This document shows positions 1 through 64,000 of a stretch of DNA of 64,000 nucleotides, in pieces. Each line of letters starts with the position of its first letter. The stretch's first letter is position 1. The notes beneath the pieces are model-generated. The model was not told where the DNA came from. It ran no database searches and saw only the letters and a list, made by a program, of their open reading frames with translations. The position numbers and the translations under genes were made by a program. The stretch is from Oscillibacter valericigenes Sjm18-20 (GTDB lineage Bacteria; Bacillota; Clostridia; Oscillospirales; Oscillospiraceae). The stretch is from positions 1,302,001-1,366,000 of the forward strand of contig AP012044.1 of the NCBI GenBank assembly GCA_000283575.1. The letters are read 5' to 3'.

Positions 1-462
1 GGGACAATCGCTGCTTCAATCACGCTGGTTGTGTTTTTTGCGGGTTTTATATTTGCCCTGCTTGATTATTCCGGCGCATTTTTGAAAGACGTTGTCATGA
101 AAGTGCCGGTTGGGGTTTACATCGATAGTGTTAAAGTGGATGAGAGCAGCGTTACAATTTGTGGTAAACGAAACACAACGACGCTTAACAGATTTACTGG
201 TAAGTTTGCCATTGCATATGCAAAGAAGACCTGCCGGGAGGGTATGACGGCATGCGTTGATTGGGAGGATCCGGCCTCGGGCTATGAGAGCATCTCCTAT
301 ATGGCTTTCGGCGGCACTTGGGAAAGCGGCGTGCAGAGGAATCTCTATATCTCGGAAGATATGACTCAATTTGCACTGATTCTGGAGGACGGAACCATTC
401 TTGCAACAGATGAATACTATGTGCCGCTGCTGATGCTGGACGATTATTATCCGCTGGAATGA
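1..462 (+). CDS. Hypothetical membrane-anchored protein, 5' truncated
   Basis: The frame is open from the first base of the window, so the true start lies upstream. The first GTG (position 31) falls inside a hydrophobic segment (about residues 1-17 of the visible part), which looks like a signal anchor or the end of a transmembrane helix. The rest is a soluble, probably extracytoplasmic domain with alternating beta-like stretches ending in YYPLE. I recognise no family. It converges on recG, and the roughly 95-base gap between them holds nothing I can name. Confidence 0.55.
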   Translation, partial: GTIAASITLVVFFAGFIFALLDYSGAFLKDVVMKVPVGVYIDSVKVDESSVTICGKRNTTTLNRFTGKFAIAYAKKTCREGMTACVDWEDPASGYESISYMAFGGTWESGVQRNLYISEDMTQFALILEDGTILATDEYYVPLLMLDDYYPLE

Positions 463-558
463 GAATTGATCTTTGCACGGCGAGCTGCCACAGAGCATAT
501 TGAATAAAGAAGATTTATCTTTTTCACCCTCTTTAAATGCTATCCTCATAACCGGTGC

Positions 559-2607
559 TCAGTTCAGCGTTTCCGCGTTTTGGGCGAACAGCTCCGCCAC
601 CCGCGCCGCCGTGGCGGGGCAGGAGGAGAGCTTCGGGTCCTCCGCCAGCAGCGCGACTGCCGCAGACTGCGCCTCCTTCAAAAGAGCCGCGTCGCAGCCG
701 AGGTCCGCCACCCGAAGCCCCGGAAGACCGTGCTGCCGCAGACCGAAAAAGTCGCCCGGGCCACGCAGATGCAGGTCTTCCTCTGCAATTTTGAACCCAT
801 CGCCGGTCTTGGTAATGATCCGCAGACGCTGTCGGGTCTCCTCACTTTTGCTGTCGGAGATCAGAATGCAGTAGGACTTATGGGACCCGCGGCCCACCCG
901 CCCCCGAAGCTGGTGAAGCTGGCTGAGGCCGAACCGCTCCGCGTTCTCCACCACCATCACTGTGGCATTGGGTACGTCCACGCCCACCTCGATCACCGTG
1001 GTGGACACCAGAATGTCCGTCTCCCCGGCGGCAAAGGCGGACATGACCGCCTCCTTTTCCCGCGCTTTCATCTTTCCGTGGACGAAGGCCACCCGCAGAT
1101 CGGGAAAAACCTCCGTCTGGAGCTTTTTGGCGTACTGTGTGACGGCCTTGCGCTCGTCCGGAGTCTCGCCGTTTTCCGAGACCTCCGGGCAGACGATGTA
1201 GCACTGCCGCCCCTCCTCCGCCTGTCTGCGGAGAAAGTCGTACAGCCGCTGACGGTAGCCGCCGGAGACGGCGGAAGTGCCGATCTGCTGACGGCCGGGA
1301 GGCAGCTCGTCAATAATGGATACGTCCAGATCACCGTATAAAATCAGAGCCAGCGTCCGGGGGATGGGCGTGGCGGACATGACCAGCATGTGGGGGCTGT
1401 TCCCCTTGGACGCCAGAGCCGCCCGCTGTCCGACTCCAAAGCGGTGCTGCTCATCCGTCACCACCAGCCCCAGGTCCTGATATTCCACGCTGCCCGAGAT
1501 CAGCGCGTGGGTGCCGATGATAAAATCGATTTCACCCGCCGCCAGCTGGCCGGAGATGGTCCGCTTTGTTTTGGCGGACATGGAGCCGGTCAGCAGGGCG
1601 CAGCTGACGCCCAGCTTCTCCATCATGGGGGCAAGTCCATCGTAGTGTTGCCGGGCCAGAATTTCCGTGGGGGCCATCAGTGCCGCCTGACGGCCGTTTT
1701 TCACGCAGAAGTATACGCAGGCCGCCGCCACCATGGTTTTGCCGGAGCCCACGTCTCCCTGACACAGCCGGTTCATGGGCTTTCCGGAGCGCATGTCCCC
1801 CAGAGCCTCCTCCACGCAGCGCCGCTGGGCGGCGGTGAGCGTAAAGGGTAGGACGCTGTAAAACGCCGCCATGTCCACCTCACGGAAGGGAGGCGTCCGT
1901 ATCTCGTCCCGGCGGGAGCGGAGGCTCCGCAGGCCTATGGTGAACAGAAACAGCTCCTCGAACGCAAGACGCCGGCGGGCCAGATCCAGCGCCTCGGCCG
2001 AGGCGGGAAAATGGATGTTCTCATATGCAAAGCCGATGCGGCAAAGCTGGTGCCCCTGCCGCACAGCGTCCGGCAGCACATCCGGCAGGATATCCTGGCA
2101 GGCGTCCAGCCCCTGCCGGATGGAACGGGACAGAATCAGCTGACTCACTCCGGCGGTGAGCGGGTAGACGGGAACGATGCGGCCCGTCTGCTCTCCGCGG
2201 CCCAGAGGTTCCACCACGGGATTCGTCATCTGGCGGCGGAGAAGATTTCCCTCCGCTCTGCCATAAAAAATATAGGTTTCGCCCGCTTTCAAACTGCTTT
2301 TCAGCCACGCCTGATTGAAAAACGTCACATCCAGCGCGCCGGAGTCATCCACCGCCCGGAGCTTCACCAGTTCCAGCCCCTTGCGGACGCGGGAGAGGGT
2401 GGGCGGTGCGGTGACCATGGCTTCCACGCAGGCGGTCTCGCCGGGCTGGAGGTCCAGGATGTGCTTTATCTGCGTTCGGTCGTCGTAGGCCCGGGGAAAG
2501 TAGGAGATCAGGTCTCGCAGAGTGCGGATGCCCAGCTTTTCCAAAGCTTTGGCCCGCTGGCCGCCGATGCCCCTGATAAATTGTACGTCGGTGCTCAGCT
2601 CCGCCAC
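559..2607 (-). CDS. recG: ATP-dependent DNA helicase RecG
   Basis: RecG remodels stalled replication forks and Holliday junctions. The N-terminal wedge/OB region (about residues 1-150) precedes a superfamily 2 helicase core with Walker A GDVGSGKT near residue 290, the DEQH box near 390, and the C-terminal motifs VSTTVIEVGVDVPNA and LHQLRGRVGRG. Length (about 680 aa) is normal. An upstream in-frame GTG at 2619 exists, but it lies inside the AAAGGTGG ribosome binding site. The GTG at 2607, 8 nt after that site, is the better start. The gene is transcribed alone, downstream of the thyA-folA terminator. Confidence 0.95.
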   Translation of the reverse strand: MAELSTDVQFIRGIGGQRAKALEKLGIRTLRDLISYFPRAYDDRTQIKHILDLQPGETACVEAMVTAPPTLSRVRKGLELVKLRAVDDSGALDVTFFNQAWLKSSLKAGETYIFYGRAEGNLLRRQMTNPVVEPLGRGEQTGRIVPVYPLTAGVSQLILSRSIRQGLDACQDILPDVLPDAVRQGHQLCRIGFAYENIHFPASAEALDLARRRLAFEELFLFTIGLRSLRSRRDEIRTPPFREVDMAAFYSVLPFTLTAAQRRCVEEALGDMRSGKPMNRLCQGDVGSGKTMVAAACVYFCVKNGRQAALMAPTEILARQHYDGLAPMMEKLGVSCALLTGSMSAKTKRTISGQLAAGEIDFIIGTHALISGSVEYQDLGLVVTDEQHRFGVGQRAALASKGNSPHMLVMSATPIPRTLALILYGDLDVSIIDELPPGRQQIGTSAVSGGYRQRLYDFLRRQAEEGRQCYIVCPEVSENGETPDERKAVTQYAKKLQTEVFPDLRVAFVHGKMKAREKEAVMSAFAAGETDILVSTTVIEVGVDVPNATVMVVENAERFGLSQLHQLRGRVGRGSHKSYCILISDSKSEETRQRLRIITKTGDGFKIAEEDLHLRGPGDFFGLRQHGLPGLRVADLGCDAALLKEAQSAAVALLAEDPKLSSCPATAARVAELFAQNAETLN

Positions 2608-2694
2608 AAAGACCGCCACCTTTCAAAAGATCGTCTTTATTATAATCGTTCGCCGTCCGAATGGCAAGGCGGTGGTTGCGTTGTAAGATTAGGA

Positions 2695-2740
2695 CCCGAT
2701 TAAATAACAAAAACGGGCCCCCCGCAGGGAGACCCGTTAC
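2695..2740 (-). terminator. Rho-independent terminator after folA
   Basis: Read on the minus strand, an ACGGG.../...CCCGT stem with a G-rich core and two mismatches is followed by TTTTTGTTATTT. It separates the thyA-folA operon from recG. Confidence 0.75.
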
Positions 2741-2805
2741 AAATTCGTGATTTTCCATTCCCGGGGCGCCCGGTTCTGAGAAGACCGTCCCGGCTAGAAA
2801 AAGGC

Positions 2806-3300
2806 TCAGAGGTTTCGGTTGCGGTATTCAAAAAACCGATAGCTTACGCCGTCCTCCACGATGGGCTCCGACTGGGAGACGATTTTCCAGCAGGACAGCT
2901 TATCCAGATTGGGAAAAAATGTGTCCGCACCCTCGACCGTGGCGTCTACGCGGGTCAGGAAGACCTTTTTGCACCGGGAGAGCATGGACGCGTAAATGCT
3001 GCCGCCCCCCATGACCCACACGTCGTCTGCGGTGGTGTCCACCATATTTAGGGCGGCGTCCACGCTGTGGGCGACCTCCGCGCCCTCCCGGGTAAACTGC
3101 CTGTCGTGAGTGACGATGATGTTGCGCCGTTTGGGCAGCGGTTTTTCACCGGGAAGGGATTCCAGCGTTCGGCGGCCCATAATGACCGTCCCTCCGGTGG
3201 TGAGAACGCGGAAACGCCGCATATCCTCTTTCAGGTGGAACAGCAGATGGTTGTCTTTCCCGATGGCCCAGTCCTGCGCCGCGGATAAGATCGCGTTCAT
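2806..3300 (-). CDS. folA: Dihydrofolate reductase
   Basis: It reduces dihydrofolate to tetrahydrofolate with NADPH, regenerating the cofactor oxidised by the adjacent thymidylate synthase. Visible family signatures are WAIGKDNHLLFHLKEDMRRF (substrate site with the acidic ED pair), TVIMGRRTLESLPG (NADPH binding) and VMGGGSIYASML. Length (164 aa) is typical. The start is an ATG behind GGGAGG at 7 nt spacing. It follows thyA by only 15 nt, so the two are one operon read from the thyA promoter. Confidence 0.95.
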   Translation of the reverse strand: MNAILSAAQDWAIGKDNHLLFHLKEDMRRFRVLTTGGTVIMGRRTLESLPGEKPLPKRRNIIVTHDRQFTREGAEVAHSVDAALNMVDTTADDVWVMGGGSIYASMLSRCKKVFLTRVDATVEGADTFFPNLDKLSCWKIVSQSEPIVEDGVSYRFFEYRNRNL

Positions 3301-3315
3301 GAAAAAGCCTCCCTT

Positions 3316-4146
3316 TCAAATGGCAATGGGAATCTTTGCCTCAAAGAGGGCGGGGGCGTACCCCTCCAGCTTGAAGCTGTCCCGGGTATACTCATAAAAA
3401 TCCGTGACCGACGGGTCTATGGAAAAACGCGGCGCGGCTGTGGGTGTCTGCGTCAGCATTTCTTCAATAATGGGGATATGGCGGTCGTAGATGTGGGCGT
3501 CCGCAATGACATGGACCAATTCCCCGGCCTCCAGACCGGAGACCTGCGCCAGCATATGGACCAGCACGGCGTACTGCACTACATTCCAGTTGTTGGCGGC
3601 CAGCATGTCCTGACTGCGTTGGTTCAAAATGGCATTCAGCGTGTGGCCGGAGACGTTGAAGGTCATGGAGTAGGCGCAGGGGTACAGGTGCATCTCGTGA
3701 AGGTCTTGAAAATTATAAATATTCGTCAGGATACGGCGGCTGGCGGGGTTGTGCTTCAAATCGTACAGCACCCGATCCACCTGGTCAAATTCTCCCTCGG
3801 GGTACTGGTGTTTTACGCCCAGCTGATAGCCGTAGGCTTTCCCGATGGATCCGGTCTCATCTGCCCACTGGTCCCAGATCTTTGCGTTCAGGTCGCGGAC
3901 ATTGTTGGACTTCTTCTGCCAGATCCACAAGAGCTCGTCGATCGCCGTCTTCCAGTAGGTGCGCCGCAGCGTCAAAATGGGGAACTCGGAAGAGAGGTCA
4001 TAGCGGTTTATAAGGCCAAATTTCTTAATCGTATGGGCGGGGGTACCGTCCTCCCAGCGAGGCCGGACCTGCTGGCCCGTGTCCCAGACGCCGTTTTGCA
4101 GGATGTCCCGGCAGTTTTGAATGAAAATCTCGTCCGCGCGGCTCAT
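3316..4146 (-). CDS. thyA: Thymidylate synthase
   Basis: It converts dUMP to dTMP using methylenetetrahydrofolate. The fold signature is continuous: RTYWKTAIDELLWIWQ, WDQWAD, the catalytic-cysteine region HLYPCAYSM (Cys near residue 157), NQRSQDMLAANNWN and the C-terminal tail ending IPIAI. The active-site context differs from the common PPCH and RSCD forms: YPCA replaces PPCH and RSQD replaces RSCD. The ATG at 4146 sits 7 nt after AGGAG; an in-frame ATG 18 nt upstream lacks such a site. It is the first gene of the thyA-folA operon. Confidence 0.92.
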   Translation of the reverse strand: MSRADEIFIQNCRDILQNGVWDTGQQVRPRWEDGTPAHTIKKFGLINRYDLSSEFPILTLRRTYWKTAIDELLWIWQKKSNNVRDLNAKIWDQWADETGSIGKAYGYQLGVKHQYPEGEFDQVDRVLYDLKHNPASRRILTNIYNFQDLHEMHLYPCAYSMTFNVSGHTLNAILNQRSQDMLAANNWNVVQYAVLVHMLAQVSGLEAGELVHVIADAHIYDRHIPIIEEMLTQTPTAAPRFSIDPSVTDFYEYTRDSFKLEGYAPALFEAKIPIAI

Positions 4147-4181
4147 ATGACCACTCCTGTTCATCTTGTCTGTATTTAAAT

Positions 4182-4210
4182 AGTATAACAGACGCCGCCG
4201 CCGGATTCAA
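4182..4210 (-). promoter_or_regulatory. Sigma-A promoter of thyA-folA
   Basis: On the minus strand TTGAAT (4205-4210) and TATACT (4182-4187) are separated by 17 bp, about 35 nt upstream of the thyA start. Confidence 0.75.
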
Positions 4211-4276
4211 CGGTGATTCCCACGGAAAAATCAAAAAAATACCGCATAAAGTTGAAGATATTCGGCAAAATTCCGG

Positions 4277-4305
4277 TTGCAGATGTGCAAAAAGTGCGGT
4301 ATCCT
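4277..4305 (+). promoter_or_regulatory. Possible promoter of the AraC-family gene
   Basis: TTGCAG (4277-4282) and TATCCT (4300-4305) lie 17 bp apart, 120 nt upstream of the regulator gene. The -10 is imperfect, so this is tentative. Confidence 0.4.
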
Positions 4306-4425
4306 GAGAAGTAACGGCTTTGCCGCTGCTTTTTGCGCGCATACGTTTGCCTGCCCCGCCGGGGGCGGGAGTATGGCCGTTCGTGTGGATAGGCCAAGTC
4401 TTGTAAATCAGGGAGGGGACGGACG

Positions 4426-5280
4426 ATGCCGGAGGGACTGGAGGCGGATAAGCGGGGGTATCTTCTGGAGGACTTTCGCCTGTTCCACCTGAAGGATACC
4501 AGCACGAAGACGCTGGAGTATCACTATCATGAATTTGACAAGATCATTCTGCTGCTGGGCGGTAAGGTGACCTATATGGTGGAGGGCGTAACCTATTTCC
4601 TTAAGCCGTGGGATCTGCTGTTGGTACCGCGCAACCAGATTCACCGGGCGGTGATCGACCCGGAGCCCTATGAGCGGATTGTGCTGTGGCTCGGGCGAGA
4701 TTGGATGGATCGGAGGAGCGATCCCGGCGAGCCCCTGTCCGCTTGCTTTGATCTGGCATGCCAGCGCGGTTTTCATCTTCTGCGGACAGACGGGGAGCGC
4801 AGGCCCCTCTATATGCGCCGGTTTCAGGAGCTGGAGGAGGCGCTTCGGACTCAGGAGTACGGCTGCGTCCGGATGGCGGACACCTGCTGTCAGCAGCTTT
4901 TGATCGACGTGAATCGGGACAGTTTGCGGGACCGGACGGCGGAGCGGGAGAAGGACGCATACCGCTCAGACCCGAAGATCGAGGAGATTCTGCGGTATAT
5001 CGCCGGGAATCTGGAGCGGCCGCTGGCGGTGGACGCGCTGGCGGAGCGGTTTTTCCTGAGCCGGTACTACCTGATGCACCGGTTTAAGGAGGTCACCGGC
5101 TACACGGTCCACCAGTACATCAGTCAGAAACGGCTGCTGCTGGCGGGGGAGCTGCTGCGGCAGGGAATGCCGGTGATGAAGGCGGCGGATCAGGCGGGAT
5201 TCGGGGACTATTCTGCGTTTTTACGGGCCTTCCGAGCCACGTTCCACGCCAGCCCCCGGGATTTTCAGCCCCGCCGCTGA
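4426..5280 (+). CDS. AraC-family transcriptional regulator
   Basis: An N-terminal cupin-like sensor domain (about residues 15-110, with HYHEFDKIILLLGGKVTYMVEG and the PWDLLLVPRNQIHRAV turn) precedes a C-terminal double helix-turn-helix (about 190-284). The latter contains LAERFFLSRYYLMHRFKEVTGYTVHQYI and the AraC signature ADQAGFGDYSAFLRAFRATFHASPRDF. Length (284 aa) is standard. The gene is tandem with a MATE exporter 150 nt downstream, and a 24-bp direct repeat lies between them, so control of the exporter is a reasonable inference. The inducer is unknown. Confidence 0.9.
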   Translation: MPEGLEADKRGYLLEDFRLFHLKDTSTKTLEYHYHEFDKIILLLGGKVTYMVEGVTYFLKPWDLLLVPRNQIHRAVIDPEPYERIVLWLGRDWMDRRSDPGEPLSACFDLACQRGFHLLRTDGERRPLYMRRFQELEEALRTQEYGCVRMADTCCQQLLIDVNRDSLRDRTAEREKDAYRSDPKIEEILRYIAGNLERPLAVDALAERFFLSRYYLMHRFKEVTGYTVHQYISQKRLLLAGELLRQGMPVMKAADQAGFGDYSAFLRAFRATFHASPRDFQPRR

Positions 5281-5309
5281 GGAATTCAGCCAGTTCCGCC
5301 TCTTTTACC

Positions 5310-5357
5310 GCGAAGTACCAAGGTAATTTGGCGGTGAAGTACGAAAGACAATGGCCG
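5310..5357. repeat. Two 24-bp direct repeats, possible AraC-type operator
   Basis: GCGAAGTAC (5310-5318) recurs as GTGAAGTAC (5334-5342), 24 bp apart, and the full 24-bp units agree at about 16 positions. AraC-family dimers commonly bind direct repeats, and this pair sits between the regulator gene and the MATE gene. The operator role is an inference. Confidence 0.45.
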
Positions 5358-5428
5358 GGGGGCGGAAATCGGCGGTTGAACTGGCCCGGTGGGCATGACT
5401 TTACAAATATTTAGAGAGAAGATGCAGG

Positions 5429-6778
5429 ATGGGTGGCGTGACTTCAACAAAATTTTCAAATGCGGACCTGCGAAAGCTGATTGTCCCGCTGGTGATAGAA
5501 CAGCTGCTTGCGATTACCGTTGGCCTTGCGGATTCGCTGATGGTAGCACGGGTGGGCGAGGCGGCGGTGTCCGCCGTGTCTCTGGTGGACGCGGTAAATG
5601 TGCTGCTGGTCAGTATGTTTTCCGCTCTGGCCACCGGGGGCGCTGTGGTGGCAGGGCAGTACATGGGTCGCAGGGAGCTGGAAAAGGCCAACCGCGCAGG
5701 GGCGCAGCTTCTGCTGTTCATGGGGGAGTGCGCCGTAGGTATCACGGTACTGCTCTACTGTATCCGCCCCTTTGTGCTCCATGTGGTCTTCGGCCGGATC
5801 GAGGCGGACGTGGCGGCATATGCCAATACCTACTATCTGATCGTAGAGGCGTCCACGGTATTTCTCGCCATCTACAACGCTGGGGCGGCGCTGTTCCGGG
5901 TGATGGGAAACTCCAAAATTTCCATGTGGGTGTCTCTTTGGATGAATGTGATCAACGTGGTGGGCAACGCGGTACTGATTTTTGGTTTTCACCGGGGCGT
6001 GGAGGGTGTCGCCATCCCCACGCTGGTGTCCCGCGCGGTGGCGGCAGTGGCGATGGTGGTCCTGCTGAGAAAACCCACCCTGCCGCTCCACCTGCCGGAG
6101 AAATTCTCCTTCCGCCATGAAAAGGCCATCGTGAAAAACATTCTCCTGCTGGGCGTGCCCAACGGGGTGGAGGGCAGCATGTTCCAGCTGGGAAAACTGC
6201 TGCTGCTCTCGGTGGTCTCCGCCTTCGGCACCGCATCCGTGGCGGCCAACGCCATCGCCAACACCATTGCCAGTTTCCAGATCCTGGCTCCCCAGTCTAT
6301 CGGATTGGGAACGGTAACGGTGGTTTCCCGCTGCGTGGGTGCGGGGGAGTTCTCCGACGCCCGAACCTATACCCGTAAGCTGATGCGCTGGGGTTATGTA
6401 TCTACTCTGGCGACAAACCTGCTGATTTTTGCGCTGCTGCCGCTGCTGCTGTGGCTTTACGACCTTTCGGCGGAGGCAACGGGTTATGCCCGCATTCTTT
6501 TGCTGCTCCACGGGGGCATCAGCGTCCTGATCTGGCCCCTGGCTTTCCAGCTGCCCCAGACCCTCCGCGCCGCGGGCGATACGCGGTTCACCATGCTTGT
6601 GTCCTCCGCGTCCATGTGGACGTTCCGGGTAGTGCTGGGTGTCATTATGGCGAAGAACTTCCAGATGGGCGTTTTGGGGATGTGGGGAGCTATGTTTGTG
6701 GACTGGATTGTGCGCAGTGTCGTGTTTCTCCTGCGTTACCGGGGACACCGATGGGAGAGTAAGGCGCTGAAAGATTGA
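5429..6778 (+). CDS. MATE-family multidrug efflux transporter
   Basis: A 449-residue integral membrane protein with about 12 hydrophobic segments arranged as two similar halves, as in MATE cation/drug antiporters. It starts with KLIVPLVIEQLLAITVGLADSLMVARVGEAAVSAVSLVD, the first-repeat signature of the family (PxxxxQ/E in helix 1 and the D/S MV region). The ATG at 5429 is used; its ribosome binding site is only moderate (AGAGAAG). Substrate cannot be read from sequence. Possibly controlled by the upstream AraC protein. Confidence 0.9.
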   Translation: MGGVTSTKFSNADLRKLIVPLVIEQLLAITVGLADSLMVARVGEAAVSAVSLVDAVNVLLVSMFSALATGGAVVAGQYMGRRELEKANRAGAQLLLFMGECAVGITVLLYCIRPFVLHVVFGRIEADVAAYANTYYLIVEASTVFLAIYNAGAALFRVMGNSKISMWVSLWMNVINVVGNAVLIFGFHRGVEGVAIPTLVSRAVAAVAMVVLLRKPTLPLHLPEKFSFRHEKAIVKNILLLGVPNGVEGSMFQLGKLLLLSVVSAFGTASVAANAIANTIASFQILAPQSIGLGTVTVVSRCVGAGEFSDARTYTRKLMRWGYVSTLATNLLIFALLPLLLWLYDLSAEATGYARILLLLHGGISVLIWPLAFQLPQTLRAAGDTRFTMLVSSASMWTFRVVLGVIMAKNFQMGVLGMWGAMFVDWIVRSVVFLLRYRGHRWESKALKD

Positions 6779-6866
6779 CGAAGCGGATCGAAATTTCTCA
6801 GCACTGTTGTAAATGCCATTTTACAGTTTAGTAAATTGTGATATTCTAATATAGAAGAGCGCTAAT

Positions 6867-6904
6867 AAAACCCGGAGAGCGCTCTGCGGCACTCTCCGGG
6901 TTGA
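6867..6904 (-). terminator. Terminator between convergent MATE and symporter genes
   Basis: AACCCGGAGAG pairs with CTCTCCGGGTT around a 12-nt loop. The T run (TTTTATTAG) is on the minus-strand side, so it ends the symporter transcript; the stem may act in both directions. Confidence 0.8.
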
Positions 6905-6924
6905 TGGACGCTAAAATGGCTGTT

Positions 6925-8487
6925 TTACCTGAGTGCTTCTTTCCTCTTGGGTGAGGTGAACGCAGCGATTAGAGCGATTATCAGAACAATGACACCGATC
7001 ACATAGCCGATTCTGGTAGCGCCCTTACCGAAGAAAGACGCGATTTGGCCGGAGAGGACCAGCAGCATGCCCAGCGGTACGATGATCTTCAAGCAGAAGG
7101 AGAAGAAGCCGTCGACACCGGTACCGTAACCGGAGTGAAGTTCGTCCAGCATGCTCTTGGGCTGGATTTCCCAACCGATCATAACGCTCATCAGCAGCGC
7201 GCCCAGAGGCATTGCAAGACCCTCGGAGAGCATATCCATGAAGTCCAGCCAGCAGTCATTCCAGCCGGCGTATTTGGTCATGCCGTCCACTACAACGGCT
7301 GTTGTCTCTTTAAAGGGAACGGGGATGCCGTTGGAGCCGAGACCGTCCACAGCCACGATGCTGGCTTCTACCAGAATGGCAATGCAGACGATCAGAACGA
7401 TCTTGGGACGGTTGGATTTTTTGCCCTGCTGGGCCGCCCGATCCACGAAGAACGTGGTGACCACTTCAATCAGAGAGATGGCGGAGGAAATGGCGGCGAT
7501 CAGCACCAGCAGGTAGAAGATAACGCCGAACAAAGAGCCGATGCTGCCCATGCTGTTGAACACGTTTTGCAGCGTGATGAACAGGAGGCTGGGCCCGCCC
7601 AGAGCGATCTCGCTCACGGGGATGCCCTGCTGGATGCCGTAGGCCACGGCAGCCGGGATGACGGCGATGCCGGCCATAACGGCGACTAAGGTATCGGCGA
7701 TAACGATGATGCCGGAATTCTTGACCAGATTTTCCTTCTTATCGAGGTAAGAACCATAAGTAATCATGGCGCCCATGGCCAGAGACAGGGAGAAGAACAT
7801 CTGACCGCCGGCGGTTGAAATAACGGTGCCGAGGTTGGGAGCGGAATCGATGAAGCCGCCTGCCACCGCGTAGCCGGGAACGAACATGAACTTCAGACCC
7901 TCAACAGCACCCTCCATGGAAAGACTCTTGATGATGATAATGACCAGCATCACGAACAGGGCGGGCATGCCGACGTTGTTGAATTTCTCAATGCCGCCGG
8001 AGATGCCGCCGCGGTTGATGAGGTAGCAGATTACCAGGAACAGCACGGTGAAGACGACGCAGCCCCAGGGATTCGTCAGCATGGAGCCGAACAGGTCGCC
8101 GCCTGGAATCGCTTCGGATTGGAAGGCCAGATCGCTCAGATTCAGAGCCATGTACTCAATACAGTAGCCGCCAAGCACGGAATAGAAGCTCATGATGACG
8201 AACGGAGAAAAGACAGCCAGCCAACCGATCCATTTGAACCGGCTGGACACTGCGTGGTACGCGCCGATGGGTCCGGTTCCCGTTTTGCGGCCCAGCGCAA
8301 GCTCCGACATCATGATGGTGAAGCCCACGAAGACCGCCAGCAGCAGATAGACGATCAGGAAGGTGAATCCCCCTGATTTGCCCATCTTGTAGGGAAAGCC
8401 CCAAATGTTGCCAAGGCCGACGGCCGAGCCGATTGCCGCCAGCAGGAAGCCAATATTACTTCCCCAACTGCCTCTCTCATTTTCCAC
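6925..8487 (-). CDS. Sodium-dependent transporter, NSS/SNF family
   Basis: A sodium-coupled amino acid/neurotransmitter-type symporter of 520 residues with about 11-12 membrane helices. Helix 1 carries the sodium- and substrate-site motif GSAVGLGNIWGFPYKMGKSGG. The segment GGQMFFSLSLAMGAMITYGSYL matches the unwound helix 6 of LeuT-like proteins. The start is GTG at 8487 behind AGAGGGG; an internal ATG seven nt on is out of frame. The substrate is not predictable. It is a single-gene transcript from a near-consensus promoter. Confidence 0.93.
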   Translation of the reverse strand: MENERGSWGSNIGFLLAAIGSAVGLGNIWGFPYKMGKSGGFTFLIVYLLLAVFVGFTIMMSELALGRKTGTGPIGAYHAVSSRFKWIGWLAVFSPFVIMSFYSVLGGYCIEYMALNLSDLAFQSEAIPGGDLFGSMLTNPWGCVVFTVLFLVICYLINRGGISGGIEKFNNVGMPALFVMLVIIIIKSLSMEGAVEGLKFMFVPGYAVAGGFIDSAPNLGTVISTAGGQMFFSLSLAMGAMITYGSYLDKKENLVKNSGIIVIADTLVAVMAGIAVIPAAVAYGIQQGIPVSEIALGGPSLLFITLQNVFNSMGSIGSLFGVIFYLLVLIAAISSAISLIEVVTTFFVDRAAQQGKKSNRPKIVLIVCIAILVEASIVAVDGLGSNGIPVPFKETTAVVVDGMTKYAGWNDCWLDFMDMLSEGLAMPLGALLMSVMIGWEIQPKSMLDELHSGYGTGVDGFFSFCLKIIVPLGMLLVLSGQIASFFGKGATRIGYVIGVIVLIIALIAAFTSPKRKEALR

Positions 8488-8523
8488 AGATAGCCCCTCT
8501 TTCTTAAATGGATTTCTGGCTAA

Positions 8524-8552
8524 AATATACTATGAATAAAGTGTGAAGTCAA
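8524..8552 (-). promoter_or_regulatory. Sigma-A promoter of the NSS symporter
   Basis: On the minus strand TTGACT (8547-8552) and TATATT (8524-8529) are 17 bp apart, about 40 nt before the GTG start. Confidence 0.8.
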
Positions 8553-8691
8553 GGGAAAGCCGTAAAAAGTATACAAAACATTTTCACATATTTGTGATGG
8601 AATTAACAGAATGCACAAAGCACAGAGAAAAAAGACTGCGTTTGCAAGGTGGACAGCCGTCTTCCGGCAAACGGGGAAAGGATCTAAAAGC

Positions 8692-10095
8692 ATGCTGAGT
8701 TTTACACCGATCACCGTTGAGCATGGAGAATTTCTGCGCCGGTATTATGAAAACTGCGATTATGGGCTGTGCGAATATTCCGTGGGGACCAAGCTGATGT
8801 GGGGGGAGCACCTCCATCCCGCCTTCGCGGAGGCCGGGGGCTGCCTGATCGTCCGAAATGAGACGGAGGGGCGGGTGATGTTTGACTACCCCGTTCCCGG
8901 CCCGGAGGGGGATGAAGACGCGGCCCTCTCTGCCATGGAGGATTGGTGTATGGAGACCGGGGTGCCGCCGGTGATTTCCGTGGTCCCTGAGGGGAAAGCC
9001 CCCCGGCTGCTTCAGCGCTACCCCTACGCTGCAGTGCGTAATGTGCGCACATGGCAGGACTATCTCTATAAGACGGAAGATCTGCAAAACTTCACCGGGC
9101 GGCGATATTCCGGTCAGCGCAACCACATCAAAAAGTTCCGGAACTCCTGCCCCGACGCGGTGTTCAGACCGCTGACGGCGGCAGACAAACCGCTGATCGA
9201 CCGGTTCTGGGCGGATTACGGCGGGGAATTTGCCAAAGGAGACGACCCCAGAGCGGTGGGAGAGCTGAAGCTGGCCAGACAGACGGTAGAACAGCTGGAC
9301 AGACCATGGTTTTTCTGCGGCGGAATGCTGAACGGCAATAAGCTGATTGCTCTGGCGCTGGCGGAGCGGTGCGGTAATACTCTGATCATACACATCGAGA
9401 AGGCGCTGTATTCCTACGTGGGGGTCTATCCGGCCATGGTTCAGGCGTTCGCGCAGCATTTTGGAGGAGACGCAGTCTGGATCAACCGGGAGGACGACGC
9501 GGCTGACTTAGGACTCAGGACTTCGAAGCTGCAATATGGGCCGGATCATCTGGCCCCCAAATATCATTTTTCTCCTCAGAACGAGCTTTTGTATCACGTG
9601 AAAGCCATTCCGGAGCTGAAGACGGAGCGGCTGACCCTATCCGAGCTGACGGAGGAGGACATCCCGGCTTACAATGCGCTGGTACTGGACGGGGATCGGA
9701 ACCGCTGGTGGGGCTATGACGATGTGGCGGGATTGGGCGGCCCGGTGACGGAGCGGAGCTTTTATGAGGTTGCCCAGCGGGATTTCCACAATTGTGTGGC
9801 GGTGAATTTTGCCGTCCGGCTGGAGGGAAAGCTGATTGGCGAGGCGGTGCTTTACCGCTTTAACTACCGGGGTGACGCGGAGTTGGGCTGCCGTATTGCA
9901 AAAGAATACGAGGGCTGGGGCTATGGTACGGAGGCTTTTGCCGCCGCGGCTAACTGGGGACTGTACGGCGTCCATCTGACGCGGGTCGTGGCGAAGTGCT
10001 TCAGGGAGAACGAGGCGTCCCGGAAGATGCTCTCTTCCTGTATGCGGCCAAACGGCGAGGACGAGACCTATTACTATTTTGAAAAGCTGGTGTGA
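8692..10095 (+). CDS. DUF2156-GNAT two-domain acyltransferase
   Basis: Residues about 1-300 resemble the DUF2156 / aminoacyl-lipid transferase C-terminal domain: an N-terminal half with LTADKPLIDRFW and GGMLNGNKLIALALAERCGNTLIIHIEKA, i.e. two tandem GNAT-like folds. Residues about 315-467 form a typical RimJ/RimL-like GNAT acetyltransferase (TERLTLSELTEEDIPAYNALV, then GCRIAKEYEGWGYGTEAFAAAANWG with the acetyl-CoA loop). The start at 8692 follows GAAAGGA. An ORF extension to 8611 has no site. Substrates are unknown; the fusion suggests one protein modifying an aminoacylated or peptidyl acceptor, which is inference. Confidence 0.8.
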   Translation: MLSFTPITVEHGEFLRRYYENCDYGLCEYSVGTKLMWGEHLHPAFAEAGGCLIVRNETEGRVMFDYPVPGPEGDEDAALSAMEDWCMETGVPPVISVVPEGKAPRLLQRYPYAAVRNVRTWQDYLYKTEDLQNFTGRRYSGQRNHIKKFRNSCPDAVFRPLTAADKPLIDRFWADYGGEFAKGDDPRAVGELKLARQTVEQLDRPWFFCGGMLNGNKLIALALAERCGNTLIIHIEKALYSYVGVYPAMVQAFAQHFGGDAVWINREDDAADLGLRTSKLQYGPDHLAPKYHFSPQNELLYHVKAIPELKTERLTLSELTEEDIPAYNALVLDGDRNRWWGYDDVAGLGGPVTERSFYEVAQRDFHNCVAVNFAVRLEGKLIGEAVLYRFNYRGDAELGCRIAKEYEGWGYGTEAFAAAANWGLYGVHLTRVVAKCFRENEASRKMLSSCMRPNGEDETYYYFEKLV

Positions 10096-10115
10096 GCCGG
10101 TTCCACAGAAGATGT

Positions 10116-10159
10116 CAGGTGGGTTGCCCCGGAGCGAGAGCTCCGGGGCCGCCCACCTG
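10116..10159. other. Long GC-rich hairpin with a GAGA tetraloop
   Basis: An 8-bp stem (CAGGTGGG/CCCACCTG), a 2x2 internal loop and a 10-bp stem (GCCCCGGAGC/GCTCCGGGGC) close a GNRA-type GAGA loop, 20 nt after the acetyltransferase stop. No T run follows on either strand, so it is not a classical terminator. It may protect or end the transcript. The remaining bases to 10300 show no gene. Confidence 0.6.
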
Positions 10160-10309
10160 GCCTGTTGGGAAACCGATTTTCCGGAAAACGGGCGGTGGGG
10201 CAGGCGGTTCGAACGATGGCGGTGTTTTATTTCCTGATATCACGATTTTAAAGAGCCTGTATTGAGCAAAAAATGGCTGCCTGAGAATTTTGATTTTCCG
10301 GCGGTTTTC

Positions 10310-10339
10310 ACATAACTTTACCTTGCAAAATCCATACTA
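10310..10339 (+). promoter_or_regulatory. Possible sigma-G (forespore) promoter of the SpoVAF-like gene
   Basis: CATACTA (10333-10339) matches the -10 of forespore sigma factors (CATnnTA). ACATA (10310-10314) lies 18 bp upstream, one base off the GMATR -35. No sigma-A promoter is evident, and the ATG follows 22 nt later. Confidence 0.5.
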
Positions 10340-10361
10340 AACCACAAAAGGGAGGCGTGGT

Positions 10362-11780
10362 ATGGAACAGCTTTCAAACTATTACGACGACAATGTCCGG
10401 CACATGGACACGCTGCTGGGTGTGGGGCGCAACTGCGATCTGGTGGCGCGGGACCTTATCATAGGCGGACGGAAAGCCCGCATCTGGGTGATTGACGGCT
10501 ATGGCCGGGACGCCATTTTGGAGCGAATGGGGGCGTTTTGGCTGTCGTTGTGCCCTGAGCAGGTGAGAACGCTCACACAGATGCAGGATTTCGCGGACCG
10601 GTTTATCACATTTTCTGAAACCAACGTGACTTGCGATCTGGTGGACATCTCCACTTCCGTCCTGCTTGGAAAGACGCTGCTTTTGGTGGAGGGAATCTCC
10701 GGCGGGGCGCTGATGGATGCGAAAAATTATCCCACCCGCAGTGTGGAGGAACCCGCGGACGGAAAGGTCCTGCGGGGTGCTCACGACGGCTTTGTGGAGG
10801 CTGTTGTTCCCAATATGGCGCTGCTGCGCCGCCGTATCCGGGACCCGCTTCTGACGATGGAAGGCCATAAGGTGGGCGGACGGAGCCGGACGGATGTGGT
10901 GCTATGCTATATGGACGACCGGGTGGACCGGAAGTTGCTGGAGCAGCTGCGCAGAAAGCTGGACAACATCGACGTTCACTCTCTCTCCATGGGGCAGGAG
11001 AGCCTGGCGGAGGCCATCCGTCCAAAGCAGTGGTACAATCCGTTTCCCAAAATTCGGTATACGGAGCGGCCCGACACGGCGGCGGCCACGGTTCTGGAGG
11101 GGCATATTGTGGTACTGGTGGACAACACTCCGGCGGTGATGCTGCTGCCCACCACTGTCTTTGATTACTCTCAGGAGATCAACGATTTTTACTTTCCGCC
11201 TTTGGTGGGGACGTATCTCCGTATACTGCGGATGACTATGATGATTCTGAGCCTGTTTATCACGCCGATGTGGTACCTGCTGGTAAACAAGCCGAACCGT
11301 ATGCCGGACTGGCTGATTTTTTTGGCGAAGCCACAGCCCTGTGCGCTGCCCCTGCTGGCACAGCTGCTGGTGGTGGAATTCCTGATCGATCTTTTGAAGC
11401 TGGCGTGTCTCAACACGCCCAATGCGCTGTCCAATTCGTTTTCCATGCTGGGCGCCTTGGTTTTGGGGAATTTCGCGGTACAGGCGAAGTGGCTGACGCC
11501 GGAGGTGTTGGTCTATATGGCCGCCGTGTCCATTGTCGGATTTTCTCAGCCCAGCTTTGAGATGGGGTACGCGGTAAAGCTACTGCGAATGATGCTTTTG
11601 ATTCTGTCGGCCATTTTTGATTTTTGGGGCTTACTGGGAGGAACTCTTCTCATTATTTGGCTAATCGCGGACAACCGGACCGTGGTGGGTCCAGGATACC
11701 TGTACCCGCTGCTGCCGTTTAACGGCAAGGCGCTGAAAAGGCTGCTGCTGCGAGAGCCGATCGGCAAACACAATACCTGA
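10362..11780 (+). CDS. spoVAF: Spore germination protein, GerA/SpoVAF family
   Basis: A 472-residue membrane protein of the GerAA/SpoVAF family, which sits in the inner spore membrane and takes part in germinant sensing and dipicolinate release. The soluble N-terminal part carries DISTSVLLGKTLLLVEG. The characteristic transition TPAVMLLPTTVFDYSQEINDFYFPP leads into the membrane part (about residues 285-450) with five or six helices. Length and the N-terminal NYYDDN opening suit SpoVAF better than GerAA, but no spoVA neighbours are present, so the symbol is provisional. The ATG follows GGGAGGCGTGGT. Confidence 0.85.
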   Translation: MEQLSNYYDDNVRHMDTLLGVGRNCDLVARDLIIGGRKARIWVIDGYGRDAILERMGAFWLSLCPEQVRTLTQMQDFADRFITFSETNVTCDLVDISTSVLLGKTLLLVEGISGGALMDAKNYPTRSVEEPADGKVLRGAHDGFVEAVVPNMALLRRRIRDPLLTMEGHKVGGRSRTDVVLCYMDDRVDRKLLEQLRRKLDNIDVHSLSMGQESLAEAIRPKQWYNPFPKIRYTERPDTAAATVLEGHIVVLVDNTPAVMLLPTTVFDYSQEINDFYFPPLVGTYLRILRMTMMILSLFITPMWYLLVNKPNRMPDWLIFLAKPQPCALPLLAQLLVVEFLIDLLKLACLNTPNALSNSFSMLGALVLGNFAVQAKWLTPEVLVYMAAVSIVGFSQPSFEMGYAVKLLRMMLLILSAIFDFWGLLGGTLLIIWLIADNRTVVGPGYLYPLLPFNGKALKRLLLREPIGKHNT

Positions 11781-11804
11781 CGGAAGACTTCTCCCGCCGC
11801 TGGG

Positions 11805-11838
11805 GGCCCATCTTTTTCCACGCGGAAAAAGGTGGGCC
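11805..11838. other. Stable hairpin downstream of spoVAF
   Basis: GGCCCATCTTTTTCC pairs with GGAAAAAGGTGGGCC around a 4-nt loop, starting 24 nt after the stop. It lacks a T run but is the likely transcript end. The following 11839-11917 shows no gene. Confidence 0.55.
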
Positions 11839-11917
11839 TCCACGCGTGAAGCACCCATGCAGCGGAGCCGTGCTCTTTACGTCTCGCACCTACCAGAGGC
11901 GTCCTCCCGCCCAACTC

Positions 11918-11946
11918 TTGCCAGCAGGACGCATTTGTGTTATTCT
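11918..11946 (+). promoter_or_regulatory. Possible promoter of the YjdF-thioesterase-lipoprotein operon
   Basis: TTGCCA (11918-11923) and TATTCT (11941-11946) are 17 bp apart. The start codon is about 200 nt away, so the leader would be long; no other gene is visible between. Confidence 0.35.
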
Positions 11947-12144
11947 GATATTCGATTCCGGGTTCTGAATGTACCCCCGCTGTTCGGAACGCGACCTGTC
12001 CGGGCTGGGCCTGTCCGGCCTTATTTTCGACCGTGAGGGCATGTGAGGCGAGTGTCCGGGCAGCCGTTTCAAAACGTCACTCCCCCCCATTTTCAGGGCC
12101 GGGCGGAGCTGGCTGCGTCGATTCGGGGAGAGGGGGCAAAGGAT

Positions 12145-13098
12145 ATGAATCCAAAGAAAAAACACCGGCAGGTGGAGCGGCGGAATTTTAAGAAAGCCAT
12201 GCAGAAGGAACTGCGGGAGCATAAGAGCTCTTTCGTTGTGTTTTCAACTTTAAGGGTGCTGGTGTTTTTCTCTCTGGCCCGCCAGCTCTGGAGGGCCAGC
12301 TATGAAAGCGCTTTCTTCTGCGCGCTGACGCTGCTGCTGCTCTATGTTCCCAGCTGGGTGCAGGTACGCCTGCGGATCGAGCTGCCGCCCCCGCTGGAGA
12401 TCACTGTGCTGTGTTTTATCTTCGCGGCGGAGATTTTGGGCGAGGTTAACGCATTTTACATCGTCATTCCTTTCTGGGATACAATTCTGCATGTTTTAAA
12501 CGGTTTTCTCGCGGCGGCGGTTGGCTTTTCCATGGTGGTGCTGCTGAACGACAACCCCCGGCTGACTTTTGCTCTGTCGCCGGTGTTCATGGCGCTTACG
12601 GCGTTTTGCTTCTCCATGACCATCGGCGTGCTGTGGGAGTTTTTCGAGTTCAGCTGCGATTATTTTCTTGGAACGGACATGCAAAAAGACACCATTATTC
12701 ACGTCATCCATACCGTGGCTCTGGACGCCACCCGTACCAACAGAGTGGTGACCGTGCCGAACATCACGGATGTGGTCATCAACGGAGAGAGCCTGGGACT
12801 TGGCGGCTATCTGGATATCGGTATTATCGACACGATGAAAGATCTGTTTGTGAATTTTATTGGCGCGGTTGTTTTCTCTGTCACCGGCTTTTTCTATGTA
12901 AAAAGCCATGGCAAGAAGCGGACCCCGGCTCAGAACTTTGTCCCCAGTCCTAAGGAGGCGGACCATGATTACCTCAAGCAGGCCCGGGAGCGCAGCGCCG
13001 CCGAAGAAGCTGCTGCGGGACCTGCGCCAGAAGGAGACAGAGAATCTGGGAAAAAGGCAGAATCGGAGGACGCACCGCCAAAGGGCGGCCAAGGATAA
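12145..13098 (+). CDS. Integral membrane protein, YjdF (DUF2238)-like
   Basis: A roughly 317-residue protein with a basic N-terminus (PKKKHRQVERRNFKKAMQKE), about seven hydrophobic helices and a charged, alanine/glutamate-rich cytoplasmic tail after residue 260. The motifs WEFFEFSCDYFLG and LDIGIIDTMKDLFVNFIGA resemble the YjdF/DUF2238 family, whose function is unknown. The ATG at 12145 has a GGGGG-type site 8 nt upstream; the longer ORF start at 12043 has none. Its tail is followed 16 nt later by the thioesterase start, suggesting co-transcription. Confidence 0.7.
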   Translation: MNPKKKHRQVERRNFKKAMQKELREHKSSFVVFSTLRVLVFFSLARQLWRASYESAFFCALTLLLLYVPSWVQVRLRIELPPPLEITVLCFIFAAEILGEVNAFYIVIPFWDTILHVLNGFLAAAVGFSMVVLLNDNPRLTFALSPVFMALTAFCFSMTIGVLWEFFEFSCDYFLGTDMQKDTIIHVIHTVALDATRTNRVVTVPNITDVVINGESLGLGGYLDIGIIDTMKDLFVNFIGAVVFSVTGFFYVKSHGKKRTPAQNFVPSPKEADHDYLKQARERSAAEEAAAGPAPEGDRESGKKAESEDAPPKGGQG

Positions 13099-13114
13099 AA
13101 GGAGAGCGATTTTT

Positions 13115-13876
13115 TTGAAGGCATTTCAGCAATGGCTGACGGAGAACGGCTACGCGCGGGAGGTGGAACTGGCCTTTGCCGACTGCGACCGGGACAAAAA
13201 CGTCCGCCCCGCGAAGCTCTTGAGCCTGATGGCGGCGGCGGCGGGCTTTGATTACGACGCCCGGGGGCTGACGCATCAGCGGCTTTACGCCATGGGACAG
13301 GTGTTTCTGCTGTCCCGCATTGCCCTGCGCATCCACCGAAGACCTGTGAACGGGGAGGTGCTCACCGTCGCCACATGGGAGGACGGCATTCATGGGGCGC
13401 ACATGCGCCGGGTGTATGAGATGACGGACAGAAGCGGAAATGTGTGCGTCAGCGCAAAGAGCGAATGGATTTTGATTGATCCGGCGGAGCGGAAAATCTT
13501 GCGCCCCAACAGCTTTAAGGGCAAGACCCTGACGACTTGCCCCAAGTCCATCGACTGCCCGGACTGCCGCAGGCTCTCTTTGCCGCAGGAGGGGACGGAG
13601 GCGTTGGGGGCGCGTCGGATCCGATGGTCCGATCTGGACGGCAACGGCCACGTTTACAGCGGAAATTACGGCGACATTGTCTGGGACTTCCTGCCTGCCG
13701 ATTTGCAGGGCGCCCCTTTGCGGGAACTGTACATTAATTACAGCAGGGAGGCCGTTTTGGGCGAGACTCTGACGCTTCGTGGTTTCCGGGAAAAAGACGC
13801 CTACACCGTGGAGGGCCGCCTGGGAGAGGAACACTGTTTTTCCTGCCGGTGCGAGTTCAGCGCGGGTAAGCAATAA
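13115..13876 (+). CDS. Acyl-ACP thioesterase
   Basis: A double hot-dog acyl-ACP thioesterase (FatA-like, 253 aa), which releases fatty acids from acyl carrier protein. The first half opens with LLSLMAAAAGFDYDARGLTHQRLYAMG and VFLLSRIALRIHRRP. The second half has RRIRWSDLDGNGHVYSGNYGDIVWDFLP, where the D-N-H cluster is the catalytic loop of the family. A TTG start at 13115, 10 nt after AAAAGGAG, is chosen; the open frame extends far upstream into the previous gene without a plausible site. It lies in an operon with the YjdF-like protein and the next lipoprotein. Confidence 0.87.
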   Translation: MKAFQQWLTENGYAREVELAFADCDRDKNVRPAKLLSLMAAAAGFDYDARGLTHQRLYAMGQVFLLSRIALRIHRRPVNGEVLTVATWEDGIHGAHMRRVYEMTDRSGNVCVSAKSEWILIDPAERKILRPNSFKGKTLTTCPKSIDCPDCRRLSLPQEGTEALGARRIRWSDLDGNGHVYSGNYGDIVWDFLPADLQGAPLRELYINYSREAVLGETLTLRGFREKDAYTVEGRLGEEHCFSCRCEFSAGKQ

Positions 13877-13894
13877 AAAGCGGAGGTATTTGCA

Positions 13895-14449
13895 ATGAGA
13901 GTGAGAAAGGAAAATTGGGTCCTGACCATGGCGGTGGTACTGGTTTTGGCGCTGTCCGCCTGCGGTGACAGCGGCGGCGACAGCAGCAGTGCCAGTGGCA
14001 GCGACGGAGAGTATGTGGAGGGCCGCATCGGCGACGTGATGCACGATCGGTTTTTCGACTTCACGGTTAACAGCGCCTACACCTGCGGCTCGCTTGAAGA
14101 ATATACCCCTGAGGCGGGCAAGCAGCTGCTGGTGGTGGAGCTGACCATCAAAAACACATTCAACGAGACTATCCCCATGTTCGATACGGATTTTCAGGCC
14201 CGGTGGAACGAGCAGGACGACCCGGACAACGCGTTTGCCAATCCCGTTGAAACCGTCGTGAGCGAGGACCAGCTGGAGGCGGAGTACGATCTGGCGGTGG
14301 ACGAGGAGCGGACCGGACTTTTGATTTTTGAGATCCCGGAGGATCATCAGGATTACTCCATCGTCTATCTGGAGGAGCTTGACAACGGCACCACCGGCGA
14401 TCTCTATCAGGTGTACTTCACTGCGAAAAACTCGGGAACCTCCGTGTGA
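13895..14449 (+). CDS. Secreted lipoprotein, DUF4352-like
   Basis: A signal peptide ends in the lipobox LALSAC at about residue 23, followed by a Ser/Gly linker. The remaining about 140 residues form a beta-rich domain containing GKQLLVVELTIKNTFNETIPMFDTDFQARW. This pattern resembles the DUF4352 immunoglobulin-like fold found in many Firmicute lipoproteins. Function is unknown. The start has a GGAGG site (AGCGGAGGTATTTGCAATG). It is the last gene before a strong bidirectional terminator. Confidence 0.75.
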   Translation: MRVRKENWVLTMAVVLVLALSACGDSGGDSSSASGSDGEYVEGRIGDVMHDRFFDFTVNSAYTCGSLEEYTPEAGKQLLVVELTIKNTFNETIPMFDTDFQARWNEQDDPDNAFANPVETVVSEDQLEAEYDLAVDEERTGLLIFEIPEDHQDYSIVYLEELDNGTTGDLYQVYFTAKNSGTSV

Positions 14450-14465
14450 CGGCGGATCATGGCAT

Positions 14466-14508
14466 AAAAAGCGGCGGCCCCGGAGCTTGCTTCGGAGCCG
14501 CCGCTTTC
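14466..14508. terminator. Bidirectional terminator between lipoprotein and FMN dehydrogenase genes
   Basis: AAGCGGCGGC and GCCGCCGCTT pair with a further CGGAGC/GCTCCG-type inner helix. T runs occur on the minus strand (TTTTTATG) and weakly on the plus strand. It serves both convergent genes. Confidence 0.8.
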
Positions 14509-14523
14509 AGCGCTCGGGGGAGA

Positions 14524-15561
14524 TCAGAGATTTTCCAGATCCCGGGGCGTCATGATCATATCCCGCCGGATCTCAGATAGACTGTGGGCGCCGCACATCG
14601 CCATGGTATCGCTCAACTCGGCTTTGAGCTTGTCCACGTAGATCTGTACGCCCTCGGCCCCGCCGCCGTACACCATGGTGACGAAGGGGCGGCCGATCAG
14701 CACGGCGTCCGCGCCCAGAGCCAGCGCTTTAAATATGTCCATGCCGGTGCGGATGCCACCGTCCACGAAGATGGTCAGCTTGTTGCCCACCGCATCCACG
14801 ATGGAGGGCAGGACTTCGGCCGTGGCGGGGCAGTTGTCCAGGACACGGCCGCCGTGGTTGGAGACCACAATGCCGCTGGCCCCGGCTTTCAGGGCTTTCT
14901 TCGCACCCTCCACCGTCATGATGCCCTTCAGAACGAAAGGCTTTTTCGCCCAGGCGGTGATCTTGCGCAGCTCGTCCACGGTCTTGCTGCCGGCGGGGGG
15001 CTGCATATTTTTCAGAAAGGGAAGGCCCGCGGCGTCGATGTCCATGGCCACGGCGAAGGGGTCCGCCGTATTGACCAATTCCATCTTCTGCTGGATCAGC
15101 TCCATATTCCAGGGCTTGATGGTGGGTACGCCATGCCCATGGCTGGAGGCGATGGCTTTTGCCGCGCCCTCCACCACGGCGGGGTTGGTACCGTCGCCGG
15201 TAAAGGCGGCGATCCCCGCGGCGGCGCAGGCGGAGACCAGAATGTCGTTATAGGTGAGATCGTCGTACTTGTCGCCGTAATGCAGAGTCATCGCGCCGAC
15301 GGGAGCGGCGAACACCGGAAGATCAAAGGTCTGGTTGAAGACCTTGAAGGTAGTGTCCGCAGTCTTGTTTTCACAGATGGTGTCCATGCTGACGCACAGC
15401 TCCTGCCACTTCTGATAGTTGCGGATAAAGCCCGTGCCGATTCCCTTGGCTCCGGGACCTGGAATGGCATTTTTACAGGCCAGACCGTTGCAGACCGGAC
15501 AGGCCCTGCAGTGAGGCCCGACACAGGCGCGGGCGTTTTCCAGTACTTCCTGATATGTCAT
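14524..15561 (-). CDS. FMN-dependent alpha-hydroxy-acid dehydrogenase
   Basis: A TIM-barrel flavoenzyme related to lactate oxidase and IMP-dehydrogenase-like FMN oxidoreductases. Visible features are FAAPVGAMTLHYG, FVLKGIMTVEGAKKALKAGASGIVVSNHGGRVLD (catalytic His and FMN-phosphate region) and FVDGGIRTGMDIFKALALGADAVLIGRP. It opens with a cysteine cluster CVGPHCRACPVCNGLACKN, unusual for classical lactate oxidases but seen in anaerobe members; a metal or Fe-S role is inference. The ATG at 15561 follows GGGAGGAG by 7 nt; the upstream frame extension has no site. Confidence 0.85.
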   Translation of the reverse strand: MTYQEVLENARACVGPHCRACPVCNGLACKNAIPGPGAKGIGTGFIRNYQKWQELCVSMDTICENKTADTTFKVFNQTFDLPVFAAPVGAMTLHYGDKYDDLTYNDILVSACAAAGIAAFTGDGTNPAVVEGAAKAIASSHGHGVPTIKPWNMELIQQKMELVNTADPFAVAMDIDAAGLPFLKNMQPPAGSKTVDELRKITAWAKKPFVLKGIMTVEGAKKALKAGASGIVVSNHGGRVLDNCPATAEVLPSIVDAVGNKLTIFVDGGIRTGMDIFKALALGADAVLIGRPFVTMVYGGGAEGVQIYVDKLKAELSDTMAMCGAHSLSEIRRDMIMTPRDLENL

Positions 15562-15610
15562 GATACGACTCCTCCCATGATGCGCGATCATTCGCGCGTA
15601 TGCTTTTATC

Positions 15611-15639
15611 ATTTTAACGCCGCTCAGGGAAAAAGGCAA
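15611..15639 (-). promoter_or_regulatory. Sigma-A promoter of the FMN dehydrogenase
   Basis: On the minus strand TTGCCT (15634-15639) and TAAAAT (15611-15616) are 17 bp apart, 50 nt upstream of the ATG. Confidence 0.65.
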
Positions 15640-15728
15640 GAATTTGTGAAACATTATCCAGAGCTTCGCGTCTAAGAGGTAAATGCCTCTGTTTAGGAGA
15701 CAGAGTGCGAAAAAGCAAGGAGGATGGA

Positions 15729-16664
15729 ATGATGAAAAGAAAACTTGCAGGGCTCTTGATTCTGATCTGCCTGATGGCGCTGCCTACAGGCTGCGGCGCG
15801 TCCGCAGGGACCGGCGGAAACGAAGCCGCGGCGTCCGCGTCCGCCATGGACGGGAAAACGACGATGGACGCCGCGGCGGGAGACTACGGAGGGATGGAAC
15901 TGTCAAATGCCGCCCAGACGGATAACGCTGGCCGGGAAAATGAGGCTAAGCGCATATACACCGCGAATTTGAGCCTGGAGACCACCGCGTTTGACGACGC
16001 ATCCAGGGGCCTTGCCGCCCTTGTGGATGAGATGGGCGGCTGGATGCAGGCAAGCAGCGTAAGTTACAGCGGCTCCGGTTATCGGTACGGTGATTACACA
16101 GCCCGGATTCCTCACGAGAAATTCAACCAGTTTATCAGCCGGGCGGGGGAACTGTGCCATGTGGTATACAGCGATTCCAACGTGGAGGATATCAGTGAGG
16201 CATACTATGACACGGCCGGCCGGCTGGAGACCCAGCAGACAAAGCTGAAGCGGCTCCAGGCCCTCCTTTCCCAGGCAAAGGACATGGAGGACATCATCAC
16301 CATCGAAAGCGCTATCTCCGATACGGAGGCGCAGATCGACGCCCTCTCCGGGGACTTGAAGCACTATGACTCCCAGATTGACGACTCAACGGTGACTCTC
16401 ACGCTGAGCGAGGTCTACCAGCTCTCCAACGTGGAGCAGCCCGCCACCGGTTTTCCAAGCCGCATCGCCGAAGCGCTTTCCTCCGGGACTCATATGTTTG
16501 TGGCTTTTCTGCAGGGCGTACTGGTGTTTCTGGCCTATGCCTGGGTATGGGTTCTGCTGGCGGCGGCCGTGATTGCGGGGATCTTCATCCGCACAAAGCG
16601 GAAGACCCTGCCGAAGGCGGAGCAAAAGCCGCTTGCGGAAAAGCGGGATGACAAGACGGAATAA
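15729..16664 (+). CDS. DUF4349 lipoprotein with C-terminal membrane anchor
   Basis: A lipobox signal peptide (MALPTGC) precedes a DUF4349 domain: RIYTANLSLETTAFDDA, MGGWMQASSVSYSG, then a predicted helical hairpin (about residues 150-215, AYYDTAGRLETQQTKLKRLQALLSQA). A single C-terminal transmembrane helix (VFLAYAWVWVLLAAAVIAGIFI) and a Lys-rich tail follow. The role is unknown; it is probably an envelope protein with a coiled-coil hairpin. Two adjacent ATGs (15729 and 15732) lie 5 and 8 nt after AAGGAGG, and either may be used. Confidence 0.85.
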   Translation: MMKRKLAGLLILICLMALPTGCGASAGTGGNEAAASASAMDGKTTMDAAAGDYGGMELSNAAQTDNAGRENEAKRIYTANLSLETTAFDDASRGLAALVDEMGGWMQASSVSYSGSGYRYGDYTARIPHEKFNQFISRAGELCHVVYSDSNVEDISEAYYDTAGRLETQQTKLKRLQALLSQAKDMEDIITIESAISDTEAQIDALSGDLKHYDSQIDDSTVTLTLSEVYQLSNVEQPATGFPSRIAEALSSGTHMFVAFLQGVLVFLAYAWVWVLLAAAVIAGIFIRTKRKTLPKAEQKPLAEKRDDKTE

Positions 16665-16676
16665 ATCCGTTATAAT
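16648..16676 (+). promoter_or_regulatory. Sigma-A promoter of the UlaG-like hydrolase
   Basis: ATGACA (16648-16653) and TATAAT (16671-16676) are 17 bp apart. The -35 lies inside the end of the DUF4349 gene. Confidence 0.65.
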
Positions 16677-16708
16677 CATTCCAGAAGTAAAAAAGGAGGG
16701 CATATTTT

Positions 16709-17338
16709 ATGACGATTACATGGCAGGGCCACTCCTGCTTCCTTCTGGAACAGGACGGCTTTTACATCGTTACCGACCCCTATACCGGCGTCCCCGGCTA
16801 TCCGGTGCTGGAGCTGGAGGCCCATGAGGTGTTTTGCAGCCACGGCCATTTCGACCACAATTTCAAGGATGGGGTGAAGCTGCTTCCAAAGATGGACAGC
16901 CCCTTTGCCGTGGAGGAGGTGGCCTCGTTCCACGACGGGCAAAAAGGCGCCCTCCGGGGCGCGAACACCATCCGCTCCTTTACGGCGGGGGGCGTCCGGG
17001 TCTGCCATCTGGGGGACCTTGGGCACCAGCTCTCAAAGGAACAGCTGGCCGCCATCGGCAAGTGCGACGTGGTGCTGGTCCCCGTGGGCGGGACTTTTAC
17101 GGTGGACGCCGCGGGAGCGAAAGCCGTCTGCGATGCGCTGAAGCCCCGAATTGTAGTCCCCATGCACTATCGTCACGCGCCTTATGGCCTTGAAAAGCTG
17201 TCCGGCGTAGAGAACTTTCTGCGGCTGTGGCCTGCGCCGGCAGTACGGCGTCTGCCGGGCAGCTCGTTTACCTATCTCCCCAAAGACGGCGCGGGAACGG
17301 GCGCACCCGTGATTCTGGTTCCAAAGTATCCCGCCTGA
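16709..17338 (+). CDS. Metallo-beta-lactamase-fold hydrolase, UlaG/UPF0173-like
   Basis: A 209-residue MBL-fold enzyme. Metal-binding residues appear in CSHGHFDHN (HxHxDH), HLGDLGH (Asp) and VVPMHYRHAPYG (His), preceded by the family opening WQGHSCFLLEQDGFYIVTDPY. Substrate is unknown. Relatives include L-ascorbate-6-phosphate lactonase, but no ascorbate operon is present, so only the fold is claimed. The start follows AAAGGAGGG. Confidence 0.88.
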   Translation: MTITWQGHSCFLLEQDGFYIVTDPYTGVPGYPVLELEAHEVFCSHGHFDHNFKDGVKLLPKMDSPFAVEEVASFHDGQKGALRGANTIRSFTAGGVRVCHLGDLGHQLSKEQLAAIGKCDVVLVPVGGTFTVDAAGAKAVCDALKPRIVVPMHYRHAPYGLEKLSGVENFLRLWPAPAVRRLPGSSFTYLPKDGAGTGAPVILVPKYPA

Positions 17339-17403
17339 GCGCATAGTTTCCTGCCTTTTGCGTAGACTGTCATCACAGGCAGTTTTTGGACGGAGGCGAG
17401 GGC

Positions 17404-17946
17404 ATGGGCAGAGCGGAGCGGCGGCGCAGCTTTTTCTGGGCGCTGAGTGGTTTCCTTTTCACCGTTGCGGCGGGAACGGCGCTGCATTTCCTTTGGCAGT
17501 GGACGGGGCAAAACCGCATTGCGGCGGCTTTTTCCGCCGTGAACGAGTCCACATGGGAACATATGAAGCTGCTGTTTTTTCCGGCGTTTGCGTTCTCTAT
17601 GGTGGAAGTGTGGTTTCGGAACTCCCCCAATTTTCTGGCCGCCCGGGGGCTGTCCCTTTGGGTGGGGACGGCGCTGGTGCCGGTGCTGTTTTACACGTAT
17701 ACCGGGATCACGGGCACTCGTGCCCTTTGGGCGAATATCGCTGTGTTTATCTTCTCCGCGGCGGTGGCTTTCTGGCTGGATTTGTGTCTGAGACGGACGG
17801 GGCGACTTACCTCCGGCTGGCAGCAGGCGGCGGGCCTCGCGGCATTGTGGGCATTGGCGCTTGTATTCGTCCTGTGGACTTATCGCCCGCCTCGTTTGCC
17901 CTTGTTTTGGGACGCGGCGGCGGGAGTTTACGGGATTCCTTCGTAA
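17404..17946 (+). CDS. DUF6512-like membrane protein
   Basis: A 180-residue protein with five or six hydrophobic helices and the conserved-looking segment FSAVNESTWEHMKLLFFPAF. This resembles the DUF6512 family of Clostridia, whose function is unknown. The ATG at 17404 sits 7 nt after GGAGG. An earlier ATG at 17386 is in frame but lacks a site. A terminator follows 15 nt after the stop. Confidence 0.72.
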   Translation: MGRAERRRSFFWALSGFLFTVAAGTALHFLWQWTGQNRIAAAFSAVNESTWEHMKLLFFPAFAFSMVEVWFRNSPNFLAARGLSLWVGTALVPVLFYTYTGITGTRALWANIAVFIFSAAVAFWLDLCLRRTGRLTSGWQQAAGLAALWALALVFVLWTYRPPRLPLFWDAAAGVYGIPS

Positions 17947-17960
17947 ATTATTTGTAAACA

Positions 17961-17994
17961 CCCCCTGAAACGACGGAGTTTCAGGGGGCTTTCT
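17961..17994 (+). terminator. Rho-independent terminator
   Basis: CCCCCTGAAAC pairs with GTTTCAGGGGG around a short GACGGA-type loop, followed by CTTTCTCTT. It ends the DUF6512 transcript immediately before the next promoter. Confidence 0.85.
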
Positions 17995-17995
17995 C

Positions 17996-18025
17996 TTGAC
18001 CCGGGACTTTCTGCGGGAGTATAAT
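17996..18025 (+). promoter_or_regulatory. Sigma-A promoter of the xpaC-telA-TPM operon
   Basis: TTGACC (17996-18001) and a perfect TATAAT (18020-18025) are 18 bp apart, directly after a terminator and 34 nt before the first start codon. Confidence 0.82.
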
Positions 18026-18058
18026 AACTTATTGAATTTTGAGGCGAGGAGGCCTTTT

Positions 18059-18760
18059 ATGACTGCTCATAAACCCGTTGCCCCGTTTTATGCGGTGGCT
18101 GTTGCCGCCCTTGGGTACGCACTTTTGTTTCCCATGTATCAACCCGTTCATTTTGCGCTGCTGGCGGCCATCGCGCTGGCGGTGTTTTTCGGCGTGTCGC
18201 TGCTGTGCAAGGGCGCGGCCCCCAAGGCCGCCGCGGCGGAGCCAAAAGCGGAGGCAAAGCCGGCGGAGGAGAAATCCACCGGAAATGCGGAACTGGACAA
18301 GACGCTGAAGGACGGCCGTCTGGCCCTGGCCGAGATGCGGCGGCTGGATGACAACATTGCGGACCCCGGCATCTCCGCGGACATTGTACGGCTGGAGCAG
18401 GTGTCTCAGAAAATATTTGATTTTGTGAAGGAGCACCCGGACAAGCTCACCCAGATCCGCAAGTTTATGGATTACTACCTTCCCACCACGCTGAAACTTC
18501 TGAACGCCTATGACCGGGCGGCGTCCGCGGGAGTGGAGGGCGAGAATATCAGCTCCCTGCTGACCAAGGTGGAGGGCATGATGCGCACCATCGTGGCGGC
18601 GTTTGAAAAGCAGCTGGACTCCTTGTTCGGCAGCGAGAATCTGGATATCTCTACGGATATCACGGTGCTGGAGACCATGATGGCCCGGGAGGGCCTTGTG
18701 GGCGACCAGCTCCATGCCCAGACGAATCCGCCCGACGGCGATATCAATTTGAAACTATGA
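18059..18760 (+). CDS. XpaC-like protein (5-bromo-4-chloroindolyl phosphate hydrolysis family)
   Basis: Two N-terminal membrane helices (about residues 8-50) are followed by an Ala/Lys/Pro-rich linker and an alpha-helical cytoplasmic domain. The latter contains LAEMRRLDDNIADPGISADIVRLEQVSQKIFDFV and FMDYYLPTTLKLLNAYD, the core of the XpaC family. Its biochemical role is not established; it is commonly found next to telA, as here. The ATG at 18059 follows GAGGAGG by 6 nt. The open frame continues upstream to a TTG that overlaps the promoter and is not used. Confidence 0.87.
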   Translation: MTAHKPVAPFYAVAVAALGYALLFPMYQPVHFALLAAIALAVFFGVSLLCKGAAPKAAAAEPKAEAKPAEEKSTGNAELDKTLKDGRLALAEMRRLDDNIADPGISADIVRLEQVSQKIFDFVKEHPDKLTQIRKFMDYYLPTTLKLLNAYDRAASAGVEGENISSLLTKVEGMMRTIVAAFEKQLDSLFGSENLDISTDITVLETMMAREGLVGDQLHAQTNPPDGDINLKL

Positions 18761-18802
18761 AAAGCAGAGCAATCAAGTGAACGATAAATGGAGGAAGAAA
18801 CA

Positions 18803-19987
18803 ATGTCTGAAGAGAACAGCATGATGCCTGAACTGACTTTGGAACCTACCCAGGCTGCCGCGGCGGCGGAGGCCGTCCCGGAACTGACGCTGGAAAGCGT
18901 CCCGTCTCCCACACCCGCCCCGGCGGCGCCCAAGCCGAAGATTACCCCCGTTCAGATGGATGAGAGCCTTCTGAACGATCAGGAGAAGAAGGCCGTAAAG
19001 GAATTTACCCAAAAAATCGACATCTCCGACTCCAATATGATTTTACAGTATGGCGCGGCGGCCCAAAAAAATGTTGCGGGCTTTTCCGAAAGCGCACTCA
19101 GCTCCGTGAGGACCAAGGATTTGGGCGATGTGGGCAAGTCCCTGTCTCAGCTGGTGGTTGAGCTGAAAGGCTTTGGCGAGGACGAGGATAAAAAGGGCCT
19201 GCTGGGCATGTTTAAAAAGGCCGGCAACAAGGTGGAGACCATGAAGACCCAGTATTCCAAGGTGGAGACCAACGTGGACCGCATTGCCCGGGAGCTGGAG
19301 CAGCATCAGATCGTTCTGATGAAGGACGTGGCCATGTTTGACCAGATGTATGAGCTGAACCTGAAGTATTATAAGGAACTGACCATGTATATTCTGGCGG
19401 GCAAGATGAAGCTGAACGAGTACCGGGCCGGAGAGCTGGAGACGCTGCGCAAAAAGGCGGAAACCAGCGGCGCGCAGGAGGATGCCCAGGCGTACAACGA
19501 CAAGGTCCAGATGTGCGAGCGGTTTGAAAAGAAAATCCACGATCTGGAGCTGACCCGCATGATCTCCGTTCAGATGGGCCCCCAGACTCGTCTGCTGCAA
19601 AATAACGACACGCTGATGGTGGAGAAGATCCAGTCGTCTCTGGTGAACACGATTCCTCTGTGGAAGTCCCAGATGGTTCTGGCTCTGGGGCTGGAGCACT
19701 CCCGCCAGGCCACGGCCGCCCAGTCCGCCGTCACCAATATGACCAACGAGCTATTGAAGAAGAACGCGGATATGCTGAAAATGGGGACCATTGCTACCGC
19801 CAAGGAGTCGGAGCGGTCCGTGGTGGACATTGAGACGCTGCAGCATACCAACCAGCAGCTCATCTCCACGCTGGACGAGGTCATGAACATCCAGCGGGAC
19901 GGCGCGGCCAAGCGCAAGGCCGCCGAGGCGGAGCTGGGCCGCATTGAGGGCGAGCTGAAGCAAAAGCTGATGCAACTGCACAATTGA
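18803..19987 (+). CDS. telA: TelA-like toxic anion resistance protein
   Basis: A 394-residue soluble, almost entirely helical protein of the TelA/KlaA family, associated with tellurite and cell-envelope stress tolerance. An acidic, proline-rich head (to about residue 50) precedes the core with TQKIDISDSNMILQYGAAAQKNVAGFSESALSSVRTKDLGDVG, VETNVDRIARELEQHQ and the C-terminal VDIETLQHTNQQLISTLDEVMNIQRDG. The ATG at 18803 lies 6-8 nt after GGAGGAAG; the in-frame ATG at 18788 overlaps the binding site. Second gene of the operon. Tellurite resistance itself is not demonstrated. Confidence 0.9.
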   Translation: MSEENSMMPELTLEPTQAAAAAEAVPELTLESVPSPTPAPAAPKPKITPVQMDESLLNDQEKKAVKEFTQKIDISDSNMILQYGAAAQKNVAGFSESALSSVRTKDLGDVGKSLSQLVVELKGFGEDEDKKGLLGMFKKAGNKVETMKTQYSKVETNVDRIARELEQHQIVLMKDVAMFDQMYELNLKYYKELTMYILAGKMKLNEYRAGELETLRKKAETSGAQEDAQAYNDKVQMCERFEKKIHDLELTRMISVQMGPQTRLLQNNDTLMVEKIQSSLVNTIPLWKSQMVLALGLEHSRQATAAQSAVTNMTNELLKKNADMLKMGTIATAKESERSVVDIETLQHTNQQLISTLDEVMNIQRDGAAKRKAAEAELGRIEGELKQKLMQLHN

Positions 19988-20063
19988 GCAGACCGCCCGT
20001 CAGCGCGGGGCATCAAGAGACGGAAAAAGTGAGACCGTAGGAATCCGTAAAAAGGGGTAGAAC

Positions 20064-21254
20064 ATGAATTTTTTTCAAAAGCGCGGCGTAGCGGCGGTGG
20101 TCATGCTGCTGGCTCTGGTGGGGGCTGTCGCCATCGGACAGGCAAAAAAGCCCGCCGAAAACACACCGGAGGCGTCCACCAGCGTGGTGGGCAGCTATAC
20201 GTATGTACTGGATGAGAAGGGCGTTTTGTCCGGCGATACCTGCGCGCATATCGACGCTATCAATGCCAGCCTCTTTGCCCAAACCGGGGCGCAGATTGCC
20301 GTGGAGGTGATCTCCACCACCGGGAACACGGAGATCGGGGACTATGCCGCGCAGGAGTTCAACCGTCTTGGCGTGGGCTCCGCGGAGCGGAACAACGGAA
20401 TCCTTCTTCTTCTGGCATTGGATAACTATTACAACGGCCAGCCCGGCGGCGACTACTACATTGGCTGGGGCAGCGGCTTTTCCTCCAACGAGGGTGATTC
20501 CATCAACAGTATCATGAACAGCTACATGGAGGCCGACTTTGCGAAGGGTGACTATGATAACGCTGTTTTGGGTACGTTCAATGCCCTGACGGAGTATTTG
20601 GCGGACGGATACGGCGTCACGGTGAAGGAGAACTACATTCCCGCCGTACGGGATACGTATTCCTCCATCAGCGGAAATTATCGCTCGGAGTCCAGCGGAT
20701 ATTTTGAGCCCGCTGCTTCCGCTCTGCTGGGTCAGGCGATTTTGATGCTGGCGGTGCTGCTGGCGATTTGGGTCCTGCTGGACCGGATGCGGTACAATCG
20801 TTACCGGCGGCGGTATATGCAGCCCGGCATGGGCATACCTACCGTGATGTATTATCCAATTTTTTGGGGACGGCCTCACCGTCCCCGTCCACCACGTCCG
20901 CCTCACCACAACAACCGTCCTCCCAGAGGACCCGGCGATTTTGGCGGCGGCTCCTTTGGGGGTGGTGCGGGACGAGGCGGTTTCGGCGGTGGCTCCTTTG
21001 GGGGTGGCGCGGGCCGAGGCGGCTTCGGCGGAGGCTCCTTTGGGGGCGGTGCGGGACGAGGCGGTTTCGGCGGTGGCTCCTTTGGGGGTGGCGCGGGCCG
21101 AGGCGGCTTCGGCGGAGGTTCCTTTGGAGGAGGCGGCGGCCGAGGCGGCTTCGGCGGAGGTTCCTTTGGAGGAGGCGGCGGCCGCGGCTTTGGTGGTGGC
21201 TTTGGCGGAGGTTTCGGCGGCGGCGGTTTTGGCGGCGGCGGCGGACGCCACTGA
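20064..21254 (+). CDS. TPM-domain protein with glycine-rich repeat tail (YgcG-like)
   Basis: An N-terminal hydrophobic helix, a TPM domain (about residues 50-180: YVLDEKGVLSGDTCAHIDAINASLFAQTGAQIAVEVIST, GVGSAERNNGILLLLALD), a second membrane helix (AILMLAVLLAIWVLLD) and a proline/histidine/arginine-rich stretch. Six tandem 14-residue units of the form GSFGGGAGRGGFGG follow. TPM domains are thought to act in membrane-protein or photosystem repair; here the role is unknown. Third gene of the xpaC-telA operon, followed by a strong terminator. The ATG follows AAAAAGGGG. Confidence 0.87.
   Translation: MNFFQKRGVAAVVMLLALVGAVAIGQAKKPAENTPEASTSVVGSYTYVLDEKGVLSGDTCAHIDAINASLFAQTGAQIAVEVISTTGNTEIGDYAAQEFNRLGVGSAERNNGILLLLALDNYYNGQPGGDYYIGWGSGFSSNEGDSINSIMNSYMEADFAKGDYDNAVLGTFNALTEYLADGYGVTVKENYIPAVRDTYSSISGNYRSESSGYFEPAASALLGQAILMLAVLLAIWVLLDRMRYNRYRRRYMQPGMGIPTVMYYPIFWGRPHRPRPPRPPHHNNRPPRGPGDFGGGSFGGGAGRGGFGGGSFGGGAGRGGFGGGSFGGGAGRGGFGGGSFGGGAGRGGFGGGSFGGGGGRGGFGGGSFGGGGGRGFGGGFGGGFGGGGFGGGGGRH
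20949..21200 (+). repeat. Tandem 42-bp repeats encoding GSFGGGAGRGGFGG
   Basis: About six 42-bp units lie in the 3' part of the TPM gene. Units 1 and 3 match each other, as do units 2 and 4, giving an 84-bp higher-order period. The last two units change GAG to GGG. This looks like recent unit-pair duplication. Confidence 0.8.
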
Positions 21255-21282
21255 GTTTTCTCCAAAAATTCATTTTAATCAA

Positions 21283-21324
21283 GAACGGCGCAGGCATCCT
21301 ATGGAATGCCTGCGCCGTTTTTTG
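21283..21324 (+). terminator. Rho-independent terminator of the telA operon
   Basis: AACGGCGCAGGCA pairs with TGCCTGCGCCGTT around a 10-nt loop, followed by a run of T. Confidence 0.9.
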
Positions 21325-21419
21325 CCAAAGGCAAAACGGAGGATATAAAACTTACCTCAAAAATGCGGACAGCAAAGCAAAGAATTTCAGTATTTAAAAG
21401 CTGAAAAAGTAATGGCAGT

Positions 21420-21449
21420 TTGCGTAATTCTCTGAAAATTACATAGACT
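21420..21449 (+). promoter_or_regulatory. Possible promoter of the polysaccharide deacetylase
   Basis: TTGCGT (21420-21425) and TAGACT (21444-21449) are 18 bp apart, 30 nt upstream of the gene. Confidence 0.4.
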
Positions 21450-21479
21450 GTTTTTTAAAGAATCGAAAGGGTGTGCGGT

Positions 21480-22199
21480 ATGAGGACGCAGCGGGCGGCA
21501 TTTTTAGGGATAATGGCGGCAGCGTTGTTAATTTGCTGTCGGGGAAAAGATGCCGTCCCGGCAGTGGCTCCGGCGGAAATATCAGAGACAAAGTATGTGG
21601 CGCTGACCTTTGACGATGGTCCCCGGGCCTGCACCACGGGTCGGTTGCTGGATGGTCTGCGGGAGCGGGGCGCCAGCGCCACTTTTTTTCTGATCGGTCA
21701 GCAGATTGCCGGAAATGAAGAGCTGGTATGCCGGATGAAAGACGAGGGACATCAGGTTGGGAACCATACGTGGGACCATGTGAAGCTGCAAGGAATATCT
21801 CCGGCAGTGGTATCTGAGGAAATTTCCAGAACCGACAATGCGATTCGGGACATTTTGGGGGATGGAACCTACTGGGTCCGTCCACCCTACGGCCTTTTAA
21901 ATAAAAATCAATACTGCTGCTTTTCAACGCCTCTGGTCCATTGGAGTGTGGACCCGGAGGACTGGAAGCTGAAGAACACACAGAAGGTGACCGCCGCCGT
22001 ATTGAAAAAAGTCCAGCCGGGGGACATTATCCTGCTCCACGATGCTTACCAGACCTCCGTGGACGCGGCGCTCCAGATCGTGGATACACTTGAGGCCGAG
22101 GGATATGAGTTCGTCACGGTGAAGGAACTGCTGGCACTGTACGGCGTCACCCCGCAGGCGGGAAAGTTTTATACCGATACGCGAGAAAAAGCGGGGTGA
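21480..22199 (+). CDS. Polysaccharide deacetylase (carbohydrate esterase 4)
   Basis: A secreted NodB-domain enzyme that removes N-acetyl groups from peptidoglycan or another glycan. A signal peptide with a late ICC (possible lipid attachment) is followed by the CE4 motifs: TFDDGPRACTTGRLLDGL (motif 1, catalytic Asp and metal Asp), HQVGNHTWDH (motif 2, HxxxH), VRPPYGLLN (motif 3), WSVDPEDW (motif 4) and ILLHD (motif 5). All catalytic residues are present. ATG at 21480 has AAAGGGTG upstream; a GTG at 21471 is the alternative. Confidence 0.92.
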   Translation: MRTQRAAFLGIMAAALLICCRGKDAVPAVAPAEISETKYVALTFDDGPRACTTGRLLDGLRERGASATFFLIGQQIAGNEELVCRMKDEGHQVGNHTWDHVKLQGISPAVVSEEISRTDNAIRDILGDGTYWVRPPYGLLNKNQYCCFSTPLVHWSVDPEDWKLKNTQKVTAAVLKKVQPGDIILLHDAYQTSVDAALQIVDTLEAEGYEFVTVKELLALYGVTPQAGKFYTDTREKAG

Positions 22200-22208
22200 A
22201 AAGTTTGC

Positions 22209-22467
22209 TATGCGCCACCCCTTTGGTACTAAAAGCGTAAGTGTAAGACACTGACGGGTGTTTCACATTTGCGCTGATTCTTTTACAACAAGGGAGTAAT
22301 TGGCCTGGATGTGGCTTTTTGGAATGCCCCCTGATACAAGACTACGAAAAGGAAAAACAGACAAGTTGGACTCCATCCGTATTGCCAACTGCAAAATAGA
22401 CAACTGGTTCAAGTTAACGGATTACACACTCCCAGACGAGATATATGCGCAGCTCAGGCTCCTTTGA
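22209..22467 (+). pseudogene. Decayed IS110-family transposase fragment
   Basis: No intact ORF exists here, but pieces of an IS110-type N-terminal domain are legible in shifting frames. From 22309 the frame reads KTDKLDSIRIAN and KIDNWFKLTDYTLPDEIY, a hallmark of that family (the KxDKxD..IA segment), ending at a TGA at 22467. Just upstream, in another frame, CPLIQDYEK fits the preceding NPLLIKxYG stretch, implying a frameshift. From 22209 MRHPFG fits an earlier conserved piece. The C-terminal half is missing. A remnant of an old insertion, not a functional element. Confidence 0.7.
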
Positions 22468-22514
22468 TTTTTCTTAGCAGGTTTTCGTACCAGTGCGCCG
22501 GCATTGTTTGACTG

Positions 22515-22557
22515 CAAAAAAGCGTCTCCGTGAGAATTCTCACGGAGACGCTCTTTT
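22515..22557 (-). terminator. Terminator of secG
   Basis: A perfect palindromic stem AGCGTCTCCGTGAGA/TCTCACGGAGACGCT with minimal loop. On the minus strand it is followed by TTTTTTGC, starting 9 nt after the secG stop. Confidence 0.9.
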
Positions 22558-22565
22558 AAGAGAGA

Positions 22566-22793
22566 TCAGATCACGCTCAAAGCAAAGGTCAGAACAATAA
22601 ATACGGCACCAATCCACTTGGTGGCCCGGGCCAGCTTCGCGTCGGCAGTTTTTGCTTTGTTCTTGGACAGGAAAGAGTCGGCCACACCGCCGATAGAACC
22701 GGATAATCCCGCGCTCTTGCCGGATTGGAGCAACACGACCACAGTCAGGATCAAACCGCACAAAAGCTGCAAAATCGTTACAAAAATCTGCAT
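22566..22793 (-). CDS. secG: Preprotein translocase subunit SecG
   Basis: A 75-residue membrane protein with two helices (residues 3-23 and 57-75), separated by the SecG signature VVVLLQSGKSAGLSGSIGG and the loop containing DSFLSKNKAKT. SecG associates with SecYE and works with SecA, encoded about 4 kb away in this window. Length is normal. The ATG has a GGAGG site 6 nt upstream. Monocistronic, with its own promoter and terminator. Confidence 0.93.
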   Translation of the reverse strand: MQIFVTILQLLCGLILTVVVLLQSGKSAGLSGSIGGVADSFLSKNKAKTADAKLARATKWIGAVFIVLTFALSVI

Positions 22794-22858
22794 TTTAAGA
22801 TTCCTCCAAAAAGATCATTTCCGCAGCAAAAGTGCGGAAGACATATTCACAGACTTGA

Positions 22859-22887
22859 ATTCTATCATAGTTTCAGGGAAATGGCAA
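22859..22887 (-). promoter_or_regulatory. Sigma-A promoter of secG
   Basis: On the minus strand TTGCCA (22882-22887) and TAGAAT (22859-22864) are 17 bp apart. A small hairpin (TTCCGCA/TGCGGAA, 22826-22846) lies in the leader. Confidence 0.7.
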
Positions 22888-22951
22888 GGGATTTTTTGAA
22901 AAAACCGGCCACTTTTCGGGAAAAGCTGTAAAAAGATTTTGGGAAAATAAT

Positions 22952-22991
22952 GGAACGTTTGTTTGTATTCTGCGGATGGATGTGCTATACT
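22952..22991 (+). promoter_or_regulatory. lexA promoter with overlapping LexA (SOS) box
   Basis: TTGTAT (22963-22968) and TATACT (22986-22991) are 17 bp apart. GGAACGTTTGTTTG (22952-22965) matches the Firmicute SOS box CGAAC-N4-GTTCG at all but two positions and overlaps the -35, as expected for autorepression. Confidence 0.65.
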
Positions 22992-23018
22992 ATTTACAAA
23001 GCAATCTGTGTATTTGTA

Positions 23019-23168
23019 CTTCGGCGCCTCGCGCCGAAGAGTCTGGTTCCCGGGTGTGCTGTTAGAGACGGCATACGCATTTCTGCGCGGCTGCATCATC
23101 TGCCACAGCGCGATCCCGCCTCGAGCGCATGCGGTTCGAGGCACCTCTTTCCGGCGCGGGACGCGCCG
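23019..23168 (+). ncRNA. Structured 5' leader of lexA (candidate regulatory RNA)
   Basis: Between the promoter and the lexA start there are about 200 nt with no gene but several GC-rich stems. These are CTTCGGCGC/GCGCCGAAG with a 3-nt loop (23019-23039), GCCTCGA/TCGAGGC (23118-23142) and CGGCGCG/CGCGCCG with a 3-nt loop (23152-23168), with a weaker helix near 23083-23111. No known riboswitch class is recognised. It may be a leader regulating lexA or an independent small RNA. Confidence 0.4.
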
Positions 23169-23197
23169 CATCATAATGAAAGCGGAGGTGCTCTTCC

Positions 23198-23830
23198 ATG
23201 GAGAGGCTTTCCAAAATGCAGCAAAAAATTTACGACTATCTGGTATCCTGCATCCGGGAACAGGGCTATCCGCCCTCCGTCCGGGAGATCGGAGAGGCGG
23301 TGGGCCTGAAATCCCCTTCCACGGTCCACTTTCATCTGAAGCATCTGGAGGAGGCCGGATACATTGAAAAAGGCGCGGGCAAGGGCCGGGCCATTGCCCT
23401 GACTCACCCGGCTCGGGAAGCGGCTGCCACTTTACCCATCTCAGTGGAGGAGGAGCCGAATGCGGGAAAGATTCCCATTGTTGGAAATGTGGCGGCGGGG
23501 AGTCCGATTCTGGCGCAGGAGTGTGTGGAGGATTATCTGACCTTTGATCCGAATGGTCCGGCGGATGAGTATTTTGCGCTCCATGTCCGGGGAGAATCCA
23601 TGATCGATGCGGGAATCCTGAATGGGGACCTGGTGGTAGTGCGCCGCCAGCAGGTTGCCAGCAGCGGGGAGATCGTGGTGGCCATGATTGACGATGAGGC
23701 TACGGTAAAGCGGCTCTCCCGGAAAAACGGGCAGATCTGGCTCCTCCCGGAGAACCCGGAGTATGCGCCCATAGATGGAACCTATGCCCGGATTTTGGGC
23801 AGGGTGACGGCTGTAGTGCGGCGGTACTGA
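23198..23830 (+). CDS. lexA: LexA repressor
   Basis: The SOS-response repressor, self-cleaving when RecA is activated. An N-terminal winged helix (residues 1-70, PPSVREIGEAVGLKSPSTVHFHLKHLEEAGYI) precedes the S24 peptidase domain. The scissile bond is Ala100-Gly101 in NVAAGSP, the nucleophile Ser134 in RGESMIDAGI and the general base Lys171 in DEATVKRL. All catalytic parts are present. The ATG follows AGCGGAGGTGCTCTTCC. The promoter carries its own SOS box. Confidence 0.96.
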   Translation: MERLSKMQQKIYDYLVSCIREQGYPPSVREIGEAVGLKSPSTVHFHLKHLEEAGYIEKGAGKGRAIALTHPAREAAATLPISVEEEPNAGKIPIVGNVAAGSPILAQECVEDYLTFDPNGPADEYFALHVRGESMIDAGILNGDLVVVRRQQVASSGEIVVAMIDDEATVKRLSRKNGQIWLLPENPEYAPIDGTYARILGRVTAVVRRY

Positions 23831-23874
23831 GCGCGGTGCACCGAGGTATGTTGCGCTAATTTGCGGGTAGAATT

Positions 23875-23917
23875 AGAACAGGCAGGCAAAAGTCAGAGAC
23901 TTTTGCCTGCCTGTTCT
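23875..23917. terminator. Perfect 20-bp hairpin between lexA and the peptide-binding lipoprotein
   Basis: A 20-bp perfect stem (23875-23894 with 23898-23917) closes an AGA loop between two convergent genes. U-tracts are weak on both sides, so it may act as a bidirectional terminator or end-protecting structure. Confidence 0.75.
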
Positions 23918-23939
23918 GCTAAAAAAACTCCGGCAGTCC

Positions 23940-25481
23940 TCAGCCGTCCTGCAAATGAACTGTACATTTCGCCAGCTTGTAAAAAGGGTCGGCGGCGGTG
24001 GGTGTCAGGTTTTCCACCGTACCGCGCTGCACCAGAACGGAGACCGTCTTGAAGCAGACCGGCAGGATCGGGGCCTGAGCCTGCAACCGGCGGCAGATGG
24101 CCAGCAGCGCCGATGACCGGTCCCCGGAGGTCTGGCAGGCGTCCAGCAGTCCGTCCAGCGTGGGGTCGGAATAGCCTCCGTAGTTCAGCGCGCCTCCGGT
24201 GGAGAGAAGGGCGTGAAGGTCCCAGTCCGCCGTCAGCTTCACCTCGCCGTAATACAAGTCAAAATTTCCCGCTTTCAAAGCGGCGCTGTATTCCTCCCAG
24301 GGCAGGACGCGAACGTCAATTTTGAGATCAAAAGCCGACAGCTGAGAGGCAATATGCCGGGCGGCGGCCACCTTAAAGCTGCTCTCCTCGTTGACGATCA
24401 TACGCAAAGACACATCCGACCCGGAGGCGCAGCCGGCTGCGGTCATGACCTGCTGGAATGCGTCGTAGGAATAGGTTTTATCCAGAGCGCCCGGATAGTC
24501 AGTCGCCGCAGGGGGCACTGGGAACTGAACGGCCTTTGCGTGGCCGGAGAGGAACGCGCTGACGGTCTGCTCCCGGTCGATGCCCAGACTCAGCGCCTGC
24601 CGCACAGCGGCGCTGGACAGGGCGGAAGAGGCAATGTTGATGCCCACATACTGGAAAATGGTGGAGTCGGCGTCATAAAACTGAACGCTGCCGGTGACGC
24701 TGACTGGGCTGGCCCCGGTGAGGTCGGAGGCCAGAAGCTGCGTTTCATGGGAGGCAAATTGAAAGAGCATAATGTCAGGGTTCTCCGCGGCCCGCAGAAC
24801 AATGTGATCCACAGGCTGCTGTCCGCCCTGCCAGTTGGGGTTGGCGGTGAGGGTGGCGTCTCCGCTGCCGGGGACAAAGCTGTAGGGCCCGGTGCCCACA
24901 GGGACCGAGTCCGCTGTTCCGGATTTTACGATGGGAATATCCAGCAGGGCGGGTAAGTCCGTATTCGGAGCCGAGAGCGTGACCGTTACCGTTCCGTCTC
25001 CCGGCATAATGGAGAGCACATGGTCCAACCGTGCGCCGTACCGCCCGGAGGACTGTGCCCGCCGCAGGGTATCGGCCACGTCGGTGGAGGTAAGGGCGGA
25101 GCCGTCGGAGAACAGCGTGCCGGAAAGGAGCACAAACGTATAGACGGTACCGGTTGGGTCGCAGGAGTAGGAGGAGCAGAGCAGAGGTTGGGGGACAAAG
25201 GCTTCATCCAGTTCGAAAAGCCCCTCGCAAAGCAGCGCAGCCACAGTTTGCTGTACCCCGTCGGGGCAGGTGATGGGGTCCAGGCTCAGTTCTGGGTAGT
25301 AGGGCAGAGCCAGTTCCTCCGGCAAAACAGCGGGTGCCTCCGCGGATTCGGAAGCGGAGGCTGCTGCGTTTGACTGGCCGGGCAGAAGCTCTTCGCTACC
25401 AGAGCCCGACACGGAAGAACAGCCGCTCAGAATCAGTGCCGCGCAGAGCAGGGATATCATGGCTTTTTTAAATTGTTTCAT
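23940..25481 (-). CDS. Peptide/solute-binding lipoprotein, SBP family 5
   Basis: A 513-residue extracytoplasmic substrate-binding lipoprotein (lipobox LILSGC near residue 20, then an acidic Ser/Ala linker) of the OppA/DppA type. Family features include ALLCEGLFELDEAFVPQPLLCSSYSCDPTGTVYTFVLLSGTLFSDGSALTSTDVADTLRRA and AAVRQALSLGIDREQTV. No permease or ATPase genes are next to it, so it is an orphan binding protein; peptide specificity is inferred only from family. It follows pgeF by 30 nt on the same strand and probably shares its transcript. Confidence 0.9.
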   Translation of the reverse strand: MKQFKKAMISLLCAALILSGCSSVSGSGSEELLPGQSNAAASASESAEAPAVLPEELALPYYPELSLDPITCPDGVQQTVAALLCEGLFELDEAFVPQPLLCSSYSCDPTGTVYTFVLLSGTLFSDGSALTSTDVADTLRRAQSSGRYGARLDHVLSIMPGDGTVTVTLSAPNTDLPALLDIPIVKSGTADSVPVGTGPYSFVPGSGDATLTANPNWQGGQQPVDHIVLRAAENPDIMLFQFASHETQLLASDLTGASPVSVTGSVQFYDADSTIFQYVGINIASSALSSAAVRQALSLGIDREQTVSAFLSGHAKAVQFPVPPAATDYPGALDKTYSYDAFQQVMTAAGCASGSDVSLRMIVNEESSFKVAAARHIASQLSAFDLKIDVRVLPWEEYSAALKAGNFDLYYGEVKLTADWDLHALLSTGGALNYGGYSDPTLDGLLDACQTSGDRSSALLAICRRLQAQAPILPVCFKTVSVLVQRGTVENLTPTAADPFYKLAKCTVHLQDG

Positions 25482-25511
25482 ACGTTCTCCGTTCCCAAAA
25501 CAGCTTGCGGT

Positions 25512-26321
25512 TTACCGTAGGGATATCATGGCCACCTGTGCGCCACGCTGCCCGCCCACCTTGCGGTAGGACCAGAACAAATCCGTGCGGCAGCAGGTGC
25601 AAAGGCCGCTGACATCTATGTGCTCCGGCCTGACGCCCGCGCGCAGAAGCCACTGGCGGTTCAGTCCGGCCAGATCCACGTACCATTTCGCCCCGCGATT
25701 TTCAAGGTACGGCGCGGCATCCGCGCCAAGGCTCTCGGTCATGGCCTGGGGTACGTCGCCGTCGGTCTCAAAGCAGCACGGGCCGATGCAGGGGCCGATG
25801 GCTGCCAGAATCCGTTCCGCTCTCGCACCGTACAGCCGCTCCAGTTCACGGACGGCCTTCTCCAAAATGCCTGCGGCACAGCCCCGCCATCCGGCGTGAA
25901 CCGCACCGGTGCAGTTTGCCGCCGGGTCGTAGAGCAAAATGATACCGCAATCGGCGGAAAAGACCACCAGGGGCAGGTTTTGCTCATTGGTCACCAGAGC
26001 GTCGGCGGTATAGTCCCGCTCCCGCCACAGACCCATGCCCGCCCGTTCCCTCGTGACCTGTAAAACGGTGGTCTGGTGGACCTGATTGGCCAGAACGACC
26101 CGGTGCATGTCGATTCCGACGGCGCCGCAGAAGCGGCGATAGTTTTCCTCCACCGCCGGGCGGTCGCCGCCCCGGTTGGGGGCCAGATTCATCGTGTTGT
26201 AAGGAGGCTTGCTGACGCCGCCTTTCCGGGTGGAAAACCCATGGGCAACGCCGCCGCAGGCGTCCAGCAGGGGAGAGGTGAAATAGACGAGGCCGTTTTC
26301 CTCGTGGGTCGTCAAAGACAT
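25512..26321 (-). CDS. pgeF: Peptidoglycan editing factor PgeF (YfiH, laccase-domain)
   Basis: A 269-residue multicopper-oxidase-like (YfiH/DUF152) enzyme, now known to hydrolyse mis-incorporated residues in peptidoglycan precursors. The metal or catalytic residues appear in LANQVHQTTV (His), VFSADCGIILLYDP (Cys) and AVHAGWRGCAAGILEKAV (His). The C-terminal signature SGLCTCCRTDLFWSYRKVGGQRG is also present. The ATG follows AAGGAGCAGTT. Confidence 0.93.
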   Translation of the reverse strand: MSLTTHEENGLVYFTSPLLDACGGVAHGFSTRKGGVSKPPYNTMNLAPNRGGDRPAVEENYRRFCGAVGIDMHRVVLANQVHQTTVLQVTRERAGMGLWRERDYTADALVTNEQNLPLVVFSADCGIILLYDPAANCTGAVHAGWRGCAAGILEKAVRELERLYGARAERILAAIGPCIGPCCFETDGDVPQAMTESLGADAAPYLENRGAKWYVDLAGLNRQWLLRAGVRPEHIDVSGLCTCCRTDLFWSYRKVGGQRGAQVAMISLR

Positions 26322-26483
26322 AACTGCTCCTTCTTATATATCATAGAGAAACATTTTAAATAAGACTTTTTGTGCTTACAAGATCAAATTTCAAATGACT
26401 TTCCGGGGCCTGAAAAATTATACCACCTATGATGCTTCTGCTTTGAACATAGGCGTCAAGACATTTTCTGACGGGACGAGGGA

Positions 26484-26565
26484 GGAGAATGCCTTTCATG
26501 CCGTGCGTCCCCACACCGCAAAAGCCAGTAGCCAGCAGCGTCAGCCCCGGCGCTTTGCATTCTCC
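26484..26565. other. Foldable 82-nt element in the secA-pgeF gap
   Basis: GGAGAATGC (26484-26492) is exactly complementary to GCATTCTCC (26557-26565), closing an 82-nt GC-rich interval with further short helices. On the minus strand AGGAGG lies just upstream of an ATG in the element that opens a 34-codon frame. The gap 26322-26640 contains no convincing gene; the plus-strand ORF there looks accidental. The element may be a small RNA, a leader of pgeF or a dispersed repeat. Confidence 0.4.
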
Positions 26566-26596
26566 AAGGAATCCTCCTGAAATGCAGACCGTTCCC

Positions 26597-26626
26597 CGCC
26601 CTCCCGGCAGGAGAACAGGGAACGGC
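26597..26626. terminator. Possible terminator after secA
   Basis: CCGTTCCC and GGGAACGG enclose a smaller CTCC/GGAG helix just downstream of the secA stop. It lacks a clear T run on the minus strand, so assignment is tentative. Confidence 0.45.
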
Positions 26627-26640
26627 TAGATTAAATGGAT

Positions 26641-29391
<2,751 letters not shown>

Positions 29392-29483
29392 AGGTGGTTA
29401 AAGATCCTTTCTGACCCGGCTTTTTCGGGAAAAGGCCGGAATAATGTTCCTTTATTTAATAGGTGGACACCAAAAGCAACGAT

Positions 29484-29512
29484 AGCATACCACAGTTTTT
29501 TATAAAATGCAA
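29484..29512 (-). promoter_or_regulatory. Sigma-A promoter of secA
   Basis: On the minus strand TTGCAT (29507-29512) and TATGCT (29484-29489) are 17 bp apart, about 90 nt upstream of the start. Confidence 0.65.
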
Positions 29513-29590
29513 AGAAAATCGTTTTCAATTATAAAAATTTACACTTGGGCAGTTTTCATGGAACGCTCCGCATAAATTTGTGCAAAGCGC

Positions 29591-30382
29591 TCAGACCTCG
29601 CAGTTCCCCTGCTCCAAAAGCGCCACGTGCCCGGTGATGGTCAGCGCAAAGACGCGGCTGTTCTTCCATTCCGCGGAGACGGTGATCGTTCCGCCAGGTT
29701 GGCGGAGATTTGCGGTTTTGGATGCGTTTGCCCGGGAGGCCAGATACGCACCCACGGCGGCGCTTCCGCTGCCGCAGCCGGACTCCCACACCGCTGTGTC
29801 GGTGGAGCGGACATAGACCAGCGGCGTAAACGCGGAGGCGGACTCGTCATAGAGCAGGATGCCGCAGGCGTCGGCCGTCAGGGCGGCGCAGAGAGGGCGG
29901 ACGGCGGCCTCCGCCGCTTCGCGGGTAATGGCGTCGGCCGGGACGATGCAGTGGGTGATGCCGTTGAAAACCACGGCGGGAACGTCTCCTATGCCCGGAA
30001 GCTCCGCCGCGGCGATCCGCTCGGGGAGAGGCATGTTCACCGTGCCCCACAGCCCGTCGTCCCGCCGGTCCAGACGGCATCGGAGCAGGCCGCCGTAACC
30101 GGACACCTCCAGCGGTATGTCCGGGGAGTCCAGGCCGTCCCGCCGGGCCGCATATGCCGCGGCGGACATAGACGCGTTGCCGCAGAATTCGCCGCCCATC
30201 ATCTGAAGGCGCAGCACTGCGCCGGGGAGAGAGGCGTCTTCCAGAAAGCCCACCTGTTCCACCCGAGGCCGTTCGGCCATCAGCTTCGCCGCTACGTCTG
30301 CCTGCTCCGCCCGGGGGACGGGGGAGGAAACCAGCAGCGTGATGTTTTTGGTCGGGTCCCAGATCGTGTAATCAAGCTTCAT
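29591..30382 (-). CDS. Diaminopimelate-epimerase-like racemase (DapF/CntK fold)
   Basis: A 263-residue protein with the two-domain DapF fold. Both halves supply a conserved cysteine: GGEFCGNASMSAAAYAA (residue about 74) and WESGCGSGSAAVGAYLA (about 215), the pair of acid/base residues used by cofactor-independent amino acid epimerases. It is more divergent than housekeeping DapF and closer in appearance to specialised racemases such as histidine racemase CntK; no nicotianamine synthase-like neighbour is present. Substrate unknown. The ATG at 30382 follows GAAGGG; a much longer frame extends upstream across the promoter. Confidence 0.75.
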   Translation of the reverse strand: MKLDYTIWDPTKNITLLVSSPVPRAEQADVAAKLMAERPRVEQVGFLEDASLPGAVLRLQMMGGEFCGNASMSAAAYAARRDGLDSPDIPLEVSGYGGLLRCRLDRRDDGLWGTVNMPLPERIAAAELPGIGDVPAVVFNGITHCIVPADAITREAAEAAVRPLCAALTADACGILLYDESASAFTPLVYVRSTDTAVWESGCGSGSAAVGAYLASRANASKTANLRQPGGTITVSAEWKNSRVFALTITGHVALLEQGNCEV

Positions 30383-30429
30383 AATATACCCTTCCAATTT
30401 CAGAAAATCTCGGAGAATATAACTTACAC

Positions 30430-30457
30430 AGTATATCACGTGCCCGCGGTAAAGCAA
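30430..30457 (-). promoter_or_regulatory. Promoter of the DapF-like gene
   Basis: On the minus strand TTGCTT (30452-30457) and TATACT (30430-30435) are 16 bp apart. Confidence 0.55.
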
Positions 30458-30478
30458 ACCCTTCACAGTGAAAATGGA

Positions 30479-30508
30479 TTTACATTTTGTAAAAATTAGT
30501 GGTATGAT
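30479..30508 (+). promoter_or_regulatory. Promoter of the DUF2461-HD operon
   Basis: TTTACA (30479-30484) and TATGAT (30503-30508) are 18 bp apart, 140 nt upstream of the first gene. A similar sequence (GGCATAATAGCCGCA at 30570) recurs 69 bp downstream. Confidence 0.5.
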
Positions 30509-30649
30509 AGCCGCAGAGCGGCTTTCACACGAATTTTGCACATGCTGTGCTACTACGCGCCGCGCCTGTGGCATAATAGCCGCAAATCTGCTATATCTTC
30601 ACACATATGACGCTGCGGCACAGAGAAAACGACGATACGGGAGGACAAA

Positions 30650-31375
30650 ATGTTCAACGGATTTACAGACGAGACCGTGGATTTCATGTGGGGCATCCGC
30701 TTCAACAATGAAAAGCCATGGTTTGAGGAACACAAGGAGACCTATCTCACCAGCTTTTACCGCCCTATGCGGGATCTGGGGGACGAGCTGTACGACTGGT
30801 TTGCGGAGCAGAGGCCGGATCTCCCGCTGCGGGGCCGGGTCTCCCGCATCTATCGGGACGCCCGGCGGCTCCATGGCCGGGGACCTTATAAGGACAACCT
30901 GTGGCTCAGCGTGGAGGCCCCGTCGGAGAGCGTGTGGACCAGCCAGCCTACCTTCTGGTTTGAACTGGGGCCGGAGGAGTGGAGCTATGGCCTTGGGTAT
31001 TACAGCGCCACCCCTGCCACCATGATGAAGCTGCGCGTCCGAATGGCACGGGACCCGCGGGCCATGGAGACGCTCACCCGAAAGCTGAACCGGCAGAAAG
31101 AGTTCCTCCTGACGGGCGAGGAGTACAGGCGGCCAAAAGAGGGCGCGCCCAGCAGCCTGCTGGAGCCGTGGTACGCGAAGAAGAGCTTTTCTCTGAGCCA
31201 CGATGAAAAGCTGGGCGAGATCGTTTTCTCCCGGGACCTGGTGGACCGCCTGAAGAACGGCTATAAATTTCTGCTGCCCTACTACGACTATTTCGTGACG
31301 CTGGAGAGTGACGCCGATCCACGGGACCCTGCATCTGAGCGCGTAACTTGCAAACGGCTTGAGAACGGCGTATAA
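30650..31375 (+). CDS. DUF2461 domain protein
   Basis: A 241-residue soluble protein that begins FTDETVDFMWGIRFNNEKPWFEEHKETY. It continues with SRIYRDARRLHGRGPYKDNLWL and FWFELGPEEWSYGLGYY, the hallmark pattern of the DUF2461 family (TIGR02453). No biochemical function is established. The ATG lies 5 nt after GGGAGG. The HD-domain gene starts 34 nt downstream and is probably co-transcribed. Confidence 0.87.
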   Translation: MFNGFTDETVDFMWGIRFNNEKPWFEEHKETYLTSFYRPMRDLGDELYDWFAEQRPDLPLRGRVSRIYRDARRLHGRGPYKDNLWLSVEAPSESVWTSQPTFWFELGPEEWSYGLGYYSATPATMMKLRVRMARDPRAMETLTRKLNRQKEFLLTGEEYRRPKEGAPSSLLEPWYAKKSFSLSHDEKLGEIVFSRDLVDRLKNGYKFLLPYYDYFVTLESDADPRDPASERVTCKRLENGV

Positions 31376-31409
31376 TGCGGTTCATCATTTTGAAACGGAG
31401 GAAACATCC

Positions 31410-31994
31410 ATGAAAGACTGTCCGGAGAGAGAAAAAGCGCTGGCCCTGCTGCGCAAATACAACGGCGAACCGTTCCACATTCAGCACGGATTGACGGTGG
31501 AGGGAGTCATGCGCTGGTACGCGGGCGAACTGGGATACGGTGAAGACGCGGACTTCTGGGCCACGGTGGGCCTTTTGCACGACGTGGACTTTGAAAAGTG
31601 GCCGGAGGCGCACTGCAAAAAAGCGCCGGAGCTACTGCGGGAGATTGGCTGCAGCGATGACCTTGTCCACGCGGTTTGCAGCCATGGCTATGGGATCTGC
31701 TGCGATGTGGAGCCCGTGGAGGAGATGGAGAAGGTCCTTTTCGCCGCCGACGAACTGACGGGCCTCATCGGCGCGGCTGCGCGGATGCGACCCAGCAAGA
31801 GCTGCCAGGACATGGAACTGAGCAGCCTGAAGAAGAAATTCAAGGATAAGAAATTTGCGGCGGGCTGTTCCCGGGATATCATCAGGACCGGCGCCGAGCG
31901 CCTGGGCTGGGAGCTGGACGAGCTGCTGAATAAAACGCTGGAGGCCATGAAAGCCTGTGAGGACGCCGTGAATGCCGGAATGGCGGAGCTGTAA
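31410..31994 (+). CDS. HD-domain hydrolase
   Basis: A 194-residue HD-superfamily phosphohydrolase. The motif is spread as HIQHGLTVEG (first His), GLLHDVDFEKWPEAHCK (HD pair), VHAVCSHGYG and FAADELTGLIGAAARMRPSK (distal Asp). Many short relatives hydrolyse nucleotides or cyclic dinucleotides, but the substrate cannot be assigned. The ATG at 31410 lies 8 nt after GGAGG. Confidence 0.85.
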   Translation: MKDCPEREKALALLRKYNGEPFHIQHGLTVEGVMRWYAGELGYGEDADFWATVGLLHDVDFEKWPEAHCKKAPELLREIGCSDDLVHAVCSHGYGICCDVEPVEEMEKVLFAADELTGLIGAAARMRPSKSCQDMELSSLKKKFKDKKFAAGCSRDIIRTGAERLGWELDELLNKTLEAMKACEDAVNAGMAEL

Positions 31995-32032
31995 GGTTTG
32001 ATACTGCCCAAATAGCGGAGCCGGACAACACA

Positions 32033-32072
32033 CAAAAAGCGGGGGAGCGCGGCGATTCGCCGCGCTCCCTTC
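32033..32072 (-). terminator. Terminator of the zinc-ribbon gene (bidirectional stem)
   Basis: GGGAGCGCGGCG pairs with CGCCGCGCTCCC around a 3-nt loop. The minus strand then reads CCGCTTTTTGTG. It lies between the convergent HD and zinc-ribbon genes. Confidence 0.8.
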
Positions 32073-32086
32073 GTTCGGTTTGAGCG

Positions 32087-32473
32087 TTACTCGCCCATGG
32101 GCGCTCCGCACTGGGGGCAGAACTTGCTGTCGGACACCGCTCCGCAGATGGGGCAGGTCTTGCTGGCGGGCTGGGCCTGTGCGGGCTCAGCGGCGTCGTC
32201 CTTCATAGGCTTGCTGGACTCCAGCTCCGCGATCTTCGCCTTGGACGCCATGACTGCGTCCACCAGGTCCTTCACCGCGGGAGGAATCTCGCCGCTGTAT
32301 TCGCTGACGTACCACTCGCCGATCGTGCGGTAGTTTTTGTCCATCTCCCGCTGCTCGCCGGCGATGGCCATGTTGATCTTTGCCAGCTCGGCGGCATCCT
32401 TCGCCTTGTCGGCGGCGACGGCGGCGACTGCCTGCGCCTTCTTGCCCAGATCGTTCAAAAATTCCAATGCCAT
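32087..32473 (-). CDS. Small helical protein with C-terminal zinc ribbon
   Basis: A 128-residue protein. A helical N-terminal part (MALEFLNDLGKKAQAVAAVAADKAKDAAELAKINMAIAGEQREMDKNYRTIGEWYVSEY region, about residues 1-70) is followed by an Ala/Pro linker. The C-terminal zinc ribbon reads CPICGAVSDSKFCPQCGAPMG. Similar proteins are widespread in Clostridia without known function. The ATG at 32473 follows AAAGGGG by 7-8 nt; an in-frame ATG 18 nt upstream is less well placed. Confidence 0.8.
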   Translation of the reverse strand: MALEFLNDLGKKAQAVAAVAADKAKDAAELAKINMAIAGEQREMDKNYRTIGEWYVSEYSGEIPPAVKDLVDAVMASKAKIAELESSKPMKDDAAEPAQAQPASKTCPICGAVSDSKFCPQCGAPMGE

Positions 32474-32552
32474 GCTAAATACCCCTTTCATATCCTGCGC
32501 TTTCGCGCTGTATCCTCTGAATTTCAGTTCCCTGATCGGATTTGTTGGACTC

Positions 32553-32581
32553 AGTATACATTGCCGGTTTTCAAAACGCAA
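32553..32581 (-). promoter_or_regulatory. Promoter of the zinc-ribbon gene
   Basis: On the minus strand TTGCGT (32576-32581) and TATACT (32553-32558) are 17 bp apart. Confidence 0.6.
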
Positions 32582-32661
32582 CCGATTTTCCTAAAATTCA
32601 CAGTTCGTTTTCAAACCGGTATCGGTTTGTTAAAAATCAGCCGGCGTACAGCCCTTTTTTG

Positions 32662-34173
32662 TTACGACTCCGGTTCGATCCAGCCCCTTGCCCGCTCCAC
32701 GGCCCGGCTCCACCGCCTGAGATCCGCCCGACAGGACGCCCCGTCCCGCAGAGGCCGGAACACATGCTGACTGCGGCGCAGGGCGGAGAGCTGGTCAAGG
32801 CTGGTCCACACGCCCGCGGACAGACCAGCCAGTGCCGCCGAGCCAAAAGCGGTGGTCTCCACCTGAGAGGGCCGGTCCACCGGCAGGCGGAGAATATCCG
32901 CCTGAATCTGGAGCAGGATATCGCTGACGGACGCTCCGCCGTCCACCCGCAGAGCGGTCAGGGGACGTCCCGCGTCGGCGGCCATGGCGGCTGCCAGATC
33001 GGAGACCTGAAACGCGATGGAGTCCAGCACCGCCCGGCAGAGATGGGCCTTCGTGGTGCCGCGGGTGACGCCCAACACCGTTCCCCGGGCGTACATATCC
33101 CAATAGGGGGCGCCCAGCCCCGTAAACGCCGGGACCACCAGAACTCCGCCGCTGTCCGGCACACTTTCCGCCAGCCGGTCACACTCCGGGGCACTGGAAA
33201 TCAGCCCCAGCTCGTCCCGCAGCCACTGGATGGCGCTTCCCGCGTTGAACACGCTGCCCTCCAGCGCATAGGCAGTCTCGCCGCCCAGACTCCACGCCAC
33301 GCTCGTGACCAGCCCCGCCTTGGACCGGACCGGCGCACCGCCCAGATTCATCAGGGTGAAGCAGCCGGTGCCGTAAGTATTTTTCACCTGCCCGGGCTGA
33401 AAGCAGCCCTGTCCGAACAGGGCTGCGGGCTGGTCCCCCGCGCTGCCGCAGATCGGGATGCCTGCCAGATCCTCTAGGCCGGGGATGCCCTCCGCCACCG
33501 CGCCGTATCGCTGCGAATTTCCCACCGGACGGGGGAGAAGCGCCATGGGAACACCCAACTCCCGGCATAACTCCGCATCCCATTCCAGTGTATGAATATT
33601 GAACAGCATGGTGCGGGAAGCGTTGGAGTAGTCCGTTACGTGAACCTGCCCGCCGGTCAGATTCCAGATCAGCCAGCTGTCCACCGTGCCGCACAGGAGG
33701 TCTCCCCGCTCCGCCCGGGCTCGGATGCCGGGGAGGTTGTCCAGCATCCATTTGATCTTTGTGCCGGAAAAATACGCGTCAATTAAAAGTCCGGTCTTCT
33801 CCGCCACTGTTTCCCCAAGTCCGCGGGCCTTCAGCACGTCGCAGATGCCTGCTGTCCGGCGGCACTGCCACACGATGGCATTGTATACCGGCCGGCCGGT
33901 TTTCCTGTCCCAGAGGATCGTGGTTTCCCGCTGGTTGGTGACGCCGATGGCGGCGATTGCCTTCGGGTCAATGTGGGCGGTATCCACCGCCTCTTTCAAT
34001 GCCCTCTTTTCCGTCTCCCAGATGTCCAGCGGGTCGTGCTCTACCCAGCCGGGTCGGGGATAGATCTGACGGAAGGGGTGCTGGGCGCGGGCAACGATCT
34101 CTCCCGCCCGGTTGAACAGGATCGCGCGGGAACTGGTGGTGCCTTGGTCCAGGGCGGCGACAAACGGCTCCAT
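32662..34173 (-). CDS. glpK: Glycerol kinase
   Basis: A FGGY-family kinase that phosphorylates glycerol to sn-glycerol-3-phosphate (503 aa, normal length). Signatures are ALDQGTTSSRAILFNRAGEIVA at the N-terminus, GVTNQRETTILWDRKTGRPVYNAIVWQCRRT, NTYGTGCFTLMNLG, GLGAPYWDMYARGTVLGVTRGT and LRVDGGASVSDILLQIQADIL. No glpF or glpD is adjacent. The ATG sits 7 nt after CAGGAGG. A lipase-like hydrolase diverges from it, which could supply glycerol from acylglycerols; that link is an inference from adjacency. Confidence 0.95.
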   Translation of the reverse strand: MEPFVAALDQGTTSSRAILFNRAGEIVARAQHPFRQIYPRPGWVEHDPLDIWETEKRALKEAVDTAHIDPKAIAAIGVTNQRETTILWDRKTGRPVYNAIVWQCRRTAGICDVLKARGLGETVAEKTGLLIDAYFSGTKIKWMLDNLPGIRARAERGDLLCGTVDSWLIWNLTGGQVHVTDYSNASRTMLFNIHTLEWDAELCRELGVPMALLPRPVGNSQRYGAVAEGIPGLEDLAGIPICGSAGDQPAALFGQGCFQPGQVKNTYGTGCFTLMNLGGAPVRSKAGLVTSVAWSLGGETAYALEGSVFNAGSAIQWLRDELGLISSAPECDRLAESVPDSGGVLVVPAFTGLGAPYWDMYARGTVLGVTRGTTKAHLCRAVLDSIAFQVSDLAAAMAADAGRPLTALRVDGGASVSDILLQIQADILRLPVDRPSQVETTAFGSAALAGLSAGVWTSLDQLSALRRSQHVFRPLRDGASCRADLRRWSRAVERARGWIEPES

Positions 34174-34258
34174 GGCAAAACCTCCTGTGGAAATTTTTCG
34201 CGCTTTGTGCTATTATGGCTCTATTATGCCAGTATAACACGGAAAGGAACGAGCCGCC

Positions 34259-35203
34259 ATGGTGAAAGATGAATTTGCGGTCCCCTCCCGCGATAAAAAG
34301 ACCGCCCTCCACACGGTGGAGTGGCTGCCGGAGGGAAGACCCCGCGCCGTGCTGCAAATTTCCCACGGGGTGTCGGAATACATCCTGCGCTATGGGGATT
34401 TTGCGGGATTCCTGACGGCGAGGGGCTTTGCCGTGGTGGGAAACGACCACCTGGGCCACGGGCAGTCCGTGGCCCAGGGAGCGTCCCGGCTGTATTTCGG
34501 TGCGACGGGCGGATGGAACACGGCGGTGGATGACCTATACGCGCTCCGCTGCCTGGAGAGCCAAAAATTTCCCGACCTGCCGTATTTCCTTCTGGGACAT
34601 TCTATGGGTTCGTTTCTGGCCCGGACGTATCTGATCCGTTACCCCGGCGTGGTGGACGGAGCGATCCTCATGGGAACCGGTCAGATGTCCCCGGCGTTGG
34701 TGGCGGCGGGCCGGGCCATCTCCGCCGCCGAGGGCCGCAGGGTGGGAGAGAAGAATCCCAGCCCCGTCATTCAAAAGCTGGCGTTTGAGGCTTATAACAA
34801 GGCTTTCGCACCCAACCGGACAGCGTTTGACTGGGTGTCGTCCGACGCCGCCGTGGTGGACAGCTACGTGGCCGACCCGTACTGCGGGGGCAATCCCAGC
34901 GTGGGGCTGTTCCGGGAGATGCTGGGGGGCATCGCGTTCATCACGAAGCAGAGCAATGTGGAGCAAATGAACCGGAATACGCCGGTGCTGTTCGTCTCCG
35001 GTGAGGAAGACCCGGTGGGGGAACGGGGAAAGGGCGTGCGGCGGGCGTATCAGAGCTTTCACAGGGCGGGCGTCCGGGACCTTACCATGAAGCTCTATCC
35101 CGGCGCGCGGCATGAGATATTAAACGACGTCTGCCGCACGGAGGTCTATGGGGATCTGGCGGCCTGGCTGTTGGCCCGGCTTCCAATCCCGGCGGGGGTG
35201 TAG
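34259..35203 (+). CDS. Alpha/beta hydrolase, monoacylglycerol-lipase-like
   Basis: A serine hydrolase of 314 residues in the hydrolase_4 (lysophospholipase/monoglyceride lipase) group. Features are the oxyanion region ISHGVSEYILRYGDFAGFLTARGFAVVGNDHLGHGQS, nucleophile elbow GHSMGSFLA, catalytic Asp in LFVSGEEDPVG and His in LYPGARHEILND. It diverges from glpK, with overlapping promoter space of about 85 bp. The start follows AAAGGAACGAG. Confidence 0.87.
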   Translation: MVKDEFAVPSRDKKTALHTVEWLPEGRPRAVLQISHGVSEYILRYGDFAGFLTARGFAVVGNDHLGHGQSVAQGASRLYFGATGGWNTAVDDLYALRCLESQKFPDLPYFLLGHSMGSFLARTYLIRYPGVVDGAILMGTGQMSPALVAAGRAISAAEGRRVGEKNPSPVIQKLAFEAYNKAFAPNRTAFDWVSSDAAVVDSYVADPYCGGNPSVGLFREMLGGIAFITKQSNVEQMNRNTPVLFVSGEEDPVGERGKGVRRAYQSFHRAGVRDLTMKLYPGARHEILNDVCRTEVYGDLAAWLLARLPIPAGV

Positions 35204-35205
35204 GC

Positions 35206-35727
35206 TCAAACCTGGCCCCGCAGCGCTGCCACGCTGTGTGTGACGGCGAGAAACCGGAGGGAGCATACCGCGTCGGCGGTGAAAATCAGCAGCATCAGGT
35301 ATGTGGCCAGGGGAGGAATGCGGGCGATAACCGCTTCCAGCGGCGGCTGGATGAGCCAGATCACCACAGCGATCAGCCCGCCCCAGACCAGAGAGAAAGG
35401 GACGCATACCCGCCCCTGCAAATTTCCGGATACGCCGGAGTAGTCCCAGAATTTCACGCCCAGAAGAGCTTCGCAGGCCCAGTGGTAGAGATACTCCACA
35501 AGGGTGGTGGCCGCGGCCCCCGCCACCGGGAGCCATATCCCCTGCCGCATGGACGCGGGCAGGGCCAGCACCGCCATGACGCCCAGCCCGTATACGGGGC
35601 AAAGAGGCAGAAACAGCAGACACCGCCGGACGGGATGCTCTTCGCCGGTGGTGCGGTGGGCGTAAGCCCGCTCCAGAAAACAGCCGGCCAGGCTGTAAAA
35701 CAAAAAGACCCAGAACCAATATGCCAA
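35206..35727 (-). CDS. Membrane protein, CmpB-like putative ABC permease family
   Basis: A 173-residue protein with about five hydrophobic helices. It carries CLLFLPLCPVYGLGVMAVL and VKFWDYSGVSGNLQGRVCVPFSLVWGGLIAVVI, matching the PF06541 (CmpB-like) family. The annotation as an ABC permease is historical and functionally unproven. The start is TTG at 35727, 7 nt after GGAGGG. It is convergent with the lipase-like gene, 2 nt away with no terminator visible. Confidence 0.75.
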   Translation of the reverse strand: MAYWFWVFLFYSLAGCFLERAYAHRTTGEEHPVRRCLLFLPLCPVYGLGVMAVLALPASMRQGIWLPVAGAAATTLVEYLYHWACEALLGVKFWDYSGVSGNLQGRVCVPFSLVWGGLIAVVIWLIQPPLEAVIARIPPLATYLMLLIFTADAVCSLRFLAVTHSVAALRGQV

Positions 35728-35820
35728 TTGAAAACCCTCCGCCTGTTTTTTTCAGTTTGTCCGGCGGCGGGAAAATCATGCGGCGGAGCATGGGGGAAAT
35801 TATGGGTGAGGAGGAACGAT

Positions 35821-36390
35821 ATGGACGATTGGCAGGAACTGCGGCGGGAGTGTCTGGAGTGCCGGGGATGTGGTCTGGCGGAGACCCGCATCCATGTGGT
35901 ATTCGGGGACGGATGTCAGACGGCGGAGGTTCTGTTTGTGGGCGAAGGACCCGGACAGAGCGAGGATGAGCAGGGCGTCCCCTTTGTGGGCAAGGCGGGC
36001 CAGCTGCTGGACGACATGCTGGAGATGATCGGTCTTAACCGGACAAAGGTGTATATCGGAAACACGGTGAAGTGCCGCCCGCCCCGGAACCGGGATCCGC
36101 TGAATGTGGAGATGGCCGCCTGTCGGGGCTGGCTGGACCGGCAGATCGAACTGCTGCACCCCAAAATCCTCGTGTGTCTTGGCCGCATTGCGGCAAAGGA
36201 GCTCATCAAGGAGGATTTCCGCATTACCGCGGAGCATGGAAAGTGGTTTGTCCGGGACGGAATGCAGATGATGGCGCTCTATCATCCCTCGGCCCTTCTC
36301 CGGGACCCCATGAAGCGGCCGGAGACCTTTGAGGACCTGAAGGGCTTACAGGCGAAGATCCGGGAGCTTTGTCCCAATACGAAAATCTGA
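35821..36390 (+). CDS. Uracil-DNA glycosylase, family 4 (Fe-S type)
   Basis: A 189-residue uracil-DNA glycosylase that removes uracil from DNA. Family-4 features are the N-terminal CLECRGCGLAETR (first two Fe-S ligands), the active-site motif FVGEGPGQSEDEQGVPFVGKAGQLLD, and GNTVKCRPPRNRDP with CRGWLDRQIELLHPKILVCLG (remaining cysteines). YHPSALLRDP near the end is the DNA-contacting motif. The ATG at 35821 follows GAGGAGG; the long upstream open frame is read-through of the opposite-strand gene. Confidence 0.93.
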   Translation: MDDWQELRRECLECRGCGLAETRIHVVFGDGCQTAEVLFVGEGPGQSEDEQGVPFVGKAGQLLDDMLEMIGLNRTKVYIGNTVKCRPPRNRDPLNVEMAACRGWLDRQIELLHPKILVCLGRIAAKELIKEDFRITAEHGKWFVRDGMQMMALYHPSALLRDPMKRPETFEDLKGLQAKIRELCPNTKI

Positions 36391-36460
36391 CTTCCCCAAA
36401 TGGTCTCCGGCCGTTTTGTGGCTCCGGCGGCAAAACACTGAGAAATTTTTTAAAAGGGAG

Positions 36461-36503
36461 CGGACCCGGCGGACGTAAAACGTCCGCCGGGTCCGTTATT
36501 TTT
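36461..36503 (+). terminator. Terminator between UDG and fakA (bidirectional)
   Basis: A 16-bp stem starting CGGACCCGGCGGACG closes a 4-5 nt loop, followed by TTATTTTTG on the plus strand. The minus side has CCCTTTTAAAAAATTT, so it may also serve fakA. Confidence 0.9.
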
Positions 36504-36522
36504 GTGAAAATACTGGGAAAGC

Positions 36523-38217
36523 TTATTCCATGGAGATGATATAATAGTAAACGGGCTGTCCGCCGGAGAGCACTGCCACCTCCGCGTCGGGACAGGCGTT
36601 TTCAAATGCCCGGGCGGTTTTCTGAGCGTCCTCCTCGGATACATCCTCGCCGAAGTAGATGGAGATGAAAGAACTCTCCCGTTTTCTGGCGTCCTGGGCC
36701 AGTCTTTCCGTCAGCGCGTCGATGGACCCGTCGGTGCCGAACAGCTTGCCCTCCTCCAAAGCCAGATAATCCCCGGCCTTGATGTCGAATCCGTCAAAAT
36801 CAGAATCCCGTGCGGCATAGGTGATCTGGGCAGTGGTGACGGAGGGGAGCGCGGCGGTCATGGCGTCGGTGATGGTCTGGGCGTCCGGAGCCTCAAAGTC
36901 CGCGTTCATCATGGCGGTGACACCCTGAGGGATGGTTTTGGTGGGGATGACTACCACGTTTTTCTCCGTCAGCGCATCACACTGTTGGGCGGCCATGATG
37001 ATGTTGCCATTGTTAGGCAGGACAAAAACGGTCTCGGCGGGGATGGCGTCCACGCCGTCCAGGATACTCTCGGTGGAGGGGTTCATGGTCTGCCCGCCGG
37101 ATACCACGCCGTCCGCGCCCAGATCCTTGAATACGGCCTCCAGCCCGGCTCCGGCGCAGACCGCCAAAAAGCCGTATTTTTTCTCCGGTGCGGCGACCTT
37201 GTGAGCGGACTCCTGCGGGGAGGCGGATTCCAACTCCGATTCCGCCGCGTCCAGATCATCCGTGCTCTGCACCTTTTTCCCGGCGGCCAGAGCGTCCGCC
37301 TGGGTGCGCATGTTTTCAATTTTTGCAAGCTCCAGCGTCCCGTATTTCTGGGACTCCGTCAGGGCGCTGCCGGGAATATTGGTGTGGACATGGACCTTGA
37401 AAGCCTCGTCGTCCTCGCCGATCACCAGACTGTCGCCGATGTTGCTCAGGTAGGTCCGCAGAGGTTCCAGAGAGATGTTCCGGGGTGTCTTCCGGACAAT
37501 AAACACCGTGTCAAAGGCGAACGTGATCTCCTCGGCGGAAAAGACGTTAAAATCCGCTTTCTCCTTCTCCGGCGCGGCGCCCTGTGCAACCTCCGGCATG
37601 GCTTCGCCCCGAAGTTCCGCCAGCATCCCGTCGAGAATCAGCAGATATCCCTTGCCGCCTGCATCCACCACACCGGCCTTTTTCAAAACCGCATTCATGT
37701 CGGTGGTCTGGGCCAGAGTCTCATAGCCCGTGCGGATGGCGGCCTCCAGCATAGCCTCCGTGCCCATCCCCGCCGCCGCCGCGTCCACGGCCCGCTTGGC
37801 GGTGAGACGTGAGACGGTGAGAACCGTGCCCTCCGCAGGCTTCATCACCGCCTTATAGGCAGCGGAGACGCCCTCCTGCATGGCGGCGGCAAAAGCGGAG
37901 GCGTCCGCCGTCTCCCGGCCTTTTAGCCCCTTGGAGAGCCCCCGGAACAGCAGGGATAAAATAACGCCCGAGTTGCCTCTTGCGCCCCGCAGCAGGGCGG
38001 AGGCCGTAATGGAGGCGGCGCGGTCGATATTCTCCGGCTCGCACTTGCAAAGCTCGGCAACGGCGGCGTCGATGGTCATGCTCATATTCGTACCGGTGTC
38101 CCCGTCAGGCACGGGGAACACGTTCAGGTCGTTGATTGCCTGTTTCTGGGCCGTGACAGAGGCGGCCCCATGCAGCACCATCCGTTTAAAGAGAGCGCCG
38201 CTGATCTGTTCGTTCAT
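36523..38217 (-). CDS. fakA: DAK2-domain fatty acid kinase FakA (YloV)
   Basis: A 564-residue protein with an N-terminal DAK2 kinase domain (NDLNVFPVPDGDTGTNMSMT, LLRGARGNSGVILSLLFRGLSKGL, VDAGGKGYLLILDGML) and a C-terminal DegV-interacting region containing FVLPNNGNIIMAAQQ. FakA phosphorylates fatty acids presented by the DegV-like FakB proteins, feeding exogenous fatty acids to phospholipid synthesis. It follows the Asp23 gene by 22 nt, the conserved asp23-fakA arrangement of Firmicutes. ATG follows GGGAGG. Confidence 0.93.
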   Translation of the reverse strand: MNEQISGALFKRMVLHGAASVTAQKQAINDLNVFPVPDGDTGTNMSMTIDAAVAELCKCEPENIDRAASITASALLRGARGNSGVILSLLFRGLSKGLKGRETADASAFAAAMQEGVSAAYKAVMKPAEGTVLTVSRLTAKRAVDAAAAGMGTEAMLEAAIRTGYETLAQTTDMNAVLKKAGVVDAGGKGYLLILDGMLAELRGEAMPEVAQGAAPEKEKADFNVFSAEEITFAFDTVFIVRKTPRNISLEPLRTYLSNIGDSLVIGEDDEAFKVHVHTNIPGSALTESQKYGTLELAKIENMRTQADALAAGKKVQSTDDLDAAESELESASPQESAHKVAAPEKKYGFLAVCAGAGLEAVFKDLGADGVVSGGQTMNPSTESILDGVDAIPAETVFVLPNNGNIIMAAQQCDALTEKNVVVIPTKTIPQGVTAMMNADFEAPDAQTITDAMTAALPSVTTAQITYAARDSDFDGFDIKAGDYLALEEGKLFGTDGSIDALTERLAQDARKRESSFISIYFGEDVSEEDAQKTARAFENACPDAEVAVLSGGQPVYYYIISME

Positions 38218-38239
38218 CTGTTTTGAGACCTCCCTCGGA

Positions 38240-38590
38240 TCACAGGGTCATGGAGTCGACACACACGTCGATCGCCCTGACCTCCACACCGGTATTTTTG
38301 GTGACCATATACCGTACCTCATTCATGATGGAGCTGCACACCGCGGGGAGATTGACGCCGTTTTCGACGATGATATGAAGCTCGACGGAGATGGTGCCGT
38401 CGTCGTTGCAGGTGATGCTGACGCCCTTGCTCATGGCCTCTCGGCGCAGGAGGTGGACCAGGCCGTCCGTCATGGAGCGGTAGGCCATGCCCTTGACGCC
38501 GAAGCAGTTGGTGGCAGCAATGCCGGTGATGTTGGAAAACACGGCGCTGCTGATGGTGACGGCGCCCCGCTCGGAATTCAGTTGGATCAT
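38240..38590 (-). CDS. Asp23/Gls24 family envelope-stress protein
   Basis: A 116-residue Asp23 (YloU-like) protein: GAVTISSAVFSNITGIAATNCFGVKGMA, SVELHIIVENGVNLPAVCSSIMNEVRYMVTKNTGVEVRAIDVCV. The family is membrane-peripheral and linked to alkaline or envelope stress; its exact role is unsettled. The ATG at 38590 follows AAAGGAAAGGA. It heads the asp23-fakA operon. Confidence 0.9.
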   Translation of the reverse strand: MIQLNSERGAVTISSAVFSNITGIAATNCFGVKGMAYRSMTDGLVHLLRREAMSKGVSITCNDDGTISVELHIIVENGVNLPAVCSSIMNEVRYMVTKNTGVEVRAIDVCVDSMTL

Positions 38591-38671
38591 AAGCGCATCC
38601 TTTCCTTTCTTAGATCGGCCCGCGGGGAAAACCCCGACCCAAAATGTGCCGTTTCGCATAGTCAGGAAGTT

Positions 38672-38700
38672 ATTATATACGATTTTATTCCAAAGTACAA
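38672..38700 (-). promoter_or_regulatory. Sigma-A promoter of asp23-fakA
   Basis: On the minus strand TTGTAC (38695-38700) and a perfect TATAAT (38672-38677) are 17 bp apart. Nothing else is visible between 38701 and 38827. Confidence 0.8.
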
Positions 38701-38827
38701 GGGCAACACAGTATAATTCCAAGTATGGGCTTGGACAGCCTGACTTTTTGCCGGATTGGCCCAGGGCGCAGCGGTGCGGTTCCGGTGTGGACAGTAAAAA
38801 AGAAAGAGACGAAGAGCGTATTTCTTA

Positions 38828-38856
38828 TTGAAAAATGCGGCGCTTTGTCGTACAAT
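38828..38856 (+). promoter_or_regulatory. Sigma-A promoter of rarD-rsmD-coaD
   Basis: TTGAAA (38828-38833) and TACAAT (38851-38856) are 17 bp apart, 55 nt upstream of rarD. Confidence 0.72.
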
Positions 38857-38911
38857 TATAAAATCCAGGGTTTATGTGTCCGCGAGGGCCGGAAAAGGAT
38901 GGCGGGAGCTT

Positions 38912-39805
38912 ATGAACACGGGTGCATTATATGTGTTGGGATGCTATGCCGCGTGGGGCATTCTGCCTGTTTTCTGGAAAATGCTTGGAGAGGTAAACTC
39001 CGTGTACGTGCTGGCATCCCGCATTTTGTGGTCGCTGGTCATGATGATTGTTTTGCTTACTGCCCGGCGGGAGTGGAGCGGTGTCCGCTCTGTAATCCGG
39101 GCCCGGCGGGAGTGGCTGCGGCTGGCTGTGGCCGGGGCGCTGGTCACCGTGAACTGGGGCGTATATATCTGGGCCGTCAACAGCTCCCATATTATTGACG
39201 CCAGCCTGGCCTATTATATGATGAATCCCATATCGGTTTTGCTGGGGACGGTACTGTTCCACGAGAAGCTGACGAAGCTCCAGTGGTTTGCCACCTCATT
39301 GACCGTGGCGGGTATTGTGATCGCCGCCGCCCGATTCGGGGTGTTTCCCTGGGCTGCGCTGGTGATCGGCGGGAGCTTCACGCTGTACAGCGCGGTGAAA
39401 AAGAAGGTCAAGGCCCACGCCAACGTGTCCATTTTCTTTGAGACCGCCACCGTGGCGCCTCTGGCGCTGATCTGGGTAATTTCCGCGGAGATAGAAGGCA
39501 CGGGGGCCGAAGGCGTTCTGCACGGAGCGCAGTGGCTGTTGATACCGCTGAGCGGCGTGGTGACCACGATCCCGCTGCTGCTGTTTGCCGTGGGCATCAG
39601 GACCACGCCCATATCTTTGGCCGGTGTGCTGATGTATCTTAATCCCACGGCTCAGCTGCTGTTGGGGGTGCTGGTGTACCACGAGGAGTTCAACGCCACG
39701 CACGGCATTTTGTTCGGCTTTGTGTGGACGAGCCTGATCATCTTTCTGATCTCTGACCGAATCAAGCAGAAAAAAACGCCAAAGGAGAGCGAGTTATGCG
39801 TGTAA
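38912..39805 (+). CDS. rarD: EamA-family transporter RarD
   Basis: A ten-helix drug/metabolite transporter of the RarD subgroup (297 aa): YVLGCYAAWGILPVFWKMLGEVNSVYVLASRILWSLVMM opens the first EamA repeat. NWGVYIWAVNSSHIIDASLAYYMMNPISVLLGTVLFHEKL is the classic RarD stretch. Substrate unknown. The ATG at 38912 has GGGAG close upstream; an in-frame start at 38828 coincides with the promoter and is rejected. It overlaps rsmD by 10 nt. Confidence 0.9.
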   Translation: MNTGALYVLGCYAAWGILPVFWKMLGEVNSVYVLASRILWSLVMMIVLLTARREWSGVRSVIRARREWLRLAVAGALVTVNWGVYIWAVNSSHIIDASLAYYMMNPISVLLGTVLFHEKLTKLQWFATSLTVAGIVIAAARFGVFPWAALVIGGSFTLYSAVKKKVKAHANVSIFFETATVAPLALIWVISAEIEGTGAEGVLHGAQWLLIPLSGVVTTIPLLLFAVGIRTTPISLAGVLMYLNPTAQLLLGVLVYHEEFNATHGILFGFVWTSLIIFLISDRIKQKKTPKESELCV

Positions 39806-40368
39806 TCACCGGCTCTGCACGGGGCAGGCGACTCAAAGAGCTGGAGGGTATGGAGACCCGCCCTACCACAGACCGGGTGAAGGAGGGCCTTTTCAGTGCC
39901 CTTCAATTTGAGATTGAGGGGCGAAGGGTTCTGGACCTGTTTGCCGGAACCGGCCAACTTGGGATCGAGGCGCTGAGCCGCGGCGCGGCCGGGTGTGTTT
40001 TTGTGGACCGGCGGGCGGACGCGGTGAAGCTGATTCGGGAGAACCTTAAGATCACCGGACTAACCGACCGGGCGCGGGTAGTGTCCGGAGACTCCATGGA
40101 GTATCTGAGCGCCCTGCGTGAGAAATTTGACCTGATCCTGCTGGACCCGCCCTACGCAGCGGGACTTCTGGAACCGGCTCTGGTGAACATTGCCCGGTTT
40201 GACATTCTGGCTCCGCATGGTATAATTGCGGCGGAGGCGCCGGCGGAGAAGACTTTGCCGACGCTGGCGGAGCCCTGTCGGGTCAGCCGCATATACCGCT
40301 ATGGCAAGATCGGAGTGACGATTTATCGCCGGGCGGGAGACAAGAAAAATGAGGAGTCAGCCACATGA
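39796..40368 (+). CDS. rsmD: 16S rRNA (guanine966-N2)-methyltransferase RsmD
   Basis: A Rossmann-fold methyltransferase, 190 aa. It has RVITGSARGRRLKELEGMETRPTTDRVKEGLFSAL at the N-terminus, SAM-binding DLFAGTGQLGIEALSRGA and the catalytic DPPY (LILLDPPYAAGL). It modifies G966 of 16S rRNA. It overlaps both neighbours (rarD by 10 nt, coaD by 4 nt), showing translational coupling. The rsmD-coaD pairing is widespread in bacteria. Confidence 0.95.
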   Translation: MRVITGSARGRRLKELEGMETRPTTDRVKEGLFSALQFEIEGRRVLDLFAGTGQLGIEALSRGAAGCVFVDRRADAVKLIRENLKITGLTDRARVVSGDSMEYLSALREKFDLILLDPPYAAGLLEPALVNIARFDILAPHGIIAAEAPAEKTLPTLAEPCRVSRIYRYGKIGVTIYRRAGDKKNEESAT

Positions 40369-40865
40369 GAACAGCAGTCTGCTCCGGCAGCTTCGATCCG
40401 ATCACGCTGGGGCATTTGGATATTATTCGGAGGACGGCGGCCTGCTTTGATCAGGTTTGGGTCTGCGTCAGCCCCAACGCGGAGAAAAGAAATCAGATGT
40501 TTACCCCGGAACAAAAGCTGCGGCTGGTAAAGGCGGCGGTGGCGGAATACCCCAACGTCCATGCGGAGCTTTGGCCCGGGCTGCTGGCGGATTACGCCGC
40601 GAATCACGGGGCCTGCGTCATCGTCCGGGGCGTCCGGAACGCGACGGACTGGGACGTAGAGCGGGAACTTGCCCGAATCAACGAGAATTTGCACTCCGGA
40701 CTGGAGACGATGCTCCTTCCCGCGGCGGCAGAATATGAACATTTCAGCTCCTCCATGGTGCGGGAGATGATCCGCTATGGACAGCCGTTGGAGAAGTATT
40801 TGCCTGCGGCGGCGGTGGAGTTGGTGCGGAAAATGGCAGAAGAGACGAATAGAGAGGAAGCGTGA
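40365..40865 (+). CDS. coaD: Phosphopantetheine adenylyltransferase
   Basis: It transfers AMP to 4'-phosphopantetheine in coenzyme A synthesis (166 aa, normal length). The nucleotidyltransferase motif is GSFDPITLGHLDII (T/HxGH) and the ISSS-like motif appears as EHFSSSMVREM. IVRGVRNATDWDVERELARINENL is the substrate-binding stretch. ATGA overlap with rsmD. Confidence 0.96.
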   Translation: MRTAVCSGSFDPITLGHLDIIRRTAACFDQVWVCVSPNAEKRNQMFTPEQKLRLVKAAVAEYPNVHAELWPGLLADYAANHGACVIVRGVRNATDWDVERELARINENLHSGLETMLLPAAAEYEHFSSSMVREMIRYGQPLEKYLPAAAVELVRKMAEETNREEA

Positions 40866-41416
40866 AGCGGATGCCCAACAACGCAAATGATGTCAATCGC
40901 CTGATTGATATGCTTTATGAGCAGATCGAGGATGCCAAATCCCCAGCGTTGAAGCCCAGCATGAGCATGGTGGATCGGGACGAGCTTCTGGATTTGCTGG
41001 ATGAACTGCGCGCCCAGCTGCCTATCGAAATCAAGCGGGCACAGGAACTGCTGGCGGCGCGGGACAAATTCGTGGAGGATGCGAAGCGGGATGTGGAGCG
41101 TATCATGCGCCAGGCGGAGCTGGAGGCCAAGGCAAAGATATCCGACAGCGAAGTCCTCACGGCCGCCCGGCAAAAGAGCCTTTCGATCGTGAACAACGCG
41201 GAGGAGCGCTCAAAGCGGCTCTATCAGGTTGCGAATGAGTATGCCGAGGACGCTCTGGCCCGCACGGAGGAGGCCATCCAGATGGCCCTGGACGAGGTAA
41301 AACAGTCCCGCATCCGCTTCCGCAGTGCCTCCGCCAACAAGATGCAGGAGCAGCGGCGTCGGGTGGACAATCCCGACCATGGAAAAGGTATGACCTCCGA
41401 TCAGGACGAGTCTTGA
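40862..41416 (+). CDS. Coiled-coil protein, ATPase-subunit-H/DivIVA-like
   Basis: A 184-residue, highly charged and almost wholly helical protein (RDELLDLLDELRAQLPIEIKRAQELLAARDKFVEDAKRDVERIMRQAELEAKAKI). A C-terminal Arg-rich tail follows (MQEQRRRVDNPDHGKG). It resembles the hypothetical coiled-coil proteins found after coaD in many Clostridia. Function is unknown; a scaffold or division role is only a guess. A GTG start overlaps the coaD stop; ATG at 40871 is an alternative. Confidence 0.75.
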   Translation: MKRMPNNANDVNRLIDMLYEQIEDAKSPALKPSMSMVDRDELLDLLDELRAQLPIEIKRAQELLAARDKFVEDAKRDVERIMRQAELEAKAKISDSEVLTAARQKSLSIVNNAEERSKRLYQVANEYAEDALARTEEAIQMALDEVKQSRIRFRSASANKMQEQRRRVDNPDHGKGMTSDQDES

Positions 41417-41495
41417 AAAGTTTGTGAAAAATCACAATAAGAGAGTAAAAAATTTTTAACTGACTCCCAGATTTGGTGCGGATTTATAATTAGGA

Positions 41496-41535
41496 GGTTC
41501 CCCAACACAAGATGTTGTGTTGGGGAACTTTTTTC
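41496..41535 (+). terminator. Terminator of the rarD-coaD operon
   Basis: GTTCCCCAACACAA pairs with TTGTGTTGGGGAAC around a 4-nt GATG loop, followed by a run of T. It separates the operon from the dcw cluster. Confidence 0.95.
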
Positions 41536-41647
41536 GTTTTATGTCAACAAATGTAACCGAGTGGAACGTATGTTTGAGAATGCAGAATTTTCGAGGAAAA
41601 TCGCCAAAAATCAATATTTTCTGTGGGTGACAATTCAAAAAAACATC

Positions 41648-41676
41648 TTGCAATTCTACCGAAATTTGATTATACT
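41648..41676 (+). promoter_or_regulatory. Sigma-A promoter of the dcw cluster (Pmra)
   Basis: TTGCAA (41648-41653) and TATACT (41671-41676) are 17 bp apart, followed at once by MraZ-type repeats. Confidence 0.85.
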
Positions 41677-41688
41677 CAAACATGCGGG

Positions 41689-41723
41689 TGGGGAGAAGTG
41701 GTGATATTCGGTGACCAGTGGGT
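41689..41723 (+). promoter_or_regulatory. MraZ operator: four 10-bp-phased TGGNG boxes
   Basis: TGGGG (41689), TGGTG (41699), CGGTG (41709) and TGGGT (41719) each start exactly 10 bp apart, separated by 5-bp spacers. MraZ proteins bind TGGGN boxes with this period, and the array begins 12 bp after the -10, so autorepression is expected. Confidence 0.8.
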
Positions 41724-41771
41724 ATAAAGCTCATCCTCGGCCCATAAGACGGCAAAAAGGGGATGGCGCTG

Positions 41772-42188
41772 ATGACGGGAACGAATCAACACAATATCGA
41801 CGCCAAGGGCCGTCTGGCGATCCCCGCCAAGCTGCGAGAGGAGCTGGGGGACGTATTTTATGTCACCATCGGTCCCGATCCCTGCCTGACCATCTATTCC
41901 AACCAAAGCTGGGCGCGGCTGACCGAGAAATTTGAAGCCCTGCCCTATTCCAAAGCCCGGGCGCTGCGGCCCCTGTTTTCCAATGCCATCAAGTGCGAAC
42001 CGGATGGACAGGGCCGTATCCTGATTCCCCAGAAGCTGCGGGAGTACGCCCATTTAAAAAAAGACGTGTCGGTGATTGGCGTCAGCTCCAGAGCGGAGAT
42101 CTGGGACAGCGCCACTTGGCAGGCACAGGAGCAGCAGGAGCTGGAGAGCGGCAATATGCTCTCCGCTATGGAAGAACTGGATTTCTGA
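41772..42188 (+). CDS. mraZ: Transcriptional regulator MraZ
   Basis: A 138-residue AbrB-like double-repeat DNA-binding protein that represses the dcw operon. Both repeats are visible: NIDAKGRLAIPAKLREELGDVFYVT and CEPDGQGRILIPQKLREYAHLKKDVSVIG. The ATG at 41772 is 9 nt after AAAAGGGG. The ATG at 41763 directly abuts that site, so it is not the start. It is one nt from rsmH. Confidence 0.94.
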   Translation: MTGTNQHNIDAKGRLAIPAKLREELGDVFYVTIGPDPCLTIYSNQSWARLTEKFEALPYSKARALRPLFSNAIKCEPDGQGRILIPQKLREYAHLKKDVSVIGVSSRAEIWDSATWQAQEQQELESGNMLSAMEELDF

Positions 42189-42189
42189 T

Positions 42190-43128
42190 ATGGAGTATAT
42201 TCATAAACCCGTATTGCTCCGCGAGAGCATTGAAGCGCTGAACATCCGTCCCGACGGGATTTATGTGGACGGGACACTGGGCCGCGCAGGGCACTCAAGA
42301 GAGGTTGCCCAGAGGCTGACTACCGGGCGGCTCATCTGCATTGACCGGGACGGGGCTGCCATCGACGCCGCAAAGGAGCGTCTGGCGCCTTGGCTGGACC
42401 GTGTGACACTGGTCCGGGGAAATTACTCGGAGCTTGCGGATATCCTGAAGGACTGCAAAGTTCCCGCCGTGGACGGATCGTTGTTCGATCTCGGCGTGTC
42501 GTCACCTCAGCTGGACGACCCCGTCAGAGGCTTTTCCTATATGCACGACGCGCCGCTGGATATGCGGATGGACACTTCTGCCCCCCTCACGGCCCGCGAG
42601 GTGGTGAACGGCTGGAGCGAGGAGGAGCTGCGGCACATCCTTTACGATTACGGCGAGGAGCGGTATGCTCCCGCCATTGCCCGGGCCATTGCCCGGGCCA
42701 GAGCGGACAGGCCCGTGGAAACCACGCTGGAGTTGGTGGAGATTATTAAATCAGCCATGCCGCCCAAGGCCCTGCGGGAAAAACAGCATCCCGCAAAGCG
42801 GAGCTTTCAGGCCGTCCGCATCGCCGTCAACGGCGAGTTGGACGCGCTGAAGCCCATGGTGGAAGCGGCCACTGCGGCCCTGCGGCCCGGCGGACGTCTG
42901 GCGGTCATCACGTTCCATTCTCTGGAGGATCGCATCATCAAGCGGGCCATGCTGGCCCAGGCGCAGGGCTGCACCTGTCCGCCGGAGTTTCCAGTATGTG
43001 TGTGCGGCAAAAAGCCCAAGCTCAAAATTCTAACCCGCAAGCCCATCGTCTCAGGCGAGAAGGAGCTCGCGGAAAACCCCCGCGCCCGCAGCGCAAAGCT
43101 CCGGGTGGCGGAGAAATGTGAACCATGA
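42190..43128 (+). CDS. rsmH: 16S rRNA (cytosine1402-N4)-methyltransferase RsmH
   Basis: The N4-methyltransferase (MraW) of C1402, 312 aa. The opening EYIHKPVLLRESIEALNI, the SAM site VDGTLGRAGHS, the DGSLFDLGVSSPQLDDPVRGFSYMHDAPLDMRMD stretch and RPGGRLAVITFHSLEDRIIK are diagnostic. The ATG at 42190 overlaps nothing but lies 1 nt after the mraZ stop. The open frame extends upstream into mraZ without a better start. Confidence 0.96.
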   Translation: MEYIHKPVLLRESIEALNIRPDGIYVDGTLGRAGHSREVAQRLTTGRLICIDRDGAAIDAAKERLAPWLDRVTLVRGNYSELADILKDCKVPAVDGSLFDLGVSSPQLDDPVRGFSYMHDAPLDMRMDTSAPLTAREVVNGWSEEELRHILYDYGEERYAPAIARAIARARADRPVETTLELVEIIKSAMPPKALREKQHPAKRSFQAVRIAVNGELDALKPMVEAATAALRPGGRLAVITFHSLEDRIIKRAMLAQAQGCTCPPEFPVCVCGKKPKLKILTRKPIVSGEKELAENPRARSAKLRVAEKCEP

Positions 43129-43166
43129 CGTCATAAACGGAGCGGATTGCGAAAGGAGCGGATGGT

Positions 43167-43334
43167 ATGCGGCCCAGATTTGAACAGATCTATACGCAGG
43201 GGACTCTGACGCAGACGGAGATCTGGGTGGATCGGGAGACCGGCGTCCACTATCTGTTCCACCGCAATGGCAGCGCCGCGGGTGTGACGCCGCTTCTGGA
43301 TCAGGACGGCAAGCCGGTGATTCTGGATAAGTAA
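43167..43334 (+). CDS. Small DUF6440-like protein
   Basis: A 55-residue ORF with a GAAAGGAG site 8 nt upstream of its ATG. It reads RFEQIYTQGTLTQTEIWVD, then RETGVHYLFHRNGSAAGVTP, then LLDQDGKPVI. The pattern (an RFE opening, a VDRETGVxYLF strand and a LLDxDGKP end) is that of the DUF6440 family of short Firmicute proteins of unknown function. It sits between rsmH and ftsL, an unusual addition to the cluster. Confidence 0.75.
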   Translation: MRPRFEQIYTQGTLTQTEIWVDRETGVHYLFHRNGSAAGVTPLLDQDGKPVILDK

Positions 43335-43418
43335 ACCAACGGAAACGGCACCGCGAGGCTGGGAGAGAACTTTGCGGAAGCGCCGTGTGTGAGGTACGAA
43401 GGAGAGGAGGGAGACTGC

Positions 43419-43982
43419 ATGGCAGCTCCGGCAACGCGGGACCTGCGCTATAACCGGCGGAGCGCAATTTGCGGGGATCTGGCTTACGATCTGGATCGGG
43501 AGCTGCGGGAGCGGCAGCTGTCCCACGCGGGCGAACCGCCCCAGCGGCGGAAAGAGACTGCGGCGGTTCCTCAGGTGCGCACCATTTCCCGGGTACAGGT
43601 CCGGGAGCGGCAGCAGGTTTCCTTTCTCGCGGTACTTGGCTTTTTGGTTGTGGCGGGTTTGGCTGTGATGACGCTGCTTTGCTACGTGCAGCTGGCCGGT
43701 CTCTCCAACGACGTGGTATCCTTGAACAAGGAGCTGGCCCAGCTTCAGACTCAAAACGTGATCCTCACCGCCCAATACGCCCAGATGTTTGATCTGGACA
43801 CGGTGAAAGAGGCGGCGGAGTCCGCCGGCATGGCCAAACCCAGCAGCGGACAGACCTATTACATGGACCTCAGCGGCGGAGACAGCGCCGTAGTCTATCA
43901 AAAGAAAGAGGGGGGGCTGCTGGAACAGATCCTGGCTTCGCTGAACCACGGCGTTTACGCGGTGGTGGAATATTTCGACTGA
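43419..43982 (+). CDS. ftsL: FtsL-like cell division protein
   Basis: A 187-residue bitopic protein. A cytoplasmic, basic and disordered N-terminus (about residues 1-65) is followed by one membrane helix (FLAVLGFLVVAGLAVMTLLCYVQL). A short periplasmic coiled coil follows (NDVVSLNKELAQLQTQNVILTAQYAQM), then a tail with DLDTVKEAAESAGM, as in FtsL/DivIC proteins of the divisome. Position before the PBP gene supports the call. Sequence is otherwise divergent. The ATG at 43419 follows GGAGG by 8 nt. Confidence 0.82.
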   Translation: MAAPATRDLRYNRRSAICGDLAYDLDRELRERQLSHAGEPPQRRKETAAVPQVRTISRVQVRERQQVSFLAVLGFLVVAGLAVMTLLCYVQLAGLSNDVVSLNKELAQLQTQNVILTAQYAQMFDLDTVKEAAESAGMAKPSSGQTYYMDLSGGDSAVVYQKKEGGLLEQILASLNHGVYAVVEYFD

Positions 43983-44002
43983 GGCGCAATACAGTGAACA
44001 GA

Positions 44003-44037
44003 GGGAGTAAGAAGGAGGACCGCTCCTTCTTACTCCC
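44003..44037. other. Perfect 15-bp hairpin between ftsL and the PBP gene
   Basis: GGGAGTAAGAAGGAG and CTCCTTCTTACTCCC form a perfect 15-bp stem with a 5-nt loop, starting 20 nt after the ftsL stop. No T run follows, so it is more likely an mRNA processing or stability element, or an attenuator, than a full terminator. Confidence 0.65.
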
Positions 44038-44093
44038 TGAAATTTGTCGGAATACGCGGAATGACCGCTGCCGTTTGGAAAATGGAGGATACA

Positions 44094-46493
44094 ATGACAA
44101 AGCAAAGTAAGCGCAGAAAAAGCGACGCGGCCCGCTGGGCCAACCAGACCATCCGCAACCGGACGGTGCTGATGATGGTCCTGTTGGGCGTGACGGTGTT
44201 CGCGGCGCTGCTGTTCAAGTTATACAACCTGCAGATTGTCCACCATGAGGAGCTGCAGGAAAAGGCCGTGGCGCAGCAGACCCGCAGCGCGGTGGTCACC
44301 GCTTCCCGCGGCACCATCTATGACAAGAACGGAGAGATTATGGCTGTATCCGCCTCGGCGGAGACGGTGTGCATCTCCCCCTATGACATTGAAAACAACA
44401 AGGAGACTCAGGACAAGGAATATGTTGCCCGGGGGCTTGCCCGCATTCTGGAAATTGACGAAAACACGATCCTTGATAAAATGGAGAAGACCGAGTCCCA
44501 GTACGTGGAGCTGAAGAAAAAGGTGGAGCAGAAGACGGCCGACGAGGTCCGCCGCTTTATCAACGGCGAGATCGACGACGAGGGGAACGTCCTGACCACC
44601 GTCAACGACGACGGAAAGACGGTTCTTATCAGCGATCCCACAAAGAGCCCCACCAAATTGCACGGTATTTTCCTCAATGCCGACTCCAAGCGCTACTATC
44701 CTTATGGGACGCTGGCGTCTCAGGTCATCGGCTTTGTGGGCAACGACAACGCGGGACTGTATGGCCTGGAGGCGAAATACGACGACGTGCTGGAGGGTAC
44801 CTCGGGCCTGACCGTCACCGCCAAGACCAACACCGGCGAGGATATGCTCTATCAGTATGAGCAGTATTACGACGCGAAAAACGGCGATAGCCTGATGACG
44901 ACCATCGACGTCAGCGTACAGTCGTGTCTGGAAAAGGGCATCGAGGCCATGGTGGATAAATTCGATGCCAAACACGGCGGTACCGGCATCGTCATGGATG
45001 TAAACACCGGCGGGATTCTGGCCATGGCGTCCTATCCCACCTTCGATCTGAACGATCCCTTCACGGTGTACGACAAGAAGCTGGCCGCCCAGATGAATAC
45101 GGACCTGTCCGCGGCCCTTAAGGGGCTGACGGAGGGAAGCGACGAATACACCGCCGCCCGCAACAAGGTAGTCAGCGCGGCCCTTGGTGAACAGTGGCGC
45201 AACCGCTGCATCAGCGACACCTATGAACCCGGATCTACCTTTAAGCCCATCACGCTGGCAACGGCGCTGGAGGAGGGGCTGGTAAATCTGAACTCCACGT
45301 TCACCTGTACCGGCTCCATCAGGGTTCCAGGCTGGTCCAAACCCATCTATTGCTCCAAACACGCCGGCCACGGGCTGCAAACTCTGATGCAGGCCACCGG
45401 CAACTCCTGCAATCCGGCCTTTATCTCGATGGGATTAAAAATCGGGACGCAGAAATATTACCAATATCTGAAATCCTTCGGTCTGATGGAAAAGACCGGC
45501 ATCGACGAGATCAGCGAGACCACCGGTATGTTCGCCAGTGAAAAGGACTTCAACTCGAATGTGGTATCCCTGGCCTCCTACGCCTTCGGCCAGACCTTCA
45601 CCGTCACCCCGCTGGAGGTCATCCGCGCGCAGGCCACCACCATCAACGGCGGTTACCTGCGGACGCCTTACCTTGTGGAACAGGTAGTGGACGATCAGGG
45701 CAATGTCAAGTATCAGCACGACTCCACTCCCGTACGTCAGGTGGTCAGCGAGGAGACCTCCGCGACCGTGCGGAAGTGCCTTGAATACGTGGTCGCTTCC
45801 GGCACAGGCAGAAACGGCCAGGTGGTGGGCTACCGCATCGGCGGCAAGACCGGCACCGCGGATAAGACCGGAAATCCCAACAAGGAAGTCGTGGTGTCGT
45901 TCATGTGCTTTGCACCGGCGGATGATCCCCAGATCATCATGCTTATCACCATGGATACCCCCAGCCGCAACACCGGGGTCTACGTCTCCGGCGGCAACAT
46001 GGTGGCGCCCACCGCCAGCTCCGTCATGGGGGAGATACTGCCTTACGTGGGCGTGGAGCCGGACTATACCGCCGAACAGATGGTAGGCGCGGATGCTACC
46101 GTTCCCAACGTGGTGGGCCAGACGGCGGAAGAGGCAAAGAAGAAAATCACCGATCTGGGCTTTACCTGCCGTACCGTGGGAAGCGGGGAAACCGTCACCG
46201 ATCAGACACCGCAGGGCGGCGCCATTGTTCCCGGCAGCGCGACCATTATCCTGTATCTTGGCGAAGAAAAGCCCAACACGCCCTGCACGGTCCCCAGCGT
46301 GGTAGGTATGACCGCGGCACAGGCCAACACGGCGCTGACCAACGCGGGCCTTATTATGAAGGTTTCCGGCGCCACGTCTGTCAGCAGCGGAAATGTGTAC
46401 GCGCTGAATCAGTCGGCCGCCGCTGGGACGGAGGTCTCTGCCGGAACGGTGGTCACCGTTCAGTTGGGCGCGCAGGGAAAAACAGCCGACTGA
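44094..46493 (+). CDS. PASTA-domain class B penicillin-binding protein (SpoVD/PBP2B type)
   Basis: The transpeptidase of septal or spore peptidoglycan, 799 aa. A basic N-terminus and one membrane helix (about residues 27-47) precede the dimerisation domain. The transpeptidase domain has YEPGSTFKPI (SxxK), TGNSCNPAFI (SxN) and GGKTGTADKTG (KTG). Two C-terminal PASTA domains follow (VPNVVGQTAEEAKKKITDLG and VPSVVGMTAAQANTALTNAG). PASTA tails mark both SpoVD and PBP2x-like proteins, so the exact paralogue is left open. The ATG at 44094 follows GGAGG by 5 nt; an upstream ATG at 44061 has no site. Confidence 0.93.
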   Translation: MTKQSKRRKSDAARWANQTIRNRTVLMMVLLGVTVFAALLFKLYNLQIVHHEELQEKAVAQQTRSAVVTASRGTIYDKNGEIMAVSASAETVCISPYDIENNKETQDKEYVARGLARILEIDENTILDKMEKTESQYVELKKKVEQKTADEVRRFINGEIDDEGNVLTTVNDDGKTVLISDPTKSPTKLHGIFLNADSKRYYPYGTLASQVIGFVGNDNAGLYGLEAKYDDVLEGTSGLTVTAKTNTGEDMLYQYEQYYDAKNGDSLMTTIDVSVQSCLEKGIEAMVDKFDAKHGGTGIVMDVNTGGILAMASYPTFDLNDPFTVYDKKLAAQMNTDLSAALKGLTEGSDEYTAARNKVVSAALGEQWRNRCISDTYEPGSTFKPITLATALEEGLVNLNSTFTCTGSIRVPGWSKPIYCSKHAGHGLQTLMQATGNSCNPAFISMGLKIGTQKYYQYLKSFGLMEKTGIDEISETTGMFASEKDFNSNVVSLASYAFGQTFTVTPLEVIRAQATTINGGYLRTPYLVEQVVDDQGNVKYQHDSTPVRQVVSEETSATVRKCLEYVVASGTGRNGQVVGYRIGGKTGTADKTGNPNKEVVVSFMCFAPADDPQIIMLITMDTPSRNTGVYVSGGNMVAPTASSVMGEILPYVGVEPDYTAEQMVGADATVPNVVGQTAEEAKKKITDLGFTCRTVGSGETVTDQTPQGGAIVPGSATIILYLGEEKPNTPCTVPSVVGMTAAQANTALTNAGLIMKVSGATSVSSGNVYALNQSAAAGTEVSAGTVVTVQLGAQGKTAD

Positions 46494-46606
46494 CAGGTTT
46501 TGCATGGTTTTCAGCACTTTCTCCCGTATACTTTGCAAATCGCCCCGGATATACTGTGAATGGTAAATTTTTGGCCATATACACTGAAAAGGGGCGTGCT
46601 TTAGAA

Positions 46607-48055
46607 ATGAAATTGAAGGATCTGCTTGCCGGTGTGGAGGTTCTGGAGCTTCACGCGGATGAAAATCTTGAGATAACCGGGGTCAGCTATGACTCCCGGA
46701 AGACTCAGACGGGCGACGTGTTCGTCGCCATCAGCGGCTATGCCATGGACGGCCATGCCTATATCGGCAAGGCGGAAGAGGCCGGCGCGGTGTGCGCCGT
46801 GTGTGAGAGGAAGCCGGAGACCGGCATACCCTATGTGCTGGTGAGGGAGTCCCGGCGGGCGCTGGCCATGCTGGGCGTCAACTGGTTTGGCCATCCGGCG
46901 GAGCACATGGTCATGACCGCCGTCACCGGAACCAACGGCAAGACCACCACGACCTATCTGCTGAAGGCCGTTTTGGAGCAGGAGGCGGGGGCAAAGGTGG
47001 GCCTCATCGGCACCAACCAGAACATGATCGGCTCAGAGGTCCTGCCTACGGAGCGGACCACGCCGGAGTGCTTTGAGCTGCAAAAGCTGTTCCGCCGGAT
47101 GCTGGACGCGGGCTGCACCCATGTGGTGATGGAGACCTCGTCCCACGCGCTGTACGAAGGCCGGGTTCACGGGATCCGATATGATGTGGGTATCTTCACG
47201 AATCTGACCCAGGACCATCTGGATTTTCACAAGACCATGGAGAACTACTGCGATGCAAAGGCCATTCTCTTTCAAAACTGCAACGTGGGGGTTTACAATG
47301 CCGACGACCCCTGGTCAAAGCGGCTGATGCGGGACACGTCCTGCGAAAAATTTTCTTATGGGGAGAAGGCGGAAGCCGATCTGCGGGCGGAGAAGATTGA
47401 GCTTGGCGCGGACCATGTGGCCTTCACCGCCGTAACAAAAAGTGAGCGAGTAAAAATTTGGGTGGGCATTCCGGGCGGATTTATGGTATATAATACGCTG
47501 GATGTTTTAGCGGCGGCGCTGAAGCTCGGGGTGCCGCTTGAAAAGAGCGCCGACGCCCTGCGCCGGGTTCCCCACGTGAAGGGCCGGGTGGAGGTGGTCC
47601 CCACGCCGGGCCGGAATTATACGGTCCTGATCGACTACGCCCACAGCCCCGACGGGCTGAAAAACGTACTGACCACGGTGAAGGGCTTCGCCAAGGGCCG
47701 CACCGTGGCGGTGTTTGGCTGCGGCGGGGACCGGGATCGGACGAAGCGGCCCAAAATGGGAAAAATTGCGACGGAAATTGCGGACTATGTAGTGGTGACT
47801 TCCGACAATCCCCGGACGGAGAAGCCCGCCGTCATCATCGATGAGATTCTGGCCGGTATGGAGGGAACTCCTACACCCTACGCCGTGGTGACGGACCGGA
47901 TTGAGGCCATCCACTACGCCATGGACAACGCCCAAAAGGACGACGTGATTGTCCTTTGCGGCAAGGGTCACGAGACCTATCAGGAAGTGAACCACAAGAA
48001 GCATCATATGGATGAACGGGAGATCGTGGCGGAGTATCTGGGCGAGGCGCGCTGA
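46607..48055 (+). CDS. murE: UDP-MurNAc-tripeptide synthetase MurE
   Basis: It adds the third stem-peptide residue to UDP-MurNAc-Ala-Glu (482 aa). Mur-ligase motifs: TGTNGKTTTTYLLKAVLE (ATP), METSSHALYEGRVHGIRYDVGIFTNLTQDHLDFHKTMENY and CDAKAILF. TSDNPRTEKP carries the DNPR tetrad characteristic of meso-diaminopimelate-adding enzymes, so DAP-type peptidoglycan is inferred. Starts at ATG 46607 with AAAAGGGG somewhat far (about 12 nt) upstream. No murF follows. Confidence 0.94.
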   Translation: MKLKDLLAGVEVLELHADENLEITGVSYDSRKTQTGDVFVAISGYAMDGHAYIGKAEEAGAVCAVCERKPETGIPYVLVRESRRALAMLGVNWFGHPAEHMVMTAVTGTNGKTTTTYLLKAVLEQEAGAKVGLIGTNQNMIGSEVLPTERTTPECFELQKLFRRMLDAGCTHVVMETSSHALYEGRVHGIRYDVGIFTNLTQDHLDFHKTMENYCDAKAILFQNCNVGVYNADDPWSKRLMRDTSCEKFSYGEKAEADLRAEKIELGADHVAFTAVTKSERVKIWVGIPGGFMVYNTLDVLAAALKLGVPLEKSADALRRVPHVKGRVEVVPTPGRNYTVLIDYAHSPDGLKNVLTTVKGFAKGRTVAVFGCGGDRDRTKRPKMGKIATEIADYVVVTSDNPRTEKPAVIIDEILAGMEGTPTPYAVVTDRIEAIHYAMDNAQKDDVIVLCGKGHETYQEVNHKKHHMDEREIVAEYLGEAR

Positions 48056-48187
48056 CGTGCCTGCCGAGGACCGGCATCGGGTTTGGCGCAGAGCCGATTC
48101 CAATTTGTATAATAAAAAGTAAAAAAGCTTTTTTGTATAGAGACTGCATAGGGAAAGGCCCGGCCGCGCCGGGTAAGAGGAAAACAT

Positions 48188-49174
48188 ATGGACATTTCAA
48201 ATTGGCTGGCGCTGGCCGTCGGCTTTCTTCTGACGCTTCTGATCGGCAGGTTCCTGATCCCGGAGCTTCGGAAGCTGAAAGCGGGACAGGAGATTCGCGC
48301 CGACGGACCCAGGTGGCACGCCGGAAAGGCCGGAACCCCCACTATGGGGGGAATTATGTTCATCATCGGCACGGGCGCGACGGTGGTGGTTCTGGGCTGG
48401 CGGCAGATGCTGGCGGGGGAGTTCGCCCATCTGTACGTATACCTGTTCGCCCTGGTGTTTGGGCTGATCGGATTCGTGGATGACTACCGCAAGGTGCGCC
48501 AGCACCAGAACGAGGGATTGACCGCCAAGCAGAAATTCGTTTTGCAGCTGGCTGCGGCAGTGGTGTTTTTGTGCCTGATGCGGTATGAGAAGCTGCTGAC
48601 CAATGAGCTTTATATTCCGTTTGCAAATGTGACCCTGACGGTCAACTGGATCGTCTATCTGATTTTTGCTGCTTTCGTGATTGTGGGCTGCGTCAACGCG
48701 GTGAACCTGACGGACGGGATCGACGGACTGGCCACCGGCGTCACTTTTGTGGTCATGGTATTCTTTACGGTGATGACCACGGCTGTTTACGGTGCGGGCC
48801 TGAGCCTGTTTCCATCGGCACTGGCTGGGGGACTTGCGGCGTTTTTTGTCTATAACCATCACCCGGCCAGAGTCTTTATGGGCGATACCGGGAGCCTGTT
48901 TCTAGGCGGCGCGGTGGCGGCGATGGCGTTTGCGCTGGATATGCCGCTGGTACTGATTTTGGTTGGTATCATATACATCGCCGAAACGGTGTCGGATATT
49001 ATCCAGGTTGGATATTTCAAAGCGACCCACGGCAAGCGCTTTTTTAAAATGGCCCCGCTGCACCACCATCTGGAGCTGTGCGGCTGGAGCGAGGCAAAAC
49101 TGGTGACGGTGTTCTCACTGATCACATTGGCGGGCTGTGCGCTGGCATGGCTGGGCATACAGGGAATAATTTAA
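48188..49174 (+). CDS. mraY: Phospho-N-acetylmuramoyl-pentapeptide-transferase MraY
   Basis: The integral membrane enzyme making lipid I, 328 aa with ten helices. The opening differs from classical forms but keeps DGPRWHAGKAGTPTMGGIMF, GLIGFVDDYRKV (catalytic Asp pair), VNLTDGIDGLATG, FMGDTGSLFLGG and the HHHLELCGWSE motif. It follows murE across 132 nt that include a possible -10 (TATAAT at 48108) and a palindrome AAAAAAGCTTTTTT at 48121. The ATG follows AAGAGGAAAAC. Confidence 0.95.
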   Translation: MDISNWLALAVGFLLTLLIGRFLIPELRKLKAGQEIRADGPRWHAGKAGTPTMGGIMFIIGTGATVVVLGWRQMLAGEFAHLYVYLFALVFGLIGFVDDYRKVRQHQNEGLTAKQKFVLQLAAAVVFLCLMRYEKLLTNELYIPFANVTLTVNWIVYLIFAAFVIVGCVNAVNLTDGIDGLATGVTFVVMVFFTVMTTAVYGAGLSLFPSALAGGLAAFFVYNHHPARVFMGDTGSLFLGGAVAAMAFALDMPLVLILVGIIYIAETVSDIIQVGYFKATHGKRFFKMAPLHHHLELCGWSEAKLVTVFSLITLAGCALAWLGIQGII

Positions 49175-49260
49175 CGCGCTTCGCGCGCGGACGAAGAGGT
49201 CCGCTTTACCCGTAAAACACGAAAATAAGATTTAGCACACTCCGTGCGCGGATAAAAAGG
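49170..49260 (+). repeat. Two 30-bp imperfect direct repeats ahead of ftsW
   Basis: The 30-bp unit at 49170-49199 recurs at 49231-49260 with 22 identical positions. All eight differences are transitions. They fill the gap between mraY and ftsW; no function is assigned. Confidence 0.6.
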
Positions 49261-49271
49261 GGGAGACGCCG

Positions 49272-50543
49272 GTGGTCCGGGAACGTAAACCGAATAACAG
49301 TCGATCCCGCGGCCCCCGCCGGGACGGGGACCGGGGATACAGCTCTGTCCGCCGTCCCTCAGTCAGCCGGGAGGAACTGCTGGCCCGCCAGCGGGCAAAG
49401 GAGGAGCGGATGCTCCGGGAACAGGAGAGCCGGGAGCTGGCAAGGGGGCCCATCGACCTGCCGTTCTGTCTGCTTGTAATGGTGTTGACCATCATCGGCC
49501 TCATCATGCTCTTTTCCGCCAGCTTCCCCCGGGCCTATTACGAGGACAGCAACCCCACCTACTACGTGGCGCGGCAGGGCGTGTTTGCCATCATGGGTGT
49601 GGCGGCCATGGCATTTGTGGGAAAGATCAATTACCAGCGGTTCCGGGGGCTGGCAAAGCCGCTTTTATATCTGACCATCGTGCTGTTGTTTCTGGTCATC
49701 ATCCCTCACAACCCTCTTGCCCTGACCAGTAACAATGCCACCCGCTGGTTGGGAATTCGGGGAACGGCGTTGCGGTTCCAGCCCTCTGAGATTGCAAAGC
49801 TGGCGGTGGTGATTTACTTTTCCGATACCGTTTCCAGAAAAAAAGAACGGATGCAGACCTTCCGGTATGGGATTGCGCCGTACGCCATCATTTTGTGTGG
49901 GATCGCGGTACTGATGATGATGGAGCCGCATCTGTCCGGGACGCTGCTGATTCTGGGCGCAGGCGCCGCCATCATGCTGGTGGGCGGTATCAGTTGGGCA
50001 TGGGTGGTCGGCGCTCTGGGCGTGGCGGCGGCAGGGCTGTATGTCGTTGTCGGGATTGTGGGGTACGGCGCCTCCCGAATTGCCATGTGGCACGATCCGT
50101 TTATCGATGCGCGGGGGGACGGTTATCAACTGGCCCAGAGCCTCCTGTCCATCGGCTCGGGCGGACTTTTGGGTGTGGGCCTGGGGAAGAGCCGCCAGAA
50201 ATTCATGTATCTGCCCGAGGAGCACAACGACTTCGTCTTTTCCATCGTTTGTGAGGAGCTGGGACTCATCGGCGCGGCCATTATCATGCTTTTATTCGTA
50301 GCGCTGATCCTCCGGGGGTACTGGATTGCCCTCCACGCGCGGGATCGGTTCGGGAGCCTGCTGGTGGTGGGCGTTACCACGTTGCTGGCCTTCCAGACTT
50401 TTTTGAACATGGGCGTTGTGACGGGTCTGCTGCCCACAACGGGAGTCTCCCTGCCGTTTTTCAGCTATGGCGGCACGGCACTGACAATCCAGCTTTTTGA
50501 AATGGGGATTGTTTTGAGCGTGTCGCGGCAGATGAAGATTTAA
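49272..50543 (+). CDS. ftsW: FtsW/SpoVE lipid II polymerase (SEDS family)
   Basis: A SEDS glycosyltransferase of 423 residues with ten membrane helices. A long basic, disordered head (about residues 1-55, rich in Arg and Ser) is unusual in length. The core has FSASFPRAYYEDSNPTYYVARQ, NNATRWLGIRGTALRFQPSEIAKLAVVIYF, GLGKSRQKFMYLPEEHNDFVFSIVCEELG and LPTTGVSLPFFSYGGTALTIQL, including the conserved PEEHNDF and GGT motifs. GTG start after GGGGGAG. FtsW versus SpoVE cannot be told apart by sequence here. Confidence 0.93.
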   Translation: MVRERKPNNSRSRGPRRDGDRGYSSVRRPSVSREELLARQRAKEERMLREQESRELARGPIDLPFCLLVMVLTIIGLIMLFSASFPRAYYEDSNPTYYVARQGVFAIMGVAAMAFVGKINYQRFRGLAKPLLYLTIVLLFLVIIPHNPLALTSNNATRWLGIRGTALRFQPSEIAKLAVVIYFSDTVSRKKERMQTFRYGIAPYAIILCGIAVLMMMEPHLSGTLLILGAGAAIMLVGGISWAWVVGALGVAAAGLYVVVGIVGYGASRIAMWHDPFIDARGDGYQLAQSLLSIGSGGLLGVGLGKSRQKFMYLPEEHNDFVFSIVCEELGLIGAAIIMLLFVALILRGYWIALHARDRFGSLLVVGVTTLLAFQTFLNMGVVTGLLPTTGVSLPFFSYGGTALTIQLFEMGIVLSVSRQMKI

Positions 50544-50577
50544 CCGGAAAATACGAAGGCTTTAAGGAAGTGTTGGT

Positions 50578-51708
50578 ATGGGAAAAGCGCCGAGGCGGGT
50601 CATTTTTACCTGCGGGGGGACGGCGGGGCATGTAAACCCCGCCATCGCGCTGGCGCAGCTGATGCTGGAGCGGGAGCCGAAAACGGAGATTTTGTTTGTG
50701 GGTGCGGAGAGAGGCCTCGAAAAGGACCTGATCCCCAAGGCGGGCTACGCATTTCGGACCGTCCATATTTCCAGTTTCCACCGCTCCATGAAACCGGCGG
50801 AGATCCGACATAACCTGATCTCCGTGGGTAACTATTTCCGCGCGCCCCATGAGGCGCGGCGGATTCTGAGGGAATTTGGACCGGAGGTGGTAATCGGCAC
50901 CGGCGGATATGCCAGCTTCCCCATGGTGAAAGCCGCGGCGAAAGCGGGCATTCCAACTGCCATCCACGAGTCCAACATGGTGCCGGGGCTGACCACCCGG
51001 CTGCTGGAGCCCTTTGCGGACCGCATCATGGTGGGGTTTGAGGATTGCCGGGGGCAGTATCGGGACCCTGACCGGGTGGTGGTCACGGGGACGCCGGTGC
51101 GCGGGGACTTTTTTACCCGGACGAAAGCGCAGGCCCGGCAAGAATTGGGTATTCGGGATGAGCGGCCTCTGATCGTGTCCTTCTGGGGCTCTCTGGGCGC
51201 GGCGGGAATGAACCGTCAGATGGCGGATTTTCTTGCGTTGGAGGCGGCGAAGGAGCCCTTTCGCCATATCCACGGCGCGGGTGGCGGCTATGAAGCTCTG
51301 CTGAGCGCGCTGAGAGAGCGGGGCGTGGACCTGACGGCGCATCCGGCGCTGGAGGTGCGGCCCTATATCTACGACATGGACCGGGTGCTTCGGGCGGCGG
51401 ATCTGGTGCTGTGCCGGGCCGGGGCGTCCACCATCAGCGAGCTGACGGCCCTGGGTGTCCCGGCGCTGATCGTGCCGTCTCCCTACGTGACCAACAACCA
51501 CCAGGAGAAAAATGCCCGGGTACTGGAGAAAGCGGGCGGGGCCTGCGTGATGCTGGAAAGTGAGTCCAACGGACCGGCGCTGTTCCAGAAGAGCTGCGAC
51601 ATTCTCCACAGCGCGGCACGGCGGGCGAGCATGTCCGCCTCTATGGAGGCACTGGGCATTCCGGACGCTACGGAGCGCATCTACCGGACGGTATTGGAGT
51701 TGCTGTAA
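50578..51708 (+). CDS. murG: Lipid II-forming GlcNAc transferase MurG
   Basis: It transfers GlcNAc to lipid I on the inner membrane face (376 aa). The first G-loop is TCGGTAGHVNPAIALAQLM. The second is GTGGYASFPMVKAAAKAGIPTAIHESN, and the donor site has RAGASTISELTALGVPALIVPSPYVTNNHQEKNA. ATG follows AAGGAAGTGTTGGT. Last intact gene of the cluster before the interrupted murA. Confidence 0.96.
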   Translation: MGKAPRRVIFTCGGTAGHVNPAIALAQLMLEREPKTEILFVGAERGLEKDLIPKAGYAFRTVHISSFHRSMKPAEIRHNLISVGNYFRAPHEARRILREFGPEVVIGTGGYASFPMVKAAAKAGIPTAIHESNMVPGLTTRLLEPFADRIMVGFEDCRGQYRDPDRVVVTGTPVRGDFFTRTKAQARQELGIRDERPLIVSFWGSLGAAGMNRQMADFLALEAAKEPFRHIHGAGGGYEALLSALRERGVDLTAHPALEVRPYIYDMDRVLRAADLVLCRAGASTISELTALGVPALIVPSPYVTNNHQEKNARVLEKAGGACVMLESESNGPALFQKSCDILHSAARRASMSASMEALGIPDATERIYRTVLELL

Positions 51709-51773
51709 CCTCTGGGGGCTTTCTCTGCATACGATGGACTGTTGAACCATTTTGTATGCGGAGGGAATTGCTT

Positions 51774-52229
51774 ATGAGTCAGATCATCGTGAAGGGCGGG
51801 CGCGCCCTTTCCGGCTCCATAGCGGTGCAGGGCGCGAAGAACAGCGCGCTGCCGATTTTGGCGGCTACGATCCTGAATCGGGGGGAGACGGTGCTGCGGG
51901 GCTGTCCCCGGCTGCGGGATGTGGACGCATCCATCCGCATCCTCCGGCATCTTGGCTGCGAGGCCAGATGGGAGGGAGACGCGCTGGTCGTAAATACGGC
52001 GGGCATGAACCGCAGCGATATTTCTGATGCGCTGATGCGGGAAATGCGTTCTTCCGCGATTTTCCTGGGGGCTATCCTGGCCCGCTGCGGCCGGGCGGAC
52101 CTGAGCTATCCCGGCGGGTGTGAATTTCTGTGGTGCCAAAAGCAGTACAATACACCACACTATACCCTGCCCACAGACCAATTTTACAAACGAATCTATA
52201 AAAACGCACTGTTATTCAGACGGGTCTGA
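51774..52229 (+). pseudogene. murA: UDP-GlcNAc enolpyruvyl transferase MurA, truncated by element insertion
   Basis: The native N-terminal part reads MSQIIVKGGRALSGSIAVQGAKNSALPILAATILN through SSAIFLGAILARCGRADLSYPGGCE. It therefore runs through the catalytic-cysteine loop PGGC and stops matching MurA one codon later, about position 52124. The remaining 34 codons to the TGA at 52229 are element sequence. Around 300 C-terminal residues are absent, so this copy cannot be functional. Firmicutes often carry a second murA, which would be needed here. ATG at 51774 follows GGAGGG by 8 nt. Confidence 0.85.
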
Positions 52230-52246
52230 ACAATGGTGCGCTTTTT
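52205..52246 (+). terminator. Terminator at the left end of the element
   Basis: CGCAC...GTGCG closes a stem of about 15 bp containing TTCAGA/TCTGAA around a CGGG loop, with one mismatch and two G-T pairs, followed by CTTTTTC. It would insulate the element from murG-murA read-through; the fused murA frame ends inside it. Confidence 0.8.
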
Positions 52247-52248
52247 CA

Positions 52249-52268
52249 TGTCCACAGACTAGTGGACA
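52249..52268. promoter_or_regulatory. TGTCCAC palindrome upstream of parA
   Basis: TGTCCAC and GTGGACA are perfect inverted arms around AGACTA, 20 bp in all, just after the terminator and about 20 bp before the parA -35. CCACAGAC also occurs at 52171. It could be a ParB site or an operator; no match to consensus parS. Confidence 0.5.
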
Positions 52269-52287
52269 ATAGAGGGGAAGAAACAGC

Positions 52288-52315
52288 TTGCTGATGCAGG
52301 CTGATTTTTTATGCT
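52288..52315 (+). promoter_or_regulatory. Promoter of the element parA operon
   Basis: TTGCTG (52288-52293) and TATGCT (52310-52315) are 16 bp apart, 27 nt before parA. Confidence 0.55.
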
Positions 52316-52341
52316 CAAATTAAAAGCAAAGGAGTGGAGTT

Positions 52342-53157
52342 ATGCAGACAATCGCAATCGTCAATCAGAAGGGCGGCGTGGGCAAAAGTACCACTGCCGT
52401 CAATCTGGGAGCCGGCCTAACCCGGCAGGGCAAGAAGGTTCTGCTGATCGACGCAGACGGTCAGGCGAACCTGACCGAAATGCTGGGCTGGCAGCAACCG
52501 GACGAGCTGTCGCCCACGCTGGCAACCCTGCTGGAGCAAATCATCGCCGACCGGCCCATTTCTCCACAGGACGGTATCCTGCATCACAAGGAGGGCATGG
52601 ATCTAATGCCCGCCAACATTGAACTGTCCGGCTTGGAGGTGTCCTTGGTAAACACCATGAGCCGCGAAACGGTTCTGCGCACTTATCTCAGCGAGGTCAA
52701 ACGCAGCTACGACTACATTTTAATAGATTGCAGCCCTTCGCTGGGAATGCTGACACTCAACGCCCTCACAGCGGCGGATAAGGTCATCATTCCGGTGCAG
52801 TCCCACTACCTGCCCGTCAAGGGCTTAGAGCAGCTTCTTAAAACCGTCAGTAAGGTGCAGCGCCAACTCAACGGCAACCTCCAGATCTCCGGTATTCTTA
52901 TAACAATGGTGGAGGGCCGCACCAATTTCTCCAAGGACATCAGCCAGCTGGTGCGGCAGGCATATGGCAGGGACATCCATGTGTTTGAAACGGAAATCCC
53001 CCGCGGTATCAAGGCGGCGGAGATGAGTGCCGAGGGTGCCAGCATTTTTGCCTTTGAGCCGCGCAGCGCCGTGGCATCTGCCTACGAACAGTTTACAAAG
53101 GAGGTCTTGCAGCATGAAAAGTGCCGCGAAAAACATTCAGATTGCCAGCTACGATGA
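52342..53157 (+). CDS. parA: ParA/Soj-family ATPase of the element
   Basis: A 271-residue deviant Walker ATPase: IVNQKGGVGKSTTAVNLGAGL (deviant Walker A), LLIDADGQANLTEML and YDYILIDCSPSLGMLTLNALTAADKVIIPVQSHYL (Walker B). GRTNFSKDISQLVRQAYG and ETEIPRGIKAAEMSAEGASIF mark the ICE/plasmid partition type. It should pair with the overlapping parB to stabilise the excised circular element. Overlaps parB by 44 nt. ATG follows AAAGGAGTGGAGTT. Confidence 0.93.
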   Translation: MQTIAIVNQKGGVGKSTTAVNLGAGLTRQGKKVLLIDADGQANLTEMLGWQQPDELSPTLATLLEQIIADRPISPQDGILHHKEGMDLMPANIELSGLEVSLVNTMSRETVLRTYLSEVKRSYDYILIDCSPSLGMLTLNALTAADKVIIPVQSHYLPVKGLEQLLKTVSKVQRQLNGNLQISGILITMVEGRTNFSKDISQLVRQAYGRDIHVFETEIPRGIKAAEMSAEGASIFAFEPRSAVASAYEQFTKEVLQHEKCREKHSDCQLR

Positions 53158-54055
53158 TTTATTTAAGACGGACGCCGAGCGTCTGGCAGACACGCAGGAG
53201 CGAATTCAGGATTTGCCGCTTGACAAGCTGATTCCATTCCCCAATCACCCGTTTAAGGTACTGGACGATGAAAAGATGCAGGAAACCGTGGACAGCATCA
53301 AGGAATACGGCGTATTGGTGCCAATCCTGGTGCGCCCAAAAAACGACGGCACTTATGAAATTGTGTCCGGCCACCGCCGTCATCATGCCAGTGTGCTGGC
53401 AGGCAAAACGGACATTCCGGCCATCGTGCGAGACATGGATGATGATGCCGCCATTCTGGTCATGGTGGATTCAAATTTACAGCGAGAAACCATCCTGCCG
53501 TCAGAGAAAGCCTTTGCCTATAAAATGAAGCTGGATGCAATGAAGCGGCAGGCTGGTAGACCCTCAAAAGAAAATCCGTGCCAAATTGGCACGGATTTAA
53601 TTGGGCAGCGTTCGGATCAAATCATGGCAAAAGAATTAAACGAAAGCGCCAGAACAATCCAACGCTATATCCGCCTGACTAACCTTAATCCAGAACTTTT
53701 AAACCGTGTGGACAACAAAACTATGGCGTTCAATTCAGCCGTGGAGGTGTCCTACCTCTCCGAAAGTGAGCAAACCATGTTGTGCGAGGCCATTGAGCGG
53801 CAAGAAGCCACGCCCAATCTCAATCAGGCACAGCGGCTCAAAAAGTACAGCATGGACGGCAAACTGGACGAAAATGTGATGGACGCCATCATGACCGAGG
53901 AAAAGCCGCTGGACAATAAGCTGGTGCTGAAAGATGAACTGCTGTCACCGTATTTTCCGAAAAACTACACGCCGATGCAGAAGCAGCAGACGATTTTAAA
54001 ACTGCTGGCAGACTGGCACAAGCGGCAAATGCGCCAGCAGGAAGCGGAGCGGTGA
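53114..54055 (+). CDS. parB: ParB-like partition protein of the element
   Basis: A 313-residue ParB/Srx-fold protein: DLPLDKLIPFPNHPFKVLDDEKMQETVDSIKEYGVLVPILVRP, with the CTP-binding/ParB box IVSGHRRHHASVLAGKTDIPAIVRD. An HTH region follows (GQRSDQIMAKELNESARTIQRYIRLTNLNPELLNRVD). The ATG at 53114 is 9 nt after GGAGG and lies inside the end of parA. Together with ParA it forms a partition module. Confidence 0.92.
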   Translation: MKSAAKNIQIASYDDLFKTDAERLADTQERIQDLPLDKLIPFPNHPFKVLDDEKMQETVDSIKEYGVLVPILVRPKNDGTYEIVSGHRRHHASVLAGKTDIPAIVRDMDDDAAILVMVDSNLQRETILPSEKAFAYKMKLDAMKRQAGRPSKENPCQIGTDLIGQRSDQIMAKELNESARTIQRYIRLTNLNPELLNRVDNKTMAFNSAVEVSYLSESEQTMLCEAIERQEATPNLNQAQRLKKYSMDGKLDENVMDAIMTEEKPLDNKLVLKDELLSPYFPKNYTPMQKQQTILKLLADWHKRQMRQQEAER

Positions 54056-54163
54056 CGGCAATGGGCGTTTGGAGGCATGGGGCCTTCACGCCTTTTCGCC
54101 GTGGGTTTTCCCCTTTACAATCCCCTTTCCTACTCAGCCGAAAAAGAAGGAATAGCTTACTTA

Positions 54164-54193
54164 GCCGAAAAGAAAAATATTTTTTTCTTCGGC
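54164..54193. other. Near-perfect 30-bp AT-centred palindrome
   Basis: The two 15-bp arms (GCCGAAAAGAAAAAT and its partner) match at 13 positions with no loop. It lies 28 nt before the next gene. A shorter direct copy of GCCGAAAAAGAA is at 54137. Function is unknown; an operator or cruciform is possible. Confidence 0.5.
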
Positions 54194-54220
54194 ACAGTGA
54201 GCGGAACAGGAGCGTTTACC

Positions 54221-54814
54221 ATGGATGAAGAAAAGCGAATGATCGAAAATTACGAGGTTCGGCACAGCGTGTTTCTGGGCAACCGGGAAATCGTGTTCGC
54301 CATTGACAAGGACGCGCCCATACCGTATCTGGTCAGCGACTGTACCGACCGGGGCGGGTTCGGACTGCTGCGTTACGACAACGCCATTGCCGGCGACGAC
54401 TATCTGGAACAGATGCAGGAGTTCACCAAGCGCATTGACCGGCAGATTCAGCAGGTGCGGGACGAGCGGACACAGCGCGGCATTGACCCCGTGCCCCTAA
54501 CCAGCGAACATTGCGTGTCCGGTGGCATGAACGAAAATCTGGAGGGCAAGGTGATCGTCATCAAAGCATCTTCCCTTCGGCCTGAGTATGCTACGCCGGA
54601 CCATCAGTTGATGCTTGCAGATGGCGGCAACGGATGCCACCCAGATGCCCGTGGCCGCGCGGTGTTTTGCGTCAATCTCTACACCGGCAAGCGTGGCCGC
54701 TGGGAGCGATACGATGTGCAGGGCGTGGCGGATATGAACAAATTGCCCCAGTGGGCACAGGATGCAGCCCGAAAGCTGCAACAGAAAAAATCGCGGGAGG
54801 AGCTGGAGCGATGA
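54221..54814 (+). CDS. Conserved element protein of unknown function
   Basis: A 197-residue soluble protein of mixed composition beginning MDEEKRMIENYEVRHSVFLGNREIVFAID and containing GGFGLLRYDNAIAGDDYLEQMQEFTKRID. A region rich in charged and Cys/His residues follows (HQLMLADGGNGCHPDARGRAVFC). I do not recognise the family, though proteins in this position are common in Tn1549-like elements. The ATG at 54221 follows AGGAG by 8 nt; the frame is open further upstream through the palindrome without a better site. Confidence 0.75.
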   Translation: MDEEKRMIENYEVRHSVFLGNREIVFAIDKDAPIPYLVSDCTDRGGFGLLRYDNAIAGDDYLEQMQEFTKRIDRQIQQVRDERTQRGIDPVPLTSEHCVSGGMNENLEGKVIVIKASSLRPEYATPDHQLMLADGGNGCHPDARGRAVFCVNLYTGKRGRWERYDVQGVADMNKLPQWAQDAARKLQQKKSREELER

Positions 54815-55095
54815 TTGGCGAAAAAGTAGAGGGCTACACAATTATCGAGAGCACGGTCATCGGCAACGCCAAATTCGTGGTGGGCAAAAACCCGCAAAAC
54901 CCCATTGTCCCCTACGTTACATGGCAGGCTAATATGAAGAACGACCCCCATTCGTATTTCTGGGGCCATTACTACGGTGATAAGCTCACCGCGCTGGCAG
55001 ATTACGGCGACCGCATTTCGCAGGAAGCCCAGTATCTCAAGAGTTTTCAGGAGAAAAAGGCAAAAGAAAAACCGGCTGTTGAGCCGGAGCGTTAG
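54811..55095 (+). CDS. Small conserved element protein
   Basis: A 94-residue protein: EKVEGYTIIESTVIGNAKFVVGKNPQNPIVPYVTWQ, then SYFWGHYYGDKLTALADYGDRI and a charged, Lys/Glu-rich tail. Its start ATG overlaps the previous stop (ATGA) with GGGAGGAG upstream, indicating coupled translation. Function unknown. It is followed 11 nt later by the giant helicase frame. Confidence 0.78.
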   Translation: MIGEKVEGYTIIESTVIGNAKFVVGKNPQNPIVPYVTWQANMKNDPHSYFWGHYYGDKLTALADYGDRISQEAQYLKSFQEKKAKEKPAVEPER

Positions 55096-55106
55096 GAGGT
55101 ATCCAT

Positions 55107-58100
55107 TTGGCAAGTAAATATCAGCTTATTACAGAGCTATATAACCAGACGCTTTTGCGTGTCACCGGCAGCCATGAGCGATGGACTGGCTTTCTCCGAG
55201 CTGCCTGCTATAACTATAAATGCTCCTTTGACGAGCAAATTTTAATCTACGCCCAGCACCCCAACGCCACCGCCGTGCTGGAACTGGATAAGTGGAACAA
55301 TCAGTTTGGCCGCTGGGTCAATAAGGGTGCTACAGGCATCGCAATCCTCGACGACCAGCGCGGTAAAGGGCGGCTTAAATACTACTTTGATGTGGCGGAC
55401 ACCCATGAAACACTGCGTTCACGGCCTGTTCCCATCTGGGAGATGGACGCCGCGTTCACCGACCGGGCGATTGAAACGCTGGAAAACACTTTTGGTAAAT
55501 TGGCCGAAAAGAAAACACTGCCGGAGGCCATTTTATCCGCCAGCCACAACGCCGTGGCGGACAATCTCCCGGACTACCTGCGGGATCTGCGGGACTGCCG
55601 GGAAGGAAGTCTGCTGGAAGAACTGGACGACCTGAATGTGGAGGTGTCCTACCGTCGTGCTCTGGAATCCAGCATCGCGTATATGCTGATGATACGGCTG
55701 GGTATTCCGGCAGACGCTTATCTTCTGCCCGAAGATTTTACAGCCGTCTATGACTTCAACACCACGGCTACCATCAACGCCCTGGGCATCGCCACCAGCG
55801 ACATCGCGGAGATGGGGATGCGGGAAATCAGTCGGACAGTGATGCAGGCGCGTCGGGAACAGTTTTTTGCAAAGGACGGCAAAATTGCTTATGATACGGA
55901 AAAGGAAACAAACGACGAAAGGAGCGACGATGATGGAGATCACTTACAGGACGCAGGAGGGCTTTCAGATTCCGAACCTGCTGTTGCCGCAGACAGAGGA
56001 AACGCATTTGGGCAAGTACGCGGAACTGCGCCGGCAGTACCTGATGAAGCACCGCAGGGTACTGTATACGAACCTGAAAACCAGCTGCAAGTTGACGGAA
56101 CATCTGGCGGAGATCGAGGAGAGCGCCAAGACGATGGTGGAGCAGACCGTGCGCCAGATGGCCAAGACCGAGGACGTGACGGAAGAACTGAAGGCATCCG
56201 ATCCGATGCGTTGGACGGGGTTGATGAACAACTTCCGGCATTGCGCGGAGGAAATGGTGCTGAACGACCTGATCTACAGTTAATTTCAGAGGAACCAGCA
56301 GAGGCAGGAAGTGATGAAAATGCACTTCCCGCCTTTTTAGATGCCTACCTTATGGAAGCCATTGTGCTGGACGAGGGCGGCAGAACAGTCAAGCGGCAGG
56401 AGATTTTCAATTACTTCCAAGCGCATAGGGATTATCAGGAGCGCGCGGAGTTTCTCGAAAAAGCCTATAATGACACTTTCACAGAAATTCTGGTAGACGG
56501 TACGCGGGTTGGCTACCATAAACAGGGCGACGGACTTCTGATGTGGGAGGGCAGCTACCTATCCCGCACTTCAGAGTCCGTTTTTTCATGGGGTGTGGTC
56601 ACGGAAATGACCGAAAACCTCATGGAGCGCGGCGAGTACAAAATCAAGCTGGGACTGCAAAACGCGCCGGTGATGGCGGAGCAGATGACCCTGTTCGGCA
56701 TGGGCGAGGCGATTCCGGTCTATCAGCCGGATGAGAGCCAGCCGCCTCTGTTCCCCGTACAGGAGGTACCGCAGGCCGTCATTGATAAGACCCTTTATAC
56801 GGCGGGCAACGAACCCGGCAGCCCCTTCCGTGTTGCAGCCTTCTATATGCGGGAACGTCCCGAAGTAGAAAATGTGGCGTTCCTGCGTCGGGAGTTCGGC
56901 ACGGAAAATGGGCGCGGCATCGAGCATGAGGGCCGCAAATATGCGGTTTGGTTCATGGAGGACGGCATCCACCTTGCCTGTGGTAACAGCGTTGGCAGCG
57001 GATATGACCGCACAACGGTCACATGGGAACAGGCGTCGGCGCGGATTCTGAAACTCCTGAACGCCGGCATCTATCTTTCTCCAGCAGAGCTGGCGCAGGC
57101 GCAGGACAAGGCGCTCCGCAACATGGCGGATGCGCTGCTTTTGACCGCGCGCGACCTTTCCGATGAGGGACGTGCTCAGGGTTATTTTCCGCTGACCCGC
57201 GAGATCTACGACAAACTGACCGGCTTCCCGGACTGCATCAACAATATGGTGGAGCAGGCGCAGGGCGACGCATTCCTCAATGGTCTGGCGCAGGAGTATC
57301 ATACCTTTTTGGACGCCTATGCAAAAGACCGCACGATCATGCGCTGGCGGCTTTCAGACTATAATACGCACCGGATCGGCATCATGCTGGACGGCGTGGA
57401 ATATCCCAAGCGCGGCTTTACCGCCCAGCCGGATTTCCTGCGGCAGTGCAAGATGTTCATCACGCAGGACGAGATTGACCAACACTTTCTGGGCGGTAAC
57501 GCTGACAGTAGGCTGGAAGTGTATTCCCACTTCTGTTATCCCCACACGCCGGAGGAAAACCAGAAGTTTATCAAGGGGTTTTATGGTGAATACAGCGGCG
57601 GAGCCTGTGACAGCTACGATTACACGAAAACGCGGAAAGGACTTCTGTATCAGAGGGAATACGAGTGGAAGAAATACGACTCCGTTCAGCTCACTATCCC
57701 GCAAGTGGTCAAGGAGTACGAGCGCCTGATTGCCCAGAAGCAATTTCCCAGTGAGGACGCTCTTTTCAAAATCCCAGAATATGAGGCGGAGCAGCTTGCG
57801 CGGAGCGTGTATTTCGGCTTCGCTGGCCTGCCTTCCTCTTTTCCCCGCCCTTACGAAGAAGGCGCAGATTATTACAAGGCCGTGCCTGCGATTCAGGTGC
57901 AGCTTACGTCCCCTGATAAGGTGCGGGAGATATTGGATAATCTCACCGCCGCGCTGGACGGTATGGACGAAAATGACCGTTACTATGACAGTGTTCAAAA
58001 CGCAAAAAAACTGCTTTCCGAATATACCAATGGCACCTTCAGCCTGTTCAACCACCGGCACGACGGTTTGCGGCTTCCGCCTGCTGCGGAAAGCCGACAG

Positions 58101-58355
58101 CAGGAAGTGCAGACGGTTCAACCTTTTATTGACCACTATTATGTGGTGGATGATTTGCAGGTGCGCGGCCCTCTGGCGGTGACGGACTATGATGATCTCA
58201 ACACAGCGCTGACAGCTTACTCTGCACTTCCAACAGATAAAATCAAGGCATTCGGCGTACAGAACACCAATCATTTGCCCGGAACCTTTGACTTTCTGCA
58301 ATGCAGAGACGGCGTAGACACGCCGGTTCTTGACTATCAGCGGATGGAGAGCTAG
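55107..58355 (+). CDS. N-terminal part of giant element helicase/methylase protein (ends at in-frame TAG)
   Basis: 1,082 codons, forming the N-terminal third of a Tn1549-type giant protein. The opening ERWTGFLRAACYNYKCSFDEQILIYAQHPNATAV followed by WNNQFGRWVNKGATGIAIL resembles ArdC-like N-terminal domains. A low-complexity Asp/Gly/Arg-rich linker occupies about residues 276-392, exactly where tnpV is overprinted. The rest is a mixed alpha/beta region ending LPGTFDFLQCRDGVDTPVLDYQRMES. The TAG at 58353-58355 stands where a Trp codon (TGG) is expected, and the same frame stays open for 1,800 further codons. The start is TTG at 55107 after TTAGGAGG. Confidence 0.88.
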   Translation: MASKYQLITELYNQTLLRVTGSHERWTGFLRAACYNYKCSFDEQILIYAQHPNATAVLELDKWNNQFGRWVNKGATGIAILDDQRGKGRLKYYFDVADTHETLRSRPVPIWEMDAAFTDRAIETLENTFGKLAEKKTLPEAILSASHNAVADNLPDYLRDLRDCREGSLLEELDDLNVEVSYRRALESSIAYMLMIRLGIPADAYLLPEDFTAVYDFNTTATINALGIATSDIAEMGMREISRTVMQARREQFFAKDGKIAYDTEKETNDERSDDDGDHLQDAGGLSDSEPAVAADRGNAFGQVRGTAPAVPDEAPQGTVYEPENQLQVDGTSGGDRGERQDDGGADRAPDGQDRGRDGRTEGIRSDALDGVDEQLPALRGGNGAERPDLQLISEEPAEAGSDENALPAFLDAYLMEAIVLDEGGRTVKRQEIFNYFQAHRDYQERAEFLEKAYNDTFTEILVDGTRVGYHKQGDGLLMWEGSYLSRTSESVFSWGVVTEMTENLMERGEYKIKLGLQNAPVMAEQMTLFGMGEAIPVYQPDESQPPLFPVQEVPQAVIDKTLYTAGNEPGSPFRVAAFYMRERPEVENVAFLRREFGTENGRGIEHEGRKYAVWFMEDGIHLACGNSVGSGYDRTTVTWEQASARILKLLNAGIYLSPAELAQAQDKALRNMADALLLTARDLSDEGRAQGYFPLTREIYDKLTGFPDCINNMVEQAQGDAFLNGLAQEYHTFLDAYAKDRTIMRWRLSDYNTHRIGIMLDGVEYPKRGFTAQPDFLRQCKMFITQDEIDQHFLGGNADSRLEVYSHFCYPHTPEENQKFIKGFYGEYSGGACDSYDYTKTRKGLLYQREYEWKKYDSVQLTIPQVVKEYERLIAQKQFPSEDALFKIPEYEAEQLARSVYFGFAGLPSSFPRPYEEGADYYKAVPAIQVQLTSPDKVREILDNLTAALDGMDENDRYYDSVQNAKKLLSEYTNGTFSLFNHRHDGLRLPPAAESRQQEVQTVQPFIDHYYVVDDLQVRGPLAVTDYDDLNTALTAYSALPTDKIKAFGVQNTNHLPGTFDFLQCRDGVDTPVLDYQRMES
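55933..56283 (+). CDS. tnpV: TnpV-like transposon protein, overprinted within the helicase gene
   Basis: A 116-residue protein in the +1 frame relative to the surrounding giant gene: MEITYRTQEGFQIPNLLLPQ, LGKYAELRRQYLMKHRRVLYTNLKTSCKLTEHLAEIEESAKTMVEQTVRQMAK and a C-terminal HCAEEMVLNDLIYS. This is the layout of the TnpV family (PF14198) of clostridial transposons. It has its own AAAGGAG 8 nt before the ATG at 55933 (a second ATG at 55930 is 5 nt away). The overlapped host frame encodes only low-complexity linker, so both frames can be real. Confidence 0.75.
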   Translation: MEITYRTQEGFQIPNLLLPQTEETHLGKYAELRRQYLMKHRRVLYTNLKTSCKLTEHLAEIEESAKTMVEQTVRQMAKTEDVTEELKASDPMRWTGLMNNFRHCAEEMVLNDLIYS

Positions 58356-58376
58356 GATAACGTCGAAATCCACGCC

Positions 58377-61300
58377 GTGGTGAGCGCAGTCGAGGCGTCG
58401 CTGGGAAAGGAACAGACTTCCGAAACCCCGCCCGCGCTGGCTCCCTACAATTTAGCGGCGGAGGAAGCCTACCGCCACGCAAAAGAAGAGCACCCCGACC
58501 ATCTGGTAGCCGTCCACATGGGTGATTACTACGAGCTGTACGGGGATGACGCCGCCACCGCAGCGGAAATTCTGCACAGCAAAACGCTCATACGCAGCTT
58601 GTCTACCGGTGAGGAAACCACCACCGGCTTTCTTGCGGAGGCATGGGCGGCAAATTTGAAAGCCCTCTGGCGTGCCGGTCGTAATGTGCTGCTGATCGAC
58701 CAAGGCGACAACGGTCAGTTTTATCCGGTCAAGGAGCGCCTTGCCAGCGACTACATCCCCATTCACGCACAGATTCAGATTGAGGGCCGACAGTTTGAGG
58801 TGGAGAGCGTCAGCTTTGAGCAGGATAAGGTTTCTCTCCGCGACATCACTTTTCAGAATGGCACCGGATTTCCCATCTCCCGCATCGAACCCATTGATTT
58901 TGTTCGTTCCTACATTGACGAGCCGGAACCGGGGGCGGACGAGCCAATCATAGAGTCGGCAGAACAGCCCGCGCAAAAAACTCGTTTACCACCTGTGCCG
59001 AAGAAAAAAGAAGGCGTGGACGCCGCCATGCCACTCTATCAGGACGGCATCAATTACCGCATCACAGACGATAACCTTGGTGCAGGTACTCCAAGCGAAC
59101 GCTATGCCAACAACGTGGCGGCCATCCGGCTGCTGGAAAAGATGGACAAAGAAGGTTACCCGGCCACGGCGGAGGAACAGGAAGTCCTCGCCAAATATGT
59201 GGGCTGGGGTGGTCTGGCAGATTGCTTCGACCCAAAGGACAGCCGATACGAAGAACTGAAATCGCTGCTGTCTGAAGCCGAATATGCCTCCGCCCGCGAA
59301 TCCACGCTGACAGCATTCTATACGCCGCCTGTGGTCATTCGCTCCATCTATCAGGCACTGACGGACATGGGTTTTGCGCAGGGCAATATTCTGGAGCCCG
59401 CCTGCGGCACCGGCAATTTCCTTGGCCTTCTGCCGGGGAGTATGGCGGGCAGCAAGCTCTACGGCGTGGAGCTGGACGATGTTTCCGGCAGAATTGCCCG
59501 CCACCTCTACCAACGCTCCAGTATTGCCGTGCAGGGCTATGAAAAAACCGGTTTCCAAGATAACTTTTTCGACGTGGCTGTTGGTAACGTGCCATTTGGA
59601 CAATTTAAGGTGCCAGACCGGCGCTATGACCGGCTAAATCTGCCTATCCACGAATACTTCATCGCCAAGACACTGGATAAGGTACGTCCGGGCGGCGTCA
59701 TCGCCTTTGTAACATCCAGCTACACCATGGACAAAAAAACAGCCACCACCCGAAAATATATTGCACAGCGGGCGGAGCTGCTGGGAGCCATCCGTCTGCC
59801 CAACAACACTTTCAAGGCAGCGGCAGGCACCGAGGTGGTTTCGGACATCCTGTTCCTGCAAAAGCGTGACCGCATGGTAGACATCGAGCCGGAATGGGTG
59901 CATTTAGCAACAGACGATAACGGAATCCAGATGAACAGCTATTTCATCGACCATCCTGATATGGTGTTGGGCGAGATGAAGATGGTTTCGGGGCCTTACG
60001 GCCCGGAGCCGACCTGTGCGCCCTACCCGGAGCAGGATTTGGGAACGCTGCTGCAAAATGCGATTCAAAACATTCACGCCGAAATCAGCGACTATGACCG
60101 CAACGACGAGCTGGACGGCGAGGACAAATCCATCGAGGCCGACCCGTCCGTCCGCAATTTCTCTTATACCCTTGTGGACAATCAGATTTACTACCGGGAA
60201 AACAGCCGCATGAATCCGGTGGAGGTGTCCAAAACCGCCGAAAGCCGGATTCGCGGCATGATTTCCCTGCGGGACTGCGTTCGTACCCTGTTGGAGTACC
60301 AGACCGAGGACTATCCCGAAGAAGAAATCAAAGCGCAGCAAGCCATGTTGAACATTCTCTATGACCGCTTTACCAAGGATTACGGCCTCATTAATTCGCG
60401 AGGAAACTCCATCGCTTTCTCAGAGGACAGTTCGTATTTCCTGCTGTGTTCCCTGGAGGTGGTCAATGAAAACGGCGAACTGCTCCGCAAGGCAGACCTG
60501 TTCACCAAACGTACCATCCGCTGCCACAAGCCCGCCGAGAAGGTGGATACCGCCGTGGAAGCACTGGCGCTGTCCATCGGGGAAAAGGCGCGGGTGGATA
60601 TGGACTACATGGGGCAGCTCACCGGCAAAACCGAGGAACAGCTTTTCGCAGATCTCACCGGCGTGGCTTTTCTCAACCCTGATTACGTCGAGGGCATGAA
60701 TGACAAATATCTGCCTGCCGACGAATATCTCTCTGGCAATGTCCGCCAAAAGCTGACGCAGGCAAAGGAATTGGCGGCAAATGACCCGCAGTATCAGATT
60801 AACGCCGATGCCCTGGCGCAGGTGCAGCCGGTAGACCTGACTGCCAGTGAGATTTCCGTGCGGCTGGGTGCGACATGGCTGAACCCGGACTATTATCGTC
60901 AGTTCACCTTTGAAACGCTGGGCACACCCCGCAGCGCCCAATGGAGTATCAAGGTGCATTATTCCAAGCTCACCGGCGAGTGGCGGATTGAAGGCAAAAG
61001 CAAGGATTACGGCAATGTCAAGGCGTTTAATACCTACGGTACCAAGCGCATCAACGCCTATGAGATCATCGAGGACAGCTTGAATCTGAAGGATGTCCGT
61101 ATTTTCAATTATGTTTATGATGCCGATGGGAATAAAACGGCGGTGCTGAACAAAAAGGAAACCGCTATCGCCCAGAGCAAACAGAAGCTTTTGAAGGAAG
61201 CCTTTTCCGAATGGCTTTGGAAGAACCCGGACAGGCGGGAAACCATCTGCAAAGCCTATAATGTCCTCTTTAACTCCAACCGGCCCCGCGAGTACGACGG

Positions 61301-63836
61301 CAGCCACATCAATTTCTCCGGCATGAACCCGGAAATCACCCTGCGAAAGCATCAGGTCAACGCCATCGCCCACGTCATGTATGGCGGAAATACCCTGCTG
61401 GCACACGTCGTGGGGGCAGGCAAAACTTTCGAGATGGTCGCCGCCGCCATGGAATCCAAGCGTTTAGGACTGTGCCAAAAATCTCTGTTTGTAGTGCCCA
61501 ATCACCTGACGGAACAGTGGGCGACTGAGTTTTTGCAGCTCTACCCCGCCGCCAACATTCTGGTGGCAACCAAGAAGGACTTTGAAACCAAAAACCGCAA
61601 GAAATTCTGCGGGCGCATTGCCACCGGGGACTACGACGCCGTTATCATCGGTCACAGCCAGTTTGAAAAAATCCCCGTGAGTACGGATCGCCAGCGGGCA
61701 ATTTTGCAGCAGCAGATGGACGAAATCCTGCTGGGCATCAATGAAGCCAAGCGTGAACACGCCGAGAATTTCACCGTTAAGCAGATGGAGAAAACCCGGA
61801 AGGGCTTGCAGATAAAAATCGACAAGCTCAACGACCAGAGCCGCAAGGACGACGTGGTCACCTTTGAAGAATTGGGCTGTGACAGGCTCTTTATTGATGA
61901 GAGCCAAGCGTTCAAAAATTTGTTTTTATACACAAAAATGCGCAATGTTGGCGGTATTGCCCAGACGGAAGCACAGAAAAGTTCGGACTTATTTATGAAA
62001 TGCCGCTACCTCGATGAATTAACGGGAGGTCGCGGCATTGTCTTTGCCACCGGCACTCCCATCAGCAACAGCATGGTGGAGCTGTATACGATTCAGCGGT
62101 ACTTGCAGATGAACGCCTTGCAGGAGCAGGGCTTGCAGCACTTTGATTCATGGGCGGCAAACTACGGCGAAACTGTCACCGCAATCGAGCTGTCCCCGGA
62201 GGGCACCGGCTACCGAGCAAAGACCCGGTTCGCCAAATTTTATAATCTGCCGGAGTTGATGTCCATGTTCAAGAATGTGGCGGACATCCAGACAGCGGAT
62301 ATGCTGAAGCTCCCGGTGCCGGAGGCGCACTACCATAACGTGGCCTTAAAGCCTTCCGAGTACCAGAAAGAAATGGTGGCGTCGCTGGCGGAGCGCGCGG
62401 AGCGTGTACGCAACCGGGAGGTGGACAGCAGTGTGGACAATATGCTGCTCATCACCAACGACGGGCGAAAACTGGCGCTGGATCAGCGGCTTGTAAACCC
62501 CATGCTTCCAGACGACCCCAGCAGTAAAGCCGCCAAGTGCGCGGAGAATGTGTTTGAAATCTGGCAGCGCACAACGGAGAAACGATCCACCCAGATGGTA
62601 TTCTGCGATTTGTCTACGCCTTCAGCGGCAAGACCCATTGAAATGGTGATGGATGGCGATACTGCGAAAATGGCTCCATTTCAAAATGTGTATGTAGATA
62701 TTGAGAGGAAGCTGTTGGCTCTTGGCATTCCAGAAAATGAGATTGCATTTGTTCACAATGCAAAATCCGAGGCGCAGAAGAAGGACCTGTTTGCGAAAGT
62801 CCGCTCCGGACAGGTGCGCGTCCTGCTGGGCAGCACCCAGCGCATGGGTGCCGGCACGAATGTTCAGCAAAAATTGGCGGCGCTTCACCATGTGGATTGC
62901 CCGTGGCGGCCATCCGATTTGCAGCAGCGTGAAGGCAGAATCATTCGGCAGGGCAACGAAAATCCGGAGGTGGATATTTACAGTTACGTCACCGAGGGCA
63001 CCTTTGACGCCTACCTCTATCAGCTGGTGGAGAGCAAGCAGAAGTTCATTTCCCAGATCATGACCAGCAAATCGCCGGTACGCTCTGCCGAGGATGTGGA
63101 CGAACAGGCCCTTTCCTATGCCGAAATCAAGGCGCTTGCCAGCGGCAATCCGATGATAAAAGAAAAAATGGATTTGGATATTGCGGTTTCCAAGCTGAAG
63201 CTGCTGAAATCCAGCCATTTGAGCCAGCGGTACGCGCTGGAGGATGCCATTGCCAAGACATTCCCCAGAGATATTGCCGAGCAGCAAACTCGGCTTGCCG
63301 GCTACGGTGCTGACATCGCCGCGGTTACGGAGCATACATACCCCGGCGCGGAAGGCTTTTCCCCCATGACGCTGGCGGGGACTACTTATGCCGAAAAGAA
63401 AGAAGCGGGCGCAGCGCTGCTGGCGCTGTGCCAGAGCATGGTTTCGCCGGAGGCCATGCAGATCGGCACTTACCGGGGACTGACGCTGGAACTTTCCTTT
63501 GACAGTTTTGCGCAGGAGTACCGCCTGGCCATGATTGGGCAGCTGCGTCACATGGTGACACTGGGCACGGATATGTTCGGCAATTTGCAGCGTATGGATA
63601 ACTACTTGGAAACCCTGCCGGTCAAGGAGCAGACCTGCCGGGAAAGGCTGGGCGATCTGCAAACGCAGATGGAAACCGCCAAAACGGAGGTAGAGGCCCC
63701 CTTTGCCCGGGAGGACGAACTAAAGACCAAAACGGCCAGACTGGAGGAGCTGAACGCATTGCTGAATATGGATAATGAAGCGCCTGCGGAACCAGAACAG
63801 GCGGAAAAACCAAAAGAAAAGGAGATGGAACGATAA
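58377..63836 (+). CDS. C-terminal part of giant element protein: MutS-I-like, N6-methylase and SNF2 helicase
   Basis: 1,819 residues in the same frame as the upstream ORF. Order: a MutS domain-I-like segment (HPDHLVAVHMGDYYELYGDDA, about residues 39-100); an adenine methylase domain with EPACGTGNF (340-348) and a degenerate GNVPFG (403-408) instead of NPPY; and an SF2/SNF2 helicase with GAGKT (about 1012), FIDESQAFKN (about 1171) and QQREGRIIRQGN (about 1516). A coiled-coil tail follows. The nominal GTG at 58377 has no usable ribosome binding site (AGGATAA is 17 nt away), so it is best seen as the downstream half of one gene interrupted at 58353. Confidence 0.88.
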   Translation: MVSAVEASLGKEQTSETPPALAPYNLAAEEAYRHAKEEHPDHLVAVHMGDYYELYGDDAATAAEILHSKTLIRSLSTGEETTTGFLAEAWAANLKALWRAGRNVLLIDQGDNGQFYPVKERLASDYIPIHAQIQIEGRQFEVESVSFEQDKVSLRDITFQNGTGFPISRIEPIDFVRSYIDEPEPGADEPIIESAEQPAQKTRLPPVPKKKEGVDAAMPLYQDGINYRITDDNLGAGTPSERYANNVAAIRLLEKMDKEGYPATAEEQEVLAKYVGWGGLADCFDPKDSRYEELKSLLSEAEYASARESTLTAFYTPPVVIRSIYQALTDMGFAQGNILEPACGTGNFLGLLPGSMAGSKLYGVELDDVSGRIARHLYQRSSIAVQGYEKTGFQDNFFDVAVGNVPFGQFKVPDRRYDRLNLPIHEYFIAKTLDKVRPGGVIAFVTSSYTMDKKTATTRKYIAQRAELLGAIRLPNNTFKAAAGTEVVSDILFLQKRDRMVDIEPEWVHLATDDNGIQMNSYFIDHPDMVLGEMKMVSGPYGPEPTCAPYPEQDLGTLLQNAIQNIHAEISDYDRNDELDGEDKSIEADPSVRNFSYTLVDNQIYYRENSRMNPVEVSKTAESRIRGMISLRDCVRTLLEYQTEDYPEEEIKAQQAMLNILYDRFTKDYGLINSRGNSIAFSEDSSYFLLCSLEVVNENGELLRKADLFTKRTIRCHKPAEKVDTAVEALALSIGEKARVDMDYMGQLTGKTEEQLFADLTGVAFLNPDYVEGMNDKYLPADEYLSGNVRQKLTQAKELAANDPQYQINADALAQVQPVDLTASEISVRLGATWLNPDYYRQFTFETLGTPRSAQWSIKVHYSKLTGEWRIEGKSKDYGNVKAFNTYGTKRINAYEIIEDSLNLKDVRIFNYVYDADGNKTAVLNKKETAIAQSKQKLLKEAFSEWLWKNPDRRETICKAYNVLFNSNRPREYDGSHINFSGMNPEITLRKHQVNAIAHVMYGGNTLLAHVVGAGKTFEMVAAAMESKRLGLCQKSLFVVPNHLTEQWATEFLQLYPAANILVATKKDFETKNRKKFCGRIATGDYDAVIIGHSQFEKIPVSTDRQRAILQQQMDEILLGINEAKREHAENFTVKQMEKTRKGLQIKIDKLNDQSRKDDVVTFEELGCDRLFIDESQAFKNLFLYTKMRNVGGIAQTEAQKSSDLFMKCRYLDELTGGRGIVFATGTPISNSMVELYTIQRYLQMNALQEQGLQHFDSWAANYGETVTAIELSPEGTGYRAKTRFAKFYNLPELMSMFKNVADIQTADMLKLPVPEAHYHNVALKPSEYQKEMVASLAERAERVRNREVDSSVDNMLLITNDGRKLALDQRLVNPMLPDDPSSKAAKCAENVFEIWQRTTEKRSTQMVFCDLSTPSAARPIEMVMDGDTAKMAPFQNVYVDIERKLLALGIPENEIAFVHNAKSEAQKKDLFAKVRSGQVRVLLGSTQRMGAGTNVQQKLAALHHVDCPWRPSDLQQREGRIIRQGNENPEVDIYSYVTEGTFDAYLYQLVESKQKFISQIMTSKSPVRSAEDVDEQALSYAEIKALASGNPMIKEKMDLDIAVSKLKLLKSSHLSQRYALEDAIAKTFPRDIAEQQTRLAGYGADIAAVTEHTYPGAEGFSPMTLAGTTYAEKKEAGAALLALCQSMVSPEAMQIGTYRGLTLELSFDSFAQEYRLAMIGQLRHMVTLGTDMFGNLQRMDNYLETLPVKEQTCRERLGDLQTQMETAKTEVEAPFAREDELKTKTARLEELNALLNMDNEAPAEPEQAEKPKEKEMER

Positions 63837-64000
63837 TGGGCTATCAGGAGAGTTTGGTGTACATTCGCCCGCAGCGGATGTTTGATGTCATGGTGCGAAA
63901 ATGCGAGCAGGCGTTCAGGAATGGCTATTATGCCGCGCTGGGCGCGGAGCCGGAGTCTGTCATCACGCTCAAGCAGCCGCTGGAGGGAATGCCGCCCGGC
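63836..64000 (+). CDS. Element gene, truncated at the window end
   Basis: The start ATG overlaps the preceding TAA by one base (TAATG) and has AAAAGGAG upstream. The visible 55 residues read MGYQESLVYIRPQRMFDVMV, then RKCEQAFRNGYYAALGAEPE and a Pro/Gly end. No family is recognised; it belongs to the same operon. Confidence 0.65.
   Translation, partial: MGYQESLVYIRPQRMFDVMVRKCEQAFRNGYYAALGAEPESVITLKQPLEGMPPG

Follow-up and report, generated by a model that had tools for sequence, protein, structure and literature searches.

The interrupted murA gene and the inserted element

The window, that is, the whole stretch of 64,000 nucleotides that was analysed, covers bases 1302001-1366000 of a 4.41-Mb contig (C1) in a source genome of 4.47 Mb and two contigs. 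A run of host cell-wall and division genes on the plus strand (46556-51708) was assigned by NCBIfam to murE, mraY, an ftsW-like gene and murG; murE, mraY and murG scored above their cut-offs, and the ftsW model gave 343 bits against a cut-off of 337.5, the spoVE model scoring higher on the same gene while staying below its own cut-off. The murA gene that follows starts at 51774, and its translation is an intact MurA through YPGGC and foreign from there on, which bears out the earlier note, where MurA similarity was said to end at the PGGC loop. The genuine 5' part (51774-52114, plus strand) consists of the 113 codons that precede the first Gly codon of PGGC, together with the GG of that codon. 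In a profile search this piece covered positions 2-115 of PF00275, and in alignments with MurA chains it extends to residue 115 of the solved structure 1uae, which corresponds to Cys 116 in the present murA. Translation continues into a fused ORF (51774-52229, plus strand) with 34 element codons after 52124 and a stop at 52229, as previously described. The terminator proposed at its end is in line with a terminator-like hairpin just inside the element (52200-52246, plus strand; fold of -18.7 kcal/mol, z -4.87), which a simple consensus terminator scan missed, reporting 52284-52303 instead.

The remainder of murA was indeed found on the same 4.41-Mb contig. A profile search returned four PF00275 matches in the source genome, one of which, at 1490832, spans profile positions 109-417; the 309 missing MurA residues begin at C1:1490844, and the two GG cores lie 136,731 bp apart. 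The right core and the murA 3' part are situated 13 bp past the stop codon of a gene for a 531-aa large serine recombinase (LSR), and the gene after the murA 3' part is one that we take for ftsQ, judged by its place and look only. The genome contains 28 serine-recombinase (PF00239) matches; since only one of them, the LSR, falls within the murA-to-murA interval, this interval was read as one element, within which nested elements with other recombinases may nevertheless occur.

The left 11.9 kb of the element lie in the window (52115-64000, plus strand), the rest extending beyond it to C1:1490844. Mechanical listing gave 122 element ORFs of at least 90 aa, 28 of which were scanned with Pfam; five of these gave no family match at the thresholds applied. 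The first element gene encodes a ParA-like ATPase (52342-53157, plus strand; PF13614, 199 bits), followed on the same strand by a ParB-like protein (53027-54055 as the frame was listed, the true start being probably downstream; PF02195, 76 bits), a 1082-aa ORF for which neither Pfam nor NCBIfam found a family (55107-58355) and a 1819-aa methyltransferase/SNF2-helicase-like ORF (58377-63836; PF00176, PF00271 and others). Pfam then places, in this order, a MobA/VirD2 relaxase, a thioester-domain protein with SpaA repeats, VirD4 and VirB4. VirD4 belongs to the CD1115 family and VirB4 to the CD1110 family, both above the NCBIfam cut-off, and the relaxase is above the cut-off of the Pfam Relaxase model, the NCBIfam relaxase models remaining below theirs. 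These Tn1549/CTn-type transfer genes, located near the left end, agree with the earlier description of a Tn1549-like element and are those by which ICEs (integrative and conjugative elements) of this type are recognized. Rightward of VirB4 come an NlpC/P60 protein, an IS110 transposase, a CobW/ArsP protein, ZnuA, ABC exporters and MATE proteins, then a periplasmic-binding protein, an SLH protein, an MFS protein, an N-acetylmuramoyl-alanine amidase, BacA and a PcsB-like M23 peptidase, and the LSR is the last gene at the right end. It may be observed in passing that the element which breaks murA itself carries cell-wall genes, identified by Pfam: BacA (L010:8256-9086), the amidase (L010:4354-4923) and the M23 peptidase (L010:11531-12739).

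The attachment site and its use by related recombinases

The LSR contains the Resolvase, Recombinase and Zn ribbon domains (PF00239, PF07508 and PF13408), all above cut-off. An initial family search with this protein (300 genomes, E <= 1e-60) recovered the query copy only. A scan of genome contigs yielded two relatives, one in the Oscillibacter sp. MAG G710 (L022, 61% identity) and one in the Clostridia MAG G413 (L023, 41%), and the elements of both end at the murA loop. An order-level search of 345 genomes (four with an LSR match, the source genome included) added G541 and G598, and a class-level search of 391 genomes at E <= 1e-85 (17 with a match, the source genome again among them) added G948 and G1014. 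Six elements are thus placed at murA, namely the present one and those of G710, G413, G541, G948 and G1014, the other five LSRs being 39-61% identical to the present one. In a tree of 22 LSRs, a single supported clade (100/99) has eight members, and in six of the eight the murA 3' part follows the LSR directly, at the same codon; as for the other two, the contig of G598 ends 272 bp past the LSR, without murA, and the 3.3-kb locus of G1020 contains no murA. Outside the clade, murA was found within about 1.5 kb of the LSR in none of 13 cases (TndX left out), nor was it beside the single weak viral LSR relative. Searches of viral contigs gave no relative with query P0003, one 21% relative without a murA match with query A1, and no match to the left-junction pattern; all 600 phage and 368 plasmid record matches were below 60% identity (25-30% among the matches listed), and plasmids searched with the left-end DNA gave no match.

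The crossover could be placed to the base. The core is the GG at 52113-52114, within a GGCGG common to the right end (attL core, 52113-52117, plus strand) and defined by the shared ends and by the centre of a dyad. In all six pairs of ends, the GG of the first Gly codon is the sole dinucleotide common to both, and the flanks rejoined at this GG read YPGGCE (6/6). The left arm of the element attP (52115-52139, plus strand) mirrors the right arm at 17 of 25 positions; the corresponding scores are 17 in G710, 16 in G413, 13 in G541, and 18 in both G948 and G1014. At other offsets (-9 to +12) the dyad score never exceeded 11, so that the dyad of G541, at 13, is a weak one, and in 20,000 shuffles the score at GG was reached in at most 0.22% of cases for G541 and at most 0.01% for the other five. 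The attB dyads were weaker, at 8-13. These six pairs are not six independent cases, as the ends and arms of G948 and G1014 are identical and amount to one; both ends lie on one contig in three pairs (the present element, G948 and G1014) and on separate contigs in G710, G413 and G541. A central dinucleotide common to attL and attR and a dyad-symmetric attP, the hallmarks of an LSR attachment site, were both found.

Because the core is GG, the TGT (Cys) read in the 5' half is element sequence imitating the murA Cys codon; the native one stayed attached to the 3' half. The junction, which the earlier note had set at 52124, one codon past the Cys, must be moved accordingly: the real crossover is about 10 bp upstream. 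We had considered a GA or AA core right after the Cys codon and rejected it. Such a core (GA) is allowed only by the present element and that of G710; it would require the native enzyme of G948 and G1014 to contain PGDC, the left sides of G413, G589 and G541 have no Cys codon, and the dyad test peaks at GG in all six.

The elements of G948 (about 11.2 kb) and G1014 (13.7 kb) are much smaller, and each is found whole, with both murA halves, on a single contig. Their murA halves are nearly identical (0 and 4 differences), while about 58 synonymous changes and 29 others separate their LSR genes and their interiors are unlike, an indication that the site has been used more than once. The present genome, genus g120 (G413 and G541) and genus g341 (G948 and G1014) represent three genera in three families, and divergent LSRs of one clade occur at the same gene and the same base. 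The earlier suggestion of a recognised att site rather than a random hit has therefore held up, with six elements in at least three genera, diverged LSRs and the same bases, five further elements ending at the same codon. To judge from this recurrence, murA looks like a dedicated LSR attachment site, used in at least three families of Clostridia-like bacteria.

Taken together, we consider it very probable that the locus holds a 136.7-kb ICE whose transfer module is of the Tn1549/CTn type and which the LSR at its right end integrated site-specifically into murA. From a mechanistic point of view, this LSR, which we infer to have made the junction, would join attP to the loop of murA, the crossover falling at the GG of the codon for the first Gly. 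The LSR family presumably came to read the DNA of the almost invariant active-site loop, and because it reads such DNA, a target would be available in most hosts of the group. An att site is defined to the base in a loop that is among the most conserved in bacterial metabolism, and the attP/attB pairs are offered for inserting DNA into anaerobes that are hard to engineer.

Host survival and the split murA genes of other lineages

A full-length, intact second murA (434 aa, with PGGC) is present at C1:1759576-1760880, its full PF00275 match lying at 1759597; the other full PF00275 match, at 3573351, is presumably AroA. The earlier note had held that the cell must rely on another murA unless the element excises often: such an intact copy exists, and that this copy suffices for survival is what we infer. 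The murA 3' part was matched in 393 of 400 genomes of the family, where, among the matches listed, other genomes have an intact murA and the present 3' frame is the shortest (333, the next being 399). Many genomes of the family show two matches, so a second MurA appears to be common there.

A second provision may be linked to the LSR gene itself, in which a perfect promoter motif (TTGACA-17-TATAAT, 12/12) lies on the coding strand, directed toward the murA 3' part (L011:4597-4625); a distance of 219 bp separates the end of its -10 box from the right core. In G710 (L022), whose LSR is 61% identical, a 12/12 motif occupies the same aligned place, with its first hexamer 238 bp before the core, and the sole two ATA codons among the 525 of this LSR sit in the -10 box. 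Given the protein and codon use, the probability of such a motif by chance was about 0.001 in G710 and 0.009 in the present element; five perfect motifs, the present one included, occurred in 204 kb on both strands. In the last 450 nt of the gene at 18 other loci, a set that includes G948 (L115), G1014 (L116) and G598, none reached at least 11/12 and three had 10/12. The outward promoter upstream of the core was absent from the other four of the six murA elements; the idea of a rescue promoter common to the entire family was rejected, as only two of the six have it. In the present element and in G710, this promoter may relieve polarity on the murA 3' part, and probably keeps it and the following division genes transcribed; in an excised circle, it would face the left end of the element itself. 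The att site explains why a cell-wall gene can harbour a conjugative element of 137 kb; with the second murA and the built-in promoter, it can now be tested whether an essential pathway is gated or buffered by mobile elements.

Different situations were encountered in the rumen genus g120 (five genomes, those searched being all draft assemblies in many contigs). The dcw-type murA is split there at the same GG, with its halves on separate contigs (L058, L060, L068, L069 and L108): its 3' half lies after the LSR in G413 and G541, and its 5' half is found apart in G413, G541 and G589. Motifs are kept and frames open in both halves, whose neighbours look chromosomal and vary from species to species. 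Upstream of the 3' half lie the LSR, an unnamed gene and nrdG- and nrdD-like genes, and downstream an ftsQ-like gene and ftsZ; the 5' half comes after ylxM/ffh-like genes, and the gene next to it is dnaJ-like in G413 and MMPL-like in G541 (ftsZ by NCBIfam, the others by eye). No ATG, GTG or TTG precedes the Cys in the 3' halves of G413 and G541. Between G413 and G589, 13 of the 19 bases after the core match, which suggests a shared ancestral split; alternatively, these arms may be alike because the recombinase reads them. For the same pair, the murA 5' half gave a dN/dS of about 0.21 at a dS of 0.60, against 0.09-0.23 in intact control pairs (n = 5) and about 0.07 in the more constrained neighbouring gene ylxM. 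We did not accept dN/dS as proof of a working split murA, considering both the value of ylxM and the possibility that the arms match through the recombinase.

In G1014 (98% complete), three PF00275 matches were found, all of them fragments, with no intact MurA. As a separate observation, the G1014 element holds a further murA start of 94 residues (L134; G1014:C26:13587-13877, minus strand), about 40% identical to the copy of the present genome and with 37 nonsynonymous differences in 94 codons from the 5' half of its own host, which suggests either accretion or a remnant of the murA of a former host.

The facts from g120 and G1014 fit a reversible rearrangement, just as they may reflect recent or independent insertions or draft-genome gaps. 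It is conceivable, if unlikely, that murA is a recombinase-gated gene in some lineages (g120, perhaps G1014), its halves being rejoinable only by recombination; excision or inversion would then act as the switch for entry into cell-wall synthesis, in the way that skin controls sigK. That the halves are in fact rejoined under some condition must be held quite unlikely. It would be in line with the motifs kept in both g120 halves, with the 5' half dN/dS inside the control range, with 3' halves that have no usual start codon, with the attP dyad persisting in G413 and G541, and with the lack of an intact MurA in G1014. Against it, no rejoined form was seen, the g120 genomes searched are all many-contig drafts, independent recent insertions would equally leave the halves intact, the present genome, G413, G541, G589, G710 and G948 all possess an intact second MurA, and the housekeeping-like genes beside the G413 and G541 ends would be lost on excision.

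A joint action of the two halves as a split enzyme is very unlikely. An in-frame TTG does occur 11 codons (present element) and nine codons (G710) before the loop, both have the promoter upstream of the murA 3' part, and the PGGC loop is mobile in known MurA structures; however, G413 and G541 have no such start before the Cys, and the present 5' half ends in foreign residues.

Comparison with known recombinase systems

Random insertion by an element of low specificity, conceivable in that some LSRs are multi-targeting (PMC10083194), is refuted by the recurrence of six elements at the same codon with LSRs down to 39% identity, and is hence highly improbable here. Misassembly or a chimeric contig, which had been named as the main alternative, is next to impossible, with both junctions inside one 4.41-Mb contig, the LSR at the expected element end, an identical junction in other assemblies and element ends symmetric at the base level.

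With regard to site-specific integration by the LSR, several known systems offer parallels. The skin element of sigK and the cyanobacterial fdxN element (XisF) are LSR-bearing DNA interrupting a needed gene, as is the case here, and XisF is the best NCBIfam match of the present LSR (65 bits against a cut-off of 375); programmed excision belongs to those systems and is conceivable, if unlikely, for the murA element. Tn5397 (TndX) and Tn4451 (TnpX) likewise have an LSR at one end of a conjugative or mobilizable element, and TndX is about 26% identical to the present LSR over 94% of its length. TndX and TnpX reportedly use a GA core, in contrast to the GG core found in murA. The present element resembles Tn1549 and the CTn-type ICEs of C. 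difficile in its CD1110-family VirB4, CD1115-family VirD4 and MobA/VirD2 relaxase, but measures 136.7 kb and has an LSR at its end, while Tn1549 is about 34 kb long and has a tyrosine integrase.

Conserved sites inside coding genes that serve several LSRs are already known: distantly related LSRs have been described as integrating at a single such site, in genes for prolyl isomerase and magnesium chelatase (Durrant et al., 2022; PMC10083194). The likeness lies in distant LSRs using one site inside a conserved gene; here the target is murA, at its catalytic loop, and an outward promoter lies inside the LSR gene of two elements. The comparison with murA extends to the main text of that study. 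That main text contains no mention of murA, and no report of murA as an LSR attachment site was found in the literature searches: it is not a term in PMC5357655, PMC13214566 or PMC8138268, where "Mura..." occurs in author names, and PMC8637289 has no whole-word murA. We believe that the new parts are murA as the target, the exact position of the core and the promoter embedded in the LSR gene. Beyond the murA clade, other LSRs (L118, L120 and L129) adjoin rpoN-like and phosphoglycerate-mutase-like genes, recognized by eye, in several genomes, and this neighbourhood is perhaps another shared LSR target.
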